Assembly: GCF_002776575.1 (NCBI RefSeq)
Contig: NZ_CP022548.1
Location: forward strand, 511,001 to 575,000
Direction: 5' to 3'
Origin: Sphingorhabdus sp. YGSMI21
GTDB lineage: Bacteria > Pseudomonadota > Alphaproteobacteria > Sphingomonadales > Sphingomonadaceae
Length of the DNA stretch: 64,000 bases
Position 1 is the stretch's first letter; the number at the start of each line of letters is the position of its first letter. Under the pieces are notes generated by a model that was not told the DNA's origin, ran no database searches, and saw only the letters and a program-made list of their open reading frames with translations. The position numbers were made by a program, and so were the translations under genes. Shown piece by piece: positions 1-64,000 of the stretch.

Positions 1-614
1 TTTTGCGGGGTATAATATAGCCCGGCGGACAGGCCGAATGCGCCCTCGCACATCGCCCGGGTCATCATATCCTTCATCCGTGAGAGTTCGGCTTCCGACG
101 GCGCACGATCATCATCGCCGATCACGCTTTTGCGGATATAGCCGAAGCCGGCGAGATAGGCGACATTCGTACCGATGCCCTGCTGTCGCGCACCGGTTGC
201 CATCTTCGCTATTTCGCTGCTGCCATAGCCGTCATTACCGGTCAGGACGGTCGTAACCCCCTGAAAGGCGAAGGCCTTGTTCTGGCGTTGCTCGGGATCG
301 GCCGAGGCCAGCTGGTTGTCGGCATGGGTGTGCGGGTCGATAAAACCGGGAGCCACGATCAAGCCCGAAGCGTCGATTCTATTGGCATCGGCGAACTGAT
401 CGTCAGTCGCGTCGCCGATGAAGACGATCCGGTCCGATCTGACCGCGATATCGGCGATCCGGGGCGCGGTGCCGCTGCCATCATAGACCAGACCATCTTC
501 GATCAGATAGTCGGCTGCAATCCGTTGCGGCGGCTTGAATGTTGTCTGACAGGCCGAGAGCAGCAAAAGCGCGAGACCAGCGACCAGAGGCGCAAAGCTT
601 TCGCGCCCTTTCAT
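1..614 (-). CDS. N-acyl-D-amino-acid deacylase / D-aminoacylase-like amidohydrolase, lipoprotein (partial)
   Basis: The 3' part lies beyond the left edge; about 204 N-terminal residues are visible. The start ATG overlaps the TGA of the M14 peptidase gene (ATGA). The N-terminus has a lipoprotein signal with lipobox LLLLSAC, Cys22 being the predicted lipidation site. An amidohydrolase fold follows, with the metal motif GFIDPHTHAD and the stretch EGAFGLSAGLYY, which resembles the GAFGLS-GL-Y segment of D-aminoacylases. Family knowledge: such enzymes hydrolyse N-acyl-D-amino acids or related N-acyl compounds in the periplasm. Being last in a TBDR/carboxypeptidase operon suggests a role in processing imported peptides. 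The substrate cannot be fixed from sequence; a dihydroorotase-like or dipeptidase role is an alternative. Confidence 0.85.
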   Translation of the reverse strand, partial: MKGRESFAPLVAGLALLLLSACQTTFKPPQRIAADYLIEDGLVYDGSGTAPRIADIAVRSDRIVFIGDATDDQFADANRIDASGLIVAPGFIDPHTHADNQLASADPEQRQNKAFAFQGVTTVLTGNDGYGSSEIAKMATGARQQGIGTNVAYLAGFGYIRKSVIGDDDRAPSEAELSRMKDMMTRAMCEGAFGLSAGLYYTPQ

Positions 615-1861
615 CGGGGCGTTTCGGTTTCCAGCAGCGTTTCCATCATCGAGGTCGCTGCCGCAACGGCAATTTTGCGGACAAGCCGACGATCCGTTTC
701 GTCACCCATTTCATAGGTCATGGTGGGAACCCCATATCTCTTGTGGACATAATTTTTCGAATTGGACTGACCCAGATTATGGCCAGCGTCCCGGTTGATC
801 TCATAGCCCGGCATCCGCTGTTGCAGCAAATCCAGCCAGTTTTTCAGGAACAGCGGCGGCGTCGTCTGATAATCGTCGGGGATGGTGTAGAAAATATCAT
901 ATCTGGTGGAATGAAAATCGACAAACAGACGGAGGTTCTTGTTCGGCTCCTCTTCAATACCGTCCAGCAGGTCTTTCATCAGTCGCGTTTCCGGCTGCGT
1001 GAACGGCCCCCAGTCCCGGTTCAGATCGACATGACCGGTGCTGTGGCGCCAATAGCCGCGCACGACGCCATCGGGATTGAGCATCGGCACGACGATTGTC
1101 TCGAATCGTTCCCGGTAGCGTTTTGCCAGCGGCGTATCCGCCAGCAGCGTTTCGACGAAGGGCAAAATCGCCAGCGCGCCGGTCACCTCGGGAGGGTGCT
1201 GCCGACCGATCAGAACGACCTGCTCGAGCGGCTGCGTCTCCTTTTTGCGAATTGTAAGCGCGGGAATATCCCGCCCTTCCGCGGATTTGCCGAGCAGCCA
1301 GCTTTCGGCCGCCGGTGATTTCGCCGTCTGGCCAAGCCAGGCATTGTACACCGACGGTGGCAAAATTTCCTGGGCGGAAACAAATAGCGGAACATTGTTG
1401 AGCTTTACGGTAACCCGCGCCCGCTTCAGTCCGTCTACCTCTTCGGCCTTTACAAATTTCTTAGGCAGATAGTCCCAGTTAACCCCGTCCTTACTGATCT
1501 TGGGCCAGTAGCGATGTCCGCAGGCTTCATAATTCAGCATCAGGGTAATCTTGCCGGGCTTGCGGGGTGTCAGACGAAATGCGTACCAGGCACTACAGTT
1601 GATCGGCGGCTTGTCCTCGGGTGCCAGTGTGACCTCGATTCGTTTCGATCCCGAAGGCCTGCAAGACGCAACGTTGCCGGAAGGGAAAGCCGTGTCCAGC
1701 GCAACATTGTCCGTTTCACACCGGATTTTGTTGTCGGCCCCCGCGGCATGCGCGGGAGCCGGCAGAAAAGCGGCCAAAGCAAATGCCACCATCCCGATCG
1801 AAATCATTTTCAGATCGAAACGGAAAATGCGACCCGGCATCATTTCAGCTACTTTATACAT
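611..1861 (-). CDS. M14-family zinc carboxypeptidase, exported
   Basis: This 416-aa protein has a signal peptide (hydrophobic core about residues 18-35, AHA cleavage site) and an N-terminal domain of about 150 residues, followed by an M14 catalytic domain. Visible motifs are HPPE (His222 and Glu225, zinc ligands), LNPDG and VDLNRDW (Asn281/Arg282, substrate binding), FVDFHS (His317, third zinc ligand) and YEMGDE (Glu384, catalytic acid). All are present, so it should be active on C-terminal residues of peptides in the periplasm. It lies 3 nt after the TBDR gene and overlaps the following deacylase by 4 nt, so the three are probably one transcript. Cytosolic-carboxypeptidase-like or amide ligase-type M14 subfamilies are alternatives for the exact specificity. 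Confidence 0.88.
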   Translation of the reverse strand: MYKVAEMMPGRIFRFDLKMISIGMVAFALAAFLPAPAHAAGADNKIRCETDNVALDTAFPSGNVASCRPSGSKRIEVTLAPEDKPPINCSAWYAFRLTPRKPGKITLMLNYEACGHRYWPKISKDGVNWDYLPKKFVKAEEVDGLKRARVTVKLNNVPLFVSAQEILPPSVYNAWLGQTAKSPAAESWLLGKSAEGRDIPALTIRKKETQPLEQVVLIGRQHPPEVTGALAILPFVETLLADTPLAKRYRERFETIVVPMLNPDGVVRGYWRHSTGHVDLNRDWGPFTQPETRLMKDLLDGIEEEPNKNLRLFVDFHSTRYDIFYTIPDDYQTTPPLFLKNWLDLLQQRMPGYEINRDAGHNLGQSNSKNYVHKRYGVPTMTYEMGDETDRRLVRKIAVAAATSMMETLLETETPR

Positions 1862-1864
1862 TGA

Positions 1865-4800
1865 TCAGAACTTCTTCTGGATCTCGAAGCGGAACTGACG
1901 GCCCCGGGCGCTGTGCAATGCACCGTCGAAACCGAACAATTCGTCAGACAGCGGCGGTTCCTCATCAAAGATGTTGTTGAACCCGAATTTTAGCCGCGTT
2001 CCATCCAGCGCAGTATCATTGTTGATCGTGTAGCTGATCGAGGCATTCATGGTGAACCAGTCATCGACCCGGTAGAAGGCGCCGGTATCATCCTGAACGG
2101 CACCGACATCGAATATCTTGCCGACATAACGGCCAAACAGGTTGACCGAGACCGGACCCGACCGCCAGTTCAGCGATCCGCTGAGCCGCCATTTCGGCCG
2201 ACCATCCAGTTCGAGCTGCTCGCCAAAGCCTTCCGGCCGCAAGGTTGCGATACTGCCAGCCGAAACCTCCGGAATCGCCGCCAGCAGATCGGGCAGTTCG
2301 GTAAGCAGCGGCAGGCCGTCCGCGCCAGGCGTCTGGTAAATACTCTTCAGTCGCGCGGCGTTCAGGGTGAGCTTGAATTTGCCGAGGCCGAAGTCCGGCA
2401 CGGTATAGAATACGCCGAAATCAAAGCCTTTGCTGACTCTGGAATCCAGATTGCGATACGGGTTCAAGATCTCGATAATATCACCGGCCGGCAGAATGCC
2501 GGTTCCGGCGTACAGGTCGAGTTGATCAGCATCTGGATCAGCGCGCACGACATTCGGATTGCTCCGGCCTTGCAGACGCTCGACCAAATCCAGGTACAGG
2601 GCGTTCTGGGCACCAAAAATGCCGACTATGCCGGTTTGTTTGACGCGCCAATAGTCAGCCGTCAGCGTTAGCCCGGGAATGAAAGCTGGGGAAACGACGA
2701 CACCAAAATTGATACTCTGGCTCTTCTCCGGCTCAAGATCGTCGCCGGTCCGATAGTCGACAACCGATCGGGTGCCGCAATCTCCAGCATCCGTTTCGAT
2801 GCCCTTGATAAGCTCGGCAACACATTCCACTGCCGGCCGTTCGGAGTTCGAACGGGTCGTGCCGGTATCATTGACCTGGATCAGGTTCGGAGCCCGGAAT
2901 CCTCGCGACCATGCACCGCGCAGGATCACACCTGAAAAGGGCGTCCACGCAGCGGCGGCCCGGGGAACGAACGTGCTGCTGGTATCCGAGAAGCTTTCAA
3001 AACGGCCGGCCAGCTGCAGGTTCAACGAATGGACCAGCGGAATTTCCATGTCCTCCGATATCAGGGGCACGAATGTTTCGACAAAGGCCGAATATACTTC
3101 GCGGTTACCGCTGGTATCCGGCGTCGGGCTGCTGCCGACCACGTCGCTGCCGTTGGTTGCGCCATTGACGGCATTGGTAAAGGTTATCGTTCCGTCCAGT
3201 CTGGGATCGCGATCATCCAGAAAAGTCTCCCGGCGGAACTCTATCCCGCCAGCCAAGCCGACATCACCCGCTGGCAGGGTGAAGATATCGGGTCTGGAGA
3301 CCTTGAAATCGGCGAGCGCCAATGTCGTCTCGCCCTTGCGGAACACGTCAATGGAAATATCTTCCAGAACCTGGGCGTTGCTCGGGGTACAATCGCCGAC
3401 ATTTACATTATCGAGACAGCCCCCGTTGAACGGATTATATGCGGTCGCGTCATTGCGGTTGATCGCATCCTGCAACAGGCTGCTGGATATCCGGTTGTGG
3501 GCCAGATCGGTGGTATTGGCCTGCGAATAGAGAAAGCCGGTATCAAAATCCCAGCCCCACAAGTCACCTTTCAGGCCTGCGACCACACGATAGGTGTTTT
3601 TTGACACCGTGATGCTGCGCGGCCCCGCGTCGATTACACGATAATTTTCCAGCAACAGGTCGCGACCGGAATCGCTCACTCCGGACCCAAGTCCGTCAAG
3701 CCGGTTCGGGTTGGGAGACCCGTCGAGCAATGTCGTGGCGCCCAGAGGATTATAATAGGCCGATGACAGAACGCCCAGCGGCACGGCTGACAGTGGGCCA
3801 CTTTGTTCACGAACGCGCGTCGACTTCGATCGATAGAACGACCCTTCGGCGTAAAATTCAACGGCATCGCTCAGTTCGTGGTTGAAGAGCGCGGAGATAT
3901 TGTAGCGGTCTTTCTCGGAATAGAGGCTCCGGTCCGTGTTTGAATCATATCGGAGATCGGAATCCACGCTGGATCCGTTATCTGCGCAAAGGCCGTTGCC
4001 AAGTTCGACAGATCGCGTGTCGCCTGCCGTCAGGAAGCTGCATGGCTGGATGTGAAAATCGTCATCGCGTATGGCCCAGATATTGCTGGAAGTCGCACCC
4101 GATCCTTGAATGTCGAATGTCGCCCAGGGGGTATCCGAGGTTCTGTTATGGAAATTGGCGTCGCCTTCGAATTCCGTACCTTCGACGAACGGACGGAGAT
4201 CGCTGCTCGCAGAATAGTCGCGCATCGAAGTCGGCGCGCCATTTTCATGATAATAATAGCCGTAAAGCGTCAGATTGCTGCGGCCTTCGTTGAAATCGAA
4301 GCCATAGCCGCCACGAATGCTCGAATTGTAAAGGCTCGTCCCCATGGACGCGGCATAGTTCGCGCGCAGGAACCCGCCGTCCAGATTGTCTTTCAGGATC
4401 GTGTTCACCACACCGGCAACGGCGTCAGCGCCGTAGAGCGCGGAGGCACCGTCCCGCAGGACTTCGATGCGGCGGACGGCACCGGGTGCGATTTCGTTCG
4501 TGTCCGACGATACGACCGGAACGAACAATTCGGTCTGGAAACCGGGATTGAGAACCATCCGGCGACCGTTGATCAGAAGCAGTGTGTTGCCCGTGCCCAA
4601 TCCGCGCAAATTGATCGACGCAATGTCGCCGCGCGCAGCGTTCGGGCTGTTCGACTGGCTGCTCTGATCGTTGAACTCGACCGTACCGGCTTGCGGTATG
4701 GCCCGGAAAAGATCATCGCCCGAATCCGCACCCGTGGCTTCGATTGCCACTTCATCAAGCACCGTTACCGGCAGGATATCATCGATTTTCGCGCCCTTGA

Positions 4801-4960
4801 TCTGCGAGCCGGTGACTACGATCACATTTTCATCGATTGCAACATCCTGTGCCGCCGCATCCTGCGCCGCTATTTCTTGCGCGAATGCGGTGCCCGTCCC
4901 CGTCGCGAATAAAGCTGTTGTGCACATTAACGCACAGATTCGTGTTCTTGATTGTGACAT
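1865..4960 (-). CDS. TonB-dependent receptor (peptide/amino-acid locus)
   Basis: This 1031-aa outer-membrane receptor has a signal peptide ending AFAQ near residue 28. A TonB box-like ENVIVVTGS follows, then a plug domain (to about residue 190, with the RGDIASINLRGLG and NGRRM segments) and a long beta-barrel ending in the aromatic terminus FEIQKKF. Family knowledge: it imports a ligand across the outer membrane using TonB/ExbBD energy. The genes immediately downstream encode a carboxypeptidase and a D-aminoacylase-like enzyme and the upstream gene is a LysR regulator, so the ligand is probably a peptide or acylated amino acid (inference). It lacks the ATTGGTAT operator module found before the two alginate-locus TBDRs. 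Confidence 0.93.
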   Translation of the reverse strand: MSQSRTRICALMCTTALFATGTGTAFAQEIAAQDAAAQDVAIDENVIVVTGSQIKGAKIDDILPVTVLDEVAIEATGADSGDDLFRAIPQAGTVEFNDQSSQSNSPNAARGDIASINLRGLGTGNTLLLINGRRMVLNPGFQTELFVPVVSSDTNEIAPGAVRRIEVLRDGASALYGADAVAGVVNTILKDNLDGGFLRANYAASMGTSLYNSSIRGGYGFDFNEGRSNLTLYGYYYHENGAPTSMRDYSASSDLRPFVEGTEFEGDANFHNRTSDTPWATFDIQGSGATSSNIWAIRDDDFHIQPCSFLTAGDTRSVELGNGLCADNGSSVDSDLRYDSNTDRSLYSEKDRYNISALFNHELSDAVEFYAEGSFYRSKSTRVREQSGPLSAVPLGVLSSAYYNPLGATTLLDGSPNPNRLDGLGSGVSDSGRDLLLENYRVIDAGPRSITVSKNTYRVVAGLKGDLWGWDFDTGFLYSQANTTDLAHNRISSSLLQDAINRNDATAYNPFNGGCLDNVNVGDCTPSNAQVLEDISIDVFRKGETTLALADFKVSRPDIFTLPAGDVGLAGGIEFRRETFLDDRDPRLDGTITFTNAVNGATNGSDVVGSSPTPDTSGNREVYSAFVETFVPLISEDMEIPLVHSLNLQLAGRFESFSDTSSTFVPRAAAAWTPFSGVILRGAWSRGFRAPNLIQVNDTGTTRSNSERPAVECVAELIKGIETDAGDCGTRSVVDYRTGDDLEPEKSQSINFGVVVSPAFIPGLTLTADYWRVKQTGIVGIFGAQNALYLDLVERLQGRSNPNVVRADPDADQLDLYAGTGILPAGDIIEILNPYRNLDSRVSKGFDFGVFYTVPDFGLGKFKLTLNAARLKSIYQTPGADGLPLLTELPDLLAAIPEVSAGSIATLRPEGFGEQLELDGRPKWRLSGSLNWRSGPVSVNLFGRYVGKIFDVGAVQDDTGAFYRVDDWFTMNASISYTINNDTALDGTRLKFGFNNIFDEEPPLSDELFGFDGALHSARGRQFRFEIQKKF

Positions 4961-5104
4961 TTCTGCCTCCCTGTTTCGGCGACCCCGGCCGTTTTTACTT
5001 GTCTATGGATTACTGATTTTTCCAGTTGCCCCGGCATGTTGTCGCATAAACGCAACCGCATTGGCAACGCCGGGGACCCGACATTTTGGGGCCAAAGTTA
5101 TAGA

Positions 5105-5121
5105 CCAAGGCTATGCCTTGG
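5105..5121. promoter_or_regulatory. Inverted repeat between LysR gene and TBDR
   Basis: CCAAGGC-TAT-GCCTTGG is a perfect 7-bp inverted repeat with a 3-nt centre. It lies about 145 nt before the TBDR start and just after the LysR stop. It could be an operator for the LysR protein or the stem of a LysR-gene terminator; no convincing T-run follows on the minus strand. A second small palindrome-like stretch (TTTGGGGCCAAA) lies about 15 nt away. Confidence 0.4.
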
Positions 5122-5157
5122 CCATCACCGTAATCCGGGATTTCCGCTGTAAGTCTT

Positions 5158-6057
5158 TCAATTTCCGGTGGAAGACATCTTTTCGATAACTTCGGAAAGC
5201 GCAGAGAGGCAGCTTTCTATGAGTTCGGGCTGCTGGCTATCCTTGTGGCTCACAGCGCACACCGGAAGAACCAGCGGGTCGACAAAATGATGCTTGGTCA
5301 GGTCATCCACCCAGGAACTGGCCGCTGTATACTGATCGACGACAGATATGCCGACGCCCTTGCCGACCAGCGACAGAGCGATGTGGTAGGTATGCGCTGT
5401 AACGACTTCATGCGGGAGGATTTCGCGCTCAGCCATGGATTTGGATAATAGAACGCCCGCCGGGCCACTATCCTGCAGACCAATGAAATCGGCCTGATGC
5501 AGAAAGCCGAGGTCTACCTTCCCTTCAGGAATGCCCTCATAACCGGAGGGTGCAACCAGCAGCAATTCTGCATTACCAAGCTGTTGACTGGCGAGCCGCT
5601 CGTCGGCTTCATTGCCGAAGCCGATACAGATATCGCACCGTTTTTCCAGCAACGACAGATTCATTTCGCTGGAATGCAGGGTCGTTACTTCAAAGCTCAT
5701 CTCCGGGTCGGCCAGGCGCATGGCCGCTATGCACTCGGGCAACAGATCGAGACTGAGCGAGGGCAGAACTCCAAAGCGGATATGCCCGCCTTTACGCTTT
5801 CTGATATTCCGGGTGGTCCGGTCGAATGCGCTGATCCGGTTGTAGATGTCCTCGATTTCCACGAACAGTTCATCGGCGGCGGGCGTCGCAAACAACCGGC
5901 CCTTTTCCCGTCTGAACAGGGCAAATCCAAGCTGATCTTCCGCATAGCGGAGCACCTTGCTTACCGAAGGCTGCGACACATGCAATTCGCGCGCTGCGCT
6001 GCTGATCGAACCCTCTCGATAGACGTGATAAAATATTTCAATCTGTCGTAACCGCAT
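5158..6057 (-). CDS. LysR-family transcriptional regulator
   Basis: The protein has 299 aa, normal for the family. The N-terminal winged helix-turn-helix (residues 1-65) contains GSISSAARELHVSQPSVSK, and the recognition helix is followed by LGFALFRR. The C-terminal two-lobed periplasmic-binding-like effector domain starts near residue 93 (GHIRFGVLPSLS). It probably controls the downstream TBDR-carboxypeptidase-deacylase genes on the same strand. That is inferred from position: about 200 nt separate them and contain an inverted repeat. The effector is unknown. Confidence 0.92.
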   Translation of the reverse strand: MRLRQIEIFYHVYREGSISSAARELHVSQPSVSKVLRYAEDQLGFALFRREKGRLFATPAADELFVEIEDIYNRISAFDRTTRNIRKRKGGHIRFGVLPSLSLDLLPECIAAMRLADPEMSFEVTTLHSSEMNLSLLEKRCDICIGFGNEADERLASQQLGNAELLLVAPSGYEGIPEGKVDLGFLHQADFIGLQDSGPAGVLLSKSMAEREILPHEVVTAHTYHIALSLVGKGVGISVVDQYTAASSWVDDLTKHHFVDPLVLPVCAVSHKDSQQPELIESCLSALSEVIEKMSSTGN

Positions 6058-6260
6058 AGCCTGTCATGCCATTGGAAAAAGCGATTGGCAAACGGAGACG
6101 GCAAGATCGGCCGATCTGGACATTCCCGGCAGGCCGGCTCTGCCAGGGGGCGATTTTCACCGGACTGGAGCATGTTGCGGAACGCAGAGCTACGGGAGCG
6201 ACAGCCTGCATCGGGTGGTTGCGGAGGATATCCTCAAGTCACCGCCCGCACAATCGGCCA

Positions 6261-7169
6261 TCAGTCTTCGAACGTGAAGCGCAGCCCGAGGCGGCCGACA
6301 AATCCGTCAAAATCGCGCACCGGAATATTCGAAGCATTGCTGACATATCCGGCTTCGGCAAATATTGAGACCCGGTCCCATGCCTGATAGTCCAGACCGG
6401 CGGTTGCGCGTATATGGGTGTCGGAACGGTTTACCGGATATAGTTGAGAGAAATCATCCTCGTAATCGCGCTGCACGACAGAAATGCGGGCGAGTCCGGT
6501 CAGCTTTTCCGCCAGCGGCGTGCTACCGACAAGGCGGAAACCGTAACCGGTATAGCTGAAGCGATTGTCATCTGCGTCATGTTTCAACCCGAGCAGCGAG
6601 AGGTTGACGGACGTCGGGCCGCCCTCCGGACGCCAGTTGTGGCGCAATTCGGCCAACCATTCGGATTGATCAAATCCGGTGAAGCGGTCCTCGGACTGGT
6701 TGCGGAAACCAAAGCGCAGGCGCGCCGTGGTCACATGTTCCTTCGAGTGACGATGGATCAGTTGCGCCTCTGCCCGCGGACGGTCGAACACGCGTCCGTC
6801 TTCGCCCAGAACATATTGATATTCGGCGCCGAGGCGCAATTTGGTAGCCTCGTTTTCGTCCAGCGGGAAGTCGGCGCGAATTCCTGGTCCGAATGCATAG
6901 CGATTAAACCGGCTGTCTTCGGGATAGAGAGCCATGTCTGCGCCAAAGTCCAGCAGCAACGGGCCCAGATCATAGCCCAGCCGGACGTCACTCTCGAAGG
7001 CACCGGCGATGCGATCCTGGTCGATCCCGTTTTCGATGATATCGGCCGGCACAACGTCCTGTCCGGCCGCCACTTCTGCGGTGACAAAAAAACCGTCGTC
7101 TTTTGCGATGGCTGCACTGCTGGCAGAGGCTGCGATGGCGTATGTGATAATCTGCAATGATCTTTTCAT
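6261..7169 (-). CDS. Outer-membrane beta-barrel protein of the exopolysaccharide operon
   Basis: This 302-aa protein has a signal peptide (cleavage near AIAKDD, about residue 23) and then alternating amphipathic strands typical of a beta-barrel: DVRLGYDLGPLLLDFGAD, TARLRFGFRN, FAEAGYVSNAS. It ends with the aromatic-rich GRLGLRFTFED. There are no TPR repeats. Its ATG overlaps the GT2 stop codon (ATGA), so it is the last gene of the SQD1-BcsB-GT2 operon. By analogy with the BcsC C-terminal barrel, AlgE and similar exporters, I infer that it is the outer-membrane exit channel for the polymer. No family name was recognised. A structural OMP without pore function remains possible. Confidence 0.75.
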   Translation of the reverse strand: MKRSLQIITYAIAASASSAAIAKDDGFFVTAEVAAGQDVVPADIIENGIDQDRIAGAFESDVRLGYDLGPLLLDFGADMALYPEDSRFNRYAFGPGIRADFPLDENEATKLRLGAEYQYVLGEDGRVFDRPRAEAQLIHRHSKEHVTTARLRFGFRNQSEDRFTGFDQSEWLAELRHNWRPEGGPTSVNLSLLGLKHDADDNRFSYTGYGFRLVGSTPLAEKLTGLARISVVQRDYEDDFSQLYPVNRSDTHIRATAGLDYQAWDRVSIFAEAGYVSNASNIPVRDFDGFVGRLGLRFTFED

Positions 7170-8995
7170 GGGCTTGCGTCACTTTGCGTCGAGAGAGAAG
7201 GTTGCCGGAAAGACTTGGCTCTCCGGTTGATCGGAATGGTCAGAACGGATTCGAGCGTGAACCAGGCGCGCATGGCCCGGAACAAGATATATTCCGGCAG
7301 CCCCAGAAGCGCAGCGGGCCTGCCGTTGATCAGGATTGCGGCCACGGCCACCAGCATCGGAGCGCCGATCAGCACGGCAGCAATGGCCTGCCAGACCAAC
7401 GGACTGGTCGGGTCTGTATCGGTGAAAAACTGGAAGATACCGAATAGCAAAATCGGCACCATCATCGCCCGCCGGGCAGAATTCAGCAGCATATAGGGCA
7501 GGACGAGCTTCCCGCGGATCGTCATCGATGACGATGTAATAATATCCTGGCAGCGCGAGGAAACATGATAGACGGACCGGAACCAGCGCAGTCGCTGCTC
7601 GCGCAGATGAGCAAAACTTGTCGGAACTTCCGAAACATAGCGCACCCGGTGGTCGACAATCGCCCGATAGCCCATTTCGCCGATCCGAAGCGACATGTCG
7701 GTATCTTCACCGTTCATGCCCGACGCGAACTCGCCGACGCTTTTCAGCGGCCCCGTTCGATAGACCGCGAACATGCCCGGCACGCCGACAAGGCCCCACA
7801 GCGCGCTGAGCGCCGGGGAATAATAGCCGTGCTTCACCAGCACCTCTACCAGCCGGGCGCGATCGAACATCGCGCCGCCCGGTGGCAAGGGTATGCCACC
7901 GACCACACCGATTTCCTCGTCGGAGAAATTCTGTACGGCGAGAGTGATATTGTCCGGCGCGATCAGCGTGTCGGCATCGATACGGATGGTGATCGGGTGG
8001 CTGGCCTCCATGATCCCGCGATTGAGAGCATGGGCTTTGCCGCTCTGCGCAACGTGAATGATCCGTCCCTGCAAAGCGGTCGCTTCGTCCATCGCCTGCC
8101 GCGCTATCGTTTCCGTATCATCGGTCGAGCCATTGTCGAGAATGATGAGCTCGACGGTTTCGCCATAATGCTGGGCCGCCTTGTCGATGTGGCGGATGGT
8201 CTCTGCGATGATATAGCGTTCGTTGAAGGCTGGCACTATGATGCTGACCGGGGCGCGGAAATCATCTTTGGCGTCCAGCCGCCGCTCGATCAGGCTGATC
8301 AGGTAGAGCTGAAGAAACAGCAGTGGCAGAAACAGCAGAACGCCGGGCCCGATCCCGCCCAGCAGGGTGATGTCCCGCAATCCTTCCACCACGGCAAAGT
8401 CGGAATAGCCGACAAAACCTGAAAGGGAGGCCGCAATCACCGCGGTGGATGCAAGACGCAAGACCGGTCGGAGATTTTTCTGCTCGCCGATATCCATGTC
8501 CACTTTTTCCGGCATCGACCCGCGTTCCAGCAGCATCAGCGAAAACAGGCCGAAGCCGATCAAACCGGCGATGATCTGGACGACCGCCAACGCATAGGGA
8601 TCACCGACAAGCGACAGGAAAATCGTGTTCAGCAGGTCGAGCAAGCAGCAGATCAGGAGAAAACGCAGCACCAGATCAAAGGCGAACAATAGCCGCGCAA
8701 TCGCTGATCCGCTGCCGAAACAGGCGAAAGCGATATAGAAGGAGACGATGTAGGTGCGGATGGCGATGGAATGCTGCCCGGCATAGGGCGCGAAAATATA
8801 ATCCCGCTGGGGAAAGAGCCAGTCGAATTCTCCTGTGCCGAAGGCCCACAGCTGGAGCAATGCCAGCAGGCAAAATGTGAGCAGCATTGCCGGCACGCGC
8901 AGCGGCGATACCGACGCAGCCAGCCCGCGCGGGCGGCTGTCGACCGATCCATATTGTGCCTCTCGCCGGGAATCACTGGTCAGCGGGGTGGTCAA
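7166..8995 (-). CDS. Membrane GT2 polysaccharide synthase (cellulose-synthase-like)
   Basis: The 609-aa protein has several predicted membrane helices before the catalytic domain (roughly 35-55, 80-155, 180-235), a cytosolic GT-A domain (about 248-475) and further C-terminal helices. Catalytic signatures are DNGSTDDT (287-294, UDP binding), RIDADT (338-343, DxD metal site), NGEDTD (Glu430/Asp431, TED-like catalytic base) and QRLRW (467-471), the Q-x-x-R-W hallmark of processive inverting synthases. No C-terminal PilZ domain is present, so c-di-GMP control of the BcsA type is unlikely. The start is TTG, overlapping the BcsB-like TGA stop (TTGA). The sugar polymerised is not readable from sequence; the neighbours suggest a beta-linked and perhaps sulfoquinovose-containing chain. 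Confidence 0.88.
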   Translation of the reverse strand: MTTPLTSDSRREAQYGSVDSRPRGLAASVSPLRVPAMLLTFCLLALLQLWAFGTGEFDWLFPQRDYIFAPYAGQHSIAIRTYIVSFYIAFACFGSGSAIARLLFAFDLVLRFLLICCLLDLLNTIFLSLVGDPYALAVVQIIAGLIGFGLFSLMLLERGSMPEKVDMDIGEQKNLRPVLRLASTAVIAASLSGFVGYSDFAVVEGLRDITLLGGIGPGVLLFLPLLFLQLYLISLIERRLDAKDDFRAPVSIIVPAFNERYIIAETIRHIDKAAQHYGETVELIILDNGSTDDTETIARQAMDEATALQGRIIHVAQSGKAHALNRGIMEASHPITIRIDADTLIAPDNITLAVQNFSDEEIGVVGGIPLPPGGAMFDRARLVEVLVKHGYYSPALSALWGLVGVPGMFAVYRTGPLKSVGEFASGMNGEDTDMSLRIGEMGYRAIVDHRVRYVSEVPTSFAHLREQRLRWFRSVYHVSSRCQDIITSSSMTIRGKLVLPYMLLNSARRAMMVPILLFGIFQFFTDTDPTSPLVWQAIAAVLIGAPMLVAVAAILINGRPAALLGLPEYILFRAMRAWFTLESVLTIPINRRAKSFRQPSLSTQSDASP

Positions 8996-10557
8996 CCATC
9001 ATTTCCCGCCGGACCGGATGCTCCGCCATCTCCGGATATTGACACGAGCAATGCCACAGCCGAACTGGAAAGCGTCACGATTTCGCCGACCGGCCGAGCG
9101 ACGACCCCGCCATTGCGATCCGGTGATTTGTAGACGATCCAGTCACTGGGCTGCACACCTTCTTTTGCGATTGCAGCAACAATGTCGCCGCTGACAACGC
9201 GGATTTTCGCTGCTGTGCTACCGGTAACGAAGGACAGGCCACGCGGGTCCAGTTGCCCCAGCAATTGGGCGGCGGCCTGGGCGTCGACTGCAGTTTCTAT
9301 CTTGCCAAGCAGAGCGACCGTATCGACAGCCGATAGTTTCGCCCGCAGCAGGGAAAGACTGTCCGACGCGCGCTGCCCTCCCCCTTTCAACACGGTGTCG
9401 GGCAGCAGCTCGGCAATTGACTGCGTATCGGTTCCGCATCGGTTAAGATTGCTGTCGCCGGAGGCCAGCAATATTTCCACCTTGTTATCAGCCTGATGCA
9501 GACCGGCCGGGAGCGGTATCGATTGGCTGACGCGTTCCGTCTGGGATGACAGACGCCGCGAGAAGAGCAAATGATCGTTGAGAGCGACGGTAAGGTCATA
9601 GCTCGTATCATTGCCCGTCGGCCCTACAACGAGACGCATGTCCAGAGCCGATGGCAATATCTGGTTGGGCAGATCGGTGACACTATAATGATAGCGCCAG
9701 CTGGTCTGCCGGTCGAATTTGCGCATGCCGCGATTGATATTTTTGCCGGTGAACGGGATGGGATAGGCGGGCTGGATAAAGACATCGCTATAGGGCTTTG
9801 CTTCGCCGGAAAGTTTTGTCAGAGCGACGCTATCAAGACCATTGGGACCGAAGTGAAGCAAATAGCCCTTCTGCACCAGCCGGGCACCGTGCACCAACGA
9901 TATCAGCGCCTCTTCATTGCTGTTGCGTGCATTCCATGAAACCGGAACCCGGCCACCCCAAAGGGCGAGACGGTCGCTCGTCGTTTCAACCGGCTTGGCG
10001 AGTTCCAGACGCAATCCGCTTTGTGGCTTTATCTCGACCACGGCGGCGATGGAATCATTGGGAGAGCATTGGGCGATCTCCCCACGGCCCTGCAAGCTCA
10101 ACCCGACGTCGAGCGTACCACTCGACAGCTCGCTTGCAGTCAACTCGATCTCGGCTTTCTGCTGGCCCTTGCTCTGGTTCAAAAGAATATCAGCGCGTTT
10201 GACCCCGTTGATCGAGACGCGCAGAACGCCTTCGACGCCTTCGGTGACACGGCTGGAATATACCAGTTCATACCGGCCGCTGACCGGTCGGGCATCGTTC
10301 GGCAAATGAAAGACCAGCCCGGTATAGGATGGAAGTCCGCTGAGAATGAGCGGCGTGTCAGAGTCCTGTCCCGTCGTGAACACGCTGGTCCCACTGATAT
10401 CAGAACCCAGACCCGCCGCACCTTCATAGTCGGAAAATTGCTGCTGTTCGCCACCGCTGAGCTTGGTCCAGCCTGATTTGAAGGCACCGCCCTGCCCCAA
10501 CAGGACAAGAACTCCCGCAAGTACAAACGCCAGCAATCCTACGCCTATGAGTCTCAT
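8992..10557 (-). CDS. BcsB-like periplasmic polysaccharide synthase subunit
   Basis: This 521-aa protein has one N-terminal membrane helix (residues 4-22) and a large periplasmic region. GRGEIAQCSPNDS (Cys164) resembles the Cys-containing carbohydrate-binding segment of cellulose synthase subunit BcsB, and flavodoxin-like/CBD alternation is suggested further on. It is shorter than typical BcsB (about 700-800 aa), and I see no clear C-terminal membrane anchor. In Bcs systems BcsB docks on the synthase and guides the nascent chain through the periplasm. Here it sits between the SQD1-like gene (24 nt upstream) and the GT2 synthase (4-nt overlap), fitting the same role. The BcsB assignment is by motif and context and is moderately sure. 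Confidence 0.75.
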   Translation of the reverse strand: MRLIGVGLLAFVLAGVLVLLGQGGAFKSGWTKLSGGEQQQFSDYEGAAGLGSDISGTSVFTTGQDSDTPLILSGLPSYTGLVFHLPNDARPVSGRYELVYSSRVTEGVEGVLRVSINGVKRADILLNQSKGQQKAEIELTASELSSGTLDVGLSLQGRGEIAQCSPNDSIAAVVEIKPQSGLRLELAKPVETTSDRLALWGGRVPVSWNARNSNEEALISLVHGARLVQKGYLLHFGPNGLDSVALTKLSGEAKPYSDVFIQPAYPIPFTGKNINRGMRKFDRQTSWRYHYSVTDLPNQILPSALDMRLVVGPTGNDTSYDLTVALNDHLLFSRRLSSQTERVSQSIPLPAGLHQADNKVEILLASGDSNLNRCGTDTQSIAELLPDTVLKGGGQRASDSLSLLRAKLSAVDTVALLGKIETAVDAQAAAQLLGQLDPRGLSFVTGSTAAKIRVVSGDIVAAIAKEGVQPSDWIVYKSPDRNGGVVARPVGEIVTLSSSAVALLVSISGDGGASGPAGNDG

Positions 10558-10581
10558 TACATTCTTCTTTTCATTTGATCG

Positions 10582-11835
10582 TTATGCGGCTTGCTGGCTT
10601 TGCTGCTCAATCGCCGACTCATATTCGCTTTCTTCGGCATCCACGCCCAGCGCCTGCGACCGGTCTTCATTCCACGCCGTACGGGCAGGAATTTTGTCGA
10701 GATTGATCCGGTCTTTGTAGCGCGACGATATTTCTATCGTATCGTCGAGCAGACCTGCCGCGAGCAAAATCGGGTCGAGGCCCAGAGCGCGCAAATGCCG
10801 GTTGCTGACGTTCAGGTCATTTTCTTCCGCTTCCTTGCGCGGGTTCGGAACATAGGCAATTTCAGCGCCGGTGATCGACGAAACCAGTTGCGCCAGTTCC
10901 TTGACCCGCAAGGTTTCAGCAACCTGGTTAAGGATCTTGACCGGGCTGCCGGCTGCCGGCGGATTATTGACCGCCAGTTCGACACAGCGAACCGTATCCT
11001 GAATATTGATGAACGCGCGCGTCTGGCCGCCCGTACCATGGACCGTCAGGGGATGGCCGACTGCGGATTCCACCAGAAAGCGGTTCAGCACCGTGCCATA
11101 TTCACCATCATAGTCAAACCGGTTGACCAGCGCCGGGTGGCGACGGGTCTGGTCGGTCTGGGTACCCCAGACAATGCCCTGATGCAGGTCGGTGATGCGC
11201 ATCTTGTCGTTATTGGCATAAAATTGGAACAACAGCTGATCGAGCGATTTGGTCAGATGATAGACGCTGCCCGGATTTGTCGGATACAGTATATCGCGCT
11301 TGTGACGCTGGCCCTGATCATCGGTGACTTCAACCGGCAGATAGCCTTCGGGCAATTCGAAACCCGCACCGGAATAACCATATACACCCATGGTACCAAG
11401 GTGCACCAGATGGGTTTCCAGTCCCAGATCATTTAATGCCACCAGAACATTGTGGGTCGCCGAAAGATTATTGTCTACGGTATAGCGTTTTTCCTTGGCG
11501 CCGCGCATCGAATAAGGTGCAGCGCGTTGCTCGGCAAAATGGACAATAGTATCCGGCCGCAGTTCCGCGAGAAAATCACAAAATTCCTGATATTCCTTGG
11601 CAATATCGATAACGGCATAGTCGATCCGGTTGCCGGAGACTTCCTGCCATGCCTCGACCCGGACGTCGATCGGTTCGATCGGGGTGAGGCTGCGGATGCC
11701 AAGTTCAAGGTCGATACGTCGACGCGACAGGTTATCCACGATGGTGACATCATGACCCAAGGAGGACAGATGCAATGCGGTTGGCCAACCACAGAATCCG
11801 TCTCCGCCAAGCACAAGTATTTTTTTGCCGTTCAT
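10582..11835 (-). CDS. UDP-sulfoquinovose synthase-like NAD-dependent epimerase (SQD1/SqdB family)
   Basis: This 417-aa extended SDR closely follows the SQD1 pattern rather than ordinary UDP-glucose epimerases. Key features are GGDGFCGW (residues 10-17, NAD loop with the SQD1-type CGW), FAEQRAAPYSM (100-110), LGTMG (147-150, catalytic Thr148), VYHLTK (191-196, Tyr192/His193/Lys196) and the NRFDYD..GTVLNRF segment. Plant SQD1 has the corresponding CGW, EQRSAPYSM, LGTMG, FYHLSK and NRLDYD motifs (recalled). Known reaction: UDP-glucose plus sulfite gives UDP-sulfoquinovose. It heads an operon with polysaccharide synthase genes and no sulfolipid glycosyltransferase is adjacent, so the product may feed a polymer rather than SQDG lipid (inference). 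A plain epimerase role cannot be excluded. Confidence 0.85.
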   Translation of the reverse strand: MNGKKILVLGGDGFCGWPTALHLSSLGHDVTIVDNLSRRRIDLELGIRSLTPIEPIDVRVEAWQEVSGNRIDYAVIDIAKEYQEFCDFLAELRPDTIVHFAEQRAAPYSMRGAKEKRYTVDNNLSATHNVLVALNDLGLETHLVHLGTMGVYGYSGAGFELPEGYLPVEVTDDQGQRHKRDILYPTNPGSVYHLTKSLDQLLFQFYANNDKMRITDLHQGIVWGTQTDQTRRHPALVNRFDYDGEYGTVLNRFLVESAVGHPLTVHGTGGQTRAFINIQDTVRCVELAVNNPPAAGSPVKILNQVAETLRVKELAQLVSSITGAEIAYVPNPRKEAEENDLNVSNRHLRALGLDPILLAAGLLDDTIEISSRYKDRINLDKIPARTAWNEDRSQALGVDAEESEYESAIEQQSQQAA

Positions 11836-11948
11836 AAGATAAGGCCCTATTCTTCAAATATTATTGTTCAATCGGGCTAGCATCCCGGCCAGTTACTACT
11901 GGAGCGCAACAACTCTCTGCGCACGGTTGAACTGCAGATTTCCGCGCG

Positions 11949-11980
11949 GTCTAACAAGGGCAAATTACATTCTGTTAGAC
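11949..11980. promoter_or_regulatory. Inverted repeat in the divergent SQD1-operon/GH10 intergenic region
   Basis: GTCTAACA-N16-TGTTAGAC is a perfect 8-bp inverted repeat in the AT-rich 280-nt gap between the divergent SQD1-like gene and the GH10 gene. It lies 114 nt from the SQD1 start and 138 nt from the GH10 ATG. It is a plausible shared operator for both transcripts; no cognate regulator is adjacent. No other gene is seen in this gap. Confidence 0.45.
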
Positions 11981-12117
11981 TTGTTTACATTTGGCGATTG
12001 CAGTGTCAGAATAAAATAATTCAACAATTGGCCGGCTAAGCTACTGTAAACTTCCTACAATTTCTTGAGAATCAATTGCAGTTGACTTCTTGCGACCGGA
12101 TCAGCTTAACCTTGGGC

Positions 12118-13269
12118 ATGCGTCGAGATACCTCACCATTGGAGCCGTTTTTCACACGAAGGGATATTATGCGCGGCGCCGTCGGTGCGGGATTCGCCCT
12201 CGGTAGCCCGTGTCCGCTTCTGGCGGCACCCCGACCGGATGGCTCGCTGGCTGCTATCGCTGCGAGCCGCGGTCTTTCCTTCGGCAGCGCGGTATCGGCA
12301 CGGTGGCTGGACCACGACAAATTCGCCGGCCTCATTGCTCGCGAATGCGATACCATAACTACCGAGAACAGCCTGAAATGGAAATATCTGGAACCCGACC
12401 GGAACATTCGTGAGGACCTGCCGGCAAAGGCTTTGGCGGAATTCGCGCGGCATCGGGACCTGGATACGCGCGGCCATTGCTTCATATGGAACCATGACGA
12501 ACGCATGCCGGCATGGCTCGTCGAAATGACCGATGGATTGCGCCGCGGTCGGTCGCGACCATTGACCAGACACATGTGGCGGCACGCGGCTTATCTTGGC
12601 CGGACATATCCTGATATCACATCCTGGGATGTCGTGAACGAGGCTATCAATCCGCGCAACGGAAAGATCCGCCATTCTGCGTTGAACCGGCTGATGGGGG
12701 AACGCTTCATCGACCTGGCTTTCAGAATCATGAAAAGAAAAGCGCCAAGGGCTCAGCTGGTTTACAATGACACGATCAGTTGGGAAGCTTCATCTTTGCA
12801 TCGCGATGCGCTGTTGCGACTGCTGGAACGATTGTTGGCGCGTAACGTTCCGGTCGATGCGCTGGGTATCCAGAGCCACCTCGGCAATACGCTAGGCAGG
12901 CCAAGGGACGAGATTGGCTGGCGGCTGTTTCTGCAGGAAATAGAGGCTATGGGTCTGGATATCATCCTGACCGAACTCGATTGCAGCGACCGCAACATAG
13001 ACGATCCGGATCCCGGGCGACGCGATGCGGAGACCGCCGCCTTCACCAGAGGCTATCTCGATCTCACGCTCGATTTTGCCAATGTGAAGCAAATCATAAC
13101 TTGGTCACTGGCCGATGGTGTCAGCTATATGAACCGGCCGGGCTATCCGGCCTATAAAAGGCGCGCCGACGGCCTGGCCTTGCGGGGTCATCCCTATGAC
13201 GACCGCTTGAGACCGAAAAAAATGCACCGGGCCATAGCGAAAGCGCTGCGGTCGGCTCCGCAGCGGTGA
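12118..13269 (+). CDS. GH10 endo-beta-1,4-glycanase (endoxylanase family), Tat-exported
   Basis: The 383-aa protein starts at the ATG encoding MRRDTSP; an in-frame TTG lies 14 codons upstream. The N-terminus carries a Tat-like TRRDIMRG motif before a weak hydrophobic stretch. A complete GH10 (beta/alpha)8 domain follows: TTENSLKW (81-88), GHCFIWN (119-125), WDVVNE with acid/base Glu175, and LTELD with nucleophile Glu286. Family knowledge: retaining endo-beta-1,4-xylanase, sometimes with activity on other beta-1,4-glycans. It is divergent from an exopolysaccharide synthase operon, where Bcs operons carry the GH8 endoglucanase BcsZ. I therefore infer a role in trimming or editing the secreted polymer; xylan degradation is the alternative. 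Confidence 0.9.
   Translation: MRRDTSPLEPFFTRRDIMRGAVGAGFALGSPCPLLAAPRPDGSLAAIAASRGLSFGSAVSARWLDHDKFAGLIARECDTITTENSLKWKYLEPDRNIREDLPAKALAEFARHRDLDTRGHCFIWNHDERMPAWLVEMTDGLRRGRSRPLTRHMWRHAAYLGRTYPDITSWDVVNEAINPRNGKIRHSALNRLMGERFIDLAFRIMKRKAPRAQLVYNDTISWEASSLHRDALLRLLERLLARNVPVDALGIQSHLGNTLGRPRDEIGWRLFLQEIEAMGLDIILTELDCSDRNIDDPDPGRRDAETAAFTRGYLDLTLDFANVKQIITWSLADGVSYMNRPGYPAYKRRADGLALRGHPYDDRLRPKKMHRAIAKALRSAPQR
13244..13265 (+). terminator. Hairpin at the 3' end of the GH10 gene
   Basis: CGCTGCGG, a 6-nt loop and CCGCAGCG form a perfect 8-bp stem that overlaps the last codons of the GH10 gene. No T-run follows, so intrinsic termination is uncertain and the hairpin may simply stabilise the mRNA end. 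Confidence 0.3.
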
Positions 13270-13554
13270 CGGCCCATCCATCAGATTTTCTGCAGCACAG
13301 CTAATCCGCTATCCGGCGCAGAAGAAATCAATTGCTCAGCCGGCCGTTAGGATAGAGGATCTGCTTTGCCTTGATCCTGGCATATCGACTTGCCGCCATC
13401 TACGCCTGTCCCGCCCAATTCTCTCTGCACGCATTTCTCGAACAATATCTGCTCGCGGGACGGGTTGTCGTTGGCGACGCGGATGGAGTGGCAGCCACCC
13501 TGTGCTGCCCTTCGGCCAACCGTCACATTGAGTGTGCTGAGCAACATCTGGCGC
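13270..13554. other. Intergenic gap between convergent GH10 and kdgK
   Basis: I see no convincing gene in these 285 nt. Short open frames exist on both strands, but none shows a recognisable domain or ribosome-binding site. It separates the putative exopolysaccharide region from the alginate operon. Confidence 0.6.
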
Positions 13555-14586
13555 TTATCTTTGCACGCGGCCAGATCCATCGCCGGACATGAGCTTCTCG
13601 GCTTCCGGCACCGTGACCCGGTTGAAATCACCGAGAATGGAATGTTTCAGGCAGCTTGCCGCCACCGCGAACTCGAGCGACTGTTGCTTGTCGTCATAGG
13701 CGTTGAGGCCATAGATCAATGCAGAAGCAAAGCTGTCACCGCCGCCAACCCGGTCGACGATATCTGTCAGTTCATAGTGGCGCGACAATTTGAAACCCTG
13801 TTCCCGGTCACGCAGGCAGGCGGACCAGCCGTTGCGATCGGCGCTGTGGCTTTCCCTGAGCGTGATCGCGATGGTTGCCATGTCGGGATATAATTCCAGC
13901 ACCTTGTCCGAAAGCGCTTCATATTTACTGGTATCGAGTTCGCCGGTTTCGACATCGACGTCGACGCTGATGCCGAGCGATTTCTGGCAATCCTCTTCAT
14001 TGGCAATGCCGACATCGACATATTTGACCAGTTCGCTCATTACTTCTGGCGCGCTCTTGCCATATTTCCAGAGCTTGCCGCGGAAATTGAAATCGCAGGA
14101 CACCGTCACACCTGCCTGTTTTGCCGCCTTCACGCATTCGATGCTGAGATCAGCCGAATCCTGCGTCAGCGCCGGCGTGATGCCAGTGATGTGCAACCAT
14201 TTCGCGCCGGCAAAAATGCTCGCCCAGTCGAAATCGCCGATCTTGCACTCGCTGATTGACGAATGGGCCCGGTCGTAGATAACCTTGGAGGGCCGCTGGT
14301 TGGCACCGGTTTCGAGGAAGTAAATTCCAACCCGGTCGCCGGAGCGCCGAATGTTGGAGGTATCCACGCCGAAACGCTTGAGCTCGCCAATCGCCGAAGC
14401 GCCGACATCATTGTCCGGGAGCGCCGAAACGAAGCCTGATGACAGACCATAGTTGCTCAGCGCGACGGCCACATTGGCCTCGCCGCCGCCGAATGTTGCC
14501 TCGAACGCGGGCGACTGGAAAAACCGCTCGTGCCCCGGCGTCTTCAACCGCAGCATGATTTCACCAAATGACAAATATTCCGCCAT
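13555..14586 (-). CDS. kdgK: 2-keto-3-deoxygluconate kinase (PfkB family)
   Basis: The 343-aa ribokinase-fold sugar kinase starts at the ATG for MAEYLSFGE, preceded by AAGGA about 8 nt upstream; a longer frame would use [18 protein letters not shown] is the N-terminal PfkB signature, and [15 protein letters not shown] near the C-terminus carries the catalytic base Asp (about residue 284) and anion hole. Reaction: KDG + ATP gives KDPG. It is the last gene of the alginate operon, 11 nt after eda, and acts on the KDG made from the unsaturated-uronate product DEH by the reductase encoded upstream. The kinase class is certain; KDG specificity rests on sequence pattern and strong context. Confidence 0.93.
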
Positions 14587-14597
14587 ATTCAAAATCC

Positions 14598-15251
14598 TTA
14601 TGATCTGGCGGCGCTTGCGAGAGCAACAGCTTCGCCCGCCAGCCTGGTTATTGCATCGTAATCGCCCGCTTCGATCGCCGCTTTGGGCGTGAGCCAGCTC
14701 CCGCCGCAGGCAACAACGGAAGGCACGGCCAGAAATTCACCGAGATTGTCTGCGGACACGCCGCCGGTCGGCATGAAACGCATATCGCGAAAGACCGAAC
14801 TCAAGGCCTTGAGCATCGGCACGCCGCCCGCCAGCTTGGCCGGAAAGAATTTCACCGTCCGCAAACCCAAAGCATAAGCGCGCTGCACTTCGCCAGCCGT
14901 CATTGTACCGCCATAGAATGGCAAGTCCCGATCGAGACAGAAACGCGCCACATCGTCGACAAGGCCGGGCGAAACGACAAACTGCGCCCCCCGATCCGCG
15001 ACCGCTTTTGCATGATCCACCGTCAACACCGTGCCGGCGCCAACAACGATATCCGAAGTCTCCGATATAATCGCCGACATGCACTCTAGTGCGGCATCGG
15101 TGCGCAGGACAACTTCGACCACATCAAGGCCGCCCGCCTGCAGTGCCTTGGCCGTCGCCACCGCGACCGCCGGGTCACTGGCCTCGATCAGGGGCACCAC
15201 CGGCGCAGCGGCAAATTTCGCCTCTAGTAGTTTGTCCATATCACTGGTCAT
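14598..15251 (-). CDS. eda: KDPG aldolase
   Basis: This 217-aa class I aldolase starts at the ATG for [10 protein letters not shown], 22 nt after the SDR stop; the longer open frame upstream overlaps the SDR gene and is not credible. Family residues are present: Glu46 (VVEVVLR), Arg50, GAGTV (71-75), the Schiff-base Lys134 in TVKFFPA, and MPTGGV near the phosphate site. It splits KDPG into pyruvate and glyceraldehyde 3-phosphate, linking alginate breakdown to lower Entner-Doudoroff metabolism. A second cytosolic eda for glucose metabolism may exist elsewhere; this copy is dedicated to the operon by position. Confidence 0.95.
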
Positions 15252-15273
15252 TTCATGCTCGCAATTCTGGAGA

Positions 15274-16029
15274 TCAGGAGAAAAATGTCCCGCCGTTGAG
15301 GTCGATATTGGCGCCGGTAATGAAGCTGCTGTCATCCGACACCAGATTGGCCACCGTACGCGCAACCTCTGCCGTATTGCCCTGGCGGCGGAGCGGCGTA
15401 CCGGCGGCAACAGCGCTGCGCACCTCGTCCTTGGTAAACGTATCGTGGAAGGCGGTGGCGATCATACCGGGGCACAGCGAATTGACGCGGATGCCTTTGG
15501 GTCCGAGTTCCTTGGCCATCGCCCGGGTGAAGGTCATCACCGCGCCTTTTGACGTGCCATAGGCCGCCGCGCCGGGGCCGCCGCCATCACGGCCGGCTTG
15601 CGAAGCGAAGTTCAATATGGCGCTTCCCTCGGGCATATGGGGCGCGACCGCCTGGGTCATCATGAACGTCGACGTGACGTTCAATTGCATGACTTGGTTG
15701 AAAAATTCTTCGTCCATTTCGGCAAGGCCCTTGCGCGCAACCAGCCCGCCAGTGACGTTCACCAGAATGTCGATCGTGTCGCCAAAGGCGGACACCGTTT
15801 CCGCGACCAGACGATCAACATCGGCCTGTTTCGTGACATCGGCCTGGACCAGTATCGCGCTGCCGCCTGCCGCCTTGATCGCGTCCAGCGTGGCCTGGCC
15901 GTCCGCTTCATTATTGCAGTAATTAACCACGACATTGGCGCCCTCGGCGGCCAGTTTTTCCGAAACGGCGCGGCCGATATCACGGCTGCCGCCAGTTACG
16001 ATCGCGGTTTTGCCTTTAAATTTGGTCAT
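15274..16029 (-). CDS. SDR oxidoreductase, probable DEH reductase
   Basis: The 251-aa classical short-chain dehydrogenase has TGGSRDIG (12-19, cofactor loop), Ser143, Tyr157 and Lys161 (YGTSK), and ends with GANIDLNGG typical of the family. In alginate pathways an SDR (such as A1-R of Sphingomonas sp. A1) reduces 4-deoxy-L-erythro-5-hexoseulose uronate (DEH) to 2-keto-3-deoxygluconate. Position between the transporter and the eda/kdgK genes makes this the expected step. Asn36 rather than an acidic residue after the second strand would tolerate NADPH, but cofactor choice is uncertain. Confidence 0.88.
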   Translation of the reverse strand: MTKFKGKTAIVTGGSRDIGRAVSEKLAAEGANVVVNYCNNEADGQATLDAIKAAGGSAILVQADVTKQADVDRLVAETVSAFGDTIDILVNVTGGLVARKGLAEMDEEFFNQVMQLNVTSTFMMTQAVAPHMPEGSAILNFASQAGRDGGGPGAAAYGTSKGAVMTFTRAMAKELGPKGIRVNSLCPGMIATAFHDTFTKDEVRSAVAAGTPLRRQGNTAEVARTVANLVSDDSSFITGANIDLNGGTFFS

Positions 16030-16071
16030 ATTATTTTCCCTGTTTTTCAGATGAGGAGGAGGAGGAAGTGA

Positions 16072-17358
16072 TCAAGAATTTTTTGGTTTCAGAGGTTTGA
16101 TGTCGGTGCAGAGGACCAGAACAGACAAGACGGTCATGATCGCCAGTCCCGCACCAACCGCAAAGGCCGGTGCATAGCTGTTGACGGTGATGACCGGGAT
16201 CAGGAAGTTGAGCCCCACCACGGCCAGCTTGGCAGCCGTGCCGGCAAAACCAGCCAGCGAGGCGACGGATTTTCCGCTGTAGAAATCGCTCGGCAATGTC
16301 TGGATATTGCCAACCGCCGTCTGGAAACCGAACAAAATGGCCGCCATCAGCAATACCGCTATCAAGGGCGAAGCCGCGACGATGGTCAGCAACAGCGAAA
16401 CCAGCATGATCAGTCCGCCGAGAGCGATCACCAGTTTGCGCGTCTTGTTGACGGTCCAGCCCGATTTTATCAGCCGCCCGGCCAGGATTCCGCCGAACCA
16501 CGCGCCGAACATCGCGCCGACATAGGGCACCCAGGCATAGGTGGCGATTTCCTCGACACCGAAGCCATAGGTTTCAAACAGATAGAGCGGCAGCCAGCCG
16601 ACAAACAGCCACCAGATCGGATCGAGGAAAAAGGATGCCATGATGACGCCCCAGCTTTCCTTGCGCGAGAGAATTTCGCCAGAATTGGGCGCGTAGGTGG
16701 CGGCCTCGTTGGTTTCGGCATTCTTCTGGCCGGTCAGGATATATTGCCGCTCGTCTTCCGTCAGCCAGGGATGGCTTTCAGGGCCGGACTTGTAAATGAT
16801 CAGCCATGGCACGAGCCAGAGGAAACCGAGCGCGCCGACGGCGATGAAAGTCGCTTGCCAGCTGCCCAGAAAAACAAAGAGAATCCCGATAATCGGGGCG
16901 GAAATGATGCCGCCAATCGCCGCGCCGGAATTGAAAACACCCTGCGCCAGTGCACGTTCGTTGATCGGGAACCACTCGGCATTGGCCTTGGTCGCACCCG
17001 GCCAGTTACCCGCCTCGGACAGGCCGAGAAGCCCCCGAAACACAGCGAAGCTCATCAAGCCGGTTGCAGCGGCGTGCAACATCGTCGCCGCCGACCATAC
17101 GACGATCGACAGCACGAAGCCGAGACGCGTGCCGATCCAGTCGAATATCTTGCCAAACAGCGTCTGCCCGAAAGCATAGGCAAAAGTGAATACGTTCAAT
17201 ATGATTGCATAGTCGGTCTTGGTAAGGCCGATATCTTCGGAAATTTCCGGCCACAGAAAGCCGAGCGCGCCGCGATCAATATAGTTGATGATCGTCGCCA
17301 GCGCGACGAGACTGACAATGGCCCAGCGGAAATTGCCGACTTTTTTCACAGCGCTCAC
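16072..17358 (-). CDS. MFS transporter of uronate/DEH (ACS/ExuT-like)
   Basis: This 428-aa protein has about 12 predicted membrane helices. INYIDRGALGFLWP at the first helix and GQTLFGKIFDWIGTRLGF in loop 2-3 match the anion:cation symporter group that includes the hexuronate transporter ExuT. The start is GTG, overlapping the kdgF stop (GTGA). Its likely role is import of monouronate/DEH from periplasm to cytoplasm, between the periplasmic lyases and the cytosolic reductase. The exact substrate is inferred from the operon. Confidence 0.9.
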   Translation of the reverse strand: MSAVKKVGNFRWAIVSLVALATIINYIDRGALGFLWPEISEDIGLTKTDYAIILNVFTFAYAFGQTLFGKIFDWIGTRLGFVLSIVVWSAATMLHAAATGLMSFAVFRGLLGLSEAGNWPGATKANAEWFPINERALAQGVFNSGAAIGGIISAPIIGILFVFLGSWQATFIAVGALGFLWLVPWLIIYKSGPESHPWLTEDERQYILTGQKNAETNEAATYAPNSGEILSRKESWGVIMASFFLDPIWWLFVGWLPLYLFETYGFGVEEIATYAWVPYVGAMFGAWFGGILAGRLIKSGWTVNKTRKLVIALGGLIMLVSLLLTIVAASPLIAVLLMAAILFGFQTAVGNIQTLPSDFYSGKSVASLAGFAGTAAKLAVVGLNFLIPVITVNSYAPAFAVGAGLAIMTVLSVLVLCTDIKPLKPKNS

Positions 17359-17726
17359 GATTCATCTTCCCCCGTTGCCAAAAAGTCTTCCCGTACCGGA
17401 TTGAATATGTCGAGCAGCGAACCGGCCTCGATGCAGCTGATACCGTGATCGGTATCGGGCGATATGATCACACTGTCGCCGACGTCGAGTTCCTGTTCCT
17501 CGCCATTCACAAACGAGAGAAACCGGCCCGATTCGATGTAACTGATCTGACCGTGCGGGTGCTGGTGCACGTCGCCGACGGAACCCGCTTCAAACCACAG
17601 ACGACAAAGCATGAGATCGGGACCATAGCTCAATATCTGGCGCGTAATCCCCTCACCCACGGTTTCCAGCGGAACGTCCGAAGCCTGGACAAATGTCTCG
17701 CTGCGGTTTTGCATTGTTGCGGTCAT
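17355..17726 (-). CDS. kdgF: Cupin protein KdgF (unsaturated uronate ring-opening)
   Basis: The 123-aa single-domain cupin has candidate metal ligands in VHQHPHGQ (His54, His56, Gln60) and TDHG (His94). Size, motif and location between PL17 and the transporter match KdgF, which converts 4,5-unsaturated monouronates from alginate or pectin into the linear ketone form. The ATG overlaps the PL17 stop (ATGA). No signal peptide is visible, so it is cytosolic, implying that the unsaturated monomer is opened after import. Confidence is high for cupin and good for KdgF. Confidence 0.87.
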   Translation of the reverse strand: MTATMQNRSETFVQASDVPLETVGEGITRQILSYGPDLMLCRLWFEAGSVGDVHQHPHGQISYIESGRFLSFVNGEEQELDVGDSVIISPDTDHGISCIEAGSLLDIFNPVREDFLATGEDES

Positions 17727-19906
17727 CGCTTTGCCTTTCCAGCTGGCAGATCGATGCGCGCTGCAAATCCGGTCCAGTTCAACATTTGATCACCAAGCTT
17801 CACCGAATGCTTCTTTTCGGCATCAGAATCGTAGGACACAACAAGAGCGATCTTCTTGCCGTCCAATTTTTCCACGATGACGATGTCAGAACCATTGACG
17901 CTTTCATGGCTGAGTGATTTTATCAGGCTGTCGCTGCCAACCGTCTGCTCCGCCGCCCCGTCATAGCGCCCGTGGGATTCCAATATGCTAACAAAGGTCG
18001 TATTTTGCGCGTTCCTGATCCGCTGGATGACCATCGGCTCGCGGCGCAGATTGAACCTGGGGTCATTGGCGCCGATTTCCGCCAGAATCGCTTCCGCACC
18101 CCGCTGTGGTACAAATCGATAGGTGTAGAAGCGTCCATCGAGAAGGGTCGTAACGAAACCATTTTGCCCCTGCGGCTTGCCGACGGCATCGACCCAGATA
18201 TGCTGATAGCCGTTGCCGGTTCCCAGCACCGGCCGCGCCGCGATATGGGATTCGGTGTCAAAGCCGACCCGCATGATATGCCCCTGATAATGCAGCGGCA
18301 GGTCGTACTGATGCGGGCTGTCGGACTGCACGCGCACGATGTCCAGAGCGAGCGGCGCAGATAGGCCGTCGACCGAGAATAGCGCCAATGTCCGGGTGAA
18401 GCGGGTGTCGGGATAGGCGCCCTCAATCACGGCGGAGCTGATTTGCGCGCCCTCAGCTTTAGAAAAATAAAGCTGCTTTGGCGCAATGGTATCCGCAACC
18501 TTCACATCGCCATCGAAATGGCTTTTTTCGTCGACGATCAGCGTATTGTGGGCAATGGTCTGCTTCGCCCAGCTTTCATTCTCCGGCAGATAACGGCCGC
18601 CGTCCTTGGCCTCGATATTCAGGAAACGCGCGGCGCCATAGTCGCTGACAATCTCGTTGCCATTGTCATAATATTGCCAGCTCAGCTTATCGAAATGACC
18701 GTGTCCCATGCCTTGCGAGCTATTCTTGGCAACCAGTGCCTGACCGCTTGTACTATCGCCTTCGCGCAGGATAGCGACCGCGCCCTGTTCGCCTTCGGGT
18801 CCATCACTCAACAGCAGCGATTTGAAGGGGAAGGGGCCAGCCTTGCCGGCGGCCAGATCATCGGCAACCAGCTTGCCGTCATCGGTCAGCACCGTGCGCC
18901 CCTGCCACTGCGCGATCGACAGCAGTCCCGGATCGCGTGTCTTGCGATAGGCAATGGCGACGCCGTGATAAAGTTCGTCGGTTTGAAGGCTTTTGTCCTT
19001 GATCGCATCGTTGAACGGGAAGAAATAGCCGTCATAGGTCAGCTGGATCGTGGTGCGCAGCGCCTTCAGCAATATGCCGTCGCGATGCTCGAATATCTTG
19101 CGCGCCGGATCGTTCTTTTCGATTACCCCGGCAAAAACCACGAAGGGCTTCAATGCAAAGCGCTGATAATAAGGCCCTTCGGTATAATAGCCGTCGGGGG
19201 AAAAGAGCAGTTCGCTCTGCCGCAAAAATCCGGTCTCGCCGCTTTTGTCCAGCCCGAGCAGAGCGATATCGACCAGTTCCTTGTCGCCCAGAACATAGCC
19301 CGTCATGCCCACACCGGCCGTGGCCCATGTGGCGTGGTTATGGATCTTGCTGAACGTCACCGCCGAGCCGGTGGAGAGGAATGCGGCTGCCTTGCGGAAG
19401 AGATTGTCGTCGATATTCTTGCGGTCGGCCTCTGACAGGCTGTCACGAATGGCTTCATATCCCTGGATGCCGTGCACCATCCACATCGCATCGTTCAGCA
19501 CCTGCCAGAAAATTCTGCCGGAACTCTGGCTATTCTTGCGTGCCGGATGCTCGTCCAGAGTTGGATAGAGATCGGCATAGGCCAGCAACATGTCGCGGAC
19601 ATAGTCGGCATATTTCTGCTCGCCGGTAATCCGGTAAAGCTGGCCGCCTTCGTAGATCGCCTTGTAATTGCGCTTGTGCTGTTCGTGCGTGTAGCCGCCG
19701 CCGGGATCGCTGGGAACGGGAACGACGACACCAGCCGCCATCATCTGATCGACAAAGGTCCGCGCGCGATCCAGTTCGTCTTTGAAAAGCGGGCTGTAAT
19801 ATTGCGCCGCCGCAGCAGAACCGGTCGGGGAGGATTCGACCTGGCCTGCCACGGCGGCAGAAGATGCAGCACTCCATAGTGCGACCGCGATGAGCTTACC
19901 CTTCAT
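17723..19906 (-). CDS. PL17 oligoalginate lyase (exo-type)
   Basis: The 727-aa protein has a signal peptide (residues 1-20, VAG site), an N-terminal alginate_lyase alpha/alpha toroid (about 40-350) and a C-terminal heparinase II/III-like beta-sandwich (about 380-700). Residues equivalent to Alg17C are visible: Asn190-His191 (NHATWATAG) and Tyr247 (TEGPYYQRF), plus GMGHGHFDK in the sandwich domain (a metal/active-site His segment). Known activity: exolytic release of unsaturated monouronate from alginate oligomers. The gene overlaps PL6 and kdgF by 4 nt on either side. Together they give the classic alginolytic pair of a polymer-attacking PL6 and a monomer-releasing PL17. Confidence 0.95.
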   Translation of the reverse strand: MKGKLIAVALWSAASSAAVAGQVESSPTGSAAAAQYYSPLFKDELDRARTFVDQMMAAGVVVPVPSDPGGGYTHEQHKRNYKAIYEGGQLYRITGEQKYADYVRDMLLAYADLYPTLDEHPARKNSQSSGRIFWQVLNDAMWMVHGIQGYEAIRDSLSEADRKNIDDNLFRKAAAFLSTGSAVTFSKIHNHATWATAGVGMTGYVLGDKELVDIALLGLDKSGETGFLRQSELLFSPDGYYTEGPYYQRFALKPFVVFAGVIEKNDPARKIFEHRDGILLKALRTTIQLTYDGYFFPFNDAIKDKSLQTDELYHGVAIAYRKTRDPGLLSIAQWQGRTVLTDDGKLVADDLAAGKAGPFPFKSLLLSDGPEGEQGAVAILREGDSTSGQALVAKNSSQGMGHGHFDKLSWQYYDNGNEIVSDYGAARFLNIEAKDGGRYLPENESWAKQTIAHNTLIVDEKSHFDGDVKVADTIAPKQLYFSKAEGAQISSAVIEGAYPDTRFTRTLALFSVDGLSAPLALDIVRVQSDSPHQYDLPLHYQGHIMRVGFDTESHIAARPVLGTGNGYQHIWVDAVGKPQGQNGFVTTLLDGRFYTYRFVPQRGAEAILAEIGANDPRFNLRREPMVIQRIRNAQNTTFVSILESHGRYDGAAEQTVGSDSLIKSLSHESVNGSDIVIVEKLDGKKIALVVSYDSDAEKKHSVKLGDQMLNWTGFAARIDLPAGKAKR

Positions 19907-22152
19907 GGCCGTGCTGCGCCTTCAAATTGATTTCCGGCAAGAATGGCGCGATGTGCGCCCTGATAATTCAGTTCCTCAAGAATGGGTGCCGGCATGTTTC
20001 TGGATATATTGTTCGTTATCCGGGTCCGTGGACGTCCGACGGTATGGGTGATCTTGATCGGAGCGGCGTCCTGAAAAACATTGTCGTTGATATCGCTATG
20101 CTGGACCCCGTGAAGAACCACGGATGCCCCCGTGACATTATTGCTGCTGCGCCCGACGTTCATGAAGGCGGAACCGGTCAGGGAAAAATGCGGGCCAAAT
20201 GTACTTTCGTCCCGACCGCCGCGGTAGATGTTGAATATCTCGCCGCCAATATCCTTGAAATTGGAGTTCGCCACGTCGACATATTCGACATTATACTGGC
20301 CGTAATCTTCGGCCTCCGCCGCCGCCTGCAAGACAGAACCGGAAATATTGGTAAAATTGCTGTTTCTGATGCTGATCCGATCCGCGAACGAACTCTTGCC
20401 CAGTGCGACGACGTGGAAGGACTTGTTTACGTCCAGATTCGCCACCGTAACGCCGTCAAGCTCGATCAGAAAATTGGACTGGATTGGGTAAATCGTAGTC
20501 CGGATAACCGCATTGCCAACCGAATCCGGGGCCAATTCACCATCAATAACAAGATTGCTGAGACGCAGACTTCCCCCCTGCCTGATTTCGACTAGCGAGG
20601 GCCTGGCGAAGCTGATTCTAGCCACAGCATTTTCCGGTCCCGCGATCGACAGGACCTTGTCCAGCGGCAGTATCTTGTTCACCAGATAGTCGCCGGCGCT
20701 CAACATCAGACGATCGCCATCGGAAGTCAGAGCGAATGCCTCGGTCAGCGTGTCTTCGCCCGGTGCCACGGAAATAGACTTTCCCGCACCGAACCGGTCA
20801 CCTGCCGACGGCTTCGGATACCATTTGACGCCGACCTGATCCCGGGTAACGGGAACCAGATCACGCGAGACGCCCCTATCGGAGCCTTCGGGATAGAGCA
20901 GACCGTTTTCCGCCCGGATGAGAGCCGTTTCGCTTTCTGAAATCCCGGCTATCGGCTTCTCGAGCTTGCCATCGACGAGCATGTTTCCGGCGAATGCGAT
21001 GCCGCTGATATCGTCCTGAACCTTCAAGAATGTACCGGCGCCAGTACCGCCGAGCAAATTGTTCTCGAAACGGCTGTTAACCGGGACTGCGGATCGCTCC
21101 GCATCGGCACCCGCCGCGAATGTGATGCGCGTGCTGTCCACAACGCTGTTATTCTCGATTATGGCATTATCGACCTGGACGTAGCGGTTCACGGGCGAAT
21201 TGGGCACGCCGTTCATCACGGTCAGGGCGCTGGCAAAGCCGGTACCGCGCAGACCTTCCATATAATTGTTCCGGATCGTCTGGTCCCGGTTGATGACCCG
21301 GATGCCACCGGTGTGGTCCTTGCCATTGCCGAAGAACACGTTGTTTTCGACCAGATTGCCATCCCCGTGGCGCAGCGTCAGCGTCCCGCTTGATTCAAAA
21401 AACATATTGCCCCGGAAAATATTTCGCCCTGCCTTCGACGAGATAATTTCAACTTCGCCATCGCAGCGATCGAAATAATTATTCTCCACGAGAGTGTTGG
21501 AATCGAACATTGAATATTTGCTGGTCCCGATGCGCAATGTCTCGCCACCATTCGAACCGAGAACAGGCCGGTGTCCGAAGTAATTATGGTCGATGCGGTG
21601 GCCGTTTTCCTGACTGTCCTTGCTATCCAGACGAACCGCCAGGGTCACACCCTTGTTGGTCTTGCCAGCCAAGTGATTATGGTCAAACCGGTTGTTCTTG
21701 CCATACATGCCGACCCAGTAATCGGACTCATAGCGATCGGGCTTGCTGAACCCGTCGATCACCACTTCCGTCACACGGCTGTTCCGGGCGAGATCATCCT
21801 TCGACCTGCGAAAAGAAATGACTTCGCCGGTCGGGCTGTAGCCGTTCAGGAATACCAATCCGGTGACCAGTATATATTCGCCACCAATCCGCAGATTTGA
21901 CTGGCCGGTAATTACAACTTTACCCGGATCCTGGGAAATCAAGGTGATGGGCTTTTCTTTAGTACCTTTGCCGGAAATCTTGATTTCGAAATCATGCCAT
22001 CTGCCGTTGGCGAGGATGATGATATCGCCGGCAACGAGCTTCTTTGCCGCCTCGTTATATTCGTCGATATTTTTAACGAAATATTGTTCGGCCTGCGCGG
22101 GGACCGCCATGAGCCAAATACATAAGCCAGCAAGGCAGCGCCCTGTCCACAT
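19903..22152 (-). CDS. PL6 alginate lyase (two-domain parallel beta-helix)
   Basis: The 749-aa protein has a signal peptide (cleavage near AQAEQY, residue 21). The N-terminal catalytic beta-helix (about 22-400) carries NGGETLRIG (201-209, calcium/substrate-site NGGE), Lys240 in IISSKAG and Arg261 in TLRHGDG, the Lys/Arg catalytic pair of PL6. A second right-handed helix with many N-x-I/F repeats covers residues 450-740. Full length resembles two-domain AlyGC-type enzymes that cleave polyG or polyMG. First gene of the alginate operon, preceded by the ATTGGTAT promoter module. It is exported to the periplasm or outer membrane. Confidence 0.94.
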   Translation of the reverse strand: MWTGRCLAGLCIWLMAVPAQAEQYFVKNIDEYNEAAKKLVAGDIIILANGRWHDFEIKISGKGTKEKPITLISQDPGKVVITGQSNLRIGGEYILVTGLVFLNGYSPTGEVISFRRSKDDLARNSRVTEVVIDGFSKPDRYESDYWVGMYGKNNRFDHNHLAGKTNKGVTLAVRLDSKDSQENGHRIDHNYFGHRPVLGSNGGETLRIGTSKYSMFDSNTLVENNYFDRCDGEVEIISSKAGRNIFRGNMFFESSGTLTLRHGDGNLVENNVFFGNGKDHTGGIRVINRDQTIRNNYMEGLRGTGFASALTVMNGVPNSPVNRYVQVDNAIIENNSVVDSTRITFAAGADAERSAVPVNSRFENNLLGGTGAGTFLKVQDDISGIAFAGNMLVDGKLEKPIAGISESETALIRAENGLLYPEGSDRGVSRDLVPVTRDQVGVKWYPKPSAGDRFGAGKSISVAPGEDTLTEAFALTSDGDRLMLSAGDYLVNKILPLDKVLSIAGPENAVARISFARPSLVEIRQGGSLRLSNLVIDGELAPDSVGNAVIRTTIYPIQSNFLIELDGVTVANLDVNKSFHVVALGKSSFADRISIRNSNFTNISGSVLQAAAEAEDYGQYNVEYVDVANSNFKDIGGEIFNIYRGGRDESTFGPHFSLTGSAFMNVGRSSNNVTGASVVLHGVQHSDINDNVFQDAAPIKITHTVGRPRTRITNNISRNMPAPILEELNYQGAHRAILAGNQFEGAARP

Positions 22153-22184
22153 TCCCCGTCACCCTCTCTTATTATCTGGGAACG

Positions 22185-22259
22185 GGGCTATCAGGAGAGT
22201 CGACGTGAGTCAACCAATTGATGCTACCAAATTCAATTTTTGTTCATACCAATTGGTAT
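22185..22259 (-). promoter_or_regulatory. Alginate operon promoter with ATACCAATTGGTAT palindrome
   Basis: On the minus strand, ATTGGTATGA is followed after 15 nt by GGTAGC, then 7 nt and GGTTGACT (-35 box TTGACT at 22208-22213). The -10 is weak (around 22185-22191). The outermost half-site is part of a perfect 14-bp palindrome, ATACCAATTGGTAT (22246-22259). The same layout precedes both alginate-locus TBDR genes. The half-site ATTGGTAT equals one half of the ExuR/UxuR operator as I recall it, so the adjacent FadR-type regulator is the natural binder. Confidence 0.7.
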
Positions 22260-22283
22260 AACTGCTTGGCCGCCGGGAATTTA

Positions 22284-23024
22284 TCAGCCGAGTTTGACCG
22301 AGGACAAAAAGCGCTCGCGGCTCTCATTGGCGCGCTGCTGGACTTCTTCCAGAGCCTGCTTTTCGGTCGCGTCCAGCATCGCCTCGATCAGGCGCCGGAA
22401 GTGGCTGTGCATGGCCTGCCGCGCCGCAAGCGGATTGCGCGTCGCCAAGGCATCGTAAATTTCCTGATGCTCGCTGGTTCTGGTGCGGACATCATGTTCG
22501 CAAACAGATTCATAAGCGGCCTTCACATCGGGCAGTTCTTCGCGCATCCGCCAAAGCGTTTTTATCGTATGAACGATCGCGGCGTTACCGGAAGCTTCGG
22601 CAATCGTGATGTGAAAATGCTGATCCGCCTGCGTGGAGACCTCTTCGTCTTGCGAATCCATTTCCTTGATGAATCTGCCGAGCTTGGCGATATCTTCATC
22701 AGAAATATTCTGGGCAGCCAAAGCCGCTGCTTCGGCTTCAAAGAGCGACCGCGCTTCGGTCAATTCAAAGGCGCTGACGTCTGGCAGACGACTGTCGTCA
22801 CCAGGCTGTTTTTCACTGACGTAGACACCGGAACCGGTCTTGATTTCAATCCGGCCAATCGCCTGGAGCGCAATTTCGGCTTCTCGTATGGTGACCCGGC
22901 TGACCCCGAAACGCTCAGCCAGTTCGCGCTCGCCGGGAAGCCGCGCACCAACCGGAAAAACGCCATCCTTGATTAGATCAGTGATTTGCTCTGCCACACT
23001 ATGGAAAAGTCGCTTTTCGCCCAT
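22284..23024 (-). CDS. FadR-subfamily GntR transcriptional regulator of alginate locus
   Basis: The 246-aa protein has an N-terminal winged helix (about 5-75: ARLPGERELAERFGVSRVTIRE, then GRIEIKTGSGVYV) and an all-helical FCD ligand domain (about 95-225, with conserved QHFHITIAEASGN and HFRRLIEAM providing metal/ligand His residues). Members such as UxuR/ExuR sense uronates or KDG and usually repress. It sits between the lyase operon and the TBDR genes, with matching half-sites before its own gene and before all three alginate promoters, so it is the probable local regulator (inference). Confidence 0.92.
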   Translation of the reverse strand: MGEKRLFHSVAEQITDLIKDGVFPVGARLPGERELAERFGVSRVTIREAEIALQAIGRIEIKTGSGVYVSEKQPGDDSRLPDVSAFELTEARSLFEAEAAALAAQNISDEDIAKLGRFIKEMDSQDEEVSTQADQHFHITIAEASGNAAIVHTIKTLWRMREELPDVKAAYESVCEHDVRTRTSEHQEIYDALATRNPLAARQAMHSHFRRLIEAMLDATEKQALEEVQQRANESRERFLSSVKLG

Positions 23025-23087
23025 ATTCCCTGTCTATCCCATTGAAAGATTGTTACTTCGACCCGCTTTCTCCTGATAGCGCATCTC

Positions 23088-23098
23088 CATACCAATTG
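23088..23098 (-). promoter_or_regulatory. ATTGGTATG half-site upstream of the GntR gene
   Basis: CAATTGGTATG on the minus strand, 64 nt before the regulator start, matches the half-site of the neighbouring alginate promoters, suggesting autoregulation. The second half is degenerate (GTAGACAATTGGTATG is only partly palindromic). Confidence 0.5.
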
Positions 23099-23133
23099 TC
23101 TACTCCAGCCTCTGCGTGACAGTTTTGCACAAA

Positions 23134-23167
23134 ATGGCGCAGCAGGTTCAAACTCCCGCTGCGCCAT
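23134..23167 (-). terminator. Intrinsic terminator after TBDR gene
   Basis: A perfect 10-bp stem (ATGGCGCAGC / GCTGCGCCAT) surrounds a 14-nt loop, and on the minus strand it is followed by TTTTG, just after the TBDR stop. The loop has the same GGTTCAA-CTCCCGC core as the hairpin after the next TBDR (26411-26442). Confidence 0.7.
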
Positions 23168-23180
23168 CCCCCGTTGGTTT

Positions 23181-26100
23181 CTAGAACTTGAACTGTACCC
23201 CCGCAAAATAGCGTGGCCCGTATACCTGGATCGCTCCGAAGTCGTCTGGCGCGCCGCGATAATTGGTCCGCGGCTCGTTGAACAGGTTGATCCCTTCGAG
23301 CGTGAACTTCACATTCTTGTTCAACCGGAAAGAGACACGGGCTTCGAAAACACTGACATCGTCAACATACCGGACGCGTCCGGGAGTTGCGACAAACTGC
23401 TGGAAGTAATTGCTGCGATATTTGTAGACGCCCTGGAAATCGAACGGACCGATTTCATAATATAGCTGCGCCGCCAGCACGTGCTTGGAAAAACCGAACA
23501 GGTTTGAAGGCACGATCAGACCGTTGCTAACCGTCGTTCCAGTCGGGGTCGGGGTCGTGATTGCTCCCAATGTATCGTCTTCGAACTCGAAATTCGAATC
23601 TGCATAATTATAGCTGACCTTGAACCCGAGACCATCGAGCGGTTCCGGCAGATAGCTAAGACGGTGGGCTGCTGTTATCTCGACACCATAGATTCTGCTT
23701 GTGTCGTCACTGGTAGCAACCGATGTCGTGAAGAGGTCGATGTCCTGATTGTTGATAGTGAACGTCTCGGTAAAGCCGATTGCATCAAATCCGCCGTCGA
23801 AACTCTTGTAATAGGCGTTGAAAGCCAGGATCGTATCCTCGTTGGGATACCATTCGAGACCTGCGTCGAAATTCCAAGAAAGCAGTGGCTCCGTCAGCGG
23901 ATTGCCCGTCGCGCTGACATTGTTGAAGCCTCCGGCAATGGCGTCTGCCGGCGTCGCAAATTCGTCATCGTCATTAAAACTAAAGACCCGGCCGTCTCCA
24001 AGCGACGAAGGGTCAGGACGCGACAGGGAGCGATAGATGGCAAAGCGTCCAAGCAGATTGGGCTGGAATTCTGCAACGATGTTCAGACTGGGCAGAAATT
24101 CCGTGTAGGAATTTTTCGTCTGCCGCTGGATCAGGTTGGTAGTATCCTCGACCAGCACGAATCCGGCGGTGCCGTCACCATCAACATCATCGAGAACAAC
24201 ATTGAAATCCGAACGGAAGCCAGTGGAATTCACCAATGTCTTGACCACCCGCAAGCCGGCGTTTCCGCGAATGGGGGTGTCACCAAGATCACCATCAAAA
24301 TTGGCCTGTATGTAGGCCGCCATACTGCGCTCGGTCACATCCGTATTTTGCGCGGAATCGAAATTTCCGGACGGATAGATGGGAACGCCATCTTCATCAA
24401 ACTGCAGACCCGACGGATCCTCGCGCTCGAGAACCTGCGCAATGCACAGCGCATCAAAGGTTGCGAAGCTGTTGTAGGTGCCAATCACATTGCCCGATGA
24501 ATCGACATTCGTAATGAGCGGATTCCCACCGGAAATGGAGGAAAGGAAGCCGCTTTCGGGAAAGCTTGTCCGACATTCCCGGTTCGCTACGGCCAGGGCA
24601 CCGGTTCCGTCGGTGTCATTATAGCTATTCTCGAACCGGCTGGCGCCGAGCGCACCGGGCACGTCCCGGTAGCGGAGTTGCTGATAACGGGCGCCGGCCT
24701 GGAGCGTGTTTACAAATCCATCCATTTCATATTCGACGTCGCCGCGAAATGCCCAGACACTATTGAACCGGTCCTGCTCCAGATCAGCGCGCAGTCGCGG
24801 ATCATTGGCAAACAGGTCATGATTGGTCACATCAAAATTCTGGGTGACAAAATTCAAGCCTTGCGATCCGTTCTGAAGGATCTGGACAGCCGTTTCGACC
24901 CGGTCATTGGTCGAGCTGCCATCGCTTTCAAACGCATTCGGCCATGCAGCGGCACCGGTGATATCTTCATTATCTTCGGTGCGGAAGCGGATCTGGACCG
25001 CCTGCTCCACCCGCTGGGTTCTCGAGTAGGAGCCATCGAGCGAGATTTTCACGCGATCGCTGACTTGCGCGTCCAGCGAGAGCCCGCCACCATAATATTC
25101 CTCGTCGCGCTCCAGATATTCACTGACCGCTTCGATCCGCTGTTCGTTGGTAAACTGCCGCAACGCCCCCGTTTCCGTATAAATAAGCGGATATCCCGGA
25201 ATGGCATTGGCGTCGCCCAGACCGTCAATCCGACGTCCTTCGGCGAAGTTCAGATCGCTGCGCTGCTCTCTGAAAAGACGCTTGGAATATTGGAAATCCG
25301 CGTTGATGTCGACATCGGGGCTTGGCTTGAACTGCAAAGCGCCAAAAAAGGAATCGCGCGTATCATCGGTAATATTGGACCGGAAGGCATAGCTGTTCCG
25401 GGCAATGACAAAATCATCGGTGACAGTGCCATCGCGCAGGCCGTCGATCGTACCGCCACTGGTATCGCAATTGCCATCATCAAACACGCCGTCGCCAGTG
25501 TCCGTTGGATCAACCACGCAGGCCCGGATAGTATTGGAGACATTGGCTTCCTGCTCGGGATTGGTCGTCTTGTTGCGGGAATAGCCCAGCGAAATACCGA
25601 GCTCGGCATCACCCAGCTGGAACTGATCAACATAGCTTCCGGTGATACGATAGCCGAATTTCTGGAACCGCTGATCCGCATCGATATCAAGATTGTCAGG
25701 ATTGGCGTTCAGCTTGAAATTGCCCTGGAATCTGCGCTTGCCATAATCGAGTGGCTTAATGGATTCGAGCGCAATCTGGCCGGCCACGCCCCCTTCAATA
25801 TAGCTGGCAGCCTGCGTCTTGTAGATACCGATCTTGCTGAAAAGCTCGGAAGGGAACTGGCTGAAGTTGACCGAGCGGTCGCCACTGCCGTTAGATGCGA
25901 TGCGGCCGTTGATCACCGTAGAGCCCAGGAACGGGCCTAGGCCACGGATTGAAATTTCGGTGGCCCCGCCCTGCTCCCGGTGAGAAGCCGCACCGGTCAG
26001 GGTCTCTAGAGCCTCGCCAATCGATAGCGCCGGTATGTCACCGATCTCTTCGGCCGACAGCGCATCAAAGACCTCGGTCGACTCACGCTTCGCTTCAATC

Positions 26101-26273
26101 GAGTCCTGAATGGTTGCTCGGATGCCGGTAACGACAATCGCGCCTTCGTCCGCTCCGGTCGATTGCGACCAGGCAGGCGTAGCGATCATAGCCATGGCCG
26201 TCCCCGCCAGAAGTGCTGTAGAAAAACGTCGCCGCGATCCATTCTCGCGCGCAAATTCAGCCGCCTGTTTCAT
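23181..26273 (-). CDS. TonB-dependent receptor (alginate-locus, Caulobacter/Xanthomonas-type)
   Basis: The 1030-aa receptor has a signal peptide with AWSQ cleavage near residue 36 and a TonB box-like EGAIVVTGIR. The plug (about 50-190) has ISIRGLGPFLGSTVINGR and the IEGGVAGQI segment, and the barrel ends with YFAGVQFKF. The sequence style (DSIEAKRES, ALSAEEIGDIPALSIGEALE) matches the sphingomonad/Caulobacter TonB-Xanth-Caul family that imports oligosaccharides. It shares a promoter module with the PL6 operon, so the ligand is probably an alginate oligomer (inference). Confidence 0.92.
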   Translation of the reverse strand: MKQAAEFARENGSRRRFSTALLAGTAMAMIATPAWSQSTGADEGAIVVTGIRATIQDSIEAKRESTEVFDALSAEEIGDIPALSIGEALETLTGAASHREQGGATEISIRGLGPFLGSTVINGRIASNGSGDRSVNFSQFPSELFSKIGIYKTQAASYIEGGVAGQIALESIKPLDYGKRRFQGNFKLNANPDNLDIDADQRFQKFGYRITGSYVDQFQLGDAELGISLGYSRNKTTNPEQEANVSNTIRACVVDPTDTGDGVFDDGNCDTSGGTIDGLRDGTVTDDFVIARNSYAFRSNITDDTRDSFFGALQFKPSPDVDINADFQYSKRLFREQRSDLNFAEGRRIDGLGDANAIPGYPLIYTETGALRQFTNEQRIEAVSEYLERDEEYYGGGLSLDAQVSDRVKISLDGSYSRTQRVEQAVQIRFRTEDNEDITGAAAWPNAFESDGSSTNDRVETAVQILQNGSQGLNFVTQNFDVTNHDLFANDPRLRADLEQDRFNSVWAFRGDVEYEMDGFVNTLQAGARYQQLRYRDVPGALGASRFENSYNDTDGTGALAVANRECRTSFPESGFLSSISGGNPLITNVDSSGNVIGTYNSFATFDALCIAQVLEREDPSGLQFDEDGVPIYPSGNFDSAQNTDVTERSMAAYIQANFDGDLGDTPIRGNAGLRVVKTLVNSTGFRSDFNVVLDDVDGDGTAGFVLVEDTTNLIQRQTKNSYTEFLPSLNIVAEFQPNLLGRFAIYRSLSRPDPSSLGDGRVFSFNDDDEFATPADAIAGGFNNVSATGNPLTEPLLSWNFDAGLEWYPNEDTILAFNAYYKSFDGGFDAIGFTETFTINNQDIDLFTTSVATSDDTSRIYGVEITAAHRLSYLPEPLDGLGFKVSYNYADSNFEFEDDTLGAITTPTPTGTTVSNGLIVPSNLFGFSKHVLAAQLYYEIGPFDFQGVYKYRSNYFQQFVATPGRVRYVDDVSVFEARVSFRLNKNVKFTLEGINLFNEPRTNYRGAPDDFGAIQVYGPRYFAGVQFKF

Positions 26274-26309
26274 AAAATCCCCTCTGCTTTGCTTTTATAT
26301 TTTTGTGGT

Positions 26310-26379
26310 ATGCTGCCGCCTGCCTACCTATATGTCAACCTTTAATCTATACCAATCAAAATACAGGCATCATACCAAT
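26310..26379 (-). promoter_or_regulatory. TBDR promoter with two ATTGGTAT half-sites
   Basis: Minus-strand order: ATTGGTATGA (26370-26379), 23 nt start-to-start to ATTGGTATAG, 13 nt to GGTTGACA, then -35 TTGACA (26333-26338), a 17-nt spacer and -10 CAGCAT (26310-26315). This is the same geometry as before the other TBDR and the PL6 operon. No gene lies in this 323-nt gap; it also holds the terminator hairpin of the upstream gene. Confidence 0.72.
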
Positions 26380-26410
26380 GCCATCCTGCTTTCAATATTC
26401 CGATTGTGAA

Positions 26411-26442
26411 TGACGCGGCGGGTTCAAGCTCCCGCCGCGTCA
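26411..26442 (-). terminator. Strong hairpin after the second alginate TBDR
   Basis: TGACGCGGCGGG and CCCGCCGCGTCA form a perfect 12-bp stem with the 8-nt loop TTCAAGCT. It lies downstream of the TBDR ending at 26597. No long T-run follows on the minus strand (CATTCACAA), so it may act as a weak terminator or a transcript-stabilising hairpin. Confidence 0.55.
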
Positions 26443-26596
26443 CATTCCCGTTCAAGCCGGGAAATTGGTGATCGCAAACCCTTGTCCAGCACAGCGACGG
26501 CCGCTGAGACCAGACATCCTTCGCACGCCGGGTCAGTCCGGAAGCAGAACCGGGATATATTGGCCCATCCCAACCCCCGGATGCGATCAGATACGG

Positions 26597-29584
26597 CTAG
26601 AACTTGATGCTGGCGCCAAATGTCAGTCTCCGGTCCGGCAAACCCTGGAAGCACAGCAACGCGCCATCGTTCACACAATATTGCTCGATTTTGGACTTGG
26701 TCAGATTGACGCCTTCGACACCGATATTGATATTATCGGTCAGATCATAGGTGATACTGCCGTTCAGCTGTCCACGCGCCGCAGTAGTGACCGGGAAACC
26801 AATCGTGCTGCCCTGGGTTGCCCCACCAGCGGTGTCCAGCGTGCGAAACGCATCACGCCATGTGTAACGCGCACGAGCCGACAATCCATATTTCTCGTAG
26901 AACAGCGTGACATTATAGGCATGCGGCGAGAAATCGAGCAAGCCCTGAACCGCTGTAAAGGGACCGGTAAGACCGCTGCTCGATTCAAGAATAGCCGTTC
27001 CGCGACTGTCCGCGTCGGATGTGTCGGTTGCCTGCCCGCCGCTGAACTTCTGATAGGTATAGTTGGCCGCCAAACCAAAACCGGATGCAAAGCCGATACT
27101 GTCTTCAAAAGCTGACAGATTGTACTGGAAAGCAACTTCGACACCTGTCTGCTTGGTCACGCCCGTATCGTTTATCGTGGTCGAAACCGGCACGCACAGC
27201 CCGTTGCCGGGAGAGGCCGAAAATACGTTTCGATCGGCGATCGGATTATATATCCCGCCCCCTTCACATGGCGCGGTAATATCCTTGAAGCCGGTAACCG
27301 GATCGACGAAGGGCGCAGTTTCCAGCGTTACGAACAGGTTGGTCCGCCGTTTGTGGAAGACACCAACGCTGACCACCGCCGCAGGAGCGAAATAATAGCT
27401 CAGCGAAGCATCATAAGATGTCACTTTTTCCGGCACCAGACCCGGATTACCGATTTCGACCGGCGTATTCGGACCCGTTCCAAACCGTACAGATGTTTTC
27501 AGGGAATCGAAATCGGGGCGATTGATATCCTGACCATAGCTTGCCCGGAGCACGATATCGCTGGTCAAATCGGCCGCCAGATTGACCCTTGGCAACAGGA
27601 ACCGATATTTGCCCGGCGTATTGGTCTGATTGATTATATTGCCGTTCGCATCGACATTGTTGCCCACCGAATTGATGGCCGTGTCGACGTAGCGCAAGCC
27701 GGCGTTCCCGCTAAAAATACCCGCTGCAAAATTGAGCTGGCCGTACACCGCGTGGGTTTGTTCGGTGATCCGGTAAAAGGAAGCCGGATTGAAGCTGGGA
27801 TCCGCCAATACACGCCCGCCCGGTTCGGCCAGCAATGCGGCCTGCAATGTGGCCAGCGTTCCTGCCTGATCGGAATAGGCGAGATTCGGATCGATGATCA
27901 GAAAATCACCGAAGAACAGAGACCGGCCATCGGCCTTGCCGAAATTAGAAGGCCCGGCAACCAGCAGCTGGGAAAACACCGACCCGTTCGGACTGTCGGC
28001 CAGTGCTGACAGACCGATGCTGGACGTTATTTCATTAAACTCCGTCGACCGGTCATTATACCGATAACCCAAATTAAAAGATGTCAGAAAGCCAGTCAGA
28101 TCTTCAAGATCGAGCGTGAAGTCCATGCGCCCGGTATATTCGACATTCCTGTTGCTATTGTCGCTGACCGACACGGCATCGAGCACAACGTTGTTCGGGT
28201 CAAGCAGCTGGGCAACCGTCGGAGCAAAGGGCGAACTGGTATCTATTCCGAATGCGAGCGACCCGCCGGACAGATCATAAGCGAACGGCGTGCCGTTATC
28301 GTTCGCAGATCCGGTAATCGGCGTGTTCGGGTTGATGAAATTCAGCGTCGTGCTGAGGTCGGGAGTGCGCGAACTGGCGAGCGTACGCGACCCCTCGATC
28401 CGTGCCTTGAATCGGCCGCTCTCCCATTCTCCGCCAGCCCTTATCAGATTGCTTTCGGTCAGCCGGGCGCCGGTATCGCTTGAGAAGCGCAAATTGGGTT
28501 CATTCGGGACATTCGGCTGAAGCGTACCGGTTTCTGCCGCCTGGATGCTGCCCAGATCGACACCGCCGAGAGAACCGAAATTGATCGTTTCAAAGGTATC
28601 CGGGACGTTGGTATTACGGACTGAACTCACGCCTGAGCCCTGAATTCTGGTACTCTGCTGCCGGCGCGTCTGCTTGTTGTAAAAACCGTCGACATATAAT
28701 TTCAGACTGTCTGACGGCGCCCATTCGAGCGAACCGGCGACATTATAAGTCTCGTAGTTGAAAATCTCGAACTCCTGGTTCAGGAACTGGATACCAAGAT
28801 AGTCAAAATCCGGACCAGGAGCCCCCGCTGCGGTCACGCTGGTTCCCTGGGGAATCAGAGTATCCCGGTCGACACGAGGACGCGATGACGAAGCATCCTG
28901 CTTGGCATAGCTCCCACTGAGCACGATACCGATACGGCCCGCACCGGTGTCCCAATTTTTGCCAAAACTACCTGATATGCGGGGCTGAACGCTTTCCGAC
29001 TGCTCGCTATATTCGCCCTGGGCGCGGAAAGCGATTAGCGTATCCCGGAGATCCAGAGGGCGGATCGTGCGCAGGTTGATGGTGCCACCGACCGAACCTT
29101 CGGTTGTCATGGCCGTTGGCGCCTTGATAACTTCGAGCGAAGAAATGATCGCCGCGTTGATATCTTCAAAATTGATGCCACTGCGCCCCGAACCGGACCC
29201 GACGGTACCGACCCCGTTGATCTCAATGCGGTTATCGTTGGAACCACGGATCTGGACTCCGGTTCCGATACCGGCCTCTCTGGTGATCTGCACCCCTGTG
29301 ATATTCTCGAGAACCTCGGCCAGATTCTGGTCGGGCAGCTTGCCGATATCCTCGGCCTGAATGACTTCGACAAGGCTTTCCGCATTGCGCTTTTCATCCA
29401 GCGCCTTCGCGAGCGAGCCGCGGATGCCGGAAACCACAATTACATTGTCATCTGCCTGATCATCCTCCGCTTCCTGGGCGAAGGCTGGCGCAGCCACCAG
29501 AGTCATTGCCGTCCCTGCCAACAGAAACGCCGACGCGCGCCGCCGCAAAACTTTGCCGGACGCAGATATACTTGCCTTTTTCAT
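26597..29584 (-). CDS. TonB-dependent receptor (alginate-locus, second)
   Basis: The 995-aa receptor starts at the ATG for MKKASISASG, preceded by GAGAGGA. A longer open frame upstream would span the promoter and is rejected. There is a signal peptide (APAFAQ, about residue 39) and a TonB box-like DDNVIVVSGIRGS. The plug contains EVIQAEDIGKLPDQNLAEVLE, VQIRGSNDNRIEINGVG and SVGGTINLRT, a signature of Caulobacter-type oligosaccharide receptors. The barrel ends in RLTFGASIKF. Divided from the first alginate TBDR by a 323-nt gap with its own promoter, so the two are separately transcribed but share the operator layout. Confidence 0.93.
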   Translation of the reverse strand: MKKASISASGKVLRRRASAFLLAGTAMTLVAAPAFAQEAEDDQADDNVIVVSGIRGSLAKALDEKRNAESLVEVIQAEDIGKLPDQNLAEVLENITGVQITREAGIGTGVQIRGSNDNRIEINGVGTVGSGSGRSGINFEDINAAIISSLEVIKAPTAMTTEGSVGGTINLRTIRPLDLRDTLIAFRAQGEYSEQSESVQPRISGSFGKNWDTGAGRIGIVLSGSYAKQDASSSRPRVDRDTLIPQGTSVTAAGAPGPDFDYLGIQFLNQEFEIFNYETYNVAGSLEWAPSDSLKLYVDGFYNKQTRRQQSTRIQGSGVSSVRNTNVPDTFETINFGSLGGVDLGSIQAAETGTLQPNVPNEPNLRFSSDTGARLTESNLIRAGGEWESGRFKARIEGSRTLASSRTPDLSTTLNFINPNTPITGSANDNGTPFAYDLSGGSLAFGIDTSSPFAPTVAQLLDPNNVVLDAVSVSDNSNRNVEYTGRMDFTLDLEDLTGFLTSFNLGYRYNDRSTEFNEITSSIGLSALADSPNGSVFSQLLVAGPSNFGKADGRSLFFGDFLIIDPNLAYSDQAGTLATLQAALLAEPGGRVLADPSFNPASFYRITEQTHAVYGQLNFAAGIFSGNAGLRYVDTAINSVGNNVDANGNIINQTNTPGKYRFLLPRVNLAADLTSDIVLRASYGQDINRPDFDSLKTSVRFGTGPNTPVEIGNPGLVPEKVTSYDASLSYYFAPAAVVSVGVFHKRRTNLFVTLETAPFVDPVTGFKDITAPCEGGGIYNPIADRNVFSASPGNGLCVPVSTTINDTGVTKQTGVEVAFQYNLSAFEDSIGFASGFGLAANYTYQKFSGGQATDTSDADSRGTAILESSSGLTGPFTAVQGLLDFSPHAYNVTLFYEKYGLSARARYTWRDAFRTLDTAGGATQGSTIGFPVTTAARGQLNGSITYDLTDNINIGVEGVNLTKSKIEQYCVNDGALLCFQGLPDRRLTFGASIKF

Positions 29585-29618
29585 CGAATCCTCTCCCTGT
29601 ACTCTTATATTTGATGGG

Positions 29619-29688
29619 AAACTGCCTTGGTCTGAACATTTTGTCAACCTATATAGCATACCTTTATAATTTTTATTGTCATACCAAT
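29619..29688 (-). promoter_or_regulatory. Promoter of the second alginate TBDR
   Basis: Minus-strand ATTGGTATGA (29679-29688) is followed 23 nt later by GGTATG and 13 nt later by GGTTGACA. Then come -35 TTGACA (29642-29647), a 17-nt spacer and -10 CAGTTT (29619-29624). ATTGGTATGACAAT matches 12 of 14 positions of the hexuronate-type palindrome ATTGGTATACCAAT. The promoter sits within what would be the longer reading frame, which fixes the start at 29584. Confidence 0.72.
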
Positions 29689-29699
29689 TATATATACCG

Positions 29700-30032
29700 C
29701 AATTACTGCACAGTTTGCCCTCCGGAACAGCTGCTCCCGGGCGGCCTGCGTTCCGCGGGAAAGCCATTAAAGAGCTTCAGGTCGCAATTGGGAAACAGGG
29801 CTGTTGGCCTTTCCGGTTGGCCAAAAGCGTCACGAACAAGACCCCGGCAAAGGTCCACTTCAAGCCCACGGCAAAGACAATTCTTCTGCTTCGACAAACG
29901 CTGATCACCCCGGATATGCGCCAGGGGTGAAGCGCACGTCACCATGTGCGTTATGTCGGGAGGGCGGCCTGCTCAACTTACGACCACAATTGCTCCCTAT
30001 AAATCGGGATAGGATGGATAGAGAAGCAATCT
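29700..30032. other. Gene-poor stretch before the IS remnant
   Basis: No supportable gene is seen in about 330 nt. An 84-codon frame on the plus strand (29676-29930) has no recognisable domain or ribosome-binding site. It may be decayed DNA belonging with the neighbouring IS and recombinase fragments. Confidence 0.5.
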
Positions 30033-30128
30033 ATGACACTTAAATTGTTTCACAAATTGCTCCTGTTGGTCGCGGTCACCGCGCTCGTTGCAGCCTTGGC
30101 GATGACAACGGTCAAGGCCTGGAAATGA
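30033..30128 (+). CDS. Possible 31-aa single-helix membrane peptide or orphaned signal sequence
   Basis: This short frame encodes two Lys, a His and a long hydrophobic run (LLLLVAVTALVAALAM, about residues 9-24), then TTVKAWK and a stop. It looks like a signal peptide or small membrane protein. It ends 33 nt before the left end of the IS3-type remnant, so it may be what is left of a gene disrupted in this decayed patch. The ribosome-binding site is weak (GAGAAG). Not recognised. Confidence 0.3.
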   Translation: MTLKLFHKLLLLVAVTALVAALAMTTVKAWK

Positions 30129-30160
30129 ACTGCCCCGGGATTGCCGGCAGCTCCAACTCT

Positions 30161-30768
30161 TGAGTAGCCCCTAGATTTCGGGCAGATATGGCGGCAAGCC
30201 GTTTTTGGCCATCAGCTATACGCTGAACCAACAGTTTGATGTGGAGGCATTTGACAAGGTCTGGGTAACGGACATTACCTATATCCGGACGTTGGAAGGC
30301 TTTGCCTATCTGGCTGTCGTAATCGACCTCTACTCCCGCCGCGTGGTCGGTTAGTCGCCGCAGAGCCGGCAGACGACAGATGTCGTCTTGCAGGCATTGC
30401 TGATGGCCGTGTGGCGCCGCAAACCAAAGCGCAAGGTGCTGATCCACTCGGACCAAGGCTCCCAGTTTACCAGCATGGACTGGGCTGCGTTCCTCAGGGC
30501 ACACAATCTGGAACACTCCATGAGCCGACGTGGAAACTGTCAAGACAACGCTGTTGCCGAGAACTTCTTCAATCTGTTGAAACGTGAACGAATACGGCGC
30601 CGGACCTACAAAACACGCATAAAGGCTCGGCAGGATGTCTTCGATTACATCGAGATGTTCTATAACCCGAGGCGAAAACACACTAGGAACGGGATGCTGT
30701 CACCCGCAAAGTTCGAACGGCAAAACGAAATGAAAACTGAAGGTGTCTAGAAAACTAAGGGCTATTCA
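30161..30768 (+). mobile_element. Internally deleted IS3-family insertion sequence
   Basis: The left end TGAGTAGCCCCTAGATTTC (30161-30179) pairs with the inverted right end, whose complement reads TGAATAGCCCTTAGTTTTC, ending at 30768. Both begin with TGA and have matching internal bases, so I take them as the terminal inverted repeats. The element is about 608 bp against about 1.2 kb for intact IS3 elements. orfA and the N-terminal half of orfB are missing. No target duplication is evident (flanks ACTCT and ATG). Confidence 0.8.
30183..30750 (+). pseudogene. IS3-family transposase orfB, truncated and with internal stop
   Basis: The retained frame encodes most of the DDE integrase core: WVTDITYI (first Asp), IHSDQGSQF (second Asp), NAVAENFFNLLK (Glu) and the C-terminal FYNPRRKH. 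An in-frame TAG at 30352-30354 replaces the usual Trp codon after [11 protein letters not shown], and the N-terminal HTH half is deleted. Not functional as it stands. Confidence 0.88.
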
Positions 30769-30791
30769 ATGTGCTCCTCAACGACCATTAA

Positions 30792-31151
30792 TCCAGGCAC
30801 AAATTTAGCGTCGAAGCCAAGCTGGTATCAAGGGGCATCGAACGGAAACTCGCTATTGCTCCTGATCGGGGTTCCGCGACTTGCGAGGCCGACCCCATAC
30901 TGCTCCGCCTCATATCTCATGCTTTTGCAGCAAGGGATCATGTCATTCACAATATTCCGCAGCCGATGGTCTCTGATTATTCCAAACGACATATCAACCA
31001 GCTCATTCGCCTCAGTTATTTGGCTCCCGATATCATCGCCGCTATTATCAACGGGACCCAGCCGCCGCAACTTACCGGCCGCCAGATCATGCGGAAGAAC
31101 AATATCCCACTGGACTGGGCCAGCCAGCGTATCATGTTCAGGTTCGCATAA
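30792..31151 (+). pseudogene. C-terminal fragment of a site-specific serine recombinase
   Basis: An in-frame stretch after a stop at 30789 encodes about 119 residues. The C-terminal part (from 30966) reads SKRHINQLIRLSYLAPDI, then GTQPPQLTGRQIM and IPLDWASQR. This is the typical tail of Pin-like/phage-type recombinases (RYVSRLLRLAFLAPDI, then LPLDWAEQR). The catalytic N-terminal resolvase domain is absent. The IS remnant abuts it, so the gene was probably broken by insertion and deletion. It suggests a former integrated element next to tRNA-Thr. Confidence 0.75.
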
Positions 31152-31394
31152 GCTAGAAACTCAGGGGAAATTACCCCTCAAAATGATCTCTACGCCAAAT
31201 CCATCCATCTGCATCTGGACTCCAATATTTGGGCCCTAGAGATAATCCATGGAAACTCAGCATAATATCCGTGGCTTCCAGAGCGTCTCTGGCGACCGAG
31301 CCGGTGCAGCAATGGAGTGTAACCCTCGGACATTGCGCGACAATATCCAGGTATGCCTCTACAACTAAGTAGTTGTTTTTAAAGAATAAAAATG
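31152..31394. other. Gap between recombinase fragment and tRNA-Thr
   Basis: This gap holds a small palindrome (AGGGGAAATTACCCCT, 31163-31178) just after the recombinase fragment and an unremarkable minus-strand frame that runs into the tRNA. No gene is supported. The palindrome may mark an element end or a terminator. Confidence 0.45.
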
Positions 31395-31469
31395 GTGGTG
31401 CTGCTAGAGAGAATTGAACTCTCGACCTCGTCATTACCAATGACGCGCTCTACCACTGAGCTACAGCAG
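31395..31469 (-). tRNA. tRNA-Thr(GGU)
   Basis: Cloverleaf read on the minus strand: acceptor GCTGCTG pairs with TAGCAGC (one G-U), then the D-arm GCTCAGTGGTAGAGC. The anticodon arm GTCATTGGTAATGAC has anticodon GGT (GGU), which reads Thr. The T-arm is GAGAGTTCAATTCTC, with discriminator A and encoded CCA (31395-31397). It is intact and flanked by recombinase and IS remnants, consistent with use as an integration target. Confidence 0.97.
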
Positions 31470-31601
31470 CCGGACCATTTTGATGCGTTGGCGATAGCCG
31501 TCCTGACGGGCGGTTTCGACCGAACCGAGGCGCTAAGACCAAATGCGTGCGATCTTGTCAAGCGGAGTTGCGTTTTTCACCGGATAATGCAATCAGACGC
31601 C

Positions 31602-31754
31602 ATGCCAAAACCCCAGCCCAAATCGGAAAAAATGCGCAAGGAAGCGGAGAAAGCCGAGCGATTGGCGGCCCAGTTGCGCGCCAATCTGCGTCTTCGCAAG
31701 GCCCAGGCAAAACAGATGGTACACGGCGACACCGATGCCGAAGCGCAGTCCTAG
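31602..31754 (+). CDS. Small basic conserved hypothetical protein
   Basis: This 50-aa highly charged helical peptide contains KAERLAAQLRANLRLRKAQAK, closely resembling a small protein I recall as common in sphingomonads. It could start at 31587 (55 aa, MQSDAMPK) or 31602 (MPKPQPK); no strong ribosome-binding site decides. The function is unknown. The longer open frame upstream is antisense to tRNA-Thr and is not real. Confidence 0.6.
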   Translation: MPKPQPKSEKMRKEAEKAERLAAQLRANLRLRKAQAKQMVHGDTDAEAQS

Positions 31755-31763
31755 AATCGCACC

Positions 31764-32255
31764 CTAGGCGTTTACCACCGCCCGCTCCGGTTTGATGATC
31801 TCGAAATCATTGACCGCCTCGATAAATTTTGCGGCCACTGGCGCCACCTTGTCGGTTTCGGGATCAAACCAGACATAGGTCAGCTTGACCACATTGAGCA
31901 GCTCGTCTCCGCGCAAGAGATGCACGAGGAGAGAATAGCTGGTGCGGCCGAAACGGGTGATCCGGACCGCTATATCGAGCAGGTCGTCGGCCCGCGCCGG
32001 CGCGCGATAATCGACATCGGCGTGGCGGACCCAGTTGTCGCCGCCGAAATGCTGCATGAAGCCGCCGAGCATTTCGCCGCTAGGCTGCGTACCGCTTTCC
32101 GCCATAAGCGCGCGCATATATTCGGTCAGGCCGATATCGGCAAAAGCGAGATAATGGGCATTGAAGACAATGCCCTGCAAATCGCATTCGGCATAGCGCA
32201 CGCGAATCGGGGTGATCAGGCGAAAGCCGTCGCGGGGGTTTTTCTGTTCGGTCAT
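31764..32255 (-). CDS. Acyl-CoA thioesterase, 4HBT hotdog fold
   Basis: The 163-aa protein has the YbgC/4HBT signature RYAECDLQGIVFNAHYLAF (residues about 20-38, catalytic Asp25 or its neighbour) and a second segment FGRTSYSLLVHLLRGDELL. Such proteins hydrolyse acyl-CoA or 4-hydroxybenzoyl-CoA-like thioesters in the cytosol. It is followed on the same strand by nothing closely packed. The substrate is unknown. Confidence 0.85.
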   Translation of the reverse strand: MTEQKNPRDGFRLITPIRVRYAECDLQGIVFNAHYLAFADIGLTEYMRALMAESGTQPSGEMLGGFMQHFGGDNWVRHADVDYRAPARADDLLDIAVRITRFGRTSYSLLVHLLRGDELLNVVKLTYVWFDPETDKVAPVAAKFIEAVNDFEIIKPERAVVNA

Positions 32256-32288
32256 GGCGCCGGCTCTTTCCCCAGCGCCGCCTGACTG

Positions 32289-32675
32289 TCAACCGGCTTT
32301 GGCAGCGGTCATGCAAAAGGCATTGAGCTTGTTGCCGTCGGGATCGCGAAAATAGCCAGCGTAGAAACCCTCGTCGCCGCGCGGTCCCGGCGCGCCCTCG
32401 TCGCTTCCGCCATTGGCGAGCGCGATATCGTAGAGACGCTGCACCTGCTCTATGTCCTTCGCTTCCAGTGCGACCATCACACCATTGCCAACGCTGGCGG
32501 GCTGTCCGTCGAACGGTTTGGTCGCGGCAATACCCGGCGCGCCGCCCATCGTGCCCCAGGCAATGAACTGGTCGAAATCCATCATGCGTCCGACACCCAT
32601 TTCACCGGCGAGCGCATCATAGAATTTCGCCGCTTTCTCCAGATCATTGGTACCCAATGTGACATAGCCGATCAT
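32289..32675 (-). CDS. VOC-superfamily (glyoxalase/bleomycin resistance fold) protein
   Basis: The 128-aa protein starts MIGYVTLGTNDLEKAAKFYDAL, typical of the first beta-alpha-beta of VOC proteins, and ends with GYFRDPDGNKLNAF containing the conserved metal/active-site region. Members bind metals and act on diverse small molecules. It lies 33 nt upstream of the thioesterase on the same strand and they may be co-transcribed. No substrate can be assigned. Confidence 0.85.
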   Translation of the reverse strand: MIGYVTLGTNDLEKAAKFYDALAGEMGVGRMMDFDQFIAWGTMGGAPGIAATKPFDGQPASVGNGVMVALEAKDIEQVQRLYDIALANGGSDEGAPGPRGDEGFYAGYFRDPDGNKLNAFCMTAAKAG

Positions 32676-32734
32676 GTTCTTCCCTCCTTATCAGACAAGA
32701 ACATTACAGGAACAAACCAGTGGCGTCAACGGAT

Positions 32735-34522
32735 TCAAAGAGGGGCAGTCTGTGCCTCCAACCATTCCAATGGCTCGCCCTCGAGCTGCGGTGCAATCAT
32801 CGCGCGCACCCTGGCGTGATAATCATCAACCCACTGGCGCTGGCTTTGCGAGAGCATGTCGACGTCAATCAGCTTGCGTTCGAGCGGCGCGAAGGTCAGC
32901 GTCTCGAAACCGAGCATGGTCTGTTCGCCGCCTTCGATCTCACGTTCCTCGACAAGAAAGAGATTTTCGATGCGGATGCCGAATTCGCCCGCCTTGTAAT
33001 AGCCCGGTTCGTTGGACAGGATCATGCCCGGCTGCAGCGCTTCGCTCAGACCGCCGGCGCCGGATATCCGCTGCGGGCCTTCGTGCACCGATAGATAGCT
33101 GCCGACGCCATGACCGGTGCCGTGACCATAGTCGACGCCATCGGCCCAGAGATATTGCCGCGCCAATATGTCGAGCTGACCGCCGGTCGTGCCCTTGGTA
33201 AACACCGCCTGGTCGAGCGCAATATGGCCCTGCAGGACCTGAGTGTAACGCTTGCGCATTTCCGCGGTCGGCTCGCCGACAGCAACCACGCGGGTAACAT
33301 CGGTGGTGCCGTCAAGATATTGGCCGCCGCTGTCGACCAGATAGAGCGAATTCAACTCAATCGGCTGATTGGTCTCCTCGTTCACACTATAATGAGGCAG
33401 CGCACCATGATCGCCGGCGGCAGAAATCGTGTTGAAGGAGAGATCCTTGAGTTCCGGATTCTCCTCCCGAAACTTGCGCAGCCGGGCGGCCGCCGACAAT
33501 TCGTCCAGTCCGCCCTTGGGTGCCTCGTTCGCCATCCAGTGCAGGAACTTGGTCAGCGCCGCGCCATCGCGCTTCTGCGCGGCCTTGTGGCCGGCGATCT
33601 CGGTTTCGTTCTTGATCGCCTTGGCGAGAATGGTCGGATCGCGGTCCTTGACGATAGTGGCACCCGCATTGTCGAGCGCTTCGAAAATGGCGGCCACCGA
33701 ACGTTCCGGATCAACCGCAACGGTTTTGCCGGCCATGTCCGACAAGGCGTCGGCCAGCTCGTCATAGTCGCGGATCTCGACATGATTGCCGAGATGTTCA
33801 CGCACCGCGTCGGTCAGCTTCTCCGGTGCAACAAACAGGGTCGCCGTCTCGTCCGCGCGCACGATCGCGTAAGCCAGCGGTACCGGCGTGTTCGCAATAT
33901 CCTTGCCGCGGACATTGAAGAACCAGGAAACCGAATCCAGCGCGGCGATGACGGTGGCGTCATAGCCCTTGTCCTTGAGCCATGTCGCGACATCTGCCCG
34001 CTTCTCCCGCGCCGATTTTCCGGCATATTGATCGCTATGGACCGCGAGCTTCTCTGGCGAACGCTCGGGCTGGTCTTCCCAGACCGCGTCGACGGGGTTG
34101 TGCTGCACCGCGACCAGTTCAGCGCCCGACTTGGTCAATGCCTTGCTGGCCGTTTCCGCCCATTCGCGAGTGTGCAGCCAGCTGTCATAAGCGATTTTCG
34201 AGCCCTTGGGCGCATTGGCGGCGAGCCATTCATGCGGCTTCTGGTCCGCTACATTGACATATTCATAGAGATTGCCGTCGACCTGGTCGCGGACCTGAAC
34301 GACATAGCGCCCGTCTATAAACATCGCCGCCTTGTCCTTCAGCACGACAGCCGAGCCGGCCGAGCCGCCAAAGCCGGTCAGCCAGGCCAGGCGCTGCGCA
34401 TATTCGCCGACATATTCGCTCATATGCTCGTCACAGATCGGCACGACAAAGCCATCGAGACCGTCTTTCTGCATTTGTTCCCGCAACGCCTTGAGGCGCG
34501 CTTCGTAGGTAGACATCAACAT
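32735..34522 (-). CDS. Xaa-Pro aminopeptidase (M24B family)
   Basis: The 595-aa protein starts at the ATG for MLMSTYEARL, with AAGGAG about 11 nt upstream. It has two creatinase-like N-terminal domains (about 1-320) and a C-terminal pita-bread metallopeptidase. Metal ligands are visible: YLVDSGGQYLDGTTDVTR (two Asp), GHGTGHGVGS (His), LSNEPGYY (Glu) and IRIENLFLV (Glu). It releases N-terminal residues preceding proline. The length fits the three-domain APP1 type. It is divergently arranged with oligopeptidase B across a 95-nt gap. Confidence 0.93.
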   Translation of the reverse strand: MLMSTYEARLKALREQMQKDGLDGFVVPICDEHMSEYVGEYAQRLAWLTGFGGSAGSAVVLKDKAAMFIDGRYVVQVRDQVDGNLYEYVNVADQKPHEWLAANAPKGSKIAYDSWLHTREWAETASKALTKSGAELVAVQHNPVDAVWEDQPERSPEKLAVHSDQYAGKSAREKRADVATWLKDKGYDATVIAALDSVSWFFNVRGKDIANTPVPLAYAIVRADETATLFVAPEKLTDAVREHLGNHVEIRDYDELADALSDMAGKTVAVDPERSVAAIFEALDNAGATIVKDRDPTILAKAIKNETEIAGHKAAQKRDGAALTKFLHWMANEAPKGGLDELSAAARLRKFREENPELKDLSFNTISAAGDHGALPHYSVNEETNQPIELNSLYLVDSGGQYLDGTTDVTRVVAVGEPTAEMRKRYTQVLQGHIALDQAVFTKGTTGGQLDILARQYLWADGVDYGHGTGHGVGSYLSVHEGPQRISGAGGLSEALQPGMILSNEPGYYKAGEFGIRIENLFLVEEREIEGGEQTMLGFETLTFAPLERKLIDVDMLSQSQRQWVDDYHARVRAMIAPQLEGEPLEWLEAQTAPL

Positions 34523-34617
34523 CGCCGAGCAAACTCCTTGAATTAGCTTATCGTCGAACACATAGGAGTTCCGAGCCCCATTCGCCACCTAAATCCGGCT
34601 GGAGATATAGAGAGAAT

Positions 34618-36684
34618 ATGACCAAAAAGCTGACTCGTCCGCCATTTGCAGAACAGCGTCCCCACAGTTACGAACGGCACGGATACGTCGTCAACGACCC
34701 GTGGCACTGGCTAAAAGATGCGCGATATCCGGTTGTCGAGGACGAGGATGTACTTGCCTATCTTAAGGCGGAGAACCAGTGGTTCGAACAGAATATGGAA
34801 GGGCGAAAAGAGCTGACCAAATCCCTGTTCGCCGAGATGAAGGCGCGGATCAAGGAAGACGATAGCTCGGTGCCGCAAAAGGATGGCGACTGGCTCTACT
34901 GGGCCAAGTTCGAGGAGGGTATGCAATATCGCCAGCATTGGCGCAAGGCGGTATCGGGCGGCGAAGACCAGCTGATGCTCGACGAGAATATATTGGCCGA
35001 AGGCAAGGAATATTTCCGTCTGGGCGCGGCATCGGTGTCTCCGGATGGCCGCCTGCTGGCCTATTCCTATGACGATAATGGTTCGGAACGGTTTGAAGCG
35101 CGGATCAAGGACCTCTCCAGCGGTGAGCTACTCCCCGATATCATTCCGGGCACCCTGTCGAGTCTAGTCTGGTCCGCCGACTCCAAAATGCTGCTCTACG
35201 GCCTCGCCAATGAACAATGGCGCACCGACAATGCCCGCCTGCATGTACTGGGCAGCGATATTGCCGAGGATGTCGAGCTATATCACGAAGATGACGAGGG
35301 CTTCCGCGTCGGCATCGGCCTGACCCATTCCGAAAAATATATCGTGATCTCGACCGGTGATCACGAAATCAGCGAAGTGCGACTGCTGCCAACGGACAAT
35401 CCGCTGGCCGACCCCATTCTGGTGTCCGCACGGAAGACCGGTCGCGAATATGAGGTCGAGGAGCATGATGATATGCTCTATATCCTGACCAACGACGATC
35501 ATGTGAATTTCCGGCTGGCGACGGCACCGGTCGCCGATCCCGACAATTGGACGACCCTGATCGCCGGTTCGGATGAATTTTACCTGACCGACGTCTCTAC
35601 CTTCAAAGATTTCTACGTCACCGAGGGCCGCGAAAACGGTCTCGATCAGGTTGAAATCCGTTCCTATGACGATCCCGCCAAGGTCGAGCGCATCGCCTTT
35701 CCCGAGGCCAGCTACAGCACCGGGCTCGACGACAATCCGGAATATGAAGTCGTCAAGCTGCGGCTCAGCTATGACTCGATGGTCACCCCGGGCACGGTCT
35801 TCGATTATCATCTGTCCGACCAGTCCCTCGAAACACTCAAGGTGCAGGAAATTCCGTCCGGCTATGACGCCAGCCAATATGTCACCGAGCGGCTGATGAT
35901 CGAGGTGCGCGACGGAACGATGGTGCCGGTTTCTCTGGTATATCGCAAGGATACCAGGATCGACGGCAGCGCGCCGCTGCATCTCTATTCCTACGGTGCC
36001 TATGGCTATGCCGTGCCGCCGAGCTTCTCGACGACGCGACTCAGCCTGGTCGACCGTGGTTTCGTCTATGCCATTGCCCATATCCGCGGCGGCGATGATC
36101 TGGGCCGGAACTGGTATCTGGACGGCAAGCTGACCAAACGGACCAACACGTTCAACGATTTTGTCGATGTGGCAAAAGGCTTGATTGCCAAAAACTACAC
36201 CAGCAGGGGCCGGATCACTGCTTCGGGCGGTTCAGCAGGCGGCGAGCTTATGGGCGCGATCGTCAACAGCGATCCTGACCTATGGGGTGCGATCGTCGCG
36301 CATGTGCCCTTTGTCGACGTGCTCAACACCATGCAGGACGAAAGCCTGCCGCTGACCCCCGGTGAATGGCCGGAATGGGGCAATCCGATCACCGACAAGG
36401 CAGCGTTTGAATATATCCGCAGCTATTCGCCCTATGACAATGTGACAGCGCATGATTATCCGCCGATGCTGATCACCGGTGGACTCAATGATCCGCGCGT
36501 GACCTATTGGGAGCCGGCGAAATGGACCGCCAGGCTGCGCGCCACCAAGACGGATGACAATATCCTGCTGCTTAAGACCAATATGGGCGCCGGCCATGGC
36601 GGCAAGTCGGGTCGCTGGAACGCGCTGGAAGAAACCGCAGAGGAATTCGCCTTCATCCTCTGGCAGATGGGCATATCCGAATGA
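34618..36684 (+). CDS. ptrB: Oligopeptidase B / prolyl oligopeptidase family (S9A)
   Basis: The 688-aa protein matches the usual length. An N-terminal beta-propeller (about 75-400) starts from the LTRPPFAEQRPHSYERHG...DPWHWLKD region typical of this family, and an alpha/beta-hydrolase domain follows. Catalytic triad: Ser539 in GGSAGG, Asp in GGLNDPRVTYWEP and His in GAGHGGKSGR. It cleaves after basic residues in small peptides in the cytosol. The downstream thioesterase start overlaps the stop (ATGA), so the two are coupled. Confidence 0.94.
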   Translation: MTKKLTRPPFAEQRPHSYERHGYVVNDPWHWLKDARYPVVEDEDVLAYLKAENQWFEQNMEGRKELTKSLFAEMKARIKEDDSSVPQKDGDWLYWAKFEEGMQYRQHWRKAVSGGEDQLMLDENILAEGKEYFRLGAASVSPDGRLLAYSYDDNGSERFEARIKDLSSGELLPDIIPGTLSSLVWSADSKMLLYGLANEQWRTDNARLHVLGSDIAEDVELYHEDDEGFRVGIGLTHSEKYIVISTGDHEISEVRLLPTDNPLADPILVSARKTGREYEVEEHDDMLYILTNDDHVNFRLATAPVADPDNWTTLIAGSDEFYLTDVSTFKDFYVTEGRENGLDQVEIRSYDDPAKVERIAFPEASYSTGLDDNPEYEVVKLRLSYDSMVTPGTVFDYHLSDQSLETLKVQEIPSGYDASQYVTERLMIEVRDGTMVPVSLVYRKDTRIDGSAPLHLYSYGAYGYAVPPSFSTTRLSLVDRGFVYAIAHIRGGDDLGRNWYLDGKLTKRTNTFNDFVDVAKGLIAKNYTSRGRITASGGSAGGELMGAIVNSDPDLWGAIVAHVPFVDVLNTMQDESLPLTPGEWPEWGNPITDKAAFEYIRSYSPYDNVTAHDYPPMLITGGLNDPRVTYWEPAKWTARLRATKTDDNILLLKTNMGAGHGGKSGRWNALEETAEEFAFILWQMGISE

Positions 36685-37088
36685 AACCGCCGGAAACGGC
36701 CTACGCTCTTTCGATCACCGCCCGACCGGAGGACATAGACGAACTCGGCCACGTCAATAATGCGGTCTGGGTGCGCTGGATCCAGGATATGGCGACAGCC
36801 CATTGGAACGCCGTCGCACCGCAACAGGCTATCGATCAATATATCTGGGTCGTGACGCGGCACGAAATCGACTATCGCGGCAATGTCGAAGCCGGCGAAA
36901 CCGTGACCGGACGCACCTGGATTTCCGAACCGCCCAAAGGTGCCCGCTTCTGGCGCAACGTCTGTTTTACCGACCCTGACGGCAGGACAAAGGTCGCAGC
37001 AAAAACCAACTGGGCGATCATCGATCGGGCAAGCGGCAAGCCGGTGCGGGTTCCTGCCGATCTAGCGGCGCTGTTTCTGGAAACCTAA
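36681..37088 (+). CDS. Acyl-CoA thioesterase (hotdog, 4HBT-like)
   Basis: The 135-aa protein contains PEDIDELGHVNNAVWVRW (residues about 15-32), the classic 4HBT/FadM pattern with catalytic Asp, and HEIDYRGNVEAGE further on. It is translationally coupled to ptrB by a 4-nt overlap. Function as a cytosolic acyl-CoA thioesterase is family knowledge; the substrate is unknown. Confidence 0.88.
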   Translation: MKPPETAYALSITARPEDIDELGHVNNAVWVRWIQDMATAHWNAVAPQQAIDQYIWVVTRHEIDYRGNVEAGETVTGRTWISEPPKGARFWRNVCFTDPDGRTKVAAKTNWAIIDRASGKPVRVPADLAALFLET

Positions 37089-38053
37089 GGCGCGGGTATC
37101 GCCGTGGACGGAGCAAGCGGTGAGGGCTGGTCCACCCTTTCCCCTTCGGCGGTCCGCAACTGTTGCGGTTCGAGTATCGCCGCAGTTTCAATCACGTCAA
37201 GCGCGCGCCGTGCTTCATTATAGCGCCGGGCTTTTTCCATCCATTGCAAGAATTCTTCATCCTTGTCGGCTCCGGCCAATTTTTCGATTTCCGCAATCGC
37301 GGCATCGACATTGCCCGTTTCGACATAGCGTTTTGCCCGGATCAGGCGCTGTTGCGGAGCCGGCGACGGGGTGCCTTCGCGGCGGATCACGAAGAGTTCG
37401 GACAGCTCCCGCTGGAAGTCGGCCCAGAAGCCTGCACCGCTCGAGCCGGTCATCAGCGTGGGGCCGAGTTCGTCCAGTCCTGCCGACAGTTCTTCCAGCG
37501 TCACCGGCTGGCGGGAGGCGTTGACAATAGTCGTTACCGCCTTGGGCTGGGCATCACCGAAACGCAGCCGCAACTGCGGGTCGATATAACCAAGTGGCGA
37601 ACCGCGATCCAGCGCCCGGCGGGCGGCAAAGGCGATCAACAGGCCCTCGGCCCGCGCCGCATTGCCGGATGCGGCCTGCGCCTGCACATTGATCCGCGAC
37701 AGGCGATCTTCCAGATCGGCAACGCGCACCGCCAGCGCGCGCTCCAGATCGGGTGTCAAGGTAGCTGCAGGACTAGCCTCTGCGGTTTGTGCCGGCGTCG
37801 GCAGGACGCTGCCGTCGGCATCGATACGGTTGGCCAGCGCGGTTGCAGGATCAGGCGCCGCCTGGGTACCGGTCCCCTCGGCAACCGCCGCAGCTTCCGT
37901 GTCCGAGCTGGTGTCGAACGGGTTGTAGCGGGACAATATCCATCCGGTGAGGATCGCCCCGCCGACAAAAGCCACAACCATCAAAATCAGCACATTACGC
38001 GTCAAATTGCTCTTGCCTGTCGATGGCGAAAGCCTTTCATAATCGCGACTCAT
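37085..38053 (-). CDS. Mitofilin-like inner-membrane protein adjacent to hemD
   Basis: This 322-aa protein starts at the ATG for MSRDYERLS, preceded by GGAAGGAAAG; a longer frame begins 13 codons earlier. It has one N-terminal transmembrane helix (about 22-40), then a Ala/Pro/Thr-rich linker and helical repeats (about 100-310). Position just after hemC-hemD matches the alphaproteobacterial mitofilin/COG4223-type proteins, which shape or organise the inner membrane; direct sequence recognition is limited. It converges with the ptrB-thioesterase genes, overlapping by 4 nt. Confidence 0.7.
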   Translation of the reverse strand: MSRDYERLSPSTGKSNLTRNVLILMVVAFVGGAILTGWILSRYNPFDTSSDTEAAAVAEGTGTQAAPDPATALANRIDADGSVLPTPAQTAEASPAATLTPDLERALAVRVADLEDRLSRINVQAQAASGNAARAEGLLIAFAARRALDRGSPLGYIDPQLRLRFGDAQPKAVTTIVNASRQPVTLEELSAGLDELGPTLMTGSSGAGFWADFQRELSELFVIRREGTPSPAPQQRLIRAKRYVETGNVDAAIAEIEKLAGADKDEEFLQWMEKARRYNEARRALDVIETAAILEPQQLRTAEGERVDQPSPLAPSTAIPAP

Positions 38054-38098
38054 TCCGGCTTTCCTTCCCGGCCCGGCGTCATGGCGAACCAAATATTC

Positions 38099-38785
38099 TC
38101 ATTCCCTCTGGCATAGTCGGGTCGCCAGAGACAGTAAAGACTCGTCATCCGGACGGTCCGCGACCTGCAGGCTTTTCCATTGCGCTCCTGCTGCGGCCGC
38201 GACTTTTTCGGAAAAGGCCAACACCTGATGCCGATCCGGCTTTATGTGCAACCGGTCGAGTTCGGTGACGAGATGCCTTGCCGCCCGCGGCGAGTGCAGC
38301 AGGATTATCGTTTCGCCTTTCAGGCAGGCTATGGCCTTCTCCCCCAATGCCATGGCCCGCGACCGGTATACGGGAACGACCGTCATTTGCCGATCGCCCG
38401 GGTCCAGCATGCTATGCTGCTCGCCAGCCAGCCACAGGACGCGACGGAAACGATTGTCCTCCAGCTGGTCCAGCAATCGCTGTCCGCCGGAATCGCCGCT
38501 ATGCAGCACGTTAAAACCTGCATGTCGTGCGGTCGAAGCGGTTGCCTGACCGACCGCAAGCACGGGGAGCGATCCTAAATCGCCGAGCCGGTCTCCGCCA
38601 TAATTTACTGCATTGGCGCTGGTCAGCAGCAGGGCATCAAAATCAGCCGCCACCGGACCGGACCATGATATCGGTTCAACCGTGAACAGCGGATCAACCA
38701 CTGTTTGCAGCCCCAGATCCCCCGCTCGCCGTTCGGTCTGCAGCGCCCCGTCGAGCGGCCGGAGAATCAGCAGCGGCAGCGTCAT
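38099..38785 (-). CDS. hemD: Uroporphyrinogen-III synthase
   Basis: The 228-aa protein has weak but recognisable family sequence: LPLLILRPLDGALQT at the N-terminus, a middle TSANAV segment and SPRAARHL in the second domain. HemD cyclises hydroxymethylbilane to uroporphyrinogen III in tetrapyrrole synthesis. Its ATG overlaps the hemC stop (ATGA), the usual alphaproteobacterial hemC-hemD pair, followed by the mitofilin-like gene. Confidence 0.88.
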   Translation of the reverse strand: MTLPLLILRPLDGALQTERRAGDLGLQTVVDPLFTVEPISWSGPVAADFDALLLTSANAVNYGGDRLGDLGSLPVLAVGQATASTARHAGFNVLHSGDSGGQRLLDQLEDNRFRRVLWLAGEQHSMLDPGDRQMTVVPVYRSRAMALGEKAIACLKGETIILLHSPRAARHLVTELDRLHIKPDRHQVLAFSEKVAAAAGAQWKSLQVADRPDDESLLSLATRLCQRE

Positions 38786-39735
38786 CGTCCAAATACGGCC
38801 TTTAGCTCCGCGCTCGCCTGACCCAGCAGCTTGTCGGCCAATATGCCGGGCGCCGAGACATCGCCGGTGTCGAAACTGGATGTCCCTTCAATATGCTCCG
38901 ATCCATCGGGCAGCAAAATTTCTGCCCGCAGATGAATGGTGGATCCGTCAATCGTCGCCAGGGCTGCCACCGGGCTGTGACAATCTGCAGTCAGTTGTTT
39001 CAGAAGCATGCGTTCGGCAATGACGGCACGAAATGTGTTCGTCGAGGAGATCGCGTGCATCAGCTTGCGGACATGCGGGTCTTCGGATCGCGCTTCAACA
39101 CCAATCGCGCCCTGCGCCGGAGCTGGCAGCATGACCTCATCGGAAATTTCGCTGCCCACATCTTCCATATCAAGACGTTTCAGGCCTGCGGCAGCGAGCA
39201 ACGTCGCGTCATATTCGCCATTTTCAATTTTTTGCAGCCGGGACTGCACATTACCGCGAATCAGTCTGATATCGAGATCGGACCGCTGCCGCAAAAGCTG
39301 TGCCTTGCGCCGCGGGGATGCGGTGCCGACAATGGCTCCTTCCGCCAGCGCATCGATCGACTCCGCTCCGATCAGCCGGTCATGGATATCGGCCCGCTCC
39401 AGCATCGCTGCGAGAATGAATTCCTCCGGCCGGATGGTCTCGACATCCTTCATGCTGTGCACCGCGCAGTCAATTTCACCATTCCCGAGCGCGTGATCCA
39501 GTTCCTTGGTCCACAAAGCCTTACCGCCCACATCGGCAAGCGCGCGGTCCTGTATCCGGTCGCCGGTGGCGATCATCGGCACCAGTTCAACCTGATCCGG
39601 CCGCCATCCATGGGTTGTTAGCAGCGCATTGGCGGTCATCTGCGCCTGCGCCATGGCCAGCGGGGATTGGCGCGTACCGATACGCAAGGGCCGGTCCAGA
39701 CCGGCGAGAATCTCTTTTTTGGCGTTGTCGCTCAT
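38782..39735 (-). CDS. hemC: Porphobilinogen deaminase (hydroxymethylbilane synthase)
   Basis: The 317-aa enzyme starts RIGTRQSPLAMAQA in domain 1 and contains DRIQDRALADVGGKALWTKELD, HSMKDVE (with the catalytic Asp) and TASPRRKAQL. The dipyrromethane-cofactor Cys252 sits in LTADCHSPVA. It condenses four porphobilinogens. It is divergent from tsaD across a 44-nt gap containing both promoters. Confidence 0.96.
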   Translation of the reverse strand: MSDNAKKEILAGLDRPLRIGTRQSPLAMAQAQMTANALLTTHGWRPDQVELVPMIATGDRIQDRALADVGGKALWTKELDHALGNGEIDCAVHSMKDVETIRPEEFILAAMLERADIHDRLIGAESIDALAEGAIVGTASPRRKAQLLRQRSDLDIRLIRGNVQSRLQKIENGEYDATLLAAAGLKRLDMEDVGSEISDEVMLPAPAQGAIGVEARSEDPHVRKLMHAISSTNTFRAVIAERMLLKQLTADCHSPVAALATIDGSTIHLRAEILLPDGSEHIEGTSSFDTGDVSAPGILADKLLGQASAELKAVFGR

Positions 39736-39779
39736 GATAGCGCTTGTCCTAATGGCTTGAGCGCCTAAGTAAAAGCGTC

Positions 39780-40814
39780 ATGAGCCTGATCTTGGGAATT
39801 GAATCAAGCTGCGATGAAACGGCAGCCGCGCTAGTCACGTCTGATCGGGAGATTCTGGCGCACAAACTCGCTGGCCAGGAGGCGGAACATGCCCCCTATG
39901 GCGGCGTGGTCCCCGAAATCGCAGCCCGCGCCCATGCCGAGATTCTGACGCCGCTGATCGAGGCCGCACTGGAAGAAGCGGGAAAATCGCTGGACGATGT
40001 CGACGCGATCGCTGCCACAGCAGGCCCCGGCCTGATTGGCGGGGTGATGGTCGGGCTGGTTACCGGCAAGGCGCTGGCGATGGCGGCGGGCAAACCGCTG
40101 GTCGCTGTCAATCATCTCGAGGGCCACGCCCTGTCACCACGACTGGTCAATCCCGATCTGGCTTTTCCCTATCTGTTGATGCTCGTTTCCGGCGGCCATT
40201 GCCAGATATTGCGCGTCGAAGGCGTCGGACAGTATCGGCGGCTGGCCACAACGATTGATGATGCCGCGGGCGAAGCCTTCGACAAGACCGCGAAAATATT
40301 GGGTCTTGGCTATCCGGGTGGCCCCAGGGTCGAGGCCTTTGCGCGGGAGGGCAATCCGGCTGCGGTTCCCCTGCCCCGTCCGCTGATCAAATCAGCCGAA
40401 CCGCATTTTTCCTTCGCCGGTCTGAAAAGCGCGGTGGTCCGCGCCCACCAAAACGGTGCGTACCGGCCGGAAGATATTGCTGCGTCTTTCCAACAAGCGG
40501 TGGTGGATTGTCTGCGCGACCGGCTGGAAAAAGCGATTCGCGATCATGCCAGCTGCGCTCATCTCGTTGTCGCCGGCGGTGTCGCGGCAAATACACCGAT
40601 CCGCGCCATGCTCGAAGAAGTCGCAGAAGAGAATGGCATGGCCTTTACCGCGCCGCCGCAGTGGCTGTGCACCGATAATGCCGCGATGATTGCCTGGGCT
40701 GGCGCAGAGCGCTTTGCCGCCGGCATGACCGATTCCCTCGATTTCGTCGCGAGGCCACGCTGGCCGCTGGACCCTACGGCTGAAAAAGCGCGCGGTGCGG
40801 GAGTGAAGGCATGA
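39780..40814 (+). CDS. tsaD: tRNA N6-threonylcarbamoyladenosine transferase
   Basis: The 344-aa ASKHA-fold protein begins [17 protein letters not shown], has the metal-binding NHLEGHAL (His-x-x-x-His) and the C-terminal [10 protein letters not shown] motif. It transfers threonylcarbamoyl to A37 of ANN-decoding tRNAs and is essential in most bacteria. Its stop overlaps the gpsA ATG (ATGA), so the two form an operon. Confidence 0.97.
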
Positions 40815-41806
40815 GTGCGGCAATCACCAGAATAGGCGTCATCGGCGCGGGCGCCTGGGGCACGGCCCTGGCGCAGGTTCTGTCGGAAGATCAGGACGAG
40901 TTCCTTCTGTGGGCCCGCGAACCTGAAGTTGTTGACCAGATCAACCACACCCACGAGAACAAATCCTTTCTGGCGGGCCATCGGCTCCGCGACAATATCC
41001 GCGCAACGCAGGATTTAGGCGCAATGGCGGCCTGCGATGTGCTGCTGCTGGTCACGCCGGCACAACATCTGCGCACCACATTGCAAGCGCTACCCGATTC
41101 CGGTGCTGCGCTGATCCTGTGCTGCAAGGGGATCGAGGCAAGCAGCCGCTTGCTGTTGAGCGAAGTTGCCAAGATCGTGCGACCGGACAACGACCTCGCT
41201 GTCTTGTCCGGCCCGACCTTCGCCCATGAAGTGGCGCAAGGCCTGCCGACCGCCCTGACGCTGGCCTGCGAAAGCGAAGCGCTCTGGGAGCGGCTCAAAC
41301 CACTGATCGCCAAGCCGCGTTTCCGGCCTTATTATTCCGACGATGTCGTCGGCGCGGAAATCGGCGGCGCGGTCAAGAATGTGCTGGCGATTGGCTGCGG
41401 CGTGGTCGACGGGGCGGGGCTGGGGCAAAATGCCCGTGCATCCCTGATCAGTCGCGGCTTTGCCGAAATGCTCCGCTATGGGGCAGCGCGCGGCGCCCGG
41501 GCGGACACGCTTGCCGGGCTTTGCGGCCTTGGCGATCTGGTGCTCACCTGTTCCTCGACCAGTTCGCGCAATTTCTCGCTCGGCCGTGGACTGGGAGAGG
41601 GCCAGTCAGCCGAATCGCTTCTGTCGGACCGGACAACGGTTGCCGAAGGAGCTTCCACGGCCCCGGTCCTCCAGCAGGACGCAAGAGCACGCCAGGTCGA
41701 CATGCCGATCGTCGACGCCGTCTGCGCCCTGCTTGCCGGCAAGGCCGATGTTCAGTCTGTAGTCACCCAGCTCATGAAAAGGCCGCTGGTTTCCGAACGC
41801 AGATAG
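40811..41806 (+). CDS. gpsA: Glycerol-3-phosphate dehydrogenase [NAD(P)+]
   Basis: The 331-aa enzyme has [13 protein letters not shown] (Rossmann loop, residues 10-22), [30 protein letters not shown] with the catalytic Lys, and GDLVLTCSS. It makes sn-glycerol 3-phosphate from DHAP for phospholipid synthesis. It is coupled to tsaD. Confidence 0.96.
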
Positions 41807-41885
41807 ACCGGCGAGCCATGATGATGACAAAATACCGAAACTGCTATAGACAGTCTGTCCTGGAGCGGACCAGCCGGAGAGCGAT

Positions 41886-43409
41886 TTGAACAGTCCTGAA
41901 TCATCAGGCACGGCTGGTGCACCGCCAATTGATGGCGACACACCCGCCGACAAGAGCAAGGACGATATTGCCGCGCTGGCCAAAGGCGGGCGGACCAATA
42001 TTTTCGGATTTCTGCTGCGCCTCGCCGCGCGCCTGCCCTTTCTGTTCATCGCCGGCCGGATCTATGGTGCAGAAGCGCTAGGCCGCTTTGCCTATGCAAT
42101 ATTGGTGGTGGAATTCGCCGCTCAACTGGCAACGCTCGGGCTGAAGCGCGGGCTGGCGGCCCAGCTGAGCAAGACCCAGAGGCCGCATGTCCATGTCGTC
42201 TGGGACGGGCTGCTGGTAAGCTTTCTGGCGTCGGGGATCGCCGCAGGCATTCTTATCGCTTTTCCCTTCATCATGTTCCCGAACAGCGAAATCAACGGTC
42301 TCGACCGGTTTTTGCCGTTGGTGATATTTACCGTTGTCGGCGCCGATATCGCGCTCGCCGCGCTCGCCTACCGCTACGATATTGCCTCGACCGTGCGCGC
42401 CCGGTCGATTGTCGAGCCGTGGACGATCAGCATCGCCGCCTTTCTCTTCTCCTATTATTCGTTGCGCGACGGCCTGATCCTCTCCTATGTCGTGTCGATG
42501 ATCGCCGCACTGGCGGCCTCTTTATGGCCATTGTTCAAAAGCTATGGCCTGCCGCACGGCTGGCGGCCGGAGCCGCTGAAAATCGCGCGGATGGCCCGCC
42601 GCAACATGCCCCTTGCCGCTGCCGACGCAGCCGAATGGGGTTCGCGCCGTCTCGATCTGGCGATCCTCGGTCTGTTCGCATCGCCGGCGATTGTGGGTAT
42701 CTATTATATCGCGCAGCAGGTGGCGAGCCTGCCGCAGAAGCTCAAGACCAGCTTTGACCCCATTCTCGGGCCGGTCATCACGCGCAATCTGGAGGCCGGC
42801 AATATGAAGGCTATCGCCAGCCAGGTCAGCCAGGTCGGATTCTGGATCATTGCAGCGCAGGTCGGCATTGCCCTGGCGCTGGCGATTCCAGGCGAAGCCG
42901 TGATGGGCCTTGTCGGTCCGGGATTTGTCGGCGGCACCGGCGCGCTGGCCTTCCTGCTGGCAGCCGAAGCCGTGGCCGCAACCGCCGTGGTCAGCGAATC
43001 CGCGCTGGTCTATATTGCCCGCCATCGCAATCTGCTGATTTCGCTGTCGATGTTGCTGCTGCAGGCTGCGCTCAGCGTCGCCTTCATCCAGATCTGCGTC
43101 TATCTCGGCCTTGGCCCCCTGTATCAGGCAGCGGCGGTCGCGGCGGCCTTGATGGTCGCCCTCGCCTATGCTTCGGTGGTGAAGGCAATATTCCTGTCAA
43201 AGCTGCTCGATGCGCCCGTCAACGGCTGGCGCTGGACCCTGCTGATCGCCATAGGCGTTGCCAGCGCCGTCGGCTTTCTCGCGACGCGCCTGCCCGAATG
43301 GGCAGAGCTGATCGTCGGCATACCCATGATCCTTGGCAGCTACGCCTGGGTCATCTGGAAATGGGGCTTTGGACCGGAGGACCGGACGCTATTCAAAATG
43401 AAAGGCTGA
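41886..43409 (+). CDS. Polysaccharide flippase-like membrane protein (Wzx/MATE fold)
   Basis: This 507-aa protein has about 12-14 predicted membrane helices. It begins with the pattern GGRTNIFGFLLRLAARLPFLFIAGRIYGAEALGRFAYAI, as in lipopolysaccharide/O-antigen flippases of the MOP superfamily. The start is TTG with GGAGAG just upstream. It could move lipid-linked oligosaccharides across the inner membrane, but no glycosyltransferase genes flank it. It abuts the convergent adenosine kinase gene with no gap. Confidence 0.82.
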   Translation: MNSPESSGTAGAPPIDGDTPADKSKDDIAALAKGGRTNIFGFLLRLAARLPFLFIAGRIYGAEALGRFAYAILVVEFAAQLATLGLKRGLAAQLSKTQRPHVHVVWDGLLVSFLASGIAAGILIAFPFIMFPNSEINGLDRFLPLVIFTVVGADIALAALAYRYDIASTVRARSIVEPWTISIAAFLFSYYSLRDGLILSYVVSMIAALAASLWPLFKSYGLPHGWRPEPLKIARMARRNMPLAAADAAEWGSRRLDLAILGLFASPAIVGIYYIAQQVASLPQKLKTSFDPILGPVITRNLEAGNMKAIASQVSQVGFWIIAAQVGIALALAIPGEAVMGLVGPGFVGGTGALAFLLAAEAVAATAVVSESALVYIARHRNLLISLSMLLLQAALSVAFIQICVYLGLGPLYQAAAVAAALMVALAYASVVKAIFLSKLLDAPVNGWRWTLLIAIGVASAVGFLATRLPEWAELIVGIPMILGSYAWVIWKWGFGPEDRTLFKMKG

Positions 43410-44408
43410 TTAGCCCAGCCGTTTTTCCACCAGCGCCCGCAGATCGGCTTCCGGACGCGCGCCATAATGGGAAATTACTTCCGCTGCAGCGACCGCGCCG
43501 ATGGTCAGACATTCGTCCATCGGGCGCTCTTCAATGTAACCGCTGAGGAAACCTGCGGCAAAAAGGTCGCCGGCACCGGTGGTATCGACGATCTGGTCGA
43601 CGGGCTCGGCGGCAACAGCGGTTGTCTTACCGTCCCGGACCGCGATCGCCCCTTTTTCGCTTCGCGTGACGACCAGCGTCTCGACCTTGGCAGCCGTTTG
43701 CGCGACCGCAGCGTCAAAATCCTCGGTTTCGGCCAGCATCATGATTTCCGCTTCATTGGCGAAGAGAATGTCAATCTTGCCGCCATCGATCAGACCGACA
43801 AATTCCGCCCGGTGCCGGTCGACACAGAAAGTGTCGGACAGGGTGAAGGCAACCTTCCGGCCATTTTCCCGGGCAATGTCGATCCCCAAAGCCATCGCGG
43901 CCTTGGGTTCATCGGCATCCCACAGATAGCCTTCAAGATAGAGAATCGCGCCGCTGGCGATCAGATCGGCGTCAACCGCAGCCGGCGGCAGGAATTGCGA
44001 TGCGCCAAGGAACGTATTCATCGTCCGCTGCGCGTCGGGTGTGACGAAAATCAGGCAGCGCGCCGTTGGCGGCTCCTTGCCCAGCGGCGGCACGTCAAAA
44101 TCGATCCCGGTGGCCCGAATATCATGGGCGAAGACCTCTCCGAGCTGGTCGTCTGCCACTTGCGCGATCAGCGCGCACTGGCGCCCCAGGGTGGACGCGC
44201 CGGCCAGCGTGTTGGAACCCGAACCGCCGCTGATTTCGCGCGCCGGCCCCATGTCGCGGTACAATTCCTGCGCCCTGTCGGCATCAATCAGCGCCATGCT
44301 GCCCTTGACCAGTTGCTCCTCTTCCAGAAATTCGTCGCTCGACTGGGAGATGACGTCGACAATCGCGTTGCCGATGGCGACGATATCATAGCGGGCTTCG
44401 GTGGTCAT
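43410..44408 (-). CDS. Adenosine kinase-like PfkB sugar kinase
   Basis: The 332-aa protein has the N-terminal GNAIVDVIS, GGSGSNTLAGAS (Gly-rich substrate loop), and DTTGAGDLFAAGFLSGY with the catalytic Asp near the C-terminus. The pattern matches the bacterial adenosine kinase group of PfkB enzymes (adenosine + ATP gives AMP). It shares the fold with KdgK in this window but not its substrate loop. Specificity is likely but not proven. Confidence 0.88.
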   Translation of the reverse strand: MTTEARYDIVAIGNAIVDVISQSSDEFLEEEQLVKGSMALIDADRAQELYRDMGPAREISGGSGSNTLAGASTLGRQCALIAQVADDQLGEVFAHDIRATGIDFDVPPLGKEPPTARCLIFVTPDAQRTMNTFLGASQFLPPAAVDADLIASGAILYLEGYLWDADEPKAAMALGIDIARENGRKVAFTLSDTFCVDRHRAEFVGLIDGGKIDILFANEAEIMMLAETEDFDAAVAQTAAKVETLVVTRSEKGAIAVRDGKTTAVAAEPVDQIVDTTGAGDLFAAGFLSGYIEERPMDECLTIGAVAAAEVISHYGARPEADLRALVEKRLG

Positions 44409-44514
44409 AAATATACCTCTGGGCTGGTTGCACTATTGCGGCTGCGTTAGGGATTTGGGTCTGGACCATCAAGCAGAATTGACGCCCGCTTGCCAATCGT
44501 GACATGAAGCGGAC

Positions 44515-45195
44515 ATGATAGAGGCTTTTACCCGCGCTCTGGCGCAGCTCACCGACCGCGCGATATTGAAGATCCTGCTGAAGGTCATTCTGCTCACCCT
44601 GTTGCTATTCGCGCTATTCGGCGTTGCGGCCTATTTTGGCTTGCTGTGGCTATTTGCATGGCTGGGCTGGTCCGATGGCGGATTTGCCGCCGCCGCTGCC
44701 GCCGCAATCATCGCCATAATGACAGGAGTCCTGCTGTTCCGGATCGTGGCCATTTTTGTCCTCAACATCTTCTCGGACGACATTGTCGATGCGGTGGAAC
44801 GGCGATATTATCCGGGACGGGCAGAAAGTGCGAAGCCGCCGGGCTATGGAGCGGGCATGAGAATGGGGCTGGCGTCCGCGGCCCGCGCGCTCGGCTACAA
44901 TATTCTTGCGATACCGCTCTACGTCCTGCTGCTGGTCACCGGCGTCGGCGTTCCGATTGCCTTTTTCGCGATCAATGCCATTCTTCTGGGCCGCGACCTG
45001 CAGGACATGGTCGCGGCACGCCATGCCAGCGACCATCAAAGCCTCGCCACGGAATGGAGCCTTCCGAAGGCAAAAAGATTTGTTCTCGGGCTGGCCGCCG
45101 CGCTGTTGCTCGCCATTCCCTTCGTCAATTTTCTTGCGCCGGTTTTGGCAGCCGCTATGGCTACCCATCTGGTGCACGGAAAGAAAAGAGAATGA
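44515..45195 (+). CDS. EI24-domain membrane protein (CysZ-like)
   Basis: The 226-aa protein has about five membrane segments, beginning with an amphipathic helix and ILLKVILLTLLLFALFGVAAYFG, and a C-terminal LALRLLAIPF-like helix pair. It resembles EI24/CysZ proteins, some of which transport sulfate or shape membranes. Function here is unknown. The next gene start overlaps its stop (ATGA). Confidence 0.8.
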   Translation: MIEAFTRALAQLTDRAILKILLKVILLTLLLFALFGVAAYFGLLWLFAWLGWSDGGFAAAAAAAIIAIMTGVLLFRIVAIFVLNIFSDDIVDAVERRYYPGRAESAKPPGYGAGMRMGLASAARALGYNILAIPLYVLLLVTGVGVPIAFFAINAILLGRDLQDMVAARHASDHQSLATEWSLPKAKRFVLGLAAALLLAIPFVNFLAPVLAAAMATHLVHGKKRE

Positions 45196-45569
45196 TCCGC
45201 ATGAAAGCCAAGTTTCTTGTCCTGCTCAGCCTGCCGGCGCTGGCCGCCTGCGCCTCGACCGCCACGACGCCCCGAAGCACAGGACTGCCTGCCGTGTCGG
45301 GATCGCCGCTCAGTTCCGTGGCAGGGCTGGAAATCGTCATGGGCAAGACCGCTGACCAGCTGACCCGCCTGTTCGGCAATCCCCAACTGGACATATCGGA
45401 ACCACCTGCGCGGAAACTGCAGTTCGCCAGCGGTGCCTGCATCCTCGACGCCTATCTCTATCCGCAGGAAAACGGCGGAAGCCAGCGCGTGACGCATATC
45501 GATACTCGCCGCAGCGACGGCGCAGCGGTCGACCGGGTCAGCTGCGTCAATGCGCTAAGGCTGCGCTGA
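45192..45569 (+). CDS. Small periplasmic lipoprotein
   Basis: This 125-aa protein starts MIRMKAKFLVLLSLPALAACAS, a clear type II signal peptide with lipobox ALAAC. The mature part contains one conserved-looking segment (LEIVMGKTADQLTRLFGNPQ) reminiscent of SmpA/OmlA-like folds and ends with a Cys-containing tail. Translationally coupled to the EI24 gene. Its 3' end overlaps queG on the opposite strand by 15 nt. Function unknown. Confidence 0.8.
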   Translation: MIRMKAKFLVLLSLPALAACASTATTPRSTGLPAVSGSPLSSVAGLEIVMGKTADQLTRLFGNPQLDISEPPARKLQFASGACILDAYLYPQENGGSQRVTHIDTRRSDGAAVDRVSCVNALRLR

Positions 45570-46610
45570 CGCCAACTGATCAAGCGCCCAGCCGGCCGCT
45601 TCCCTGATCACGTCATCCTCATCCTCGAGCAGCGCCTGAACCGGTTGAATAAGCGCAGTATCGCCACTGTTCCCCGCTGCGATCAGCGCGTTGCGGACCA
45701 TGCGGTCTCGGCCGGTTCGCTTGATCGGAGATCCGGAAAAAACCTGCCGGAAACCGGCATCGTCGAGCGCCAAAATGTCCACGAGAGCGGGCGCGGCCAG
45801 TTCGGCGCGCGGCAGAAATGCCTTGTTCGCCGCACCTGCCTTGGCAAATTTGTTCCACGGACAGACCGCGAGACAATCATCGCAGCCATAGATATGATTG
45901 CCGATTGCCTTGCGATATTTGTGCGGGATCGGCCCCTTATGCTCGATCGTCAGATAGGAAATGCAAGCCCGGGCATCTAACTGATAGGGCGCGGGGAAGG
46001 CGCCGGTCGGACAAATATCCTGACAGGCAGAACAACTGCCGCAACTGTCCCTTCCCGGCTTGGACGGTTCCAGATCGAGGGTCGTATAAATTGCGCCGAG
46101 AAACAGCCAGCTGCCATGTTCGCGGCTGACGACATTGGTATGCTTGCCCTGCCAGCCGAGTCCGGCAGCTTCGGCGAGCGGCTTTTCCATCACCGGCGCG
46201 GTGTCGACAAAGACCTTCACTTCGCACTCCGCCTGCTCGACCAGCCAGCGGGCGGTGCGCTTCAGCGCACTTTTCACAACATCATGATAATCCCGACCCT
46301 GGGCATAGACCGAAATCCGGCCGTGATCGGACACGGGCTCCAGGGCAAAGGGATCAACCGCCGGCGCATAGCTCATGCCCAGCATGACAACCGTCTGTAC
46401 ATCGGGCCACAGGGTTGCCGGATCGGACCGTTCGTCCGCCCGGTTGACCATCCATAGCATGTCACCCTGACGGCCTTCATCAAGCCATTGCTGCAGACGC
46501 AACCCGGTTTCGGGTGCCAGTCTGGCCGGAGCGATACCGACAGCGGCAAAGCCTTCATCCTTCGCCCTGTTTTCCAGCGCTTTGGTCAATCTTAACTTGT
46601 CATCCGGCAT
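45555..46610 (-). CDS. queG: Epoxyqueuosine reductase
   Basis: The 351-aa iron-sulfur, cobalamin-dependent enzyme has two [4Fe-4S] motifs: CGSCSACQDICP and CDDCLAVCP. It also has the DTAPVMEKPLAEAAGLGWQGKH segment typical of QueG. It performs the last step of queuosine synthesis in tRNA. A C-terminal HEAT-like helix set follows. The gene overlaps the small lipoprotein by 15 nt, convergent. Confidence 0.95.
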   Translation of the reverse strand: MPDDKLRLTKALENRAKDEGFAAVGIAPARLAPETGLRLQQWLDEGRQGDMLWMVNRADERSDPATLWPDVQTVVMLGMSYAPAVDPFALEPVSDHGRISVYAQGRDYHDVVKSALKRTARWLVEQAECEVKVFVDTAPVMEKPLAEAAGLGWQGKHTNVVSREHGSWLFLGAIYTTLDLEPSKPGRDSCGSCSACQDICPTGAFPAPYQLDARACISYLTIEHKGPIPHKYRKAIGNHIYGCDDCLAVCPWNKFAKAGAANKAFLPRAELAAPALVDILALDDAGFRQVFSGSPIKRTGRDRMVRNALIAAGNSGDTALIQPVQALLEDEDDVIREAAGWALDQLASAQP

Positions 46611-46654
46611 AGGCTTTCCCTATCAAACACTCCCGACAGTTATGAAAGCCGTAA

Positions 46655-47617
46655 ATGCACGCACCCCATTCCGAATATGCCATCGAGGCCCGCAATATCG
46701 TCAAGAGATTTGATGGTGAAGCGGCTGTCAACGGCATCGACCTGACCATCAACAAGGGCAGCATATTTGGCATATTGGGACCGAATGGAGCGGGTAAGAC
46801 CACGACCCTGCGCATGCTGCTCGGGATCATCGACCCCGACGAAGGCGAACGCTACCTGCTGGGCTCGGCGGAACCGATTTCAAAAGCACATCAGGTCGGA
46901 TATCTGCCGGAGGAGCGGGGGCTTTATCAGTCGATGAAAGCCTATGACGCTATTGCCTTCATGGGCGCGCTGCGTGGACTGCCGCTCGCCGAGGGGCGCA
47001 AGCGCGGGCGCAGGATGATGGAAGATCATGGACTTGGCGATGCCGCCGACAAGCAAATCCGCCAACTGTCCAAGGGCATGGCCCAGACGGTACAATTGCT
47101 CGGCACGCTGGTTCACGATCCCGACCTGATCATTCTCGACGAGCCGTTTTCGGGACTCGATGCGCTCAACCAGGGCAAGCTCGAACGATTGATCCGGGCC
47201 CAGGCAGACAAGGGCGTGACGGTGATCTTCTCCACCCATGTAATCGCGCATGCCGAGCGGCTCTGCGAGGAAATCGCGATAATCGCCGACGGCAAAATCC
47301 CGTTCAAGGGAAAGGTTTCAGCAGCGCGGGACCGGCTGCGCCCGCAAGTCCATCTCGAAACCCGCAATCTTGACGGGCCCTGGCGCACGGCTATCCCAGC
47401 CGACTGCATACCCCTCGGACACAATTGGCATTTCACCCTGCCGGAAAGCGGTGTGGAGCTGCTGCTCCACGCACTGGTGGAAGGCGGTGCGGGAATCGAA
47501 TCCCTGTCGATCGAGCGGCCCGGCCTGCACGACGCCTTTGTCGAGATCGCCGGGGAAGCGGCTGCCCGCAAGATGGACGAAGACGCCGAAGACAATGATG
47601 TGGAGGCAGCAGCATGA
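46655..47617 (+). CDS. ABC transporter ATP-binding protein (NatA-like)
   Basis: The 320-aa protein has Walker A GPNGAGKTT (42-50), signature LSKGMAQT, Walker B LIILDEPFSGLD, and a C-terminal domain of the DUF4162 type. The TTLRMLLGIIDPDEG pattern matches ABC-2 exporter ATPases such as NatA. Its stop overlaps the permease start (ATGA). Substrate could be Na+, a drug or a lipid; sequence does not say. Confidence 0.94.
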   Translation: MHAPHSEYAIEARNIVKRFDGEAAVNGIDLTINKGSIFGILGPNGAGKTTTLRMLLGIIDPDEGERYLLGSAEPISKAHQVGYLPEERGLYQSMKAYDAIAFMGALRGLPLAEGRKRGRRMMEDHGLGDAADKQIRQLSKGMAQTVQLLGTLVHDPDLIILDEPFSGLDALNQGKLERLIRAQADKGVTVIFSTHVIAHAERLCEEIAIIADGKIPFKGKVSAARDRLRPQVHLETRNLDGPWRTAIPADCIPLGHNWHFTLPESGVELLLHALVEGGAGIESLSIERPGLHDAFVEIAGEAAARKMDEDAEDNDVEAAA

Positions 47618-48813
47618 TCGAAACAATCCGCGCCGCTTTTGTCATCGCCCGTCGCGATTTCACCGCCATCATATTTTCCAAATCCTTCTTTTTCTTTTTG
47701 CTCGGCCCTCTGTTTCCCATCGGAATCGCGGTAGCTGCGGGCGGTCTGGGAGCGCAAGTTTCTCAGGATATCGACAATCCGGTCATCGGCATTGCCATGG
47801 GCAGCGAAGCAGCGGAGAGCCTGATGTCGGCGCGGTCCCGCCTGTCGGAGAATCTGGGTACAAAAGCCCTGCCGGAGTTCATTGTCCTGGCCGATATTTC
47901 CGGACAGGAAACCGACATAATCGCCAAACTGAACAGCGAGACATCTCTGACCGCCATTCTGTCGGGGACCTTGAACAAGCCGGTGCTGACCGGCTCGGAA
48001 CGCGACGTCAAGCGATGGCAGGGCAAAGTCGCCCTGCTAGCGGAAACCGCGCTGTCCCAGCCTGCCACAGTCGATATCACGACAACATTCGTGGGCCAGA
48101 CGAGCAGTTCCAGCGAGCGCAACCAGTTGCTGACGGCCCAGGCCGGTCAGGCAATCCTGATATTGCTGACGATGATCCTCGCGGGCATGGTGCTGTCCAA
48201 CCTGGTGGAGGAAAAGACCAACAAGATCATCGAGATCCTGGCCGCAGCGATCCCGATGGACGCAATATTTCTCGGCAAGCTTTTTGCGATGCTGGGCATG
48301 GCGCTCGTCGGAATTACGGTGTGGAGCACCATGGGCTTGTCCGTGGCGCTTCTGGCTGGCGGCAACTGGGCCGCGCTGCCGTCACCCGCCGTCGGCTGGC
48401 CCCTGTTCTGCCTGTTGCTGATCCTTTATTTTTCCATGGCCTATCTGCTGCTCGGCTCGCTGTTTCTCGGGATTGGCGCGATGGCCACCACGGTTCGCGA
48501 GGTGCAAACCCTGTCGATGCCGGTGACCATGGGACAATTGCTGGTCTTCTTTCTCGCCTATTCCTCGATCACCAAGCTGGGCGAACCGGTCGAATGGTTT
48601 GCCGTGTTGTTCCCGTTCAGCTCACCGTTCGCGATGATCGCTCGCGCGGCGCAAATGGACAATATCTGGCAACATGGCCTGGCGCTGGTCTGGCAGGCTG
48701 TTTTCACGATCATCATCATCCGCTTTTCGGTGATGCTGTTCCGCCGTAATGTGATGAAATCCGGCCAGGCTGCACGCAAAAAGGGCCTGCTCGCCCGCGT
48801 CACCGGAAAATAG
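47614..48813 (+). CDS. ABC-2 type permease (NatB-like)
   Basis: The 399-aa protein has an N-terminal helix (about 25-45), a large extracytoplasmic domain (about 45-180) and then five or six helices from about 185 on, the NatB/ABC-2 layout. The segment MVLSNLVEEKTNKIIEILAAAIPMDAIFLGKL is the typical ABC-2 coupling-helix region. It pairs with the ATPase encoded just upstream. Confidence 0.92.
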   Translation: MIETIRAAFVIARRDFTAIIFSKSFFFFLLGPLFPIGIAVAAGGLGAQVSQDIDNPVIGIAMGSEAAESLMSARSRLSENLGTKALPEFIVLADISGQETDIIAKLNSETSLTAILSGTLNKPVLTGSERDVKRWQGKVALLAETALSQPATVDITTTFVGQTSSSSERNQLLTAQAGQAILILLTMILAGMVLSNLVEEKTNKIIEILAAAIPMDAIFLGKLFAMLGMALVGITVWSTMGLSVALLAGGNWAALPSPAVGWPLFCLLLILYFSMAYLLLGSLFLGIGAMATTVREVQTLSMPVTMGQLLVFFLAYSSITKLGEPVEWFAVLFPFSSPFAMIARAAQMDNIWQHGLALVWQAVFTIIIIRFSVMLFRRNVMKSGQAARKKGLLARVTGK

Positions 48814-48844
48814 TCGCGCGATTCACGCCATTTGCCGAAAAGAC

Positions 48845-48862
48845 ATTGACATTACTGTCAAT
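48845..48862. promoter_or_regulatory. TTGACA-centred palindrome upstream of the P450 gene
   Basis: ATTGACA-TTAC-TGTCAAT is a perfect 7-bp inverted repeat with a 4-nt spacer, 67 nt before the CYP153 start. Its left arm contains a possible -35 (TTGACA) with CAGATT 16 nt further on as a -10. The shape fits a TetR-family operator acting by blocking the promoter. No TetR gene is in the immediate vicinity. Confidence 0.6.
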
Positions 48863-48928
48863 AGCGGCAGATTGAACGAGTTTTGAAACGCAACCGATTG
48901 CTGACACAAGCAACGGCAGGAGAGACTT

Positions 48929-50245
48929 ATGGCATCCGTACCGCAAATTGACCTCAATAATCTGACCACATCCCCTACCGCCGACGAGGCGCTGGAAGAA
49001 TGGTACAAGACCCACCCTTCGATCGCGGACACCGATGCCAACCCCTGGGATGTCAGCCGCGCGGAACTGTACAGCAAGGATCTGTGGCGCAAGCCTTTCG
49101 CCGAAATGCGGGAACAGGCACCGATCAACAAGATCGAGGGCGGTGTGCACGGGGATTTCTGGAATATCACCACCTACAAGCCGATCCAGCATGTCGAGGC
49201 GCTGCCGGATATCTATTCGTCCGACGTTGCCCATGGCGGCATCACCATCGCGGAACCCGATTTCGACGACTCCGATTTCCAGCTGCCGATGTTCATTGCA
49301 ATGGACCGGCCCAAGCACACCGGACAGCGCCGCACCGTAGCGCCGGCCTTCACGCCGACCGAGATGAAGCGGATGGAGGACGAGATCCGCCAGCGCACCG
49401 AAGAAGTGCTCGACAGCCTGCCATGGGGTGAAAAATTCGACTGGGTCGACAAGGTGTCGATCGAACTAACCACCGGCATGCTGGCAATCCTGTTCGGCTT
49501 CCCCTGGGAAGACCGCAGGCTGCTGACCTACTGGTCCGACTGGGCTGGCGATGTCGAATTGTCGGTCGCGGAAGACCTGACCGAACAGCGCCGCCAGATT
49601 CTTTTCGAAATGGGCGCCTATTTTACCAAGCTCTGGAACGAGCGGGTCAATGCCGAGCCGACACCCGACCTGATCTCGATGATGATCCATTCGGAACATA
49701 TGCGCGACATGGATCACATGGAATTCATGGGCAATCTGGTGCTGCTGATCGTCGGCGGCAATGACACGACCCGCAATACCATGTCCGGTGTAGCTTATGG
49801 TCTTGGGCAATTTCCCGAAGAGCGGAAAAAGCTGCAGGAGAACCCGGACCTGATCCCCAATGCCGTGCAGGAAATCATCCGCTGGCAGACCCCGCTCGCC
49901 CATATGCGGCGCACCGCTCTGGAAGATCATGACCTGTTCGGGCATCAGATCAAAAAGGGCGACAAAGTCGTCATGTGGTATATTTCGGCCAACCGCGATG
50001 AAGAGGTTTTCCCGGAAGCCGACAAGATCATCGTCGACCGAGAAAATGCGCGGCGGCATCTGGCTTTCGGCTATGGTATCCACCGCTGTGTCGGGGCCCG
50101 TCTCGCCGAACTCCAGATCCGGATATTGCTGGAGGAAATGCACAAGCGCCGGATGCAGGTCAATCCGACCGGCAAGCATCGCCGCGTCCATGCCTGTTTC
50201 GTCCACGGCTTCCGCGAACTGGAAGTCGAGCTTTCGAAATATTGA
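48929..50245 (+). CDS. Cytochrome P450, CYP153-like alkane/fatty-acid hydroxylase
   Basis: The 438-aa protein has the heme loop FGYGIHRCVG with Cys387 as the thiolate ligand, the ExxR-containing K-helix (VQEIIRWQTP) and I-helix VGGNDTTRN. GGNDTTRN and AMDRPKHTGQRRTVAPAFTP are typical of CYP153 terminal hydroxylases. It has a good ribosome-binding site (GGCAGGAGAG). No ferredoxin or ferredoxin reductase gene is adjacent, so redox partners must be encoded elsewhere. It is probably regulated through the TTGACA palindrome upstream. Confidence 0.9.
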   Translation: MASVPQIDLNNLTTSPTADEALEEWYKTHPSIADTDANPWDVSRAELYSKDLWRKPFAEMREQAPINKIEGGVHGDFWNITTYKPIQHVEALPDIYSSDVAHGGITIAEPDFDDSDFQLPMFIAMDRPKHTGQRRTVAPAFTPTEMKRMEDEIRQRTEEVLDSLPWGEKFDWVDKVSIELTTGMLAILFGFPWEDRRLLTYWSDWAGDVELSVAEDLTEQRRQILFEMGAYFTKLWNERVNAEPTPDLISMMIHSEHMRDMDHMEFMGNLVLLIVGGNDTTRNTMSGVAYGLGQFPEERKKLQENPDLIPNAVQEIIRWQTPLAHMRRTALEDHDLFGHQIKKGDKVVMWYISANRDEEVFPEADKIIVDRENARRHLAFGYGIHRCVGARLAELQIRILLEEMHKRRMQVNPTGKHRRVHACFVHGFRELEVELSKY

Positions 50246-50325
50246 TCAGTTTCCGTTCAGGCCCCTATCTGTAACCTTTATCCGTCCTGCGTCGAATGAT
50301 TCAGGAATAGCGGAAAGGATTGCAG

Positions 50326-50832
50326 ATGAAATCGCTCAACCGGCGCACTCTTATATCCGGTACTTTGGTCGCGGCCGGAGCAGTCGGCGCTGCCAGCGTC
50401 TCGGGGCTGTTCGGCAATGCGGAAGCGCGGGCGGGCGGGAAATTCGCGATCAACCGCTCGGCAGAGGACTGGAAACGTCGCCTGGGGCCCGTCCGCTACC
50501 GTATCTTGCGCGAGGAAGGCACCGAACGGGCCTATTCCAGCCCGCTGAACAAGGAGAAACGCGCGGGTGTTTACGCCTGCGCGGGCTGCAATCTCGGCCT
50601 CTACAAATCCGACAAGAAATATGACAGCGGCACCGGCTGGCCGAGCTTCTGGGGCCCTATCGCCCAGGACCGGATCGGCACGTCAAGAGATTACAAGATC
50701 GGTTATCCGCGGACCGAAGTCCATTGCGCGCGCTGCGGTGGGCATCTGGGACATATTTTCAATGACGGCCCGAAACCGACCGGCAAGCGTCATTGCCTCA
50801 ACGGACTGGCGCTGAAATTCATTCCTGCCTGA
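50326..50832 (+). CDS. msrB: Peptide-methionine (R)-S-oxide reductase MsrB with Tat signal
   Basis: The 168-aa protein starts at the ATG after AAGGA. The N-terminus has NRRTLISGTLVAAGAV, a twin-arginine-type signal (Arg-Arg near residue 5). The MsrB domain has two zinc Cys pairs (CAGC and CARCGG), FNDGP and the catalytic Cys in RHCLNG. Export is unusual but known for periplasmic MsrB. It repairs oxidised methionines in envelope proteins. Confidence 0.93.
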   Translation: MKSLNRRTLISGTLVAAGAVGAASVSGLFGNAEARAGGKFAINRSAEDWKRRLGPVRYRILREEGTERAYSSPLNKEKRAGVYACAGCNLGLYKSDKKYDSGTGWPSFWGPIAQDRIGTSRDYKIGYPRTEVHCARCGGHLGHIFNDGPKPTGKRHCLNGLALKFIPA

Positions 50833-50842
50833 ACTGCAAGAT

Positions 50843-51220
50843 TCAGCTTTCCGGCGCGTCTACCTGCTGCCAGAATTCCAGCTTGATCCCGTCACAATCC
50901 AGGATCCAGGCAAATTTGCCATAGCCTTCGTCAATATGGCCGAGTATCTCGAGGCCCTTGCCCTTGAGCTTTTCGACATAGGCATCCAGATCATCAACGC
51001 GCAGATTGATCATGAAGCTCGCTTCGCTGGGTTTCAGATATTCGGTGGTGTCCGGGAAATGGCTGATCAGGCTATAGGGTTTGTCACCCTTTTCATCCGA
51101 CCAGTTGAGCATCGGGCCATATTCGCCGTCCAGTTCGAGATAGTCCTTATACCATTTCCGTGTTGCTGCCGGGTCTTTCACCTTGTGAAAAACTCCACCG
51201 AGACCGGTGACCCTTGCCAT
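50843..51220 (-). CDS. VOC-superfamily protein
   Basis: The 125-aa protein starts MARVTGLGGVFHKVKDPAATRKWYKDYL, the usual first VOC motif, and ends GKFAWILDCDGIKLEFWQ, with a conserved Glu that may be a metal ligand. Family role: small-molecule metal-dependent enzyme or binding protein. The substrate is unknown. Convergent with msrB. Confidence 0.85.
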   Translation of the reverse strand: MARVTGLGGVFHKVKDPAATRKWYKDYLELDGEYGPMLNWSDEKGDKPYSLISHFPDTTEYLKPSEASFMINLRVDDLDAYVEKLKGKGLEILGHIDEGYGKFAWILDCDGIKLEFWQQVDAPES

Positions 51221-51290
51221 TTAAAACTCCGTGGTTCTTATTGCCTGCGACCATCTCAATGTGCGACCATCGAGCCAAACCTATCATGGT

Positions 51291-53063
51291 TTAGATATCG
51301 TTAGGCAAGCCTTTTGCCGTCACCCGCCAGATTCTAAGGCCATTGTCCCGAATGTGGACAGATTGCAGCCAGTCCGGCTTTTCATCTTTCGCCAAACCGG
51401 CCCACAGGCCGTCGGGATGTTTCTTCGCATAAATGCCCAGCTCGGCTTCCCCGTCGCAGGTGACGATATAGCGGATATTGTGGGCCTCCATCAAAGGACG
51501 GGCTTCGTCCGGCGATGCGGTAAATATCCTGATCTGGTCACCCATTGCCTGATCGTTGCGATGGTGGCTGGTGGCAAGCACGCTGTGCGGGGTCAGCAGC
51601 AAAATGCGCGGGCCGAAATCAAAGGGTGCCAGAATATTGGAGCGGGGCAAGGCATTCAGCCGGGCCAGTGACTCATCGCTCCTGCACATGGCATTTTCCG
51701 GGCTGTTTTCGGGCTTCTGCTCGTCATCGCCGACACCGTTGAACAGGGCGACCGCCAGCGGCCCCGGCATGATCAGCAACACGACCGCTGCGGTGGCGAA
51801 TATCCGTGCCGGCACTCTCTTTATGCCCCGGGCCCAGACGAATGCCCGATGCACCGCCCAGCCGAGAAACGGCAGGGCGAAGGCCGCCGCAACCGCGGTG
51901 GCCCGCTGGACGAACAGGGAGAGCAGCAGGGCCCAGAGAAAGGCATAGCCGAGAATGAATAATTTGCTGCCGTCAATCCGGTCGGGCCGGGTCCAGACGA
52001 TGTAGATCAGGCTGCCCAGCCCGACGATGATCGAGCCGCCCAGCAGAGTGACCATGGTCTTGCCATTCTGATACCAGATCGGCAGACCTTCAAGGACATT
52101 GACCAGCCAATATTCGCGGACCAGCGGATCCATCGTGTTGAACGCTCCACCGACACATTGCGGCGCAAGAGCGTAGAATATGGCTAAAGCCGGAAGTCCG
52201 GCGACGGCCAGACTGGCAACGCGCAACGGGATATTCGCCGGCAGCCATTTGATCGCCGGCAATATGATGGCGGCCCCGGCCGCGCAGGCAAGCAGATGCG
52301 CGGGCGACAGCGCGTCGCAATAGCTGATCGCGATGTCGAACCAGCCCTGGCTACCAAGATAAAGCAGAAAACTCGCGATCAGGAAGCTCAGCAGGGTCCA
52401 GAAAAGCCGGACTCCCTCTTCGGTCCGGAAAAGCCAGCGCCAGACCAGAAGCACGATGAAAGCGGCCGATATCGGCAGTCCTTCCAGTGATATCGAAAGC
52501 CAAAGCGCAAGCGCCACGCCCAGCGCGATGCCCCCCTTGCGCTTGTCGGGCCAGAACATGGTCCACAATGCCGCCAGCGCGAGGACGATCTGCCAGCCGT
52601 GGTGATCTACCCGCATCGGCCGGATTTGCGCGACTATCGGGACAGCCGTCGCCGTCAGGGTCGCCGCGAGAATTGCGATCGGGCGATCAAAAACCTGTTC
52701 CGTGATTTTTGCAACCAGCCACATGGCGATACCGAGCGTGACCAACGGTACAATGACCATTGCCGCGGTTTCGGCGGTTGCTGCTCCCACCAGTGGCTTG
52801 AGCAGGAGAAATACGAGAGCCAGCGGCAGTTCGATCCAGCGGGGCCAGTGCATCGGCTGGCTGTCCGGTTCGCCAATCCGATATTGTGTGGTGTCAAACC
52901 AGCCTTGCCCGTTGAGCCAGTCGCGCAGCTGGACCATGCGCAATTGGTCGTCCGGATCCCAGCCAAAGCCGCTCATGATCTGGCTACGGGTGATCAGAAC
53001 CAGCAGCGCGCAGACTGCGAGCCAGATCAATAATATGGGCAGGTTGCCGCGCAAGCGTTCCAA
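51291..53063 (-). CDS. GT-C fold membrane protein (STT3/oligosaccharyltransferase-like)
   Basis: The 590-aa protein has about 11-13 membrane helices and a C-terminal soluble part. The first external loop carries WDPDDQLRMVQLRDW (Asp36-Asp39), resembling the catalytic acidic motif of GT-C enzymes, and RVDHHGW (151-157) resembles the second motif of STT3-like proteins. The start is TTG, after AGGGGG, 4 nt past the sulfatase stop. It might transfer a lipid-linked sugar or glycan to an acceptor. Assignment to the STT3 group is my pattern recognition and needs profile confirmation. Confidence 0.65.
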   Translation of the reverse strand: MERLRGNLPILLIWLAVCALLVLITRSQIMSGFGWDPDDQLRMVQLRDWLNGQGWFDTTQYRIGEPDSQPMHWPRWIELPLALVFLLLKPLVGAATAETAAMVIVPLVTLGIAMWLVAKITEQVFDRPIAILAATLTATAVPIVAQIRPMRVDHHGWQIVLALAALWTMFWPDKRKGGIALGVALALWLSISLEGLPISAAFIVLLVWRWLFRTEEGVRLFWTLLSFLIASFLLYLGSQGWFDIAISYCDALSPAHLLACAAGAAIILPAIKWLPANIPLRVASLAVAGLPALAIFYALAPQCVGGAFNTMDPLVREYWLVNVLEGLPIWYQNGKTMVTLLGGSIIVGLGSLIYIVWTRPDRIDGSKLFILGYAFLWALLLSLFVQRATAVAAAFALPFLGWAVHRAFVWARGIKRVPARIFATAAVVLLIMPGPLAVALFNGVGDDEQKPENSPENAMCRSDESLARLNALPRSNILAPFDFGPRILLLTPHSVLATSHHRNDQAMGDQIRIFTASPDEARPLMEAHNIRYIVTCDGEAELGIYAKKHPDGLWAGLAKDEKPDWLQSVHIRDNGLRIWRVTAKGLPNDI

Positions 53064-53067
53064 AATC

Positions 53068-54438
53068 TTACCCCCTGGGCGTTGAGCCCTTGGCTTTCAG
53101 ATAAAGCCACGGAACGCGCTCCGGGTCAAATTGTGAACGATGATGGCGGTCGAAAAAGGGCGGCATATGGTCGCCGACCAGTAATATATCCGCTTCCGGG
53201 AAATCGCTCGCGGTAATTTCGGCGATCAGCGCCCTGTCGATATCGTCAAATATCGCGAATTGTCTGCAGATCATCGGATAGTCACGGGCCAGTTCGACCG
53301 ACACTTTTTCGCAATTCTCGGCGTTGAGATTCTGCCCTGTCGGAACCGGCAGATGGGTGTTCAGGGTCAGCCAATATTGAAAGGTCGGCTGTGTCGCACG
53401 CTTCAGATTGTCAGCCAGCATCTTTGGCACCTGACGGTCGCAGGCACCAGCGAAAACCCCGCCGCACCATTCCGCGCCGCGCTGTTCCAGATCGGCGGCA
53501 AATTCGCGCTTCTGGAAGCCGATTTTCGGATACCAGGTTTCGCGCTTGAAGAACGGCCCCTTGAAACTGTGCATCGCCTGGGTCGCATAGCCTTTTTCGG
53601 CAAGCTGCGCCGGCAGACAATCGAACGTCTTCGGGTCATCGCTCTTGAGCAATTCATAATAGTCGCCCCAGCGGCCGCAAAGTTCGCGCATCTCGCCGGA
53701 CGTGGTGCTGTTATAATAGAGGCTCGTACCCTGACTGACTTCATAGCGCTCCTTGACGGCGCTGCTGTTATAAAGAGCGAACAGTTTGTCGGACATCGCC
53801 TGGTTATCCTTGGGGACACCCAGCGATTCCACCATGATCAGAACCAGATGGCGCTTGCCATCGGCACGGGCGGCAAAACCCGACTTGTTGACCGCCGATT
53901 CAAAAGCCGCGCCGACCGGGGCGGGCCGGAAATAATGGCCGCGCATGCCCTCGCCGACTGCGGCGTCCGCGCCGACCAGTCCGAAGATCAACGCTCCGCC
54001 GAGCAGAATATGCAGCGGTTTGGCAAAATTGGTGTCGCGCTTGAGCAGGAACCAGCTGCCGATCAAAATGCCGAACAGGACCACTGTTGCCGCAATATAT
54101 TCAATCGAATTGCCCGGCTTGATTTCGGCGAAAAACTGCAGCGAATAGACCAGCGAGTCGAGCGTCAGGCTGAACAGCCCGGATACAAAGGACAGCAGGG
54201 AATAGGTCATCACGGCTACAAAGGCGACCCACTGCACCGCTCTCGGCATACGCTTGACAATCAGGCCGACGAGTCCTGCCAGAGCGATCGGAATAGCACG
54301 CGGCGGCGCGCCGACCATCCACATCGCCATGAACGGAATATTGGCCAGCATTATCCAGACCAAAGCCCAGTTGAGAAATTTCCTGAAGTCCGGGCTGAAG
54401 CGATGCTGGGTCACCGGCGTTTCGATGGCCATATCCAT
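53068..54438 (-). CDS. Sulfatase-fold membrane enzyme (LTA synthase / phosphoethanolamine transferase-like)
   Basis: The 456-aa protein starts at the ATG for MDMAIETPV, 5 nt after the GtrA stop; the longer frame overlaps gtrA. About five N-terminal helices (22-160) precede a periplasmic alkaline-phosphatase-like domain. HLVLIMVESLG (Glu204, metal), TTSGE with Thr245/Thr246 as nucleophile, and GDHMPP (422-427) are the hallmarks of LtaS/EptA-type phosphotransferases. It probably moves a phospho-group from a lipid onto a glycan or lipid. Its operon partners are glycan-handling genes. Confidence 0.82.
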   Translation of the reverse strand: MDMAIETPVTQHRFSPDFRKFLNWALVWIMLANIPFMAMWMVGAPPRAIPIALAGLVGLIVKRMPRAVQWVAFVAVMTYSLLSFVSGLFSLTLDSLVYSLQFFAEIKPGNSIEYIAATVVLFGILIGSWFLLKRDTNFAKPLHILLGGALIFGLVGADAAVGEGMRGHYFRPAPVGAAFESAVNKSGFAARADGKRHLVLIMVESLGVPKDNQAMSDKLFALYNSSAVKERYEVSQGTSLYYNSTTSGEMRELCGRWGDYYELLKSDDPKTFDCLPAQLAEKGYATQAMHSFKGPFFKRETWYPKIGFQKREFAADLEQRGAEWCGGVFAGACDRQVPKMLADNLKRATQPTFQYWLTLNTHLPVPTGQNLNAENCEKVSVELARDYPMICRQFAIFDDIDRALIAEITASDFPEADILLVGDHMPPFFDRHHRSQFDPERVPWLYLKAKGSTPRG

Positions 54439-54443
54439 ATAGC

Positions 54444-54896
54444 TCACCGGAACACGCCATATTTGCGGGCAAAATAGACCGCGAAGAAGCTGACAGCCAC
54501 CGCTGCCGCCTTGGCCAGTACCGGCAGCACACCTGCACTGGTCAGTCCGCTGACCATGCTGACGGTGATGCCCAGCCCCAGCAGCGCAGTAGCGATGAAA
54601 CCAAAGCGTTGCACCTGCAATGCGGTGCCCTCGCGGCGTTTGCCGGGAAATACAAAGTTCGAAGAAATGAACCAGTGGACGACAATGCCCGCGCTGTAGC
54701 CCGCAGCCGACGCCCATCCGGGATCGAACAGAAAGGCGACCAAGATCATGAAAAGAGCCACGTCAAACGCCAGGCTGACGACGCTCGCCAGCAGATAACG
54801 TGTGATCGAGAAACGGTTGAGCAGCGCCAGCGGAGCAGGCAGATTGCCTATCCAGCTGCCGATGGTTGACCGTCTGTCTGCGCCACTGCGTTCCAT
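54444..54896 (-). CDS. GtrA-family membrane protein
   Basis: The 150-aa protein has four predicted helices and the family pattern YLLASVVSLAFDVALFMILV, then AGYSAGIVVHWFISSNFVF. GtrA proteins are thought to flip bactoprenol-linked sugars in O-antigen or teichoic-acid modification. It sits 5 nt after the mutase-like gene. No GtrB glucosyltransferase is adjacent, which is unusual. Confidence 0.88.
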   Translation of the reverse strand: MERSGADRRSTIGSWIGNLPAPLALLNRFSITRYLLASVVSLAFDVALFMILVAFLFDPGWASAAGYSAGIVVHWFISSNFVFPGKRREGTALQVQRFGFIATALLGLGITVSMVSGLTSAGVLPVLAKAAAVAVSFFAVYFARKYGVFR

Positions 54897-54901
54897 CCTG
54901 C

Positions 54902-56488
54902 TTACGCCGCTTTGGATGGTTTGGCTTCTGGCGCGGCTTCCCCGATCCGCTTTGGCACATCGCGCATGCTTTCAAGCGCTGCAACGCGGTCCTCGCTGAT
55001 TTCCTCGGCGATCACCTGCTGCGCACCTTCATCACCCGCTTCGTGATATTCGGCGTCTTCGTTGACGTTCCAGACATTCCATTTGCGGGTGCCAGCCTCG
55101 ATATTTTCGACCGTCAGCATCGCCGTCATCATCGCGTGATCCTGATTATTATAGCGGTGCATGCCGTTGCGACCGACCATGTGCAGTGTCGGGAAACGTT
55201 TTTCCAGATCATCGCGCATGGTGGCGACATTCTGTTCATAGGCATCGTCATAGACCGGATAGGCCTTTTCCTGACGGACAACCGAACCGCCGACGACATC
55301 TTCAGGCTTGCACAGGCCGAGGATCGCCATTTCCTTCTTGGCGAGCTCGATCAGATCCTCGTCAGACGAGGACCAGAGGCCGTCATTTTCGAAACAGAAA
55401 TATTCCAGGCCAACACAGGCGATATTTTCGTCCGGCACCATTTCGGGAGACCAGCTGCGGAAATTCTGCACGCGACCGACCTGCACGCGATCGTCATGGA
55501 TATAGATCCAGTTGTCAGGGAACAGATCGTCGGATTTCACCTTGATCGCCACGGTCAGAAAATCCCGATAGTTGAGATCCTGCGCTTCCGGCAGTGACTG
55601 CGGCAGCGGGTGGATGCGGGTCGCGAGTTCGCGCATCGGCGCGCTCGAGATCACATGTTTCGCATTGATGATGGTCTCGCCATCGGCGCTGGTCGCGCTC
55701 ACCCGCCAGTTGCCTTCGGCATCCTGGGCGAGCTGTTTCAGGCTATGGCCCATCAGCACTTCATTGCCCTTGGCCTCGACATGGGCCTTGGCGGCATCCC
55801 ACATCATACCGGGTCCGAGGCGGGGATAGCGGAAGGTTTCGAGAAGGGTTTTCACTTCCTGTCCGTCATTGGGTTTCTTGTTGAGGCCGAGCGACCGTTT
55901 CAAGCCGTCGGTCACCGCGTTCCAGAGGCTCAATCCCTTGATCCGCTGGGCCGCCCAGTCCGCCGACATTTCGTCGCAGGGCATGCCCCAGACCTTCTCG
56001 GTATAGGTCTTGAAGAAGATCGAATAGAGCTTGTGCCCAAACTGGTTAACCGTCCAGTCTTCAAAGCTCTTTACATTCTTGTTCGGGAAGACTTTCGCTT
56101 TGGCATAGCTGAGCATGCACAAAGTCGAGCGCCAGATACCGAGGTTCCACAAGGCTTCAAAGGCGCGCAGCGGATAGCTGTAGAATTTGCCTTCATAATA
56201 GATGCGGCTCATCCGCGGGCGCTGGATGAAATCATCGGGCAGGATTTCATTCCACAGATCAACCACTTCCTGGCTTTTCGAAAAGAAGCGGTGCCCGCCG
56301 ATATCGAAGCGGAAGCCTTCATGCTCCACCGTCCGGCTGATCCCGCCGACATATTTGGGGTCTTTTTCGATCACCGTGACCGAATAGCCTTTCTTGGAAA
56401 GCAAATAGGCGGCGGTCAGGCCAGCCGGCCCCGCGCCAATGATGGCGACGTCTACCGGAGAATTTGCGGGCGTGCTCTGTCTGGTCAT
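54902..56488 (-). CDS. FAD-dependent UDP-galactopyranose-mutase-like oxidoreductase
   Basis: The 528-aa protein has the dinucleotide-binding loop IIGAGPAGLTAAYLLS (14-29) followed by VIEKDPKYVGG and GFRFDIGGHRFFSK, then YSYPLRAFEALW and KVWGMPCDEMSADWAAQRI. These match the UDP-galactopyranose mutase/protoporphyrinogen-oxidase-like group used in furanose sugar or glycan synthesis. It is the first gene of the four-gene operon with GtrA, the LtaS-like enzyme and the GT-C protein. True mutase activity is plausible but not proven. Confidence 0.82.
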   Translation of the reverse strand: MTRQSTPANSPVDVAIIGAGPAGLTAAYLLSKKGYSVTVIEKDPKYVGGISRTVEHEGFRFDIGGHRFFSKSQEVVDLWNEILPDDFIQRPRMSRIYYEGKFYSYPLRAFEALWNLGIWRSTLCMLSYAKAKVFPNKNVKSFEDWTVNQFGHKLYSIFFKTYTEKVWGMPCDEMSADWAAQRIKGLSLWNAVTDGLKRSLGLNKKPNDGQEVKTLLETFRYPRLGPGMMWDAAKAHVEAKGNEVLMGHSLKQLAQDAEGNWRVSATSADGETIINAKHVISSAPMRELATRIHPLPQSLPEAQDLNYRDFLTVAIKVKSDDLFPDNWIYIHDDRVQVGRVQNFRSWSPEMVPDENIACVGLEYFCFENDGLWSSSDEDLIELAKKEMAILGLCKPEDVVGGSVVRQEKAYPVYDDAYEQNVATMRDDLEKRFPTLHMVGRNGMHRYNNQDHAMMTAMLTVENIEAGTRKWNVWNVNEDAEYHEAGDEGAQQVIAEEISEDRVAALESMRDVPKRIGEAAPEAKPSKAA

Positions 56489-56612
56489 AAAGTCCGTTCC
56501 CTGTTCGTGGCGCGCGCATATCCGCGCCGTTCATGTTTCAGAAACAGGAGTGAACGAAATTGGTTAGCAGATAGTTAATGGCGCTCTGAAATTTGCAGGC
56601 CGTCCGCGTGGC

Positions 56613-58178
56613 TCACTGGTCGCTGATCGGTGGCACCGGCTGCGGCGGTGCATCGATATCCACTTCGTGCACCTCGACATGGCCGCGCCCGACATGGCTC
56701 TTTCTGTAACCATAAGCATAATAGAGCAACAATCCGATCCCGCCCCATATCGGCAGGACCAGCTTTGCTTCCAGAGGCAGATTGTAGAAAAGACCCAGGC
56801 ATCCGACGATGGCCAGCGGTGCGACCAGCCAGACCAGAGGCGTACGGAACGGACGATGCCGGCCCGGATCCGTCCGGCGCAGGATCAGCACCGCCACCGC
56901 GACCATCAGGAAAGCAAACAGGGTCCCCGAATTGGAAATATCCGCGAGCTTCCCGACCGGCAGGAAAGCCGCAAATATCGACACGGCGACGCCGGTAATC
57001 GCCGTCACGATATGCGGTGTCTTCCATTTCGGATGAATCGTAGCGAGCTTTTCCGGCAGCAATCCGTCGCGCGCCATCACGAAGAAAATCCGGGTCTGGC
57101 CGAACAGCATGATCAGGATCACCGAGGGCAGCGCCAGAAAGGCGGCAATACCAATGGCATTGCCGAATGCCGGCTGGCCGATGGTGCGCAAGACGAAGGC
57201 CAGCGCTTCGTGGCTGCAGACCAGCGGTTCATGGCCAGCTGTCAGCAAGGCCTGACATTGCGCGGCAAATGCGGTGCTGCCCGGTGCAAGCACATTTCCG
57301 GCTGCGTCGACGATCGGCTGCGCCCCGACCGTACCAATCGCACCGGCGGCGACCAGCAGATAGAAGACCGTGCAGATCGCCAGACTGCCGATCAGACCGA
57401 TCGGCACATTGCGCTGCGGATTCTTGGTTTCCTCCGCCGCGGTCGATACCGCGTCAAAACCGACATAGGCGAAGAATATCGAGGCCGCCGCGCCGACCGC
57501 GCCAAAACCGCGGCTTTCGCCGAACCAGCCATTGGGCAGGAACGGATCGAAATTCTGCCCCTGCATCATCGGCAGAGTGAGCACGATGAACATGGTCAAA
57601 GCCGCAACTTTGATCGCCACCAGCACTGCATTGACCTTGGCGCTCTCGCTGGTGCCGATCATCAGCAGGAAGGTAACCAGCAGCGCGATGACCAACGCCG
57701 GCAGATTGATCAGCCCGCCAGGCGCATAGCCGCCAATGGTCAGCGCCGTCGGCAAATGGATCCCGGCATTGGCCAGCAAGCCGACAAAATAACCGGACCA
57801 GCCGACCGAAACCGCGCTCGCCGCCACCGCATATTCGAGGATCAGCGCCCAGCCGACCATCCACGCCAGCAACTCGCCCATCACCGCATAGGTATAGGTA
57901 TAGGCCGAACCGGATACCGGCACCATTGAGGCCAGTTCCGAATAGCAGAGCGCCGCAACCGCACAGACCAGCCCGGCGATCACGAAGCTCCACATCATCC
58001 CCGGCCCGGCCTTCTGCGCCGCCTCCGATGTCAGCACGAAAATCCCGGTGCCGATGATCGCACCCACCCCCAGCAAGGTCAGCTGAACGGGGCCGAGAGA
58101 GCGGGTGAGCGCCTTTTTCTCTGCCGTTTCCAATATTGCGTCGAGGGGTTTGATACGTCCGAAAAGATTGAAAGCCAT
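56613..58178 (-). CDS. APC-family amino-acid permease (cationic amino-acid transporter-like)
   Basis: The 521-aa protein has about 12-14 helices. LGVGAIIGTGIFVLTSEAA (residues about 36-54) is the characteristic unwound TM1 motif of APC/CAT transporters, and FFAYVGFDAVSTAAEETKNPQRN is TM6 with the conserved Glu. It is the only gene on its strand before the CPBP gene. The substrate is probably a basic or neutral amino acid. Confidence 0.93.
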   Translation of the reverse strand: MAFNLFGRIKPLDAILETAEKKALTRSLGPVQLTLLGVGAIIGTGIFVLTSEAAQKAGPGMMWSFVIAGLVCAVAALCYSELASMVPVSGSAYTYTYAVMGELLAWMVGWALILEYAVAASAVSVGWSGYFVGLLANAGIHLPTALTIGGYAPGGLINLPALVIALLVTFLLMIGTSESAKVNAVLVAIKVAALTMFIVLTLPMMQGQNFDPFLPNGWFGESRGFGAVGAAASIFFAYVGFDAVSTAAEETKNPQRNVPIGLIGSLAICTVFYLLVAAGAIGTVGAQPIVDAAGNVLAPGSTAFAAQCQALLTAGHEPLVCSHEALAFVLRTIGQPAFGNAIGIAAFLALPSVILIMLFGQTRIFFVMARDGLLPEKLATIHPKWKTPHIVTAITGVAVSIFAAFLPVGKLADISNSGTLFAFLMVAVAVLILRRTDPGRHRPFRTPLVWLVAPLAIVGCLGLFYNLPLEAKLVLPIWGGIGLLLYYAYGYRKSHVGRGHVEVHEVDIDAPPQPVPPISDQ

Positions 58179-58363
58179 GCAGCAATCCTGTCCCGAAAAA
58201 CTGCGCTTGGATTACGCCGATTTTTACAATGCGCAAGAGGGATTCGGCGGGGCTGTGCGCAATTATTCTGCGCGCCGATAGGGAGATATTTTTCGGGTCC
58301 GAACTGGTTGTTTGTCCTTCTCTCTTGAGGGAGAGAGGGGGAGTATTTTCTGACAAAAAAATT

Positions 58364-58445
58364 CGTCATCCTGAACCTGGCTCACGATCCGGAAAGACAG
58401 GACGCCTGTGGTCATTCCGGATGCAGGAACACGCTCAGCATGACC
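58364..58445. repeat. Palindromic intergenic repeat, copy 1
   Basis: An imperfect inverted repeat begins CGTCATCCTGAAC and ends GCTCAGCATGACC, the same family as the copy at 59378-59458. It lies between the permease and the CPBP protease gene; it can fold into a hairpin and might end transcription from both sides. Confidence 0.7.
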
Positions 58446-58448
58446 ATA

Positions 58449-59339
58449 TCACTCGTCAACCACCCGATCCTTCGGCCAGAACGACACGGATCGCCGTGGC
58501 AGCGGCCGGATCAGCTTCGCGTCCATGCTCTTCCTGATCAGCAGCCCGACTATGACGGCCACAACGATCAGGACAAGGAGCGATTCTTCCGGTCCGGCGG
58601 CCCCGCCGGTCATCAACCTCGACCCGACAAAGTCACTCTGCACCGGCGCCGCAGCCCGCCAGTCTTCCTGACCGGTCAACGGCAAGCCGGTCATGAATAT
58701 CGTGAAATTCCAAGCGGCATGGTGCAGGCCGATCATCCAGATATTGCGGCGAACCATATACATCAGCGTCCACATTCCGCCGATCAGCGCGGTCGACAAT
58801 ATGCTGAGCCAGCCCCCCAGATTATCGTTGAACATATGCAGGCCGGCAAACAGCAGGGTCTGCGACACAAGCGCGACAATGGTGCCGAAATAGCGTTCGG
58901 AAATGGCGAACAGGGCCCCGCGAAACAGCAGCTCTTCCAATATGGCCGCGGCAAGAATGACCAGACCGACGCCCAGCACCGCGTGGAAGCCGGAATAGGA
59001 AATATACTGATAATAGCCCATGAGATAGAGCAGGATCATCGGTATGCCGATGATCGCAACGCCCGACAGGACGCCCAGTCCGATCAACGGGATATCGACG
59101 GCGAGATCGCTGTTGCCGGCCCGCCGCTCGATATATTTCGTGTAGATCCAGTAGCCCAGCACAAAGGCGCAGAGCATGCCGATCCGCCTGACATATCCGC
59201 GCGACTGTTCGTCAAGATCGAATAGCCCGGCAATTACCGGCTCCACCCCGAACCGAAACGCACCGGCAATGGCGGCGATAACTGCAAGCGACAGGAGAAA
59301 GCTGCCCAAAGCGCGGAGAAGATTGTGGATCATCGGCAT
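58449..59339 (-). CDS. CPBP-family intramembrane metalloprotease (Rce1/CAAX-like)
   Basis: The 296-aa protein starts at the ATG for MPMIHNLLRAL; the longer frame begins with TTG. There are about eight helices. Family motifs are EELLFRG (Glu-Glu-x-x-x-Arg), LHMFND (His) and HHAAWNF (His), the three conserved zinc-binding motifs of the CPBP/ABI family. Role unknown here. It is enclosed by two copies of a palindromic repeat, with the distal copy just upstream. Confidence 0.9.
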   Translation of the reverse strand: MPMIHNLLRALGSFLLSLAVIAAIAGAFRFGVEPVIAGLFDLDEQSRGYVRRIGMLCAFVLGYWIYTKYIERRAGNSDLAVDIPLIGLGVLSGVAIIGIPMILLYLMGYYQYISYSGFHAVLGVGLVILAAAILEELLFRGALFAISERYFGTIVALVSQTLLFAGLHMFNDNLGGWLSILSTALIGGMWTLMYMVRRNIWMIGLHHAAWNFTIFMTGLPLTGQEDWRAAAPVQSDFVGSRLMTGGAAGPEESLLVLIVVAVIVGLLIRKSMDAKLIRPLPRRSVSFWPKDRVVDE

Positions 59340-59377
59340 AAACGGGACTTTCAAATTTTTGGGGGCGATCGCTCCTT

Positions 59378-59458
59378 CGTCATCCTGAACTCGTTTCAGG
59401 ACCCCGCGAGAATTTCGCGCTTAGCCGCTCCGGATACTGAAACAAGTTCAGTATGACG
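59378..59458. repeat. Palindromic intergenic repeat, copy 2
   Basis: Two 24-nt arms (CGTCATCCTGAACTCGTTTC... and its complement ...GTTTCAGTATGACG-type) differ by about three bases and enclose an internal GCGAGAATTTCGCGC stretch. It is a strong hairpin between CPBP and the DUF885 gene. The CGTCATCCTGAAC core is a common intergenic repeat in sphingomonads as I recall. Confidence 0.75.
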
Positions 59459-59461
59459 AGA

Positions 59462-60796
59462 TCACTCCTCAATCACCAGATCACCCGGTAGCACCGGCTC
59501 GCTCAGCAACCGCTCCATCGCCTTCCAGCGCCACAGCGGCGCGTCGCCCTGGGCTTCGATCCAGTCGCGGACCATTTCCATGCCGAGACCGTAGTTGATC
59601 ACATAGCTGCGATATTGCTCGTTGAAATCGGTCATCTGCGCCGCGCGCTCGGCCGAGACCAGCTGATATTTCTGGTTGAGCGCAATCGCTTGGTCGCGGG
59701 TGATTTCGCCATCGAGATATTGCTGCGCAATCGTCATCCGCGCGCCGCTCAGCGCCTGTTTGGCGATTTGCACGGCCCAGTAAGCCGCCGCCGTGTCGGG
59801 ATCGAGGCCGGCGAGCGGGTAAAGCACGTCGCGCTCGTAATCCAGCCGTTCCTGGCCGCTGAACGCGAGCTCGATGCCATAATTGGCAGAGCCCTCGGCG
59901 ATCAGGCTCTGCGGGCTGTAAAGCGGATAGACAGAAAATTCCGTCCAGCCGCGGCCATTGGTCAGATTCTGCTCGAGCAGCATATTATAGACATGATGGC
60001 CGGGATAGCCTTCGTGGCAGCCGAGATCGACCGCGCGGCCGATAAAGATCGGCAGGTCGGTATTGACCTGGATCAGGCTCTGGTAACCGCCCTGATAATA
60101 ATTATAGCCGCTCCAGCTCTTGCCGGTGACAAATTCCAGCCGGAAATTCTCGCCGGCAGGCAGGTCGAAATACCGGGCCGTCCGTGCCCTGCACTCGGCA
60201 ATCGCCGTGTCGAACACGGTCTGCAACCGGTCCTTGGGGATGATATAGCCACTTTCGAAATCCGCCACCCGCTGGCTGAGCGGACCGTCTCCGGGAATGA
60301 TATTCTCGATCTCCTCGAGCACCGGATCATATTCGGCCAGCGGCTTGAGATCCGGCACCACCCCGAACAAGCCCTTGGCTTCGTCGGCAAAGGAGAAGGT
60401 TTCGCCCAATATCATCGCATGACGAGTCAGTGCCGCTTCGAGTTGTGCCGACAAAAAGCCTTTGCGCGCTTCGGCCAGGGGAGACTCTCCCTCCGGCAAC
60501 GCATCCAGCCGTTCCATCAGGACAACTATCGCGTTGCCCAGTTCGCGCATGTCGCGGGGATCGGATTTCGCTGCTTCCGCCCATTTCGGAGGACCATAAT
60601 AGGCGTCGACATAGCCAGGCTCCTGCTCGCCCAGCGCCAGCGTCAACTTGACATAATCCGTCGCGATGGAATCGAGCGCATTCGCTGCTTTCAGCCGCGC
60701 CGTATCGGTAATGACCGGCGGCGCTGCCGGCCCGGTTGCCGCCGCCGGGCCGGCAATCGCCAGGCTGGCAGCGGCAGCGAGCCCGAACATCCTCAC
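59462..60796 (-). CDS. DUF885-family exported peptidase-like protein
   Basis: The 444-aa protein has a signal peptide (about residues 1-20, GPAAATG). The segment CHEGYPGHHVYN matches the HEAYPGHH zinc-binding motif of DUF885 proteins, with Gly replacing Ala, and QSLIAEGSANYG supplies the third ligand region. It is believed to be a metallopeptidase. The start is GTG, overlapping the nhaA stop (GTGA), with an ATG two codons later as an alternative. Confidence 0.85.
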   Translation of the reverse strand: MRMFGLAAAASLAIAGPAAATGPAAPPVITDTARLKAANALDSIATDYVKLTLALGEQEPGYVDAYYGPPKWAEAAKSDPRDMRELGNAIVVLMERLDALPEGESPLAEARKGFLSAQLEAALTRHAMILGETFSFADEAKGLFGVVPDLKPLAEYDPVLEEIENIIPGDGPLSQRVADFESGYIIPKDRLQTVFDTAIAECRARTARYFDLPAGENFRLEFVTGKSWSGYNYYQGGYQSLIQVNTDLPIFIGRAVDLGCHEGYPGHHVYNMLLEQNLTNGRGWTEFSVYPLYSPQSLIAEGSANYGIELAFSGQERLDYERDVLYPLAGLDPDTAAAYWAVQIAKQALSGARMTIAQQYLDGEITRDQAIALNQKYQLVSAERAAQMTDFNEQYRSYVINYGLGMEMVRDWIEAQGDAPLWRWKAMERLLSEPVLPGDLVIEE

Positions 60797-62070
60797 AGGG
60801 TGTCTTTCAGCTTCTTCACCGCTGCATCAGGAAGGACGTCCAGCAATTCCTCGGCCTCGCCCTCGTCCAGCGATTTCAAATGCCGGTCCTGCGGTGCAAA
60901 GCGAAGGACGCAGTAGCCGACAACGGCTGACAGAAGGGAGCCGCCGAGCACACCGATCTTGGCTTCCTCGATCAGCAGTTCGTTTCCGGGGAAAGCCAGC
61001 GCTCCGATGAACAGGCTCATCGTGAAGCCGATCCCGCAGAGCATGGCAACGCCGTAAACCTGCAGCCAGCTCGCTCCACCCAGCCGGCCGGCAAAACCGG
61101 TTTTGACCGCAATCCAGACGCTGGCGAATATGGCGATCTGCTTGCCGAAGAACAGACCGGCAGCGATACCGAGCGGCAGCGGCGCAAAAATATGTTCGAT
61201 ACCAATGCCCTGGAGCGACACGCCGGCATTGGCAAAGCCGAATATCGGTACGATCAGGAACGCACTCCACGGCGCAATCGCATGTTCCAGCCGGTGTAGC
61301 GGTGAATGTTCCGCATCCGGCGAGGTGGGTGTGACCACGATCGGAATGACCATCGCCGCCAACACGCCGGCTATGGTCGCATGGACACCGGACATCAGCA
61401 CCGCATACCAGAGCAACCCGGCAAAGATCAGATAAGGCCAGAGCTTGAGCACCCCATTGCGGTTCATCGTGTACATGATCGCCAATATTGCGGCGCTGGC
61501 AAGCAGGGCTGCACCGTTGATCTCGGCCGTGTAGACCAGAGCGATGATCGCCACTGCCCCCATGTCGTCAACGATCGCGACGGTTACCAGAAACAGTTTG
61601 AGCGAGGTGGGCGCGCGCGGTCCGAGCAAGGCCAGCACCCCGATCGCAAAGGCGATATCGGTAGCAGCCGGGATCGCCCAACCATTGTAAAGCGCGGGAA
61701 TATCTTGCACAATTACAAGATAGATAAGCGCTGGAACCGCCATCCCGGCCGCAGCAGCGACGACCGGCAGACGCCGACGATCCCAGCTGTTGAGCCGGCC
61801 ATCGACAAATTCGCGTTTGATTTCCAGCCCGACGAGCAGGAAGAAGATCGCCATCAGTCCGTCATTGATCCACAGATGCGGAGTCATCGGTCCCAATTTG
61901 CTCGACAGGGTCGGGCCCTTAATCTCGTGCAGAAAATGGTGGTACATGTCGTACAGTGGACTGTTGGCGACGATCATCGCCAGCGCGGCAGCGGCCATCA
62001 GCAATATGCCGCCCGCCGCTTCGCTTTTCAGAAAGTCGCGAAGCGCTGAATTTCTACCTGAGCGTGGCAC
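60793..62070 (-). CDS. nhaA: Na+/H+ antiporter NhaA
   Basis: The 425-aa protein has about 12 helices and the family motifs AATDIAFAIGVLALLG (the Asp133-equivalent) and VAIVDDMGAVAIIALVYT (the Asp163/Asp164 pair) that bind Na+. It exports Na+ in exchange for protons, consistent with a marine habitat. The start appears to be GTG. Downstream DUF885 is coupled to it. Confidence 0.96.
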   Translation of the reverse strand: MPRSGRNSALRDFLKSEAAGGILLMAAAALAMIVANSPLYDMYHHFLHEIKGPTLSSKLGPMTPHLWINDGLMAIFFLLVGLEIKREFVDGRLNSWDRRRLPVVAAAAGMAVPALIYLVIVQDIPALYNGWAIPAATDIAFAIGVLALLGPRAPTSLKLFLVTVAIVDDMGAVAIIALVYTAEINGAALLASAAILAIMYTMNRNGVLKLWPYLIFAGLLWYAVLMSGVHATIAGVLAAMVIPIVVTPTSPDAEHSPLHRLEHAIAPWSAFLIVPIFGFANAGVSLQGIGIEHIFAPLPLGIAAGLFFGKQIAIFASVWIAVKTGFAGRLGGASWLQVYGVAMLCGIGFTMSLFIGALAFPGNELLIEEAKIGVLGGSLLSAVVGYCVLRFAPQDRHLKSLDEGEAEELLDVLPDAAVKKLKDTL

Positions 62071-62171
62071 TATTTTTTTCTCCCTTGGGGGGTCTGTCTC
62101 GGAATTACGATTTTCCGGGTCATGCGCAGGCCGGAGGGTAAAATCAAGACCTGTATGCAGCGAATTTGGCT

Positions 62172-63173
62172 CTAGACGGCGACCAGATCTCGAACTTCCG
62201 CCGCAATGGTATAGCTTTTCTCGCGCGCTGCCTGATCGAAGATCGAACCGGAGATGATCAGCTCATCGGCCCCGGTCCGTTCAACGAAGCGATCAACCCC
62301 CTGCTTTACCGTCTCCGGCGAGCCCACAGCGCTGCCCTGCATGATCTGTTCGAGCATCGATTGCGCCTGGGGCGGCAAGCTTTCGCGATAACCTTCGACC
62401 GGTGGCGGCATCTTGCCCGGATTGCCGGTGCGCAGCGCGACAAAGCTCTGCATCATCGAACTGGCAAGATATTCCGCTTCCGCGTCGCTGTCGGCGGCAA
62501 ATATATTGAATCCGCACATGACATAGGGTTCGGCCAGTTGCGCGGACGGCTTGAAATCACGGCGGTAGATCCTGAGCGCCTCGTCGAGCATCTGCGGTGC
62601 GAAATGCGAGGCAAAGGCATATGGCAACCCTAGGGCTGCCGCCAGTTGCGCGCCGAACAGGCTGCTACCGAGAATATAGAGCGGGATATTGCTGCCCTGC
62701 CCCGGTGTCGCCTGGATGCCCAGCCGGTCATCCCCGGCCAGAAAGGCCTGCAGCTCCAGTACATCGCGCGGAAATTCATTCGCATCGCTGTTGAGATTGC
62801 GACGCAAGGCCTGCGCGGTGCGCTGGTCCGATCCCGGCGCGCGCCCCAGACCGAGATCCACCCGCCCCGGAAACAGGGCCTCCAGCGTGCCGAATTGTTC
62901 GGCAATCACCATAGGGGCATGATTGGGCAGCATGATGCCGCCGGCACCGATGCGGATTGTCTTGGTCCCGTGGCCGATATGGGACAGAGCGACGGCCGTG
63001 GCGGCACTGGCAATACCCTCCATCCCGTGATGTTCGGCCATCCAGAACCGCTCGTAGCCCAGCGCCTCACCATGCCGGGCAAGCGCCAGCGACCGGTCGA
63101 GCGCGCTTTTCACATCGCTGCCCTGCGGCACCGGAGAGAGGTCGAGAATAGAGAATTTCATCTTGCCTGCCAT
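62172..63173 (-). CDS. LLM-class flavin-dependent oxidoreductase (luciferase-like)
   Basis: The 333-aa protein, starting MAGKMKFSILDLSPVPQG, has the TIM-barrel luciferase-like fold: RFWMAEHHGMEG, GAGGIMLPNHAPMVIAEQFGTLEALFPGR and DLGLGRAPGSD. AGGAG lies about 12 nt upstream of the chosen ATG; a shorter start at MKFSIL is possible. It belongs to the bacterial luciferase/YhbW group that uses reduced flavin. Substrate unknown. Confidence 0.9.
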   Translation of the reverse strand: MAGKMKFSILDLSPVPQGSDVKSALDRSLALARHGEALGYERFWMAEHHGMEGIASAATAVALSHIGHGTKTIRIGAGGIMLPNHAPMVIAEQFGTLEALFPGRVDLGLGRAPGSDQRTAQALRRNLNSDANEFPRDVLELQAFLAGDDRLGIQATPGQGSNIPLYILGSSLFGAQLAAALGLPYAFASHFAPQMLDEALRIYRRDFKPSAQLAEPYVMCGFNIFAADSDAEAEYLASSMMQSFVALRTGNPGKMPPPVEGYRESLPPQAQSMLEQIMQGSAVGSPETVKQGVDRFVERTGADELIISGSIFDQAAREKSYTIAAEVRDLVAV

Positions 63174-63376
63174 ATATTCACGTTGCTCCTGAAATACCAA
63201 GTGAAGTCTATAGCGCCTTATATCAACTCCCGGGAAAATATCGGCGGGTGGGGAAAAATGGCTTTATCTTCGGATTTCATCTATGTAAATTCGTGTAAAC
63301 CACCGCATTTTCAGAACGATTCGAAACACTCTATGACCAGGAGAGCCGTGCGAACATAGTTAGAAGGGAACTATCT

Positions 63377-63670
63377 ATGCTATCTCCGATCAGCGTTGAA
63401 ACCTTGATTGGCATCTATCTGGTCCTCGCCTTTTTCTTCACGGCCCTTTTTGTACGCTTTTCCGGCCAGTCCGCCCTCGCCAGATCGGTGCGGCGCCATT
63501 TCTATGTTTTTCCTATAATCCCGCTGATAGCCATTTTTGCCCTGCTGCTGAAAATGGCCTGGTACATGTTCATATATCCGGTCCGCCTGCTGCGGTTCCT
63601 TTTTGAGAAACTGTCGGGCAAAAAGACACTACGCAAACGAAAATATTACGCCTTCTTTTCCGGCCGTTGA
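63377..63670 (+). CDS. Small two-helix membrane protein of unknown function
   Basis: The 97-aa protein has two predicted membrane helices (about residues 8-28 and 44-65), a positively charged loop (SVRRHF) and a basic tail (KKTLRKRKYYAF). AAGGGA lies about 9 nt before the ATG. I do not recognise the family. It is divergent from the LLM gene. Confidence 0.65.
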   Translation: MLSPISVETLIGIYLVLAFFFTALFVRFSGQSALARSVRRHFYVFPIIPLIAIFALLLKMAWYMFIYPVRLLRFLFEKLSGKKTLRKRKYYAFFSGR

Positions 63671-63702
63671 AAGCGGCAAGTCCCGCGTTTCACCGATCGA
63701 GA

Positions 63703-64000
63703 TCAACGAGCCAGTTGCCCTGCCACTTTGATCGCATAGCCGTCCGGCACCTTGCGAAAGCCCAGCGTCGGCAACAGCAGGGTCCAGGCGCGGTCGCTTC
63801 CCGACAAGGACAGTCGCGCGGTGTAGAAGCCGTTCCCCTGGAGCTTCAGCGTCAGCTGTTCCATCCCGGACCCGCTTTGCAGCGGCAGCACCAGCACCCC
63901 GTCCTGACATTCGGCATTGCCGAGCAACCCCTGTTTGAGATTCAGCCCCGGGATATTGGCGTCGAGCGATACCCGCACCTGACCACTGGCCGATTGACAG
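63703..64000 (-). CDS. gspN: Type II secretion system protein GspN (C-terminal part, partial)
   Basis: Only the last 98 residues are in the window. They contain SGQVRVSLDANIPGLN and ECQDGVLVLPLQSGSGMEQLTLKLQGNG, as in the C-terminus of GspN, an inner-membrane-anchored periplasmic component of some type II secretion systems. The rest of the gene, and probably other gsp genes, lies beyond the right edge. Confidence 0.78.
   Translation of the reverse strand, partial: CQSASGQVRVSLDANIPGLNLKQGLLGNAECQDGVLVLPLQSGSGMEQLTLKLQGNGFYTARLSLSGSDRAWTLLLPTLGFRKVPDGYAIKVAGQLAR

What the first reader, a model, noticed from the sequence alone, without database searches (positions are those of the whole stretch)
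6261..13269. Cellulose-synthase-like secretion operon headed by a UDP-sulfoquinovose synthase homologue, with a divergent GH10 glycanase
Four tightly packed genes (SQD1-like, BcsB-like, GT2 synthase, outer-membrane barrel) run against a Tat-exported GH10 enzyme. The SQD1-specific motifs (CGW loop, EQR-APYSM, YH-x-x-K) are all present, and the GT2 has the processive Q-x-x-R-W motif. In known Bcs systems the equivalents are BcsA, BcsB, BcsC and the GH8 enzyme BcsZ; here PilZ and TPR parts are missing and a sulfosugar enzyme is added. The simplest reading is synthesis and export of a sulfoquinovose-containing, sulfonated beta-glycan. Sulfoquinovose is best known in SQDG lipid and some archaeal glycans, so a bacterial exopolysaccharide of this kind would be new to my knowledge.
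Basis: partly seen in the sequence, partly recalled or inferred. Interest (0 to 1): 0.9.

Follow-up and report, generated by a model that had tools for sequence, protein, structure and literature searches.

The report
Operon for a sulfosugar polymer
A bacterium carries a compact gene set that probably makes the sulfur-bearing sugar sulfoquinovose and feeds it to a cellulose-synthase-like machine for export, which, if confirmed, would be a new kind of strongly acidic bacterial polysaccharide.

Summary
In detail: SqdB/SQD1-like, BcsB-like, processive GT2 and outer-membrane barrel genes form a tight minus-strand operon (6261-11835) with a divergent GH10 gene (12076-13269). The SQD1-like protein is no ordinary epimerase: its nearest solved relative is Arabidopsis SQD1 (337 bits; next family 53), and it is about 60% identical to the Sinorhizobium meliloti protein that lies beside sqdD/sqdC homologues. 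In the tree SQD1-like genes sort by neighbourhood: one clade sits with sqdD/sqdC (sulfolipid), a separate supported clade (19 of 20 rows) with this GT2. Searched on its own, the GT2 turned up in 5 genomes and 1 of 72,556 plasmids, each time within 2 kb of an SQD1-like gene. None of 16 GT2-linked genomes tested has SqdD. Some related SQD1-like genes adjoin a PAPS reductase (a sulfite source). Most likely UDP-sulfoquinovose made here is the GT2's donor, and the product leaves through BcsB and a CymA/OmpG-like barrel. Product, linkage and export are inferred. PilZ and TPR are absent, as stated; barrel and GH10 are lineage-specific extras; CGW is not diagnostic. Seven open-access literature searches listed no such polymer.

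The parts
10582..11835 (-). SqdB/SQD1-family protein, predicted UDP-sulfoquinovose synthase (417 aa), first gene of the operon
   Evidence: PDB SQD1 1i24 E=8.9e-100, 337.6 bits, next non-SQD1 53 bits; NCBIfam UDPsulfquin_syn 329.7 bits, below cut-off 575; 59.6% identical to the S. meliloti SqdB-type protein, 45.6% to A. thaliana SQD1; only SQD1-family gene in the genome at E 1e-40
8992..10557 (-). BcsB-like subunit (521 aa)
   Evidence: Pfam BcsB 33.5 bits, cut-off 21, residues 68-188; a homologue lies between SQD1-like and GT2 in 17 of the 18 other loci with GT2 at the SQD1 gene (missing in L112)
7166..8995 (-). Membrane GT2 synthase of processive type (609 aa, TTG start)
6261..7169 (-). 14-stranded outer-membrane barrel (302 aa)
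12076..13269 (+). Divergent GH10 glycanase, probably Tat-exported; the true start may be a later in-frame ATG
   Evidence: Pfam GH10 190 bits; nearest solved 9upa and 9uj3, 'Beta-xylanase', 207 and 205 bits; present in 4 of 4 GT2-type loci of the window's own family with both flanks held, divergent in 3, same strand at the far end in 1
11836..12075 (.). Intergenic region between the two divergent units, likely holding both promoters
   Evidence: Inferred from gene arrangement; no promoter scan was run

Best explanation
The first gene encodes a SqdB-type enzyme that makes UDP-sulfoquinovose from UDP-glucose and sulfite. The membrane GT2 uses this nucleotide sugar as its dedicated donor, alone or together with UDP-glucose, and polymerises and pushes the chain across the inner membrane. 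The BcsB-like protein guides the chain through the periplasm. In this lineage a CymA/OmpG-like 14-strand barrel lets it out, and a secreted GH10 enzyme trims or clears it. The result would be a sulfonated exopolysaccharide. Shown by computation: families, folds, catalytic residues, operon layout, synteny, co-occurrence, absence of SqdD. Inferred: substrate, product, polymerisation, linkage, export path, GH10 role.
For: Family: SQD1 is the nearest solved relative by a wide margin. In trees with classical SQD1/SqdB as outgroup the gene falls with alphaproteobacterial SqdB-type proteins. Of 80 named loci, 49 have SqdD and SqdC homologues beside the SQD1-like gene, the order of the Rhodobacter sphaeroides sqdBDC operon, in which deletion of sqdB abolishes SQDG (PMC11346425, passages). 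Catalytic Thr/Tyr/Lys and the Agl3-essential His, Arg and Met are kept. Synteny: GT2-first searches over 289, 199, 246 and 398 genomes (overlapping samples) hit 5 distinct genomes, own included, and all 5 have an SQD1-like gene within 2 kb. In the 199-genome family sample SQD1-like occurs in 7 and GT2 in 4, all 4 shared, p=5.5e-7 ignoring kinship and taking both calls to have drawn the same 199. The one plasmid in 72,556 with the GT2 (Rhodococcus) carries SQD1-like/BcsB-like/GT2 in a row, with a SulP sulfate permease gene about 3 kb upstream. Fate: SqdD in 0 of 16 GT2-linked genomes tested, of 19 such loci, and each of the 16 has one SQD1-family gene. GT2-linked SQD1 genes form one supported clade, 20 rows, 99/96; the odd row (L048) has the BcsB-GT2 pair elsewhere in its genome. 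Sulfite: some SQD1-like genes of a sister group sit beside a PAPS reductase gene.
Against: No chemistry of any kind. The curated NCBIfam cut-off is missed by a wide margin, although no genome sampled reaches it (0 of 190; 0 of 27). Agl3 Glu147 is Val here; the Agl3 E147A mutant kept 12.4% activity, measured without sulfite. The Met that Agl3 needs is Thr in 4 of the 96 SQD1-like rows (2 GT2-type, 2 SqdD-type; the window keeps Met). PAPS reductase linkage is seen in a sister group, not in the GT2 clade; it is scattered there (5 changes on the tree, 62 of 500 shuffles as low) and missing beside L115 and L116. The Rhodococcus gene falls outside the GT2 clade. The GT2 donor pocket was not tested. 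A hyaluronan synthase of another class takes UDP-sulfoquinovose only as a chain terminator (PMC11673988). L109 has an extra sugar epimerase (best NCBIfam match TviC, 400 of 760 bits) beside GH10, which could mean a second sugar there. Several genomes tested are drafts or metagenome bins.
Confidence: 0.68

Rival explanations
1. Sulfoquinovose is made but is only a cap or side decoration; the GT2 backbone is made from UDP-glucose or another common sugar.
For: Hyaluronan synthase PmHAS accepts UDP-sulfoquinovose only as a chain terminator (PMC11673988, passages); the nearest synthase folds use neutral or carboxylated sugars (titles; general knowledge); the nearest solved GH10 enzymes are named xylanases and glycanases.
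Against: Only one glycosyltransferase gene lies in the operon, and the clustering (66 of 80 loci laid out) shows no second GT cluster shared by the GT2-type loci; only part of the neighbours was scanned with Pfam. A separate decorating enzyme would need an unlinked partner.
Confidence: 0.25
2. UDP-sulfoquinovose goes to a lipid (SQDG) through an unlinked SqdX-like enzyme, and the linkage to the GT2 operon is accidental or regulatory.
For: The same enzyme group feeds SQDG in sqdBDC operons. SqdX-type GT4 enzymes were not tested in the window's genome.
Against: SqdD found in 0 of 16 GT2-linked genomes tested; the GT2 found on its own is always next to an SQD1-like gene (5 of 5 genomes, 1 of 1 plasmid); separate SQD1 clade for the GT2 context; the three-gene row also occurs in Rhodococcus.
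Confidence: 0.1
3. The SQD1-like protein of this clade has changed chemistry and makes another 6-modified or 6-deoxy UDP-sugar.
For: Score far below the curated cut-off; Glu to Val at the Agl3 Glu147 position.
Against: The same Val is found in SqdB of sqdBDC-type loci and the same score range in their genomes; sqdB deletion abolishes SQDG in R. sphaeroides; PAPS reductase genes adjoin some sister genes.
Confidence: 0.1
4. GH10 belongs to the neighbouring alginate/uronate catabolic genes and has nothing to do with the operon.
For: An alginate-use cluster begins at 13555; the Rhodobacterales loci show no homologue of this GH10 near the operon.
Against: GH10 is present at the operon in 4 of 4 same-family loci with both flanks held, in two different positions; GH10 occurs in another Sphingomonas polysaccharide cluster (prmN, no effect of deletion on colony morphology or polymer production; PMC11340318, passages).
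Confidence: 0.25

Closest known systems
sqdBDC sulfolipid operon (Rhodobacter sphaeroides, Sinorhizobium meliloti)
   Same: Same enzyme group for the UDP-sulfoquinovose step, about 60% identity to the S. meliloti protein; first gene of an operon
   Different: SqdD and SqdC are replaced by BcsB-like, GT2, barrel and GH10; SqdD in 0 of 16 GT2-linked genomes tested
Bacterial cellulose secretion (Bcs) systems
   Same: Membrane GT2 with D, DxD, ED, QxxRW; BcsB-like partner; outer-membrane barrel; secreted glycanase
   Different: No PilZ, no TPR, 14-strand CymA/OmpG-like barrel, GH10 instead of GH8, and a dedicated nucleotide-sugar enzyme
Hyaluronan and alginate type operons (HasAB, AlgD/Alg8; recalled)
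   Same: A processive GT2 encoded together with the enzyme that makes its acidic nucleotide sugar
   Different: The acidic group would be a sulfonate, not a carboxylate
Agl3 and archaeal sulfoquinovose N-glycans
   Same: UDP-sulfoquinovose made for a glycan, not a lipid (PMC4388408, section read)
   Different: Protein N-glycan in archaea; here a bacterial synthase-type operon
Promonan cluster of Sphingomonas
   Same: GH10 gene within a sphingomonad polysaccharide cluster (PMC11340318, passages)
   Different: Wzx/Wzy pathway; words beginning with 'sulf' do not occur in that paper's main text

Membership tests
SqdB/SQD1 UDP-sulfoquinovose synthase | Closest to SQD1 and far from other epimerases by sequence | tested here: met
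   337.6 bits to SQD1, 53 to the next family; galE model 38.5 bits
SqdB/SQD1 UDP-sulfoquinovose synthase | Score over the NCBIfam NF041015 curated cut-off | tested here: not met
   329.7 against 575 bits; 0 of 190 class genomes reached it, nor did the five sqdBDC-type genomes
SqdB/SQD1 UDP-sulfoquinovose synthase | Catalytic Thr145/Tyr182/Lys186 of SQD1 and Agl3 His95, Arg101, Met145 | tested here: met
   T148, Y192, K196, H99, R104, M149; all invariant in the 20-row alignment; Met is Thr in 4 of 96 wider rows, not in the window
SqdB/SQD1 UDP-sulfoquinovose synthase | Glu147/Tyr148 pair proposed for dehydration in Agl3 | tested here: inconclusive
   Tyr kept, Glu is Val, as in sqdBDC-type proteins
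SqdB/SQD1 UDP-sulfoquinovose synthase | Enzymatic conversion of UDP-glucose and sulfite | not testable with these tools
   Needs an assay or complementation
SQDG biosynthesis operon (sqdBDC) | SqdD glycosyltransferase present | tested here: not met
   No match in the window's genome at E 0.001 with a Rhizobium SqdD-type query
Bcs cellulose synthase system | BcsA with GT2 core and PilZ domain | tested here: not met
   GT2 core with QRLRW present, no PilZ hit; CelA model 23.7 against 699 bits
Bcs cellulose synthase system | BcsB subunit | tested here: met
   Pfam BcsB 33.5 bits over cut-off 21, but only about 120 of 606 profile positions
Bcs cellulose synthase system | BcsC with TPR and outer-membrane barrel; GH8 BcsZ | tested here: not met
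   Barrel without TPR hit, GH10 instead of GH8
Processive GT2 synthases | D, DxD, (T)ED and Q(Q/R)xRW plus flanking transmembrane helices | tested here: met
   Motifs conserved in 16 rows; helices on both sides of the GT core in the model; no transmembrane predictor was run
Sulfonated exopolysaccharide | Sulfoquinovose in the isolated polymer | not testable with these tools
   Needs chemistry

The most novel reading that the evidence does not exclude
The operon makes a homopolymer of sulfoquinovose, in effect a cellulose-like chain with a sulfonate on every sugar, by a one-synthase system that has spread between Alphaproteobacteria and Rhodococcus; sister SQD1-like genes beside PAPS reductase mark further, different sulfoquinovose-bearing bacterial glycans.
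Probability: 0.3. Interest if true: 0.92.

Novelty: new variant of a known kind. Interest (0 to 1): 0.78.

Why it matters
Sulfoquinovose is among the most abundant organic sulfur compounds, and a 2026 review describes it as the sulfolipid headgroup and a part of some archaeal N-glycans (PMC12890257, abstract start and passages). A bacterial polymer of it would be a new source of sulfonate for sulfur-cycling bacteria, a new strongly acidic matrix material, and a ready test bed for how synthases pick charged donors. The gene test is simple: an SQD1-like gene next to BcsB and GT2 instead of SqdD/SqdC. It also matters for annotation, since sources name such proteins either NAD-dependent epimerase or UDP-sulfoquinovose synthase without regard to context.

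Tried and rejected
Ordinary GalE-type epimerase: rejected. Sulfolipid operon: rejected for this locus, no SqdD found. True Bcs membership: rejected, no PilZ, TPR or GH8. Chance adjacency: rejected by GT2-first searches. Barrel and GH10 as conserved core: rejected; in the DNA held, most loci outside the window's family have neither (L010 has a barrel), and L009 has the barrel but no GH10, its SQD1-side flank not being held. Hybrid histidine kinases lie next to several of these operons in two lineages, but kinases match each other generically, so I made no claim. Papers: the searches listed no report of a bacterial sulfoquinovose exopolysaccharide; the library lacks most subscription papers. The search for S. 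meliloti gene names gave nothing useful. L121 and L124 (more distant SQD1-like proteins on plasmids) have long branches and were not used for the argument. Rows dropped: one search printed no layout for 14 of the 80 loci (the profile search covers all 80); one search left out L089-L094 through a motif filter; only every fourth sulfolipid-type row (13 of 49) went into the tree; L089 (very long branch) and L097 (identical to L051) were left out too. The root branch of the tree has support 88/28 only.
Full report
WHAT IS THERE. The window lies in a 4.06 Mb genome of two contigs. Close protein relatives are named Parasphingorhabdus and Sphingorhabdus, so it is probably a sphingomonad of that kind; this naming is inferred. 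Four minus-strand genes at 6261-11835 overlap or nearly touch, and a plus-strand GH10 gene starts 240 bp from the first of them. The next gene on one side is a LysR regulator (5158-6057), on the other an alginate-use cluster from 13555.

THE ENZYME. The 417-aa protein matches SQD1 of Arabidopsis at 337.6 bits and the next solved family at 53 bits. The NCBIfam model for UDP-sulfoquinovose synthase gives 329.7 bits, far below its cut-off of 575, while galE gives 38.5. That shortfall is shared: of 190 class-level genomes 15 have a match at E 1e-60 and none reaches the cut-off; six score 439-541 bits and nine, the window's included, 327-351. The lower-scoring group holds what looks like the sulfolipid enzyme of Alphaproteobacteria: in 49 of 80 named loci the SQD1-like gene has SqdD (GT8) and SqdC (small epimerase) homologues beside it. 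This is the sqdBDC order of Rhodobacter sphaeroides, whose sqdB deletion loses SQDG (PMC11346425, passages seen). On a S. meliloti pSymB record the same three genes stand in a row, SqdC recognised by profile only, and the window protein is 59.6% identical to the first. The R. sphaeroides protein itself was not compared.

ACTIVE SITE. Thr145, Tyr182 and Lys186 of SQD1, and His95, Arg101 and Met145 whose loss inactivated Agl3 (PMC4388408, sections 3, 5, 6 and 11 read), correspond to T148, Y192, K196, H99, R104 and M149, all invariant in a 20-row alignment. In a wider set of 96 rows the Met is Thr in 4. Agl3 Glu147 is Val in all 96, window and sqdBDC-type rows included.

SYNTENY. Starting from the GT2 and not from SQD1, I searched overlapping samples of 289, 199, 246 and 398 genomes at E 1e-50 or 1e-40. 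Five distinct genomes had it (own genome included), and all five carry an SQD1-like gene within 2 kb; four have SQD1, BcsB, GT2, barrel and GH10, the fifth (G219) only SQD1 and GT2 of this set. In the 199-genome family sample, SQD1-like occurs in 7 and GT2 in 4, all 4 shared; p = 5.5e-7 without correction for kinship, taking both calls to have drawn the same genomes. Two genomes of the window's own genus in that sample have neither, so the cassette is patchy. Of 72,556 plasmid records one has the GT2 (38% identity over 74%), in Rhodococcus qingshengii: SQD1-like, a 639-aa protein that matches the BcsB profile of this set at 120 bits (Pfam BcsB 19, cut-off 21), GT2, and a SulP sulfate permease gene about 3 kb upstream. 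In the two long protein lists 18 contig lengths recur among the 120 best SQD1-like and the 120 best GT2 rows, counted by eye, in line with shared contigs. Of 80 named loci 14 have GT2 at the SQD1 gene, 49 SqdD, 2 PAPS reductase, 15 none of these, and none has both GT2 and SqdD.

EXCEPTIONS. Thirty SQD1-bearing genomes without GT2 at that gene were searched for GT2 at E 1e-30; 2 of 30 have it, 0 of the 10 sulfolipid-type ones. In one (Pontivivens, L048/L117) a BcsB-GT2 pair lies on another contig, and its SQD1 gene falls in the GT2-type clade. In the other (Maricaulis, L066/L118) a distant GT2 (37%) lies beside a BcsB-like gene on another contig than the SQD1 gene, which is in another clade. 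G249 has SQD1 beside barrel-like and BcsB-profile hits, with a GT4 and an acyltransferase, and no GT2 of this family in the 10.5 kb fetched of a 13.5 kb contig; its 659-aa BcsB-profile hit has no Pfam match.

TREE. With classical SQD1/SqdB as outgroup, the GT2-context genes form one clade of 20 rows (19 GT2-linked plus L048; support 99/96). The SqdD-context genes form another of 17 rows (100/100): 14 labelled SqdD-linked, L100 that also has SqdD, and two on contigs with no SqdD in the DNA held (one search agrees on both clades). The root branch is weak (88/28). The Rhodococcus gene groups with G249 outside the GT2-type clade, so the linkage may have arisen or moved more than once.

WHERE THE SUGAR GOES. 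Of 27 genomes, 26 have exactly one SQD1-family gene at E 1e-40 and one (G142) has two. SqdD is found in 5 of 27: the five put in as sulfolipid-type (of 49 such loci), and in 0 of 16 GT2-linked genomes (of 19 such loci) and 0 of 6 others. Several are drafts or bins, and SqdX-type enzymes were not tested. PAPS reductase, which makes sulfite, directly follows the SQD1-like gene in both copies of G142 and on a Pelagovum plasmid, is the second gene downstream on plasmid CP081099.1, and is close by on the other strand in L031 and L056. These belong to a sister group, scattered within it, and L115 and L116 of that group lack it. It supports sulfite as co-substrate of the wider group and hints at further sulfoquinovose glycans.

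READING. The simplest account is a one-synthase exopolysaccharide system with its own sulfosugar supply. Whether the backbone is all sulfoquinovose, a copolymer, or only capped by it is open; PmHAS takes UDP-sulfoquinovose as a chain terminator (PMC11673988, passages), which shows both that such an enzyme can use it and that chain growth needs an adapted site.

NOVELTY. A 2026 review names sulfolipid and archaeal N-glycans as the homes of sulfoquinovose (PMC12890257, passages). My searches listed nothing on a bacterial sulfoquinovose exopolysaccharide; the library is open-access only. I file it as a new variant of synthase-dependent exopolysaccharide systems.

Noticed in passing
window 13555-22152: Alginate-use cluster on the minus strand: KDG-kinase-like, KDPG aldolase, SDR, MFS transporter, cupin, PL17-like oligoalginate lyase, chondroitinase-B-like (PL6-type) lyase. 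An ordinary catabolic cluster.
   Followed up: partly
L113, L114 (G142), L122 (NZ_CP065916.1), L123 (CP081099.1): SQD1-like genes with PAPS reductase next to or near them, glycosyltransferase genes nearby in L113, L122 and L123, two of them on Rhodobacterales plasmids, one also with a sulfotransferase gene: possibly a second type of sulfoquinovose glycan.
   Followed up: partly
L121 (Agrobacterium tumefaciens pAt1D1460, NZ_CP032928.1 57375-58595): A 44%-identical SQD1-like protein lacking the EQRxAPYSM and GTMGxYG motifs lies among several glycosyltransferase and methyltransferase genes; function unclear.
   Followed up: no
L042, L052 (Jeotgalibacillus, Pontibacillus): SQD1-like proteins about 61% identical to the window's in Bacillota, with a GT4 gene nearby; with Rhodococcus this suggests more than one transfer to Gram-positives.
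   Followed up: no
P0034 and P0271 (Luteimonas): SQD1-like and barrel homologues named Luteimonas share a longest-contig length of 3351776, hinting that the cassette also occurs in Gammaproteobacteria.
   Followed up: no
L015, L024, L025, L043 upstream of SQD1; L111:3328-6207: Hybrid histidine kinases lie beside the GT2-type operon in Rhodobacterales and in one same-family genome; domains were scanned in L025 and L111 only. Possible regulator in place of PilZ control.
   Followed up: partly
window 1865-4960 and 611-1861: TonB-dependent receptor gene next to an M14 zinc carboxypeptidase-like gene.
   Followed up: no
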